Below are positions 1 to 20,718 of a stretch of DNA of 20,718 bases, one piece after another. Origin of the DNA: a virus; the IMG/VR virus record IMGVR_UViG_3300041409_000438, positions 1 through 20,718 of that record. One strand, written 5' to 3'. The notes under the pieces are model-generated. The model made no database searches. It saw only the letters and a program-made list of their open reading frames with translations, and was not told the origin of the DNA. The translations under genes and the position numbers were made by a program. How positions within the stretch are numbered: the first letter of the stretch is position 1; every line of letters begins with the position of its first letter.

Positions 1-371
1 TGAACACCGCCCGCCGCGCCGCGCTGCTGAACAACACCGTCCTCCGCGCCGCACTCCCGCGCGAGTCCGACGGCCAGATCCAGTCCGGCATGGTCGCCCC
101 GTTCCTCGGGCTCCGCGAGATCCTCTTCACGCCGCAGCTCGCCGCGAACACGGCGCTCCTCATCGACACCGGCCAGGCTGGCGTCATCGCAGACGAGCAG
201 CCCGACCCGGCCGAGGGCTTCTCCGCCTACAACCCGGGCCCGAACTTCGCCCCGATCTACGTCAAGGTCTACGAAGAGAACCGCCCGAAGGACTCGATCA
301 TCGCCGCCGGCCGCTGGCCTGCGATGGCGCTGACCGACCCGAAGGCCGTCGTCAAGATCACGGGGATCTAA
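1..371 (+). CDS. Major capsid protein, C-terminal part (5'-truncated)
   Basis: The reading frame is open from base 3 to the stop at 369-371 and its true start lies upstream of the window, so about 122 residues are visible. The visible part contains FLGLREILFTPQLAA, a segment ending in PIYVKVYEENRPKDS, and the closing stretch RWPAMALTDPKAVVKITGI. A beta-rich end with a conserved 'al.dP.avvkI.gi' finish is typical of HK97-fold major capsid proteins of actinophages, which form the icosahedral shell. An ATG at 90 exists, but coding character continues upstream of it, so it is not the start. Position supports the call: it precedes a connector, tail tube, chaperone and tape measure in canonical siphovirus order. 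The alternative is another head protein such as a decoration protein, which I consider less likely. Confidence 0.7.
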   Translation, partial: NTARRAALLNNTVLRAALPRESDGQIQSGMVAPFLGLREILFTPQLAANTALLIDTGQAGVIADEQPDPAEGFSAYNPGPNFAPIYVKVYEENRPKDSIIAAGRWPAMALTDPKAVVKITGI

Positions 372-374
372 CCG

Positions 375-728
375 ATGGCCAAGGCGACAGTTCTCACCGA
401 CCTCTACCGCTACCACCAGGAGACCGGCGATCCCACGTCGACGGTGCTCGAGGCGGAGCAGGGGAAGACGATCGACGTGTCGGACGACGAGCTCAAGCGC
501 GGCGTCGAGCTCGGCGCACTGTCCACGGGCTCTTCGACTTCGACGGCCTGGAAGGACGTCAAGCCGGAGCAGATGGACGCGTTCGCCAGCGCGAACGACG
601 TCGCCGACTACCCGACCGACGGGAAGAAGCCGGCGAAGGTCTCCGCTCTCGAGGCGGCCGGCCACGACGCAGGCACCGTTGCTGCGTTCGAGCTGACCAA
701 GCCCGACGGCGACCCGGTCAACGAGTAA
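375..728 (+). CDS. Small post-capsid protein with a HeH/SAP-like motif
   Basis: This 117-residue acidic protein starts 3 nt after the capsid stop; the ribosome site is weak, so translational coupling is likely. Residues 1-55 are not recognised. From about residue 62, KPEQMDAFASANDVADYP followed by DGKKPAKVSALEAAGHD has the helix-extended-loop-helix pattern of SAP/HeH-like modules: a short helix, a G/D-rich loop with basic residues, then a second helix. Such modules occur in small proteins next to capsid genes in actinophages, sometimes annotated as head fibre or head decoration proteins. Its role here is inferred from position only: a minor head component, or an assembly protein that binds DNA or capsid. 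No catalytic motif or membrane segment is visible. Coding is convincing; function is uncertain. Confidence 0.6.
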   Translation: MAKATVLTDLYRYHQETGDPTSTVLEAEQGKTIDVSDDELKRGVELGALSTGSSTSTAWKDVKPEQMDAFASANDVADYPTDGKKPAKVSALEAAGHDAGTVAAFELTKPDGDPVNE

Positions 729-743
729 CCCGGCGAGGGCCGA

Positions 744-1286
744 ATGGCCTACGCCGACGTCGCTGACGTAAAGGCTCGACTCGGACGGTACGCAGGCGTT
801 CTCGCCGCGGCCGGCTCTCCTCAGCATCCGAACGAGGACGACGCGACCGAGTTCCTCGCGAACGTCACCGCCGAGATCAACGCTGCGATCGAGTCGCGCG
901 GCTTCGACCCCGATACGCTGAGCGCGAACTCCATCACCGCGCTCAAGGATCTCGCCGCGTTCGGCGCGATCGCAAGGATCCTCGCCGGTGTCCCGCCGGA
1001 CGACGATCTCGCGAAGATCCACGAGTACGCCCGGAAGGTCTGGGGTGCGGCGATGGGTGACCCGACCGCGTTCGCGCTCGAGGCGATCCGCGGGTCGTTC
1101 CGGATGGGGTCACACCCGGTCATCGCCGACCTCGAGTCGGGCTCCGGTGCGGGAGCCCCGGGCGCGTCGGCTGGCGACTTCTGGAGCGAGAACCTCGGCT
1201 ACGGGTCGCCGGCGCAGATACGGGCTGCTGCCGAGGCTTCGTGGCCGTCGACGGCCCCGACGTTCGAGAAGGGCATGAGCGCGTAA
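744..1286 (+). CDS. Head-tail connector (gp6-like adaptor) protein
   Basis: This 180-residue protein starts at ATG 744 behind a good Shine-Dalgarno sequence (GGCGAGGG). The N-terminal MAYADVADVKARLGRYAGV is a typical opening of head-tail adaptor proteins of the HK97 gp6 class, followed by helices (EFLANVTAEINAAIESRGF, ITALKDLAAFGAIARIL) that in this family form a ring beneath the portal. The C-terminal third is Gly/Ser/Ala-rich (SGSGAGAPGASAGDFW) and ends in a short helix. The product would sit at the capsid vertex and join the portal to the tail. It lies between capsid and tail tube genes, as expected. No separate head-tail stopper or tail terminator is recognisable nearby, so this protein or the next one may cover more than one role. 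Confidence 0.65.
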   Translation: MAYADVADVKARLGRYAGVLAAAGSPQHPNEDDATEFLANVTAEINAAIESRGFDPDTLSANSITALKDLAAFGAIARILAGVPPDDDLAKIHEYARKVWGAAMGDPTAFALEAIRGSFRMGSHPVIADLESGSGAGAPGASAGDFWSENLGYGSPAQIRAAAEASWPSTAPTFEKGMSA

Positions 1287-1291
1287 CGCAG

Positions 1292-1330
1292 TCCTGCCCG
1301 TAGACGGCCTCGCGCCGATACTGGACAGTG
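1292..1330 (+). promoter_or_regulatory. Candidate leaderless promoter/start motif, copy 1
   Basis: In the 41-nt gap before the gene at 1328 the sequence CGCGCCGATACT occupies 1311-1322 and is followed by exactly 5 nt and a GTG start. GATACT resembles a -10 hexamer. A TCCTGCC box at 1292-1298 stands 18 bp upstream of GATACT, about where a -35 element would be. No Shine-Dalgarno sequence precedes the GTG, which fits a leaderless transcript. The same 12-mer with the same 5-nt spacing occurs before the genes at 9537 and 10939. The repeat is seen directly; promoter function is inference. Confidence 0.55.
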
Positions 1331-1795
1331 CCGACCGCCTACGTTCTCGACGCGGACGACCTCGCAGGCAGCGAGGCCGTGACGTTCCCCGGTTTCCCGG
1401 GTGTCTGGACGCCGGGCGAGCCGATCGCCGCAGCCGAGTTCGTGAAGGCTGGCGCGTTCGATTCCGTTGACGAGATGGGTGACCGTGTCGCCGAGCTGGG
1501 GCTGCCGTTGAAGCAGACGACGGTCGCGGACGGCGAGGGGCTGATGCCCGCCCGCGAGAACCATCTTCCGTCGCAGGAGCAGGCCGACGCGACGAAGGCG
1601 GAGCTGAACGGCCGGACGCCGAAGAGCCACGCCGAGGCCGACGCGATCGCAGCCGACCTCGGGATCTCGTTCCCGCCCGACGCCAAGCTTGACAAGAAGA
1701 AGGCGCTGATCGCGGAAGCGCTCGCGGAGCCGTCGGTGTCAGACGATCCGCCGCCGGCGGCCGAGGTCGCAGCGGCAGACGGGGCGGGTAGCTGA
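1328..1795 (+). CDS. Hypothetical head/tail-junction protein with HeH/SAP-like motif
   Basis: This 155-residue acidic protein begins at a GTG directly behind the CGCGCCGATACT-N5 motif and ends in a TGATG overlap with the tail tube gene. I do not recognise the N-terminal part, which carries VTFPGFPGVWTPGEPI and a helix-rich stretch AAAEFVKAGAFDSVDEMG. Residues about 97-137 (HAEADAIAADLGISFPPDA, then KLDKKKALIAEALAE) form a second HeH/SAP-like helix-loop-helix, distinct in sequence from the one in the 375-728 protein. The tail is a low-complexity D/P/A run. The gene sits where other siphoviruses encode the head-tail stopper or tail terminator, but nothing in its sequence identifies it as either. 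Having its own putative promoter, unlike its neighbours, is unusual for a morphogenesis gene. Confidence 0.6.
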   Translation: MPTAYVLDADDLAGSEAVTFPGFPGVWTPGEPIAAAEFVKAGAFDSVDEMGDRVAELGLPLKQTTVADGEGLMPARENHLPSQEQADATKAELNGRTPKSHAEADAIAADLGISFPPDAKLDKKKALIAEALAEPSVSDDPPPAAEVAAADGAGS

Positions 1796-2823
1796 TGCCT
1801 GCCGTCGACTTCGTCGAGATGATCCTCGAGACCGTCCAGGGCAACGAGAACGTCGCCCCGACGCTCGCCACGAAGAAGCTGTACCTCCCTGCCCGCTCCG
1901 CGCGGCTGTCGCCGGCACCGGGGCACCTCGACCGCTCCGACGAGCTGCGCTCGATCCAGGGTGCGCCGCCGCGGCTGATCGAGTCGTTCGCGCCGGGCGG
2001 CGCGATCTCCGAGCGCGCCTACTACAAGGACCTGACCTGGCTGCTCGAGCTCGCCGGGTTCGTCGGGACGGGCATCGTCGGCGACGGCGCGACGATCAAG
2101 GACCCCGACAACGCCACGATCCCCGCGACGGCGTACCGGTGGACGTTCGTGAAGCGCGACTCGATCGCCGCTCAGACCGCCCAGGTCAAGATCAACCACA
2201 AGGACGAGAACGTGTTGCTGACCGGCCGCGGGATGGGCGTCTCGTCGCTCAGCCTCAACGCCGCCGGCGACCTCTCCGCAGATCTCGCAGGCAACCACGT
2301 CGGCCGCGCCGCCGCGGACGCCGCCACCGTTCCCGCGTACGCATCGACGGCGATCCCGCCCGTCCGGCGCGGCGAGCTGTACCTCAACTGGCTCGCCGGT
2401 GGTGGCAAGCCGACCGACTTCTCGCTCGCGGTCGCGAACCCGCTCGAGCGCGTCTACGACCTCTCGCTCGCCGTGCCGTCGGCGTTCCCGTCGTCGCTCG
2501 AGCACGGCGACGACCAGGTCTACCTCACCGGGTCGATTCCGAAGCGGTCGCTGAACGCGACGGACTACGACGCGCTCCTCGGAGCGACGACGTTCGCGGC
2601 GACGGCCCGCTGGAAGTCATCGAAGTCGATCCTCGCGACCGCATACAAGTACGCGCTCTGGATCGAGATGCCGGCCTGCCAGTACGTCGGCGGTGACGCC
2701 GACGACATCGGCAACAAGCGTCACATCGGCGCGTCGTACGACTTCTTCGCGGCGTACGACGAGACCGCCGGCTACGACGTGAAGATCACGCTCGTCAACG
2801 ACGTCTCGTCGATCTACGCCTGA
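1795..2823 (+). CDS. Major tail (tube) protein
   Basis: This 342-residue protein overlaps the preceding stop by one base (TGATG). It has the features of siphovirus tail tube subunits: an N-terminal arm (MPAVDFVEMILETVQGNEN), a region opening GGAISERAYYKDLTWLLELA, and a long beta-rich remainder with an extra C-terminal beta domain (EHGDDQVYLTGSIP onward) ending in IGASYDFFAAYDETAGYD. Tail tube proteins polymerise as hexameric rings around the tape measure and carry DNA during injection. Placement directly before a frameshifting tail assembly chaperone and the tape measure is the canonical order and is the strongest evidence. The length is at the long end for tube proteins, which suggests an added surface domain. 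No enzymatic motif is seen. Confidence 0.72.
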   Translation: MPAVDFVEMILETVQGNENVAPTLATKKLYLPARSARLSPAPGHLDRSDELRSIQGAPPRLIESFAPGGAISERAYYKDLTWLLELAGFVGTGIVGDGATIKDPDNATIPATAYRWTFVKRDSIAAQTAQVKINHKDENVLLTGRGMGVSSLSLNAAGDLSADLAGNHVGRAAADAATVPAYASTAIPPVRRGELYLNWLAGGGKPTDFSLAVANPLERVYDLSLAVPSAFPSSLEHGDDQVYLTGSIPKRSLNATDYDALLGATTFAATARWKSSKSILATAYKYALWIEMPACQYVGGDADDIGNKRHIGASYDFFAAYDETAGYDVKITLVNDVSSIYA

Positions 2824-2825
2824 TC

Positions 2826-3440
2826 GTGAGCGCCGAGCGGCAGCCCGTCGTCACCGACGACCACATCAACCTCGACCTCCTCACCGGCGGCGACCGCACC
2901 CTCGAGCTCGCCGGCCGCAGGTACCCGGTGCGACGCGAGTTGAGCGTCCCGATGATGCGTCGCCTGCTGACGATCGAGGCGGAGCTGAACGAGGGCCTCG
3001 CCGACGACAACGGCGACGAGCGCGTCCAGCACGCAACGCTCCAGGGCTACGACGAGATCATGGCGCTGATCCGGGAGAAGACCCCGGACGCCGAGGATCT
3101 CGACCTCGACACGCGGCAGGTGCTCGTGATGCTGTCGTGGCTCGCTGGAGACAACTCCGTCGCGGACGCGATCGCGCGCGCGCTCACCGCCGGCGTCAGC
3201 GGCGCGAAGTCCGCCGAGGAGCTCGAGGATCCCGAGGTCGACCCGACCGTTGAAGGGGAGGATGCCGGCCTGGCGACCCCTTTCGACTCGAGCACGCACT
3301 CGACTGGGCTGTCCTCGAGCTCGGACGACAGAACCGATGGGAGCCTGGCTACTGGCTCGTCCCTCGAGGAGCGCCTGACGGTCTCGCCTGGCGGCTCTTC
3401 TGCGGCTACCTCGTCCACGCCCGAGCACGTGACCGTGTAG
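2826..3440 (+). CDS. Tail assembly chaperone, short (G-type) form
   Basis: This 204-residue frame starts at GTG 2826, 2 nt after the tail tube stop, with no clear ribosome site. Residues about 14-135 look like a folded helical protein (LDLLTGGDRTLELAGRRYPV, MMRRLLTIEAELNEGL, QVLVMLSWLAGDNSVADAI). By contrast, everything after residue 153 is a Ser/Thr-rich run (STHSTGLSSSSDD and on) that looks like out-of-frame translation. The change coincides with a CCCTTTC heptamer at 3278-3284. In siphoviruses with lambda G/GT-type chaperones the short form and a -1 frameshifted long form are both made and guide the tail tube protein onto the tape measure before they are lost from the mature tail. The position between tube and tape measure genes fits exactly. 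Confidence 0.7.
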   Translation: MSAERQPVVTDDHINLDLLTGGDRTLELAGRRYPVRRELSVPMMRRLLTIEAELNEGLADDNGDERVQHATLQGYDEIMALIREKTPDAEDLDLDTRQVLVMLSWLAGDNSVADAIARALTAGVSGAKSAEELEDPEVDPTVEGEDAGLATPFDSSTHSTGLSSSSDDRTDGSLATGSSLEERLTVSPGGSSAATSSTPEHVTV

Positions 3441-3589
3441 GCGCGGCCGGCGATGGGGGCACCCGCTCTCACGTCCGGCAGTTTCCGCCTCCGTCGCCGA
3501 GCGAGCTTCGCGACATTCCGTGGGTCGGTGAGGGCGACGACCCGCTCGAGGTCGAGCTCCAGCAGATGCTCGAAGAGGACGGCGGCTGA
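2826..3589 (+). CDS. Tail assembly chaperone, -1 frameshifted long (GT-type) form
   Basis: Joined product: zero frame 2826-3284 (153 codons), slip of -1 at CCCTTTC, then the -1 frame from 3284 to the TGA at 3587-3589, giving about 254 residues. The -1 frame is closed upstream by a TGA at 3251-3253, so it can only be entered by slippage after that point. From the slip site it reads as convincing protein, including LEHALDWAVLELGRQNRWE, WRLFCGYLVHARARDRV and ELRDIPWVGEGDDPLEVELQ, and its stop overlaps the tape measure start (TGATG). In lambda the equivalent gpGT binds both the tape measure and the tail tube subunits. Without this frameshift the roughly 150 bases before the tape measure would have no gene at all. 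Confidence 0.72.
3278..3284 (+). promoter_or_regulatory. -1 ribosomal frameshift slippery heptamer
   Basis: The heptamer C_CCT_TTC is in the correct register: zero-frame codons CCT (Pro) and TTC (Phe) re-pair as CCC (Pro) and TTT (Phe) after a -1 slip, the X_XXY_YYZ rule. The -1 frame is open from a TGA at 3251-3253 to the tape measure start. Downstream, CTCGAG-containing segments at about 3285-3330 could pair into a stimulatory stem, which I judged only by eye. Confidence 0.75.
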
Positions 3590-6500
3590 TGGCTAGGGTC
3601 GCTGTCCGCTTCGACGGTGTCTCCACTGGCGCGAAGAAGGCGGCGGCGGAGACGCGCGGCGCGATCAAGGGCGTACGGCAGGAGGCGGGGCTTACCGACA
3701 AGGCTGTCGGTCGTCTCGGCTCGTCGCTCAAGTCGGCACTCGTGATCGGCACGAAGGCGGGAGCGCTCGGCGTCGGTGCGCTTGCTGGCAGCGTCGCGTT
3801 TGCGGGCTTCAAGTTCGACGATCTGCGGCAGCGGTCGCAGATCGCGTTCGCGACGATGTTGCAGTCCGGGACGAAGGCGAAGTCGTTCCTCGACGACCTC
3901 GCGAAGTTCGCGGCGAAGACGCCGTTCGAGTTCCCGGACCTGATCCGGTCGTCGCAGCGCCTCCTCGCGATGGGCGTCGCGGCGAACAAGATCATTCCGG
4001 TGATGACGGACGTCGGGAACGCCGTCGCGGCGATGGGCGGCGACCCGCAGGCGATGGAGGCGACCGTCCGTGCGATCGGGCAGGTGCAGGCGAAGGGCCG
4101 GCTGATGGCCGAGGAGATGCTCCAGCTGAACGAGGCCGGGACGTTCTCGTGGCGCGGGCTCGCGCGCGAGATCGGGACGAGCGTCCCGAAGGCGATGGAG
4201 CTCGTGACCAAGGGTGCGGTCACGAGCGCCGCGTTCCTAGAGGCGTTTCAGCGGAACAGCCAGCGGCGTTTTGCGGGGATGATGGAGCAGCAGTCGCACA
4301 CGTTCGCGGGTCTGTGGTCGACGATCAAGGACACGTTCGCGCAGATCTCGGGGAAGGTGATGCAGCCGTTCTTCGACCTGACGACTCGCGGGTTCCAGAA
4401 GCTCGTCGACATCACCTCGACGCCGGAGTTCACGGCCGGGGTCGACCGGTTCGCCGCGTCGCTCCAGAAGAAGGTCGGTGGCGCGGCGCGCGACGTCGTC
4501 GACTTCTTCCGCGACAACTGGGGTCAGATCAAGGACGACCTGTTCAGCCTCGGCACGACCGCGAAGAACGTCGCGAAGGACGTGAAGGCGGTCGCGACTG
4601 CGGCACACAACGTCGCGACCGCGATCGGTGGCTGGGACAACGTGATCAAGGTCGCGCTCGCCGCGGCGGTCGTCAGCAAGGTCTCTGCGTTCGCCGCGTC
4701 GCTGGCGGCGGCGAAGGGCAGCGCGACGGGGTTGTCGGTCGCGATGACGTCTCTGTCGAAGCTCGGCGCGATCGCGCTCGCCGTCGACCTCTCGCGCGGC
4801 GGCGACTCGCTCGCATGGAAGATCGTGTCGGGCGCGTTCAACGCGGGCCAGTCGAGCGCCGACTTCGTCGGCCTCGACGGGCAGCTCGGCGTCCAGGGCC
4901 GCGCCGGCGGCGGCGGCGCGACGGGCGTGCAGACGTCGCTGACCGACAAGACGCGGCGGTGGCTGTCGTCGCCGGGCGTTCACTTCCTCAGCGGCAACGG
5001 CGGCAGCGTCCAGGTGATCGGGCCCGCCGGCGACGTCTTCCACACCTTCTCGGCGGGCGACAACAGTCTCCTCGCGAACGCGGCACGCGAGCGTGCACGG
5101 ATGGGCGTCGAGGTTCAGCGTTCCGAGGCGGAGCAGTCGGCGGTCGGGATGAGCGTCGCGGGCGCGTCGGGTGCGACGCGGAAGGTGTTGAGCTACGCGG
5201 CGAAGTACGGGGCCGGCTCCGGGATCACGTACACGTGGGGCGGCGTGTCGCCGCAGACCGGGTTCGACTGCTCCGGCTTCATCTACGCGGCCTACAAGGC
5301 GGCTGGCGTGTCGATCCCGCGGACGTCGGACACCCAGTTCTACGACGAGCACGCCGAGGACACGACGGGACGTGAGGAGGCCGGCGACGGCGTCTACTTC
5401 CAGGGGTCGAACAGCGGCGCGAACGCAGGCCGCCCGCCGCGTCACTGCGGGATCTACATCGGTAACGACCGCTATGTCGAGTATTTCTCCGGCGGCCAGC
5501 CCGCGAAGGTCGCGACGCTCTCGCAGGCGTCCGGCTACATGGGCGCGCGCCGCTGGGTCAAGATCGTCTCGAAGGCCGACGCCGGTGTGGATCCGTTGTC
5601 GCCGTCGGACGCGCCGATCAAGCTCGGCGCGGGCAAGGGCGCGACGAAGAAGGTCGCGATCCCGACGGGGTCGAAGCTGCTCCCGATCGATGTCCGGACG
5701 GCGATCGCGCGGGCGGCACGGACGGCACGGACGAGCGACGACCTGACGGCGTACGAGGACGCGGCGGACAACCTCCGCGGGCAGCTGCGGAAGAAGGGTC
5801 TCGGCGGGAAGCAGCGCCTTGCGATCGAGGAGGAGCTGTCGACGATCCAGAAGAAGATCAACTCGATCAAGACGAACCAGTACGAGGACAAGATGAAGGC
5901 GATCGCGGCCGCGACGAAGAAGCGGCTCGCGGAGGCCCGCAAGGCGGTCGAGGAGGCGCGGCAGGCGTTCGAGCAGGCGTACGGCCGGCTCGCGGAGCGC
6001 GCACTCGACGCGTTCGACCGGGAGACGAAGAAGCGGCTCGACAAGGTCGACGACGACCTCAAGGCCCGGCTCGCCGGGATCGAGTCTGGCCGTGCGACGC
6101 TGACGCCGGAGGAGGTGGCGCTCGCGGCGTTCCAGGCGTCTCGGCAGGCTGCCGACGACGCACGCCGCCGCGCCGAGCTGTCGGCGGCGGTCGGTGCGGC
6201 CGAGACACCGGAGGAGCGTGCGAAGGCGCTCGAGGATCAGGCCCAGTTCGAGCTCGACCTTGAGGAGCGGACGCTCCGCGAGGCGGCCGACACGGCACGG
6301 AAGGCGGTCGACGACCGTGCGCAGGCGGATCAGCAGGCCGCCCAGGATGCGGCGGAGACGTTGCGGCAGCAGGTTCAGGACGAGCGCGCGATCGAGCGGC
6401 AGAACTTCCAGGATCGCCTCGACGACCTCGAGGTGTTCCTCGCGGACAGGCACGGCAGCGTCGCCGGCGCGAACGAGTTGCTGCTCGGGCTGATGGAGGA

Positions 6501-7026
6501 GTTCGGTTTGAAGCCGGAGTGGTTCACGTCGGGTCGCGGCGCTGGCGAGGCGTGGGTGAAGGGCCTGACGGCGGCGATGGGAGAGGTGCAGGCGAAGGTC
6601 ACGGACCTCGGGTCGGCCGCGGAGGGGCTGCAGGTCTCGATCGACACCGGGGCGGGCGGCGTGGTGTCCGTCGATTCCGACTATGCCGAGGCGCATGGTC
6701 TGACGCCGCAGGCGTACGCGGCGCAGTCGGGCCGTTACAACGCGCTCGCGAACTACTACAAGAACCTGCCGCGCCGCGCGCGCGGCGGGAAGCTCCCGGG
6801 CCAGTACGTCGGCGCGGAGGACATGACGTTGTATCGCGGCACGCCGGGCGAGACCGTCATCGATCGCCGCCTCACGGACGCGCTCGAGGCGGTCTTCGTC
6901 CGTGGCGGCGGGATGGCGCAGGCGGGCGACGTGTACCTCGACGGTCAGAAGGTGGGCCGGATCATCGCGCAGCCGGTGCAGTCTGAGCAGGCGCGCTCGA
7001 TCTCGTATCGCTCGTCGAGGGCCTAG
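3589..7026 (+). CDS. Tape measure protein with internal NlpC/P60 peptidoglycan hydrolase domain
   Basis: This 1145-residue protein is the longest in the window and overlaps the frameshifted chaperone by one base. Residues about 75-270 form the conserved tape measure domain (FKFDDLRQRSQIAFATMLQS, KFAAKTPFEFPDLIRSSQRL, AEEMLQLNEAGTFSWRG). A hydrophobic segment lies near 355-375 (VIKVALAAAVVSKVSAFAAS). Residues about 525-665 are an NlpC/P60 domain with the nucleophile Cys561 in FDCSGF and His619 in RHCGIYIG; the usual third polar position appears to be Glu631. Residues about 750-960 are a long charged coiled coil. The protein sets tail length, and the hydrolase probably opens peptidoglycan during infection. 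At about 1.5 angstrom per residue the full length predicts a tail near 170 nm. Confidence 0.9.
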   Translation: MARVAVRFDGVSTGAKKAAAETRGAIKGVRQEAGLTDKAVGRLGSSLKSALVIGTKAGALGVGALAGSVAFAGFKFDDLRQRSQIAFATMLQSGTKAKSFLDDLAKFAAKTPFEFPDLIRSSQRLLAMGVAANKIIPVMTDVGNAVAAMGGDPQAMEATVRAIGQVQAKGRLMAEEMLQLNEAGTFSWRGLAREIGTSVPKAMELVTKGAVTSAAFLEAFQRNSQRRFAGMMEQQSHTFAGLWSTIKDTFAQISGKVMQPFFDLTTRGFQKLVDITSTPEFTAGVDRFAASLQKKVGGAARDVVDFFRDNWGQIKDDLFSLGTTAKNVAKDVKAVATAAHNVATAIGGWDNVIKVALAAAVVSKVSAFAASLAAAKGSATGLSVAMTSLSKLGAIALAVDLSRGGDSLAWKIVSGAFNAGQSSADFVGLDGQLGVQGRAGGGGATGVQTSLTDKTRRWLSSPGVHFLSGNGGSVQVIGPAGDVFHTFSAGDNSLLANAARERARMGVEVQRSEAEQSAVGMSVAGASGATRKVLSYAAKYGAGSGITYTWGGVSPQTGFDCSGFIYAAYKAAGVSIPRTSDTQFYDEHAEDTTGREEAGDGVYFQGSNSGANAGRPPRHCGIYIGNDRYVEYFSGGQPAKVATLSQASGYMGARRWVKIVSKADAGVDPLSPSDAPIKLGAGKGATKKVAIPTGSKLLPIDVRTAIARAARTARTSDDLTAYEDAADNLRGQLRKKGLGGKQRLAIEEELSTIQKKINSIKTNQYEDKMKAIAAATKKRLAEARKAVEEARQAFEQAYGRLAERALDAFDRETKKRLDKVDDDLKARLAGIESGRATLTPEEVALAAFQASRQAADDARRRAELSAAVGAAETPEERAKALEDQAQFELDLEERTLREAADTARKAVDDRAQADQQAAQDAAETLRQQVQDERAIERQNFQDRLDDLEVFLADRHGSVAGANELLLGLMEEFGLKPEWFTSGRGAGEAWVKGLTAAMGEVQAKVTDLGSAAEGLQVSIDTGAGGVVSVDSDYAEAHGLTPQAYAAQSGRYNALANYYKNLPRRARGGKLPGQYVGAEDMTLYRGTPGETVIDRRLTDALEAVFVRGGGMAQAGDVYLDGQKVGRIIAQPVQSEQARSISYRSSRA

Positions 7027-7027
7027 C

Positions 7028-8254
7028 GTGGCGCGGCTGCCGCTCACGCTGACGGGCGGGGTCGTCACCGACGCCGATCGGCGCGCGCAGTTCTCGCTCG
7101 GGCTGCTGGCGTCGGGGCAGATGTGCGACGGCATCCGCGCCCCGGATCATTCGCTCGGGATCCGGCGTGCCGCGACCAACCTGTTCCGGCGCGGCCAGTG
7201 CGACGCGACGACGGACACGACGATGACGGCGGGCGCGACCAGAGTTGTCGACGCGACCGTACCCGCGCCGTTCTCGCCGCAATCGATCAAGGTGACGACG
7301 GATGGCACTTCTGCCGCCCAGGGAATCGTGCTCGACAGCGCGACCGGGCAGGCTGCGGCAGCGGCCACGAACGGCGTAGCGGCGGTCTACGTCAAAGGCG
7401 TGATCGGGCAGCAGTACGACGTCACGTTGCGGTGGCAAACAACCCTCCCAGCGACGGTCATCGGTGTCGCGACGACGATCGTCGCGACGGGGGGCTGGCA
7501 GCTCGTCTCTGCGCCAGCGACCGCCGTTCCGGTGGGGCAGGTTGGGGATCAGGTGCGCGTTCAGGTCAAGATCAACGGCACGCGCGCCGAGTCGTTCTGG
7601 GTTGCGCACGCGATGCTCGAGAAGGGCCAGTCGGTCGTCTCGCCCTACGTCGCGACGTCGGGCGGAGCGACCGCCACACGCGCGGCCGGTCGCGTGCAGG
7701 CTCCGGCGACGCTTCTGAATACCGCGACGTTCTGGGCGGCCGCGCGCGTCCGCGTGGGATGGGCCGCCACAGACGACCAATACGGCGGCGGCGGCAACGG
7801 GCCGCAAATCTTCCTATGGGGAACACCTGGAGCGAGCGAGTACGCGAGCCTCTTCTACCGCGAGGGCGACAACGCCTGGCGGATGCGAGTCGGCGACACC
7901 GTTGCCGCGAGGTCGGAAGCTCTCATCGCCGGCACCCATACGGCCGGTGCGACCGTGACAGTCGTCGGCGCGCTTGTCGGCTCAGCACCCTGGATCTCGC
8001 TCAACGGCGGGGCGTTCGTGAAAGCGGCCGCGTGGCCTGTAGTTCCGCCAACCTCTCTCTTCGACATAGGCAACAACGGGGGCGCGTCTCAGGTCAACGG
8101 CGAGGTTCTATGGTTCGCGTGCGGCACCGGCACGCTCACCGACGCCGACGCCGCCCGGATCCACGCGAAGCTCGCAGGCGGCACGGAGCCCACGATCGGC
8201 GAGCTCAACCTCCTCGGACTCGGGGCGACCGCAGTCGTCCGAGGCTACGCGTGA
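7028..8254 (+). CDS. Minor tail protein with LamG/concanavalin-like domain (adhesin candidate)
   Basis: I choose GTG 7028, just after the tape measure stop, giving 408 residues; in-frame codons upstream lie inside the tape measure gene. The N-terminal part opens LPLTLTGGVVTDADRRAQF. The middle (about 60-210) looks like a carbohydrate-binding-type beta sandwich, with GVAAVYVKGVIGQQYDVTLR and ESFWVAHAMLEKGQSVVSPY. The C-terminal half (about 230-390) resembles a LamG-like jelly roll: TATFWAAARVRVGW, ASLFYREGDNAWRMRVGDT, WISLNGGAFVKA, and the characteristic ending GTLTDADAARIHAKLAGG. Such proteins sit at the tail tip and may bind surface glycans. Codons are markedly less G/C-ended here than in flanking genes (an AGA and several A- or T-ending codons), consistent with horizontally exchanged adhesin domains. 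It overlaps the next gene by GTGA. Confidence 0.65.
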   Translation: MARLPLTLTGGVVTDADRRAQFSLGLLASGQMCDGIRAPDHSLGIRRAATNLFRRGQCDATTDTTMTAGATRVVDATVPAPFSPQSIKVTTDGTSAAQGIVLDSATGQAAAAATNGVAAVYVKGVIGQQYDVTLRWQTTLPATVIGVATTIVATGGWQLVSAPATAVPVGQVGDQVRVQVKINGTRAESFWVAHAMLEKGQSVVSPYVATSGGATATRAAGRVQAPATLLNTATFWAAARVRVGWAATDDQYGGGGNGPQIFLWGTPGASEYASLFYREGDNAWRMRVGDTVAARSEALIAGTHTAGATVTVVGALVGSAPWISLNGGAFVKAAAWPVVPPTSLFDIGNNGGASQVNGEVLWFACGTGTLTDADAARIHAKLAGGTEPTIGELNLLGLGATAVVRGYA

Positions 8255-9513
8255 GCGTCTACTACGAAACCCCCGACAGCGGGCGCATCGCGCGCGCGAC
8301 GCACCGCCTCCAGATCGGCTGGGGCTCCTACAACGCCGGCCTGATCTCCTTCGACCACTCCACCTTCGGCGGCACAGACGTCTTCGGGATCTCCCCCCTC
8401 GACTCCACCTTCGGCGGCACCTACGACGACGTCAGCTCCCGCCTCGCCACCGGCCGGTTCAGTCGCGGCCGCGACAACAACCTCGACGTCATGCTCGCCG
8501 GCGAAGCCACCATCGACCTCCGCGACCCGCTCGGCATCTTCAACCCGAACAACGTCACCGGCCCGCTCTACGGGCAGCTCGAAGACCGGCTGCACCCAGT
8601 CAAGTGGGAGGCGACCACCGCAAGCGGCCGCCGCGGCCTCTTCGCCGGCTGGACCCGCCGCTTCCGCTGGGAGCCCGGCGGACGGAAAGGCATCACCCGC
8701 GTCGAGTGCGTCGACGCGTTCTACTGGCTCGAACGCGCGAAACCCCTCATCTCCTCAACAGGCGTCACGACGACCGGCGCAGCGATCGGCCTCATCCTCG
8801 ACGCCGTCGAACTCTCCGACCCGTCGATGCGGGCACTCGACACCGGCGACACGATCCCCGACTTCGAGGCGGACGGATCGAAGACCGGGCTCGAGCTGAT
8901 CCAAGACCTGCTCCAGGCAGAGCGCGGCGTCTTCTACATCTCCGGCGACGGCCTCGCCACCTACCGCTCCCGCCTCTCCCGCCTCACCGCGCCGAGCACC
9001 GCGACGTTCGACCATCGCGTCACCGCGATCGAGCCCGGCGTCGACTTCGACGCCGCCAAGACCCGCGTCACCGTCACCCGCGTCGACGCGGCCGGCACCG
9101 CCACCTACACCGGCACCGCCACCTCGAGCGGCGCGTCGTACCAGAAGCTCGGCTACAGCGACCTTCCGGAGATCCGGACGCCCTACCTCATCTCCGACGC
9201 TCAGGCTGACGAGCTCGCGTCGTGGATCCTCGCGCAGGTTCAGACCCCGACGCCGCCGATGTACGGCTTCAAGATCGACGGCCGCGACAGCGACCTTCTC
9301 GAGCAGATCCTCGACCGCGACCTCGTCGACCGCATCACCGCGAACACGCCGCGCGGCAACACCCAGGGCGAGTACCACATCGACCGCCTCACGATCAACG
9401 TCGACGCGAAGGGCCTGATGGCCTCCGACTGGCTCCTCTCGCGCGCCACCACCGCCGCGCCGATCGTGTTCGACACGGCCGCGTTCGACGAGGGCTACGT
9501 CTTCGTCTACTAG
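8251..9513 (+). CDS. Minor tail protein (tail-tip/baseplate type)
   Basis: GTG 8251 overlaps the previous stop (GTGA), giving 420 residues. The protein resembles actinophage minor tail proteins encoded downstream of the tape measure: an early WGSYNAGLISFDHSTFGG region, a beta-rich domain with RDPLGIFNPNN and KWEATTASGRRGLFAGW, a central VECVDAFYWLERAKP, an ELIQDLLQAERGVFYISGDG segment and a C-terminal part ending FDTAAFDEGYVFVY. The ELIQDLLQAERG...YRSRLSR pattern recalls tail hub proteins that surround the tip of the tape measure. No lytic motif is seen. The N-terminal part carries an in-frame 19-bp direct repeat (8357-8375 and 8402-8420) encoding STFGGT twice. Codon usage is strongly G/C-ended, in contrast to the gene upstream. 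The family call is moderate; the exact tail position is inferred from order. Confidence 0.65.
   Translation: MSVYYETPDSGRIARATHRLQIGWGSYNAGLISFDHSTFGGTDVFGISPLDSTFGGTYDDVSSRLATGRFSRGRDNNLDVMLAGEATIDLRDPLGIFNPNNVTGPLYGQLEDRLHPVKWEATTASGRRGLFAGWTRRFRWEPGGRKGITRVECVDAFYWLERAKPLISSTGVTTTGAAIGLILDAVELSDPSMRALDTGDTIPDFEADGSKTGLELIQDLLQAERGVFYISGDGLATYRSRLSRLTAPSTATFDHRVTAIEPGVDFDAAKTRVTVTRVDAAGTATYTGTATSSGASYQKLGYSDLPEIRTPYLISDAQADELASWILAQVQTPTPPMYGFKIDGRDSDLLEQILDRDLVDRITANTPRGNTQGEYHIDRLTINVDAKGLMASDWLLSRATTAAPIVFDTAAFDEGYVFVY
8357..8420 (+). repeat. 19-bp in-frame direct repeat within minor tail gene
   Basis: ACTCCACCTTCGGCGGCAC occurs at 8357-8375 and again at 8402-8420, offset by 45 bp (15 codons), so the two copies encode the same S-T-F-G-G-T peptide in the same frame. 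This looks like an old tandem duplication of a 15-residue unit. Confidence 0.8.
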
Positions 9514-9518
9514 CCCGG

Positions 9519-9539
9519 CCGCGCCGATACTGGTACGTG
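9519..9539 (+). promoter_or_regulatory. Candidate leaderless promoter/start motif, copy 2
   Basis: CGCGCCGATACT occupies 9520-9531, followed by GGTAC and the GTG start at 9537, the same 12-mer and 5-nt spacing as before 1328 and 10939. No Shine-Dalgarno sequence is present. Unlike the other two copies there is no TCCTGSC box 18 bp upstream; a pyrimidine-rich TTCGTC lies about there but is inside the end of the preceding gene. Confidence 0.55.
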
Positions 9540-10178
9540 CCAGCCACGATCCCTATGCCGACGAAGTCGTCCGGCGACGTCCTCACGTCGGCGCTCTGGA
9601 ACACCTACGTCCGCGACAACATCGACAAGCTCCTGTCGCGCGGCCATCGTGTCCTGACCGTCGCGCAGTTCGCCGCGCTCACCGGTCCCGAAGGGACGAA
9701 GGGAACCGTCGCGCCCGACGAGGTCTACCTCGAGGTCGATGCGACGAACGGCATTCAGTGGCATCTGGCCTACGAATCGGGCGAGCCGACCTATAAATGG
9801 AGGTTTCTCGGAGGGCCGCCGCTCCAGGCTACGGTCACCGCGAGCGAGACGACGACAGCGACGTCTCCGGGAGACCTGGCGACGGTCGGGCCGTCAATCA
9901 CGCTGCCCCGAGGAGGCGATTACGCCGCCGACTGGAGCGTCGCGCTCGGAGCGAACGTCGTCCCGACGAATCTGCTCGCACCGCTGACCAAGAACAACGT
10001 AGTGCAGCAGAATCTCCAGTTCACGATCGGGACGGCTGGCATCTCTTACGACGTTTCGAAGTTCTGGCCCGTCAACGCCGCCGCCGCTGACGTCATCAAG
10101 GTTCGTTACTCCGTCAATGCGAACACCGGCACCTTCCAGGCCAGAATCCTCCGCATCGTTCCGGTAAGGATCGCCTGA
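9537..10178 (+). CDS. Tail-associated protein (fibre/tip candidate)
   Basis: I place the start at GTG 9537, directly behind the GATACT-N5 motif, giving 213 residues; it ends in a TGATG overlap with the next gene. The N-terminal SSGDVLTSALWNTYVRDNID is a recurring motif in phage tail or fibre-associated proteins ('sGdvltaa.wN.yvrDNi..L'). Residues about 35-95 include VLTVAQFAALTGPEGTKGTV and a short beta module ending WRFLGG. The C-terminal half (about 98-210) is beta-rich (AADWSVALGANVVP, IKVRYSVNANTGTFQARIL), suggesting a compact fibre tip or adhesin domain. The second half uses more A/T-ending codons (tat aaa, ttt, aat) than neighbours, again suggesting modular exchange of a host-range part. 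No enzyme motif is visible; exact function is unassigned. Confidence 0.6.
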   Translation: MPATIPMPTKSSGDVLTSALWNTYVRDNIDKLLSRGHRVLTVAQFAALTGPEGTKGTVAPDEVYLEVDATNGIQWHLAYESGEPTYKWRFLGGPPLQATVTASETTTATSPGDLATVGPSITLPRGGDYAADWSVALGANVVPTNLLAPLTKNNVVQQNLQFTIGTAGISYDVSKFWPVNAAAADVIKVRYSVNANTGTFQARILRIVPVRIA

Positions 10179-10888
10179 TGGCGACGATCGACGACCTTCG
10201 CGCGCTTGGCTACACGATCGGGATCGCGAGCGGATGCGTCCAGACTGAGCTTGACGCTCTCTGCGCGGCGCGCGAAGAGGGATCAGCGGCCACGATCGCC
10301 GCGGCCGCGAACGAGGTCACGGCGTTGACGGTCAGGCAGCTAGACGCCGAGGGTCGCCTTCCCGACACGGCGGAGGCGCGGCTCGAGCTCGCGCAGCAGA
10401 TCGCGGCGTCGGCGATCGACGGCCTGACCGCACGCTCGACGGAGCGCGTCGCGTTCCATGAGCGAGCCGTCGAGGAGGCCCGGAAGATGCCGACCGTCTG
10501 GCACTTCGCCGGGCCGCTGGTCAACGGCTATATCCAGGCGAAGGACGACGGGACCGGCTGGGACGACGACGCCCAAGAAGCTATCGATGCGCTCGCCGAC
10601 CCAGAGGCCTACGCGGAGCGCTCCTATCAGGCGGGCAACTCGGACTGTTGTCTGGCCGCGACGACGATCGCGTCGCGCGGCGTCGAGGTCACGCGGCCGA
10701 AGCCAGGCGAGGACGTCTGGGAGGCGGAGGGCCGAACGTTCTCCGGCGAGGAACTCGTGGCGTTCTCGCGCGATGTCGCTGAGCGGCCGACTCCGCCGAC
10801 GACTCAGGAGAAGGTGACGTCCGTGCTCGTCAACGCTCCCGAGCTCGGCGAAGCAACGCGCGCAGCGCTCCTCGACGCGCTCAGCTAA
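10178..10888 (+). CDS. Hypothetical phage protein between tail and lysis genes
   Basis: This 236-residue acidic protein overlaps the previous stop (TGATG) and is probably cotranslated with the tail gene before it. I do not recognise a family. The N-terminal half is Ala-rich helix (AATIAAAANEVTALTVRQLD, LAQQIAASAIDGLTARST) and could form a coiled coil. The middle contains MPTVWHFAGPLVNGYIQAKD with aromatic and acidic residues and a CC pair (SDCCLAATTIAS). The C-terminal part has PGEDVWEAEGRTFSGEELVA and a last helix LGEATRAALLDALS. There is no signal peptide or membrane segment. The position suggests a tail accessory or a protein cotranscribed with the tail, but that is inference only. Confidence 0.55.
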   Translation: MATIDDLRALGYTIGIASGCVQTELDALCAAREEGSAATIAAAANEVTALTVRQLDAEGRLPDTAEARLELAQQIAASAIDGLTARSTERVAFHERAVEEARKMPTVWHFAGPLVNGYIQAKDDGTGWDDDAQEAIDALADPEAYAERSYQAGNSDCCLAATTIASRGVEVTRPKPGEDVWEAEGRTFSGEELVAFSRDVAERPTPPTTQEKVTSVLVNAPELGEATRAALLDALS

Positions 10889-10923
10889 CGCGCCCCTCGC
10901 GCTCCTGGCGTCAACGGGGCGCG
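10889..10923 (+). terminator. GC-rich hairpin between tail and lysis genes (possible weak terminator)
   Basis: A perfect 8-bp inverted repeat, CGCGCCCC at 10889-10896 and GGGGCGCG at 10916-10923, brackets a 19-nt loop immediately after the TAA of the preceding gene. No U-tract follows, so it is not a classical intrinsic terminator; in high-G+C phages such stems can still act in termination or mRNA end protection. Its right arm touches the CGCGCCGATACT motif, so the two may interact. Confidence 0.35.
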
Positions 10924-10941
10924 CGCCGATACTCGTAGGTG
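10903..10941 (+). promoter_or_regulatory. Candidate leaderless promoter/start motif, copy 3
   Basis: CGCGCCGATACT at 10922-10933 precedes the GTG start of the endolysin gene (10939) by 5 nt, identical in sequence and spacing to the copies before 1328 and 9537. TCCTGGC at 10903-10909 lies 18 bp upstream of GATACT, matching the TCCTGCC box of copy 1 in both position and sequence. No ribosome binding site is present. Together these suggest a lysis-gene promoter that gives a leaderless mRNA; this is inference from the repeat. Confidence 0.58.
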
Positions 10942-11727
10942 ACTCCGTTCCGGTTCGGCGATGAGGGCCCCGACGTCCTCCAGTGGCAGAAGCTGCTCCA
11001 GGCGAAGGGGTTCGTCGTCAACGCCGACGGCGTCTTCGGGAAGCAGACCCGGTCCGCGACGAACGTCGCGCAGCACTGGGCGGGCGTCGCCGCCGACGGG
11101 ATCGTCGGCCCCCGCACGATCGCCGCCGTACGCGCGAAGAAGCGGACGAAGCGCCCCGCGACCGTCGTCCGGCACGTCGTCCGGCCGGCCGCGTGGCGGC
11201 CCAAGATCCTGGACGCCCGCCGCGGCAAGCACGGCTTCCCACGCCACGCGTCCCGCCGGTGGCAGACGCGCGCCGCGTCAGAGATCGTCGCGAAACTCGG
11301 CCACTACACCGGCGGCCCCGCCTCGTTCCTCGCCGACGCGAACTTCCACGTCCGCACCGACTACCTGTCCGAGGGCGGCGCGCCCGCGATCGCGTACACG
11401 CTCGGCGTCGACAAGGACGGCACGATCCTCGTCTTCAACGACTGGCACGACGTCACGTGGCACTGCGACGGCGGCCACAACACCGACACCCTCGGCGTCG
11501 TGTTCCGCGGCGGCGCTGAAGGGCCGACGCTCGCGCAGAAGCGCACGCTCCGATGGCTCTGGAAGCAGCTCGAGGCCGGCACGTTCCGGCCGACGAAGAC
11601 CGACCCGCGATGGCCGCAGCTGAGGGTCTCCACGACGCACCGGCACGTCAACTCGACCTCATGCCCTGGCGAGAAGGGCGAGGCGTTCTACCGGTCGATC
11701 AGCCCGCGCTTCACAACGGGGCTGTAG
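10939..11727 (+). CDS. Endolysin: peptidoglycan-binding domain plus N-acetylmuramoyl-L-alanine amidase
   Basis: The GTG start at 10939 gives 262 residues and no signal peptide, so export through a holin is expected. Residues about 3-62 are a PG_binding_1 repeat (FGDEGPDVLQWQKLLQAKGF, DGVFGKQTRSA, DGIVGPRTIAAVRA). A basic linker follows. Residues about 115-255 are an Amidase_2 domain: FHVRTDYLSEGGAPAIAYTL with His137, then HCDGGHNTDTLGVVF, and THRHVNSTSCPG with His234/His236 and Cys242; His137 and residues in the last motif would be the zinc ligands. The enzyme would cut the amide bond between N-acetylmuramic acid and L-alanine of the stem peptide to lyse the host. A binding domain N-terminal to the catalytic domain is a less common order. 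It heads the lysis cassette. Confidence 0.88.
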   Translation: MTPFRFGDEGPDVLQWQKLLQAKGFVVNADGVFGKQTRSATNVAQHWAGVAADGIVGPRTIAAVRAKKRTKRPATVVRHVVRPAAWRPKILDARRGKHGFPRHASRRWQTRAASEIVAKLGHYTGGPASFLADANFHVRTDYLSEGGAPAIAYTLGVDKDGTILVFNDWHDVTWHCDGGHNTDTLGVVFRGGAEGPTLAQKRTLRWLWKQLEAGTFRPTKTDPRWPQLRVSTTHRHVNSTSCPGEKGEAFYRSISPRFTTGL

Positions 11728-11730
11728 CGG

Positions 11731-12282
11731 ATGGGCGTCTTCCTCTTTCCCCTCGCGACGATCGAGCTCGCGTTCCTCGCGGCGCTCGCCCGGCTCCTCG
11801 GCGGCGTCAACTTCTCGAACACGATCAACCTCGGCGCGGCGATCATCGCGCTCCTGCTCGCCGTCGGAACGCTCATCGGTGTCTTCTACGGCGTCCGCTA
11901 CAAGTCCGCCGCCGACGCATCATCCGCCGCCGCGGCCGCGCACGAATCGAACGCCCACGCCGAGCGCTCACGCGCCGACCGCCTCGAGACGGCGCTGGCC
12001 GAGACGAACGAGATCCTCGGCCAAGCACGCGTCACGATCGAGAGGCTCGAGGCGCTCCCGAACCTCGTCAAGGTGATCGAGTTCATGGACGCGACCGCGC
12101 AACGGATCGACGAGCGCGCGAAGCTCCGAACCGAGGAGGCCGACGAACGCGCGAAGCAGCGGCTCGACCTCGCGCTCAACGAAGTCCAGGGGTTCGTCCG
12201 CGGCGAGCTCCAGTCGCACGAGGAGGAGGCGAAGAGCCGCCACGCCGAGCTCGTCAACACGATCCGAGGAGGTTCACGATGA
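11731..12282 (+). CDS. Two-TM membrane protein with cytoplasmic-type coiled coil, lysis cassette
   Basis: ATG 11731 lies 3 nt after the endolysin stop; 183 residues. Two hydrophobic segments are clear: about 3-24 (VFLFPLATIELAFLAALARL) and about 31-55 (LGAAIIALLLAVGTLIGVFY). From about 58 to the end there is an Ala/Glu/Arg-rich coiled coil (SSAAAAAHESNAHAERSRAD, ETALAETNEILGQARVTIER, RIDERAKLRTEEADERAKQR). A membrane-anchored coiled coil next to an endolysin and holin may be a holin-like or accessory lysis protein; comparable extra membrane proteins occur in actinophage lysis cassettes. Which one forms the lethal hole cannot be read from the sequence. The stop overlaps the holin start (ATGA), and a strong Shine-Dalgarno for the holin lies inside its last codons. 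Confidence 0.65.
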   Translation: MGVFLFPLATIELAFLAALARLLGGVNFSNTINLGAAIIALLLAVGTLIGVFYGVRYKSAADASSAAAAAHESNAHAERSRADRLETALAETNEILGQARVTIERLEALPNLVKVIEFMDATAQRIDERAKLRTEEADERAKQRLDLALNEVQGFVRGELQSHEEEAKSRHAELVNTIRGGSR

Positions 12283-12488
12283 AGCACCCGAACGCGGCAG
12301 CGACCGGCAGCACGACCCTCGCTGCGGTCGTCGCCGTCTGGCTCCTCGGCCACTTCGGCATCACCATCACCGCCGAGGGTGGCGCGGCGATCGCCGGCGG
12401 CGCGTCCGCCGTGATCCTGTATCTCGGCCGTCACGGTGTCCGTGGCGCGTGGCGCGCGTTCCTCGACGGCGACAAGGCTAAGCCGTGA
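12279..12488 (+). CDS. Holin (two transmembrane segments)
   Basis: ATG 12279 overlaps the previous stop (ATGA) and has the best ribosome site of the region, GAGGAGG at 12266-12272, 6 nt before the start. The 69-residue product has TM1 about 11-30 (STTLAAVVAVWLLGHFGITI), a short turn, TM2 about 34-50 (GGAAIAGGASAVILYLG) and a charged C-terminal tail (RHGVRGAWRAFLDGDKAKP). Size, two membrane spans and a basic tail fit small phage holins that permeabilise the membrane to release the endolysin. It overlaps the convergent - strand gene by 11 nt, so the rightward lysis transcript runs into the leftward immunity operon. Confidence 0.75.
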   Translation: MKHPNAAATGSTTLAAVVAVWLLGHFGITITAEGGAAIAGGASAVILYLGRHGVRGAWRAFLDGDKAKP

Positions 12489-12780
12489 CGCCGTCCTCGA
12501 CCGCGTCGTCGTCGAGGCCACGCCAGTTGTCGCCCGTCTCGCGCTCGTAGCGGACAGCCTCGAACTCGACGAGCTGCGCGAGCCGGTCAGACGTCCGTGT
12601 CTGCTGCGCGAGCGAACGGCCCATGAAGAGGCCCTTCGCGATGAAGTACGCGCCCATCCCGTGCCCGATCACCTCGAACCAGCTGCTCTCACCGGCCGAC
12701 TGGAACTGGAGCAGGTAGATCCCGGCCCCGATCGAGATCAGGGCGATGACGACGTCCAGAATGCTGCCGGTGCTCTTCAC
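12478..12780 (-). CDS. Two-TM membrane protein in the immunity operon (possible lysogenic or exclusion factor)
   Basis: On the - strand, GTG at 12780 with AGGGAGGG 3 nt upstream gives 100 residues. TM1 is about 7-25 (ILDVVIALISIGAGIYLLQF) and TM2 about 35-53 (FEVIGHGMGAYFIAKGLFMG), followed by a charged tail (AQQTRTSDRLAQLVEFEAVR). Codon choice is strongly G/C-ended and typical for the window, so this strand is the coding one. It lies downstream of the repressor on the same strand, separated by 247 nt, and is thus likely expressed in the lysogen. Small membrane proteins in that position are often superinfection-exclusion or lysogenic conversion factors; that role is inferred only from position and topology. 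A third holin-like protein or antiholin is the alternative. Confidence 0.65.
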   Translation of the reverse strand: MKSTGSILDVVIALISIGAGIYLLQFQSAGESSWFEVIGHGMGAYFIAKGLFMGRSLAQQTRTSDRLAQLVEFEAVRYERETGDNWRGLDDDAVEDGVTA

Positions 12781-13027
12781 AGACCCTCCCTAGATACCTC
12801 GGTGACCGCCGGTTCCCTCGTTTGAGTGACGTCGTTTGACACGGTCGGCGGCGAAGGATTGAGTAGGTCCAAGCCCGGGGCGGCAGGGCCGTCGTGTCCC
12901 GCTAGGGAGGTAGACGTTGTCGCCGCAGGACGAACACCTGTTCGCATTACGTCCGGCCGCTCAACTACCGTCCTGCGTCCGGTCGACGCGTGAGGGCCGG
13001 CGGCAATGATCGAACCCGAGTACGACC
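12781..13027. other. 247-nt spacer between the immunity genes, with regulatory signals
   Basis: No gene on the - strand covers this stretch. It holds, left to right, two CGTTTGA repeats 14 bp apart (12819-12825, 12833-12839), a TTGACA at 12836-12841 that could be a + strand -35 with a poor -10 (TTGAGT, 12859-12864), an AGTGACGTC copy (12825-12833) shared with the operator region at 13511, an AGGGAGG at 12904-12910 six bases before a TTG that opens a 30-codon + strand frame (12917-13009), the SOS-box-like dyad 12931-12944, and an ATG at 13006 overlapping that frame's stop (ATGA). No tRNA, attachment-site duplication or terminator is recognisable. Confidence 0.5.
12931..12944. promoter_or_regulatory. 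LexA (SOS) box-like dyad
   Basis: CGAACACCTGTTCG is a perfect 6-bp inverted repeat around 2 bp and an exact match to the CGAAC-N4-GTTCG core of Gram-positive LexA/DinR boxes. It lies in the spacer between the repressor gene and the leftward membrane gene, 61 nt upstream of the + strand ATG at 13006. I could not identify a convincing promoter overlapping it; TTGAGC on the - strand (12964-12959) lies at a suitable distance but the -10 would be poor. Direction of control is therefore open. An unrelated dimeric repressor could also use such a dyad. Confidence 0.6.
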
Positions 13028-13219
13028 TCAACGCGCACCCCCCGACGACCGAGGAGTTGATCGCTGCCCTGCGATCCCCGCTGCCTCTTCGAGACGTGCC
13101 AGCCGTTCGACGGCTGCTGCAACAAGCTCGTTCCGTTCCCGCCGCAACTCCGCGACCTCTGCTTCGAGCGCTTCCAGGCGGCGAAGAACCTCAAGATCCG
13201 AACCGACGTCCTCTGCTGA
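13006..13219 (+). pseudogene. Apparent Cys-rich small gene split over two frames, antisense to the repressor tail
   Basis: ATG 13006, with GAGGG about 9 nt upstream, opens MIEPEYDLNAHPPTTEELIA in frame 1. Around 13061-13070 the coding character moves to frame 2, which runs to a TGA at 13217-13219 and reads CDPRCLFETCQPFDGCCNK, then ends QAAKNLKIRTDVLC. Frame 2 has no start codon of its own. By my count 48 of 52 frame-2 codons end in G or C, with a balanced first and a low second position, as in real genes of this window. The opposite-strand repressor tail in the same bases ends in G or C in only 39 of 69 codons. A single skipped base near 13069 would join the parts into a protein of about 70 residues with seven or so cysteines, perhaps metal-binding. 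It may be a frameshifted gene, a programmed +1 event, a sequencing error, or a mirror artefact of the coiled coil. Confidence 0.4.
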
Positions 13220-13456
13220 CCGTCGTGCGAAGGTAACCCACTCCTCCGGCGTCCCCCCCAGCTCCGTCGCGAGACGGCGCGCGACGATCCGTCCTACCGA
13301 CCGGTCGCCGTTCTCGATCTTCACGATCGCGGTCCTGTCCGTCTTCACCCGCCGGCCGAGTTCCTCCTGGGTGATGCCGAGCGCCTCGCGGGCGTCGCGG
13401 ACGCGGCGTCCGTAGGCGACGGCGATCGGGTCACGCAGCTTTTCACGTGGCGTCAC
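13028..13456 (-). CDS. XRE-family HTH regulator, probable immunity repressor
   Basis: I choose GTG at 13456 (- strand), giving 142 residues; longer in-frame extensions would run through the operator region and the divergent gene. Residues about 13-68 are an XRE/lambda-repressor-type helix-turn-helix (VAYGRRVRDAREALGITQEE, LGRRVKTDRTAIVKIENGDR, RIVARRLATELGGTPEEW). Residues 87-126 read as a regular coiled coil (DLEVLRRLEALEAEVAELRR) that could dimerise the protein. There is no LexA-like autocleavage domain. It is divergent from the HTH gene at 13542 and upstream of a membrane protein, the usual arrangement of a phage repressor. Oddity: the first 73 codons end in G or C about 88% of the time by my count, the last 69 only about 57%, and + strand coding signal appears opposite this tail. 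The true C-terminus may differ. Confidence 0.75.
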   Translation of the reverse strand: MTPREKLRDPIAVAYGRRVRDAREALGITQEELGRRVKTDRTAIVKIENGDRSVGRIVARRLATELGGTPEEWVTFARRSAEDVGSDLEVLRRLEALEAEVAELRRERNELVAAAVERLARLEEAAGIAGQRSTPRSSGGAR

Positions 13457-13541
13457 GTGACAGACCCTGCCTACACCGGGCCCGAAACGTAAGAGACACC
13501 GGGTTGACACAGTGACGTCACCGTGACATAGTGCCGTCACT
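13444..13541. promoter_or_regulatory. Operator cluster between divergent HTH genes
   Basis: The intergenic region holds repeated GTGAC/GTCAC half-sites: a perfect palindrome GTCACGTGAC (13452-13461) over the - strand GTG start, a perfect palindrome GTGACGTCAC (13512-13521) in the -35/-10 spacer of the rightward promoter, and GTGAC-N8-GTCAC (13523-13540) across its -10 and start region. Two GTGAC copies at 13512 and 13523 are 11 bp apart, one helical turn. Such spacing suits cooperative binding by one or both HTH proteins. A related AGTGACGTC lies at 12825-12833. The repeats are visible; the binding protein is inferred. Confidence 0.6.
13504..13532 (+). promoter_or_regulatory. Rightward early promoter (sigma-70 type)
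   Basis: A perfect TTGACA (13504-13509), a 17-bp spacer and CATAGT (13527-13532) form the best promoter in the window. The ATG of the HTH gene at 13542 is only 9 nt beyond the -10 and no Shine-Dalgarno is present, so transcription probably begins at or within a few bases of the start codon (leaderless mRNA). The GTGAC/GTCAC dyads lie over the spacer and start, as expected for an early promoter shut off by the repressor. Confidence 0.72.
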
Positions 13542-13859
13542 ATGGAAACCCCAACGCAGTCCCGTGTTCCCTTCGCCGACAACGGCGCGCGCATCCGTCG
13601 CGCTCGAAAGCGGAAGGGACTGAGCCAGGAGAATCTCGCGGTGACGGTCGGCACGTCACGCAGGCACATGATTCGGCTCGAGAACGGCCAGCACTTGCCG
13701 AGCCGCCGGCTCCGGGACGGCATCGCTGCCGCCTGCGAGATCGAGCCGTCCGAGATCCAGTCCGCCGACGACGAGGACGACCCCCGAATGCGTGAGGCAT
13801 TCGGCCTGTTCGTCGCCCTCATGGATCGGATCCCCAGCCGCCAGGGCGCGCACACGTGA
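13542..13859 (+). CDS. XRE-family HTH regulator, Cro-like
   Basis: ATG 13542 lies immediately behind the TTGACA/CATAGT promoter; 105 residues. Residues about 14-68 are an XRE-type HTH: NGARIRRARKRKGLSQENLA, VTVGTSRRHMIRLENGQHLP, SRRLRDGIAAACEIEPSEI. The C-terminal part is acidic (SADDEDDPRMREAFGLF) and short, with no cleavage or oligomerisation domain. As first gene of the rightward early operon and divergent from a second HTH gene, it is best read as the Cro-type early regulator; the opposite assignment (this one as the repressor, the leftward one as Cro) cannot be excluded from sequence. It overlaps the next gene by GTGA. Confidence 0.78.
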   Translation: METPTQSRVPFADNGARIRRARKRKGLSQENLAVTVGTSRRHMIRLENGQHLPSRRLRDGIAAACEIEPSEIQSADDEDDPRMREAFGLFVALMDRIPSRQGAHT

Positions 13860-14104
13860 CGCCACTGACCGAGCTCGAGGAGGCACGCATCCGCGCGCAC
13901 ATCAGCGATGTCTGCATCGCCGCCGCGACGTACGTGAACCTCGACGAGCACGCCCAGGCGGTCGCAGACACCGTCATCGCCTGCCTCTCCGCACCGGCAC
14001 CGCACGAGCTCTACCTCGCCCGCCGAACAAAAGAAGAGCCGCCCGCACCCCCCACCAAGGACGCGCGGACGGCTCCGTATCCCGAAGGAGTCTACGTCCC
14101 ATGA
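13856..14104 (+). CDS. Small early protein of unknown function
   Basis: GTG 13856 overlaps the HTH stop (GTGA) and the frame ends in an ATGA overlap with recT; 82 residues. The N-terminal helix (TELEEARIRAHISDVCIAAA, LDEHAQAVADTVIACL) is followed by a Pro/Lys-rich tail (RRTKEEPPAPPTKDARTAPY). No family recognised, no membrane segment. Small proteins before recT can be nuclease inhibitors or accessory factors, but nothing in this sequence shows that. Confidence 0.6.
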   Translation: MTPLTELEEARIRAHISDVCIAAATYVNLDEHAQAVADTVIACLSAPAPHELYLARRTKEEPPAPPTKDARTAPYPEGVYVP

Positions 14105-15195
14105 CCGAGATCGCAAACCGCGAGCAGACGCCGGCTCAGGCGCTCGTCGCCAGCGTCCGCAGCGACAGCTTCAAGAGCCAGGTCGCGCTCGCGCTCCCCG
14201 CGGGGATGCCGGCCGACAGGTTCGTCCGCGCGACCGTCACCGCGCTCATGCAGAACCCCGACCTCGCCGCCCAGGCGAGTCACGACACGATCTTCACGGC
14301 ACTCATCCGCTCCGCCCAGGATGGCCTCGTCCCCGACGGCCGCGAGGCGGCGCTCGTCGTCTACGGCGGCAAGGCGCAGTACCTCCCGATGATCGGCGGC
14401 TACCGCAAGATCGCCGCCGAGCACGGCTGGGCGCTCCAGACCGCGTGCGTCTACGAGAACGACGAGTTCGAGCACGAGCTCGGCCTCGACCCGAAGCTCC
14501 GCCACGTCCAGGCCCGGCCCGGCGTCGACCGCGGCGACATCATCGCCGCCTACTGCGTCGCGCGCCACCGCAACGGCGAGCGGCTCGTCGAGGTCATGCT
14601 CCGCGACGAGCTCGACAAGATCCGCGGGACGTCGAAGAAGCCGACGAGCGGCCCGTGGAAGGACTGGACCGACCGCATGTACGAGAAGACGGTCGGGAAG
14701 CGCGCGTTCGCGAAGCTGCCGCTGTACGGCCGCGACGAGGAGATCGACCGGATCCGCCGTCTCGTCGCCGACGACCCCGCGGACGCCGCAGCCGCGTTCT
14801 ACGGCGAGCCCGCCCGTGCGGCGCTCACCCCACCTACGTCGGCCCCGCCGACGGAGGGGCCCGCGGCTCTGCCCGCGGGCGACGGCCAGGACGACGACGA
14901 CCCCGAGCCCGTCGTCTCCGCGCCCTCAGCGACGGACGAGGAGATCGACGCCGCCGGCGCGACCACGATCCCGAGCGGCGACCGGGCGGGCAAGACGATC
15001 GCCGAGGTCGTCGCGGCGTCCGTCGGCGGCGACACGGACGCGCAGGACTGGCTCCTCTGGGCGCTCTCGCCGCGGCGGCTCTGGCATCGCAAGAGCGAGG
15101 CGTTCGACGTCGCGCTCGACGTGTACGTCCAGCACCGCGACCCGGCGCTCTGGACGCGCTCGGTCGAGGCGAACCGGATCGACGGCCAGTCGTGA
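14101..15195 (+). CDS. recT: RecT-family ssDNA annealing protein with C-terminal extension
   Basis: ATG 14101, ATGA overlap with the gene before; 364 residues. Residues about 10-245 are RecT-like: FVRATVTALMQNPDLAAQAS, IFTALIRSAQDGLVPDGREA, AQYLPMIGGYRKIAAEHGW, and the closing GPWKDWTDRMYEKTVGKRAF. RecT proteins coat single-stranded DNA and anneal it to complementary strands in phage recombination and replication. A Pro/Asp-rich linker (about 252-295) follows. Residues about 303-358 (TIPSGDRAGKTIAEVVAAS, DWLLWALSPRRLWHRKSEAF) resemble the ExoX-like C-terminal module (G-x-G-K-t pattern, then W-L-L-W) known as an add-on in nucleic-acid proteins; that part is my inference. Many RecT proteins end soon after the core. 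No RecE or lambda-Exo partner follows; an SbcCD pair does. Confidence 0.85.
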   Translation: MTEIANREQTPAQALVASVRSDSFKSQVALALPAGMPADRFVRATVTALMQNPDLAAQASHDTIFTALIRSAQDGLVPDGREAALVVYGGKAQYLPMIGGYRKIAAEHGWALQTACVYENDEFEHELGLDPKLRHVQARPGVDRGDIIAAYCVARHRNGERLVEVMLRDELDKIRGTSKKPTSGPWKDWTDRMYEKTVGKRAFAKLPLYGRDEEIDRIRRLVADDPADAAAAFYGEPARAALTPPTSAPPTEGPAALPAGDGQDDDDPEPVVSAPSATDEEIDAAGATTIPSGDRAGKTIAEVVAASVGGDTDAQDWLLWALSPRRLWHRKSEAFDVALDVYVQHRDPALWTRSVEANRIDGQS

Positions 15196-15380
15196 CCGTG
15201 TGGGCTGATATTGACCCGGCGGCAGAGCGCGAGCAGGCCGACGCGGCCCTGCGTGATCTCGACTTCGTCGCGCGCAACGGCGACAGCGACGTCGCCTACT
15301 GCATCGCTCGAGGCTTCGTCGCGCTCGTTCATGAGCTCCGCGCGATCCACGGAGACGACGGCCGGACGGTGTCCCAGTGA
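15192..15380 (+). CDS. Small early protein between recT and sbcD
   Basis: The frame from GTG 15192 overlaps the recT stop (GTGA) and its own stop overlaps the next start (GTGA); 62 residues. Sequence: an N-terminal TVWADIDPAAEREQADAALR helix, then FVARNGDSDVAYCIARGFVA and a charged end. A GTG at 15198 is an alternative start, but the overlap pattern of the whole operon favours 15192. No recognised family. Confidence 0.6.
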   Translation: MTVWADIDPAAEREQADAALRDLDFVARNGDSDVAYCIARGFVALVHELRAIHGDDGRTVSQ

Positions 15381-16600
15381 CGCGCTTCCTCTGCGTCGGC
15401 GACCTCCACCTGGAGGCCGGCGGCGACTACGGCACCCAGCCAGGCGAACGGCTCCGCGAGCAGGAGGACGTCTGGGCGCGCGCGCTCGAGATCGGCCGGA
15501 ACGCTGTGGCCGACGCGATCCTCTTCGCCGGCGACGCGTTCCACAAGGCGCGTCCGACTCCGGAGGCGATGCTCGCGTTCGAGCGGCCGCTCGTCGCTCA
15601 CCGCGCGGCGGGCGGCGCGCCGGTGTACGCGATCGTCGGGAACCATGACGTCGCGAGCGCCGCGACGGGAACCGGCCTCGAGGTCTTCGCCGAAGCCGGT
15701 CTCCTGACGCTCGCCCGGGACCCTCAGATCCGGTCGGTCGCCGGCGTCGCCATCGCGTTCCTCCCGTGGGCGGCCGCGGGCCGTCTCGTCGCCGCTCAGG
15801 GCGGAGGCGACCGCGACGACCTCAACACGCTCGCGGCTGACGCTCTCGTGACCGTCGCGCGCGGCCTCCGCTCCATGATCGAAGACTGTCCCGCGATCCT
15901 GCTGACGCACTTCTCGATCAGCGGTGCGGTCACCCCGGACGGTGCCGACGTCGGCCTGTTCCGCGAGCCCGTCCTCGACCTCCGCGAGCTCGAGGCGCTC
16001 GGCTTCGACGCGATCGTCGCCGGCCACATCCACAAGCCGCAGATGATGTCGCCCGGACAGCTCGTCGAGGACGCCGCCGGGTCGCATCAGGCGGCCGGCC
16101 AGCCGATCCTCTACACCGGGTCGCCGATGCCGCTCAACTTCGGCGAGGCGAAGTCCGACCACGGCGTCTGGATCCTCGACCTCGACGACGCTGGCGTAGG
16201 CGCGCACTTCGTCCCGATCGAAAGCCGCCGCTTCGTCACGCTCGACATCACCGCCGAGGACGCGCTCGGCGTGCAGGAACTCGACTGGGAGGGTTGCCCG
16301 GCGTGGGTCGACGTCTCCGACGCGGTCGTGAAGGTGCGAATCGCAGCGACGGCCGAGCAGGCGCGCCGCCTCGACGTCGGCGCTCTCAAGCGCGCCCTCG
16401 TCGCCGCCGGCGCAACGAAGGTCTGGGCTGTCCAGACCGAGGTGATCCGCGAAGACCGAGCACGCGTCGAAGGCCTCGACGAGACCCTCGACGAGCTCCA
16501 GGCGCTCGACCTCTACCTGAACGCGCGCGGCATCAACGGGAGCCGCGGAACCGCGCTCCGCGAGCGCACCCAGGCCTACCTCGAGGAGACCCGGTCATGA
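15377..16600 (+). CDS. SbcD/Mre11-like metallophosphoesterase nuclease
   Basis: GTG 15377 (GTGA overlap); 407 residues, close to bacterial SbcD (about 400). All calcineurin-like phosphoesterase motifs are present: GDLHLE (Asp9, His11), AGDAFHK (Asp53), GNHD (Asn89, His90, Asp91), LLTHFS (His178) and AGHIHKPQ (His217, His219), which bind two metal ions, typically manganese. A TGSPMPLNFGE region follows as in SbcD/Mre11. The C-terminal part (about 300-407) would contact the SbcC partner. With SbcC the complex cuts DNA ends, hairpins and protein-blocked ends. Phage versions (T4 gp47, T5 D12) act in recombination-dependent replication. The partner gene follows after one small gene. Confidence 0.88.
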   Translation: MTRFLCVGDLHLEAGGDYGTQPGERLREQEDVWARALEIGRNAVADAILFAGDAFHKARPTPEAMLAFERPLVAHRAAGGAPVYAIVGNHDVASAATGTGLEVFAEAGLLTLARDPQIRSVAGVAIAFLPWAAAGRLVAAQGGGDRDDLNTLAADALVTVARGLRSMIEDCPAILLTHFSISGAVTPDGADVGLFREPVLDLRELEALGFDAIVAGHIHKPQMMSPGQLVEDAAGSHQAAGQPILYTGSPMPLNFGEAKSDHGVWILDLDDAGVGAHFVPIESRRFVTLDITAEDALGVQELDWEGCPAWVDVSDAVVKVRIAATAEQARRLDVGALKRALVAAGATKVWAVQTEVIREDRARVEGLDETLDELQALDLYLNARGINGSRGTALRERTQAYLEETRS

Positions 16601-16767
16601 GATACGACGTCAAGTCAGTCCGAGTCGAAGAGTTCAAGAGCGGCCCGCGTCAGGGGCAGCGAAAGCCGATCACGCTTCCGAAGGACGCGATCCCGGTCAG
16701 CGTGGTCAGCGGCTACGGCCTCACGCTCTACTACATCGTCCCGACGACGTCGGGCGGTCGGTCATGA
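16597..16767 (+). CDS. Small protein between sbcD and sbcC
   Basis: ATG 16597 overlaps the sbcD stop (ATGA) and its stop overlaps the sbcC start (ATGA); 56 residues. The basic first half (DVKSVRVEEFKSGPRQGQRK) and a beta-like second half (AIPVSVVSGYGLTLYYIVPT) suggest a small soluble beta protein. Not recognised. Its insertion between two subunits of one enzyme with perfect overlaps suggests it works with them, though this is inference. Confidence 0.6.
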   Translation: MRYDVKSVRVEEFKSGPRQGQRKPITLPKDAIPVSVVSGYGLTLYYIVPTTSGGRS

Positions 16768-19007
16768 ACCCGCTCCGCATCAAGGCGACCAACTACCGCA
16801 CGTTCGCCGAGCTCGACGTCGAGATCCCGGAGGGCTGCGTCGCCGTCATCGGCGAGAACGGCGCGGGCAAGTCGTCGATCGTGAATGTGATCGACCTCGC
16901 GCTCTTCGGGCCCGAGACCCGGTCGCTCGCCGACTACTTGACCGACGACGCCGCGTCGACGGAGATGGAGATCGAGCTCACCTTCGAGCACGTCGGCGAG
17001 ACGTATCGCGTCCGCCGGCACTTCTCCGCGCGCGGCAAGGGCCAGACGAAACTCGACCTCGAGCGGCTCGCTCCAGATGCCGAGATCTACACGGACGGCG
17101 ACGGCTTGGAGCGTGTCCGTGTCTCGGGTTCGTCGTGGATGCCGCTCACGGCGGAGTCGCAGAAGGCGACGCAGGCCGTGATCGAGCAGCTGCTCGGCCT
17201 CTCCCGCGAGACGTTCCGGGCGTCCGCGTTCCTCGCGCAGGGCGACGGTGCAGCGTTCACCGAGGCGAAGCCCGCCGACCGGAAGCGGATCCTCGCGGAC
17301 GTGCTCGGCCTCGACCGGTGGGAAGAGCTCCTCAAGGTTGCCCGCCGTGACAAGAGCGCGGCCGAGCGGCAGGTCGCGGAGCTCGCCGGGAAGATCACGA
17401 CGCTCGAGCAGACCGTCGGCGACCCCGACACGATCCGCGGCGAACTCACGACCGCCCGCGCGATCGCCGAGTCGGCGAAGGTCGAGCGCGACACCGCCGA
17501 GAAGGCGCTCGAGGCGGCCGCGCAGACCGTGCAGGAACTCGAGACCGCGGCGACGGCCTGGACGACCCGCTCGTCGGCGCTCGCCGCCGCACAGGCACGC
17601 CTCGACGGCCAGACCCGCATCCGCGAGGAAGCCGAGCAGGCGCGCACGGACGCGGCGACGGTCGCGGCCGCGCTCGCGGCGCTCATGACCGCGTCGACGC
17701 TCGTCGAGCTCGAGACGCGCGAGCGCGAGCTCGTCACCGGCATCGACCAGCACCGCTCGGCGGTCGCTGTCCGTGAGGAGGCGATCCGGTCGCGGGCGCT
17801 CGTCGAGCGCCAGGTCGCCGCGATCGCCGCGGACGCCGAACGCCGACGGACGAAGATCGGCGAGGTCGAGGAACGCATCGCGCACCTGACCGACACCGGC
17901 CCCGGCGACGATCGCTGCGACGTCTGCCGGCAGATCCTCGGAGCCGAGGCTCTCGAAGCGACGCTCTCGAACTTCCGCGCGCAGATCGTCACGCTCGCCG
18001 ACGAGGCCCGCGCCCTCGAAGAACAGGCATCGTCGACGCCGCTCCCCGAGATCCCCGAGGTTCCCGAGCCGCCGACGATCGACGGCGTCCCTGCCGAACT
18101 GCACCTGACGCAGATCCGTGCACGGATCCAGGAGGCCCGCCAGCACGTCGGCGAGCGCGCCCGCCTCGAGGAGCGCCTCAACGCCTGCCAGGCGAAGATC
18201 GACGCCGCCGAACGGCCCGAGTACGTCGAGACGGTCGGACGGCTCCAGGATGAGCTCGAGCAGGCCAGGAAGGCGCTCGACGATGTCGAGGAGCCCGAGC
18301 CGGGAGCGCTCGACGCGGCGAAGGCGGCCGCCCTCACCGCGCGCGCACGGATGGAGGAGGAGCGGATCCAGTACGACTCCGCCGCCGCGATGATCGCCAG
18401 GCTCGAAGAGCGGCTCGCGCACGCCGACAAGATCGCCGCCGAACTAGGTACTTCACGCACCCAGCGCGCCGAGATCCAGGCTGACCTCGACGAGCTCCTC
18501 GACCTCGAGAAGGCCTACGGCCGCGACGGCATCCCCGCCCTGATCGTCGAGACCGCCGCGATCCCGTCGATCGAGACCGAGGCGAACCGCATCCTCGCCG
18601 AGCTCGGCACCTCCTACCGTGTCGAGCTGCGCACCGAGGCCGCCCTCAAGTCCGGCGACGGCCTCAAGGACACGCTCGACGTCGTCGTCATCGCCGACGG
18701 CGGCGAGCGCCCCTACGAGACGTTCTCCGGTGGCGAGCGGACACGGATCAACCTCGCGCTCCGGCTCGCGCTCGCGGAGCTCCTCGCGACCCGCCGCGGC
18801 GCGGAGTCACGGCTCCTCGCGATCGACGAACCCGAGTTCCTCGACGAGGCCGGCACGATGCGTCTCGCCGACGTCCTCCGTGGCCTGAACGAGTCCGGGA
18901 AGTTCGACCGGGTCATGCTGATCTCGCACGTTCCGACGCTCCGCGACGCCCTCGACGTCTCGATCGAGGTCGTCAAGGACGGCAACCGGTCAAGGATCGC
19001 GGCATGA
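16764..19007 (+). CDS. SbcC/Rad50-like SMC-type ATPase
   Basis: ATG 16764; 747 residues, shorter than E. coli SbcC (about 1048) and longer than T4 gp46 (about 560). The Walker A motif is GENGAGKSS (Lys36). The two coiled-coil arms (about 190-370 and 410-610) flank a zinc hook with CDVC (Cys385, Cys388). The C-terminal head has the ABC signature FSGGER (654-659) and Walker B LLAIDEPEF (Asp688, Glu689). ATP binding closes the heads and gates the nuclease SbcD; the zinc hook joins two complexes. All residues needed for activity are present. With the upstream SbcD-like gene it makes a phage Mre11-Rad50 complex in the same operon as recT. Confidence 0.9.
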   Translation: MNPLRIKATNYRTFAELDVEIPEGCVAVIGENGAGKSSIVNVIDLALFGPETRSLADYLTDDAASTEMEIELTFEHVGETYRVRRHFSARGKGQTKLDLERLAPDAEIYTDGDGLERVRVSGSSWMPLTAESQKATQAVIEQLLGLSRETFRASAFLAQGDGAAFTEAKPADRKRILADVLGLDRWEELLKVARRDKSAAERQVAELAGKITTLEQTVGDPDTIRGELTTARAIAESAKVERDTAEKALEAAAQTVQELETAATAWTTRSSALAAAQARLDGQTRIREEAEQARTDAATVAAALAALMTASTLVELETRERELVTGIDQHRSAVAVREEAIRSRALVERQVAAIAADAERRRTKIGEVEERIAHLTDTGPGDDRCDVCRQILGAEALEATLSNFRAQIVTLADEARALEEQASSTPLPEIPEVPEPPTIDGVPAELHLTQIRARIQEARQHVGERARLEERLNACQAKIDAAERPEYVETVGRLQDELEQARKALDDVEEPEPGALDAAKAAALTARARMEEERIQYDSAAAMIARLEERLAHADKIAAELGTSRTQRAEIQADLDELLDLEKAYGRDGIPALIVETAAIPSIETEANRILAELGTSYRVELRTEAALKSGDGLKDTLDVVVIADGGERPYETFSGGERTRINLALRLALAELLATRRGAESRLLAIDEPEFLDEAGTMRLADVLRGLNESGKFDRVMLISHVPTLRDALDVSIEVVKDGNRSRIAA

Positions 19008-19072
19008 CGTACCTGCTGATCGCTCTCGCGCTGATCTACGTCGCGACGCCCCTCCAGAGGCGGCGGCCATGA
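19004..19072 (+). CDS. 22-residue single-TM microprotein
   Basis: ATG 19004 overlaps the sbcC stop (ATGA) and its TGA overlaps the next ATG at 19069 (ATGA), the same junction seen through the whole operon. The product begins MTYLLIALALIYV, one hydrophobic span of about 15 residues, and ends in a basic tail (PLQRRRP), predicting a membrane microprotein with its C-terminus inside. It fills exactly the 61 nt between two genes that would otherwise break the overlap chain. Function is unknown; such peptides can modulate membrane proteins or be toxic. It is too short for routine gene finders. Confidence 0.55.
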   Translation: MTYLLIALALIYVATPLQRRRP

Positions 19073-19353
19073 CCGTCGGCTGGCTGATCCTCGGAGCGTT
19101 CACGCTCTGGCTGCTCTGGCCGCACGTCCGCGACCAGCACCCGGCTAGGACTCCGTCGTGCCGCTGCGACGTTCCAGTCACGGTGCTCGACAACCTCGAC
19201 CCCTGGGACGACTACGTCATGGGCCTCAAGACGGGCGACGTCATCGTCTCCCCCCACGACGTCGAGATCGAGCTGATCGACGGCTGGACGGCCGACGACG
19301 TCGTCTCGCTCCTCGCCGAGCTCGACCGCTGGCCCGAGATCGAGGCGGCATGA
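19069..19353 (+). CDS. Small membrane-anchored early protein
   Basis: ATG 19069; 94 residues, overlapping both neighbours by ATGA. The N-terminus is a single membrane span (GWLILGAFTLWLLWP, about 4-18) followed by a basic HVRDQHPARTPSCRCD stretch with a C-x-C, then an acidic soluble domain (NLDPWDDYVMGLKTGDVIV, DGWTADDVVSLLAELDRWPE). No recognised family. The order microprotein, then TM protein, suggests the two could act together at the membrane, which I infer only from adjacency. Confidence 0.6.
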   Translation: MTVGWLILGAFTLWLLWPHVRDQHPARTPSCRCDVPVTVLDNLDPWDDYVMGLKTGDVIVSPHDVEIELIDGWTADDVVSLLAELDRWPEIEAA

Positions 19354-20039
19354 CGGAGAACGCGAATCGTCCGGTCGCCTCCCGTGACTTGATCTCGGAG
19401 TCGCGCGATCAGTTCGTACGCGACACGTCGGAGCACGCGATGGAGATCCTGCGCGACGAGGGCATCTACCGTCACCTGCGGTTCCGAAAGCCAGGCACGG
19501 TCATCTACGGATTCGACCTCGTCACCTGGCCCGGCTACCTCGCGATCGTCGGCGACTGTGGCGACTTCCTCTTCGCCCGGTCGACCGACATGTTCGAATT
19601 CTTCGGCCCCAACGGCGCGCGCGGCGGCTTCGAGGACGCCAGGTGGGGGATCAACCCCAACTACTGGTCAGAGAAGCTCCAAGCGCCCCGTCCAGATGCG
19701 GCGCGGCGGTACTGCTACGAGCAGTTCTGCGAACGCGTCCAGGAGTGGTACGCCGACGTCGCCAAAGACCTGACGCCAGCCGCCGCAGCGGATCTCGGCG
19801 AGGCGCTCAACGAGCGAGTCCTCTCGCCGTATCTCGACGCCGTCCACAGCGAGCACGAGGCGCACGTCCTGCTCCGCGACTTCGAGCACGACGGCATCCG
19901 GATCAACGACTCGTGGGAGTGGAGCCTCCGCGACTTCGACTGGGCGTTCCTCCGGTGCTGCTGGGCGATCGTCTACGGCATCGGCAAGTACCGCGCCGAG
20001 GGCGGCACGCGCACCGAGCTTCGGGGCCCGCTGTCGTGA
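19350..20039 (+). CDS. Phage-conserved protein of unknown function
   Basis: ATG 19350 (ATGA overlap); 229 residues. The core EILRDEGIYRHLRFRKPGTV, FDLVTWPGYLAIVGDCGDF and FARSTDMFEFF matches a family I recall from many prophages of Gram-negative and Gram-positive bacteria ('GvYRHl.F..PGT....FdlvTWPGyL...GD.G...F.r..DMFeFF'), which has no firm function. The C-terminal part ends WAFLRCCWAIVYGIGKYR, also typical of the family. The protein is soluble and rich in aromatic and acidic residues, with no catalytic motif I can name. It precedes the integrase and overlaps it (GTGA). The family recall is from memory and should be confirmed by a profile search. Confidence 0.65.
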   Translation: MTENANRPVASRDLISESRDQFVRDTSEHAMEILRDEGIYRHLRFRKPGTVIYGFDLVTWPGYLAIVGDCGDFLFARSTDMFEFFGPNGARGGFEDARWGINPNYWSEKLQAPRPDAARRYCYEQFCERVQEWYADVAKDLTPAAAADLGEALNERVLSPYLDAVHSEHEAHVLLRDFEHDGIRINDSWEWSLRDFDWAFLRCCWAIVYGIGKYRAEGGTRTELRGPLS

Positions 20040-20718
20040 GGGTCTCCCGCGCGATCGAGGACTTCCTCGGCCAGATGGAGGTCGAGCGCGACTGGACCAA
20101 GCGGTCGCTCGACTCCTACCGCCGCGTCCTCGAAGTCCTCCTCGACGAGCTCGGCGACGAGGTCACGATGGCCGACCTCGACGGCCGCCCCGGCACCGAG
20201 AAGATCCGGCGGATCATCGCGAAGCGGTGGGGCTCGACGAGCGCCGCCCGCCGCGCGAACGTCATCAGCGTCTTCCACTCGTTCGGCTCCTGGGCCGAAG
20301 ACGAGGCACTCGTCGCCGACGACCCCGCCCGCCGGATCAAGCGGCCGCGCCGCAAACGCGCCGACGTCTACCGGCCCTCCTCCGCAGAGCTCGAGCTCGG
20401 CTACCGCGCAACGACGCTCCAGGAGCGCGCGCCGTGGCTCCTCATGGCCGGCGTCGGCCTCCGCGCGACGACCGTCTGCCGCGCCGTCTGGGACGACATC
20501 GACCTCACCCGCGGCCGCATCCGCGTCGCCGTCAAGGGCGGCCACCGCGACTGGATGCCGCTCGCCCCCGACGTCCTCGAAGAACTCCGCGCCGTCTACA
20601 CCCAGCTCGCACCCGACGGCGACGACCACGTCTTCGTCCCGACCGTCGAGCTCGAACACGGCAACCAGGGCCGCCGGCGGATCCCGTTCAACCCGAAGAC
20701 GCCGTCGACGCAGAAAAC
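20036..20718 (+). CDS. int: Tyrosine recombinase (integrase), N-terminal part (3'-truncated)
   Basis: GTG 20036 overlaps the preceding stop (GTGA); 227 codons are visible before the window ends. Residues about 4-100 are a SAM-like core-binding domain (IEDFLGQMEVERDWTKRSLD, SYRRVLEVLLDELGDE, RANVISVFHSFGSWAEDEAL, DDPARRIKRPRRKRADVYR). The catalytic domain starts near 110: MAGVGLRATTVCRAVWDDID supplies the first catalytic Arg (Arg143) and VKGGHRDWMPL the beta-hairpin Lys (Lys167). The H-x-x-R box and Tyr nucleophile lie beyond the window. The enzyme would integrate the phage at attP/attB, so the element is temperate. It is the most distal gene of the early operon rather than beside the repressor, and a xerC/D-like or resolvase role cannot be excluded. 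Confidence 0.85.
   Translation, partial: MRVSRAIEDFLGQMEVERDWTKRSLDSYRRVLEVLLDELGDEVTMADLDGRPGTEKIRRIIAKRWGSTSAARRANVISVFHSFGSWAEDEALVADDPARRIKRPRRKRADVYRPSSAELELGYRATTLQERAPWLLMAGVGLRATTVCRAVWDDIDLTRGRIRVAVKGGHRDWMPLAPDVLEELRAVYTQLAPDGDDHVFVPTVELEHGNQGRRRIPFNPKTPSTQK

Follow-up and report, generated by a model that had tools for sequence, protein, structure and literature searches.

Recurrent −10-like elements at a fixed distance before late genes of a siphovirus-like phage group: likely leaderless promoters for a putative phage-encoded sigma factor

The window, our term for the whole stretch of DNA analysed, is a 20,718-base IMG/VR virus record, a siphovirus-like genome fragment from a soil phage. 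It runs from the end of a major capsid protein gene through connector, tail protein, tape measure, baseplate-like and endolysin genes, followed by a repressor-like HTH gene, RecT, SbcCD and the first part of an integrase-like gene. The integrase-like gene was assigned by reading; a curated integrase occupies a comparable place in L097. Two profile scans of genome contigs, for tail and for portal, turned up no relative, and a phage collection yielded distant portal and terminase matches only. The portal matches were to Arthrobacter, Gordonia and Mycobacterium phages and also to Pseudomonas phages, a similarity that only suggests a host in the Actinomycetota; we take the phage of the window for a temperate, probably actinobacterial siphovirus.

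A sequence-only reading of the window had picked out a 12-mer, CGCGCCGATACT, lying 5 nt before each of three GTG starts. All of its coordinates proved exact (Table 1), each GTG opens a long ORF, and an exact search of both strands of the window returned only these three copies of GATACT, as that reading had supposed. It had also placed the elements in real intergenic gaps lacking Shine-Dalgarno sequences, and this held up: the gaps carrying copies 1, 2 and 3 measure 41, 23 and 50 nt, the spacers between element and GTG are GGACA, GGTAC and CGTAG in the same order, and inspection of gaps and spacers found no Shine-Dalgarno sequence at any of the three sites. Ranking of 7-mers in the window put CGATACT at the top for positions 5–6 nt before RTG (3/3, versus 0 on the opposite strand). 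When the window was resampled 300 times under a first-order Markov model, with 12-mers counted before N5-RTG, no 12-mer exceeded 2 copies, against the 3 observed; triples arose in 0 of 300. One proposal fell away. TCCTGSC, noted at copies 1 and 3 at a distance of 18 bp upstream of GATACT, was considered as a shared −35 and dropped, since a logo of 26 sites has no conserved block in the 25 bases scored before GATACT and no conservation upstream of about −4 from it; the match is most likely due to chance.

Table 1. Positions of elements, associated genes, the early promoter and candidate sigma-factor genes
Feature	Record	Position	Strand	Remarks
Element copy 1, CGCGCCGATACT	Window	1311..1322	+	Core CGATACT 1316-1322; 5 nt to GTG 1328; exact match
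155-aa late gene	Window	1328..1795	+	ORF between connector-like gene and tail protein; homologues in same place in relatives
Element copy 2, CGCGCCGATACT	Window	9520..9531	+	Core 9525-9531; 5 nt to GTG 9537; exact match
213-aa gene	Window	9537..10178	+	ORF after baseplate-like gene; G002 homologue 45% identical
Element copy 3, CGCGCCGATACT	Window	10922..10933	+	Core 10927-10933; 5 nt to GTG 10939; exact match
Endolysin (amidase and peptidoglycan-binding repeat), 262 aa	Window	10939..11727	+	phrog_1493, E 8e-29
TTGACA-17-CATAGT	Window	13504-13532		Before early HTH regulator
ORF1/ORF2 pair	L036	770-1376		
ORF1/ORF2 pair	L096	9593-10304		
ORF1/ORF2 pair	L101	6795-7425		
ORF1/ORF2 pair	L103	2070-2766		
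ORF1/ORF2 pair	L104	593-1313		
ORF1/ORF2 pair	L105	470-1274		
ORF1/ORF2 pair	L123	4596-5217		
SigH-like gene	L096	1329-1838		NCBIfam, E 5e-19

Relatives were gathered by way of the tail protein, portal and terminase, giving 10 IMG/VR records that bear copies of the motif; most of the records are metagenomic fragments. These are G001 (L004's record, which includes L096), G002 and G011 (L091 and L036, near-identical and overlapping records), G003 (L005), G004 (L092), G005 (L093/L105), G006 (L094/L104), G007 (L095/L103), G009 (L101) and G013 (L123). The form CGATACT occurs 5–6 nt before RTG in G002/G011, G009 and G013; the form CGATAGT was found in one relative, G001, and G003 has a single site. 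A sister form, CGAA[TC]CTAG, is present in G004–G007, four records without CGATACT at starts. It emerged de novo when k-mers at set distances ahead of ORF starts were ranked with no motif assumed. A version of the motif is the best 7-mer 5–6 nt before RTG in the window, G001, G002, G004, G005, G009 and G013, leading the ranking by far in G001, G002, G009 and G013, and the top 7-mers of G006 (CCGAATC) and G007 (GAATCTA) cover the sister motif with an offset.

Across the 11 records (window plus 10 relatives), the coding strand carries 79 copies and the opposite strand 2. A total of 67 copies fall 4–8 nt before an ORF start. There are 64 distinct sites, and the spacer is 5–6 nt in 62 of them. Whole-record counts gave 5–9 forward matches per relative, with reversed-pattern controls at nearly zero. 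Exact-pattern scans of IMG/VR serve as a negative control: nearly all matches were single and chance-like, and several copies per record were seen only in the relatives of the window and in L051 (G012), apart from the short contigs L158 and L176 with two each. L051 (IMGVR 2734481948_000006) is more distant and phage-like; it has CGATACT 5–6 nt before starts at 5342, 5859 and 6664, and a connector-like gene is among the three genes downstream.

Copies on the wrong strand or inside genes, and loss of the motif from homologous gaps, had been named beforehand as observations that would speak against promoters. The strand counts above and the small number of copies away from starts run the other way, and the motif is kept in the homologous gaps of relatives. 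The gap before the homologue of the 155-aa late gene (gap A) carries the element in the window and 8 relatives, with the site one gene upstream in G003. The gap after the baseplate-like gene (gap B) carries it in the window and 5 relatives, beginning 11–15 nt past the matched end of that gene; the frame following one gap B site in G013 is open for only 8 codons. In L004's record the element lies 5 nt before a peptidoglycan-binding-like gene, in a place comparable to that of copy 3.

The sites keep to the structural module, and no element was found near RecT or SbcCD in the records examined. The window elements span 1311–10933. Sites in G001 extend from 12636 to 32983, with RecT at 38539; they reach 17066 in G002 (RecT at 19329), 22216 in G006 (RecT at 27952) and 28377 in G013 (SbcD at 35126). 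The only sigma-70-type consensus promoter in positions 1–14200 of the window, TTGACA-17-CATAGT, precedes the early HTH regulator. Its predicted start falls close to the ATG (13542) with which the HTH gene begins, as for a near-leaderless early promoter of ordinary type.

Two lines of evidence bear on whether the element acts on transcription or translation. First, a tRNA-Met follows the element by 5 nt in G001 and G006 and by 4 nt in G004, according to both ARAGORN and Rfam. tRNAs have no start codon, and therefore the element there must act on transcription. Second, 55 of the 64 distinct sites have a G as sixth base after the 7-mer. Genes starting with GTG have a spacer of 5 nt in 43 of 46 cases; those starting with ATG have a spacer of 6 nt in 12 of 18, and the extra base is G in all 12. 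It is thus this G, and not the start codon, that keeps its distance, as would be the case if transcription began there. With the G as reference, the A of GATACT lies near −11 and its last T near −7, as in a −10 box. No Shine-Dalgarno sequence was found with the element.

RNAs that fold like tRNA-Met, with shortened arms, also lie directly after the element in G005 (L105, 9183) and G007 (L103, 9342). ARAGORN calls no tRNA at either position; these are possibly degenerate tRNAs or tRNA-like small RNAs.

Strand, proximity to starts, kept gaps and tRNA sites together support leaderless late promoters, as the sequence-only reading had proposed, as the best account of the element. We consider it likely that the 12-mers are −10-only leaderless late promoters used with a late-specific, most likely phage-encoded, sigma factor. 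The RNA probably starts at or within one base of the first codon; for the 155-aa late gene the predicted RNA start is the G of its GTG.

The same promoters might instead be read by the host housekeeping sigma factor, in the manner of actinobacterial leaderless genes, which have TANNNT about 12 bp before the start (Zheng 2011, PMC3160421). The phage elements match that signal in having the −10 box some 12 bp ahead of the start and in the lack of both a 5′ UTR and a Shine-Dalgarno sequence, and they keep its A at −11 and T at −7. They depart from it at −12, where the base is a constant G and not T in both the main form and the sister form found de novo, and in the conserved C and GC further upstream. 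Moreover, the sites are confined to late genes, whereas the early HTH regulator has its own promoter of ordinary type, and the motif varies among related phages. We therefore regard reading by the host factor as unlikely. An operator for a phage repressor or activator, stoperator-like and not itself a −10, would likewise be an asymmetric conserved sequence present in many copies on one strand, but its distance to the predicted RNA start would not be expected to be fixed to a base and −10-like, with A and T near −11 and −7 of a −10 hexamer and few copies away from starts; we give this explanation little credence.

Least credible is a translation-initiation signal of the same type as the start-associated sequences of cluster K mycobacteriophages; this would explain a fixed distance to start codons but not the same distance before tRNA and tRNA-like genes, the lack of a Shine-Dalgarno core in the element, or a distance held to a G and not to the start codon. 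The cluster K sequence, GGGATAGGAGCCC, contains a Shine-Dalgarno core and precedes non-structural genes that mostly start with ATG (PMC3203893). The two resemble each other as short asymmetric repeats on one strand, a few bases before starts; the difference in sequence that had been pointed out earlier is real, and module and start codon differ as well.

If the elements are leaderless late promoters with their own factor, a candidate for that factor lies upstream of the terminase. All 7 relatives that cover this region (G001, G005, G006, G007, G009, G011 and G013) have an ORF resembling sigma region 2 (ORF1) and overlapping it an ORF resembling region 4 (ORF2). ORF1 matched the region 2 profile PF04542 with E 2.8e-5 in L103 and more weakly in others, with no match in L036 and L096. 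Its AlphaFold core, residues 51–120, has pLDDT of 78–90; the 50 Foldseek matches listed for this core are all sigma factors or their complexes, none with E < 0.001. A profile search of the PDB returned sigma factors only, the best being FliA (E 0.0067), and the nearest solved relatives of ORF1 are FliA/WhiG. In this search the I-D-x-x-R-S of ORF1 aligns to LDELRS of FliA; D81 and R84 of FliA help to read the extended −10, which gives a lead, not a test, for ORF1. ORF2 is a helix-turn-helix protein whose region 4 matches are weak: it matched Sigma70_r4 in L036 (E 0.0019) and gave mixed HTH matches elsewhere. TIGR02937 positions 16–81 fall on ORF1, and in L036 positions 132–163 fall on ORF2.

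In 7 of 7 records ORF2 is in the +1 frame relative to ORF1, which runs through the junction without a stop. By codon usage, ORF1 is the favoured frame up to the junction and ORF2 beyond it; the ORF1 score in G009 is below zero, yet above that of ORF2. The junction codon is ATG in 4 records, GTG in 1 and CTG in 2, with no Shine-Dalgarno sequence. A programmed +1 frameshift and two separate subunits are both possible. SigO/RsoA of Bacillus subtilis is a two-subunit sigma factor with regions 2 and 4 in separate ORFs. The phage pair is similarly split over ORFs, but in it the two ORFs overlap, with ORF2 in the +1 frame and no junction stop in ORF1. A small zinc-ribbon-like ORF (CxxCGWRxYxxAPNGxPGWHxPxRCxxC) directly follows ORF2 in L096 and L101, back in the frame of ORF1.

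Other sigma-like genes were also considered. L096 encodes a second sigma factor, SigH-like by NCBIfam, which was set aside as reader of the motif. Among the records searched it occurs only in L004's, and for this reason we prefer the conserved ORF1/ORF2 pair. A Sigma70_r2 match in G012 was rejected as a phage factor; it lies at the contig end and resembles a host ECF gene. No sigma pair was found within the 15.7-kb fragment of G012. The distant G008, read as two large pieces and hence a weak control, has neither the pair nor repeated motif copies.

Related phages carry different members of one motif family, which lacks a −35 and co-occurs with a phage sigma-like factor. The sigma-like protein probably reads the motif, to judge from this co-occurrence in one phage group and from weak sequence similarity, though a host sigma factor with this preference could also be the reader. 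For the window's own phage the factor is one we infer, because that region lies outside the fragment. The consensus for sigma28 is TAAAGTTT-n11-GCCGATAA (PMC2859248). The main form of the phage element, GCCGATAC, matches 7 of 8 bases of this −10, GCCGATAA, as read by FliA/WhiG. There is no TAAA −35 here, the phage genes are leaderless, and the sister form, GCCGAATC, diverges after GCCGA.

T4-type late promoters are −10-only and are read through a small phage-encoded sigma factor. The elements described here resemble them in being −10-only and in their putative small phage sigma, but have another sequence, and the T4 type is not known as leaderless. In the mechanism we propose, RNA polymerase with a late-specific sigma factor would bind GCCGATACT, and transcription would start at the purine six bases past the element. 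The start purine would be the G of GTG, and the mRNAs therefore leaderless; most ATG genes of the relatives, placed one base further, would have a one-base leader. Structural and lysis genes would be under these promoters, as would a tRNA in relatives. The factor would most likely come from the ORF1/ORF2 pair. Our fullest version of this is tentative: a sigma28-like factor produced from a pair of overlapping reading frames, by programmed +1 frameshift or as split subunits, may drive most late mRNA and tRNA transcription from −10-only leaderless promoters whose sequence varies among phages in step with the factor.

Both phage sigma factors and leaderless genes have precedents; in this phage group the two appear to be combined in one late program of leaderless −10-only promoters, whose probable reader is a small sigma-like protein of the phage. 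Since the motif differs between related phages, the factor/promoter pairs may be swappable, which could be used to probe −10 recognition by sigma region 2. In soil phages that have not been cultured, the motif is also a marker, readable from the sequence by itself, of late operons and of the true starts of genes.
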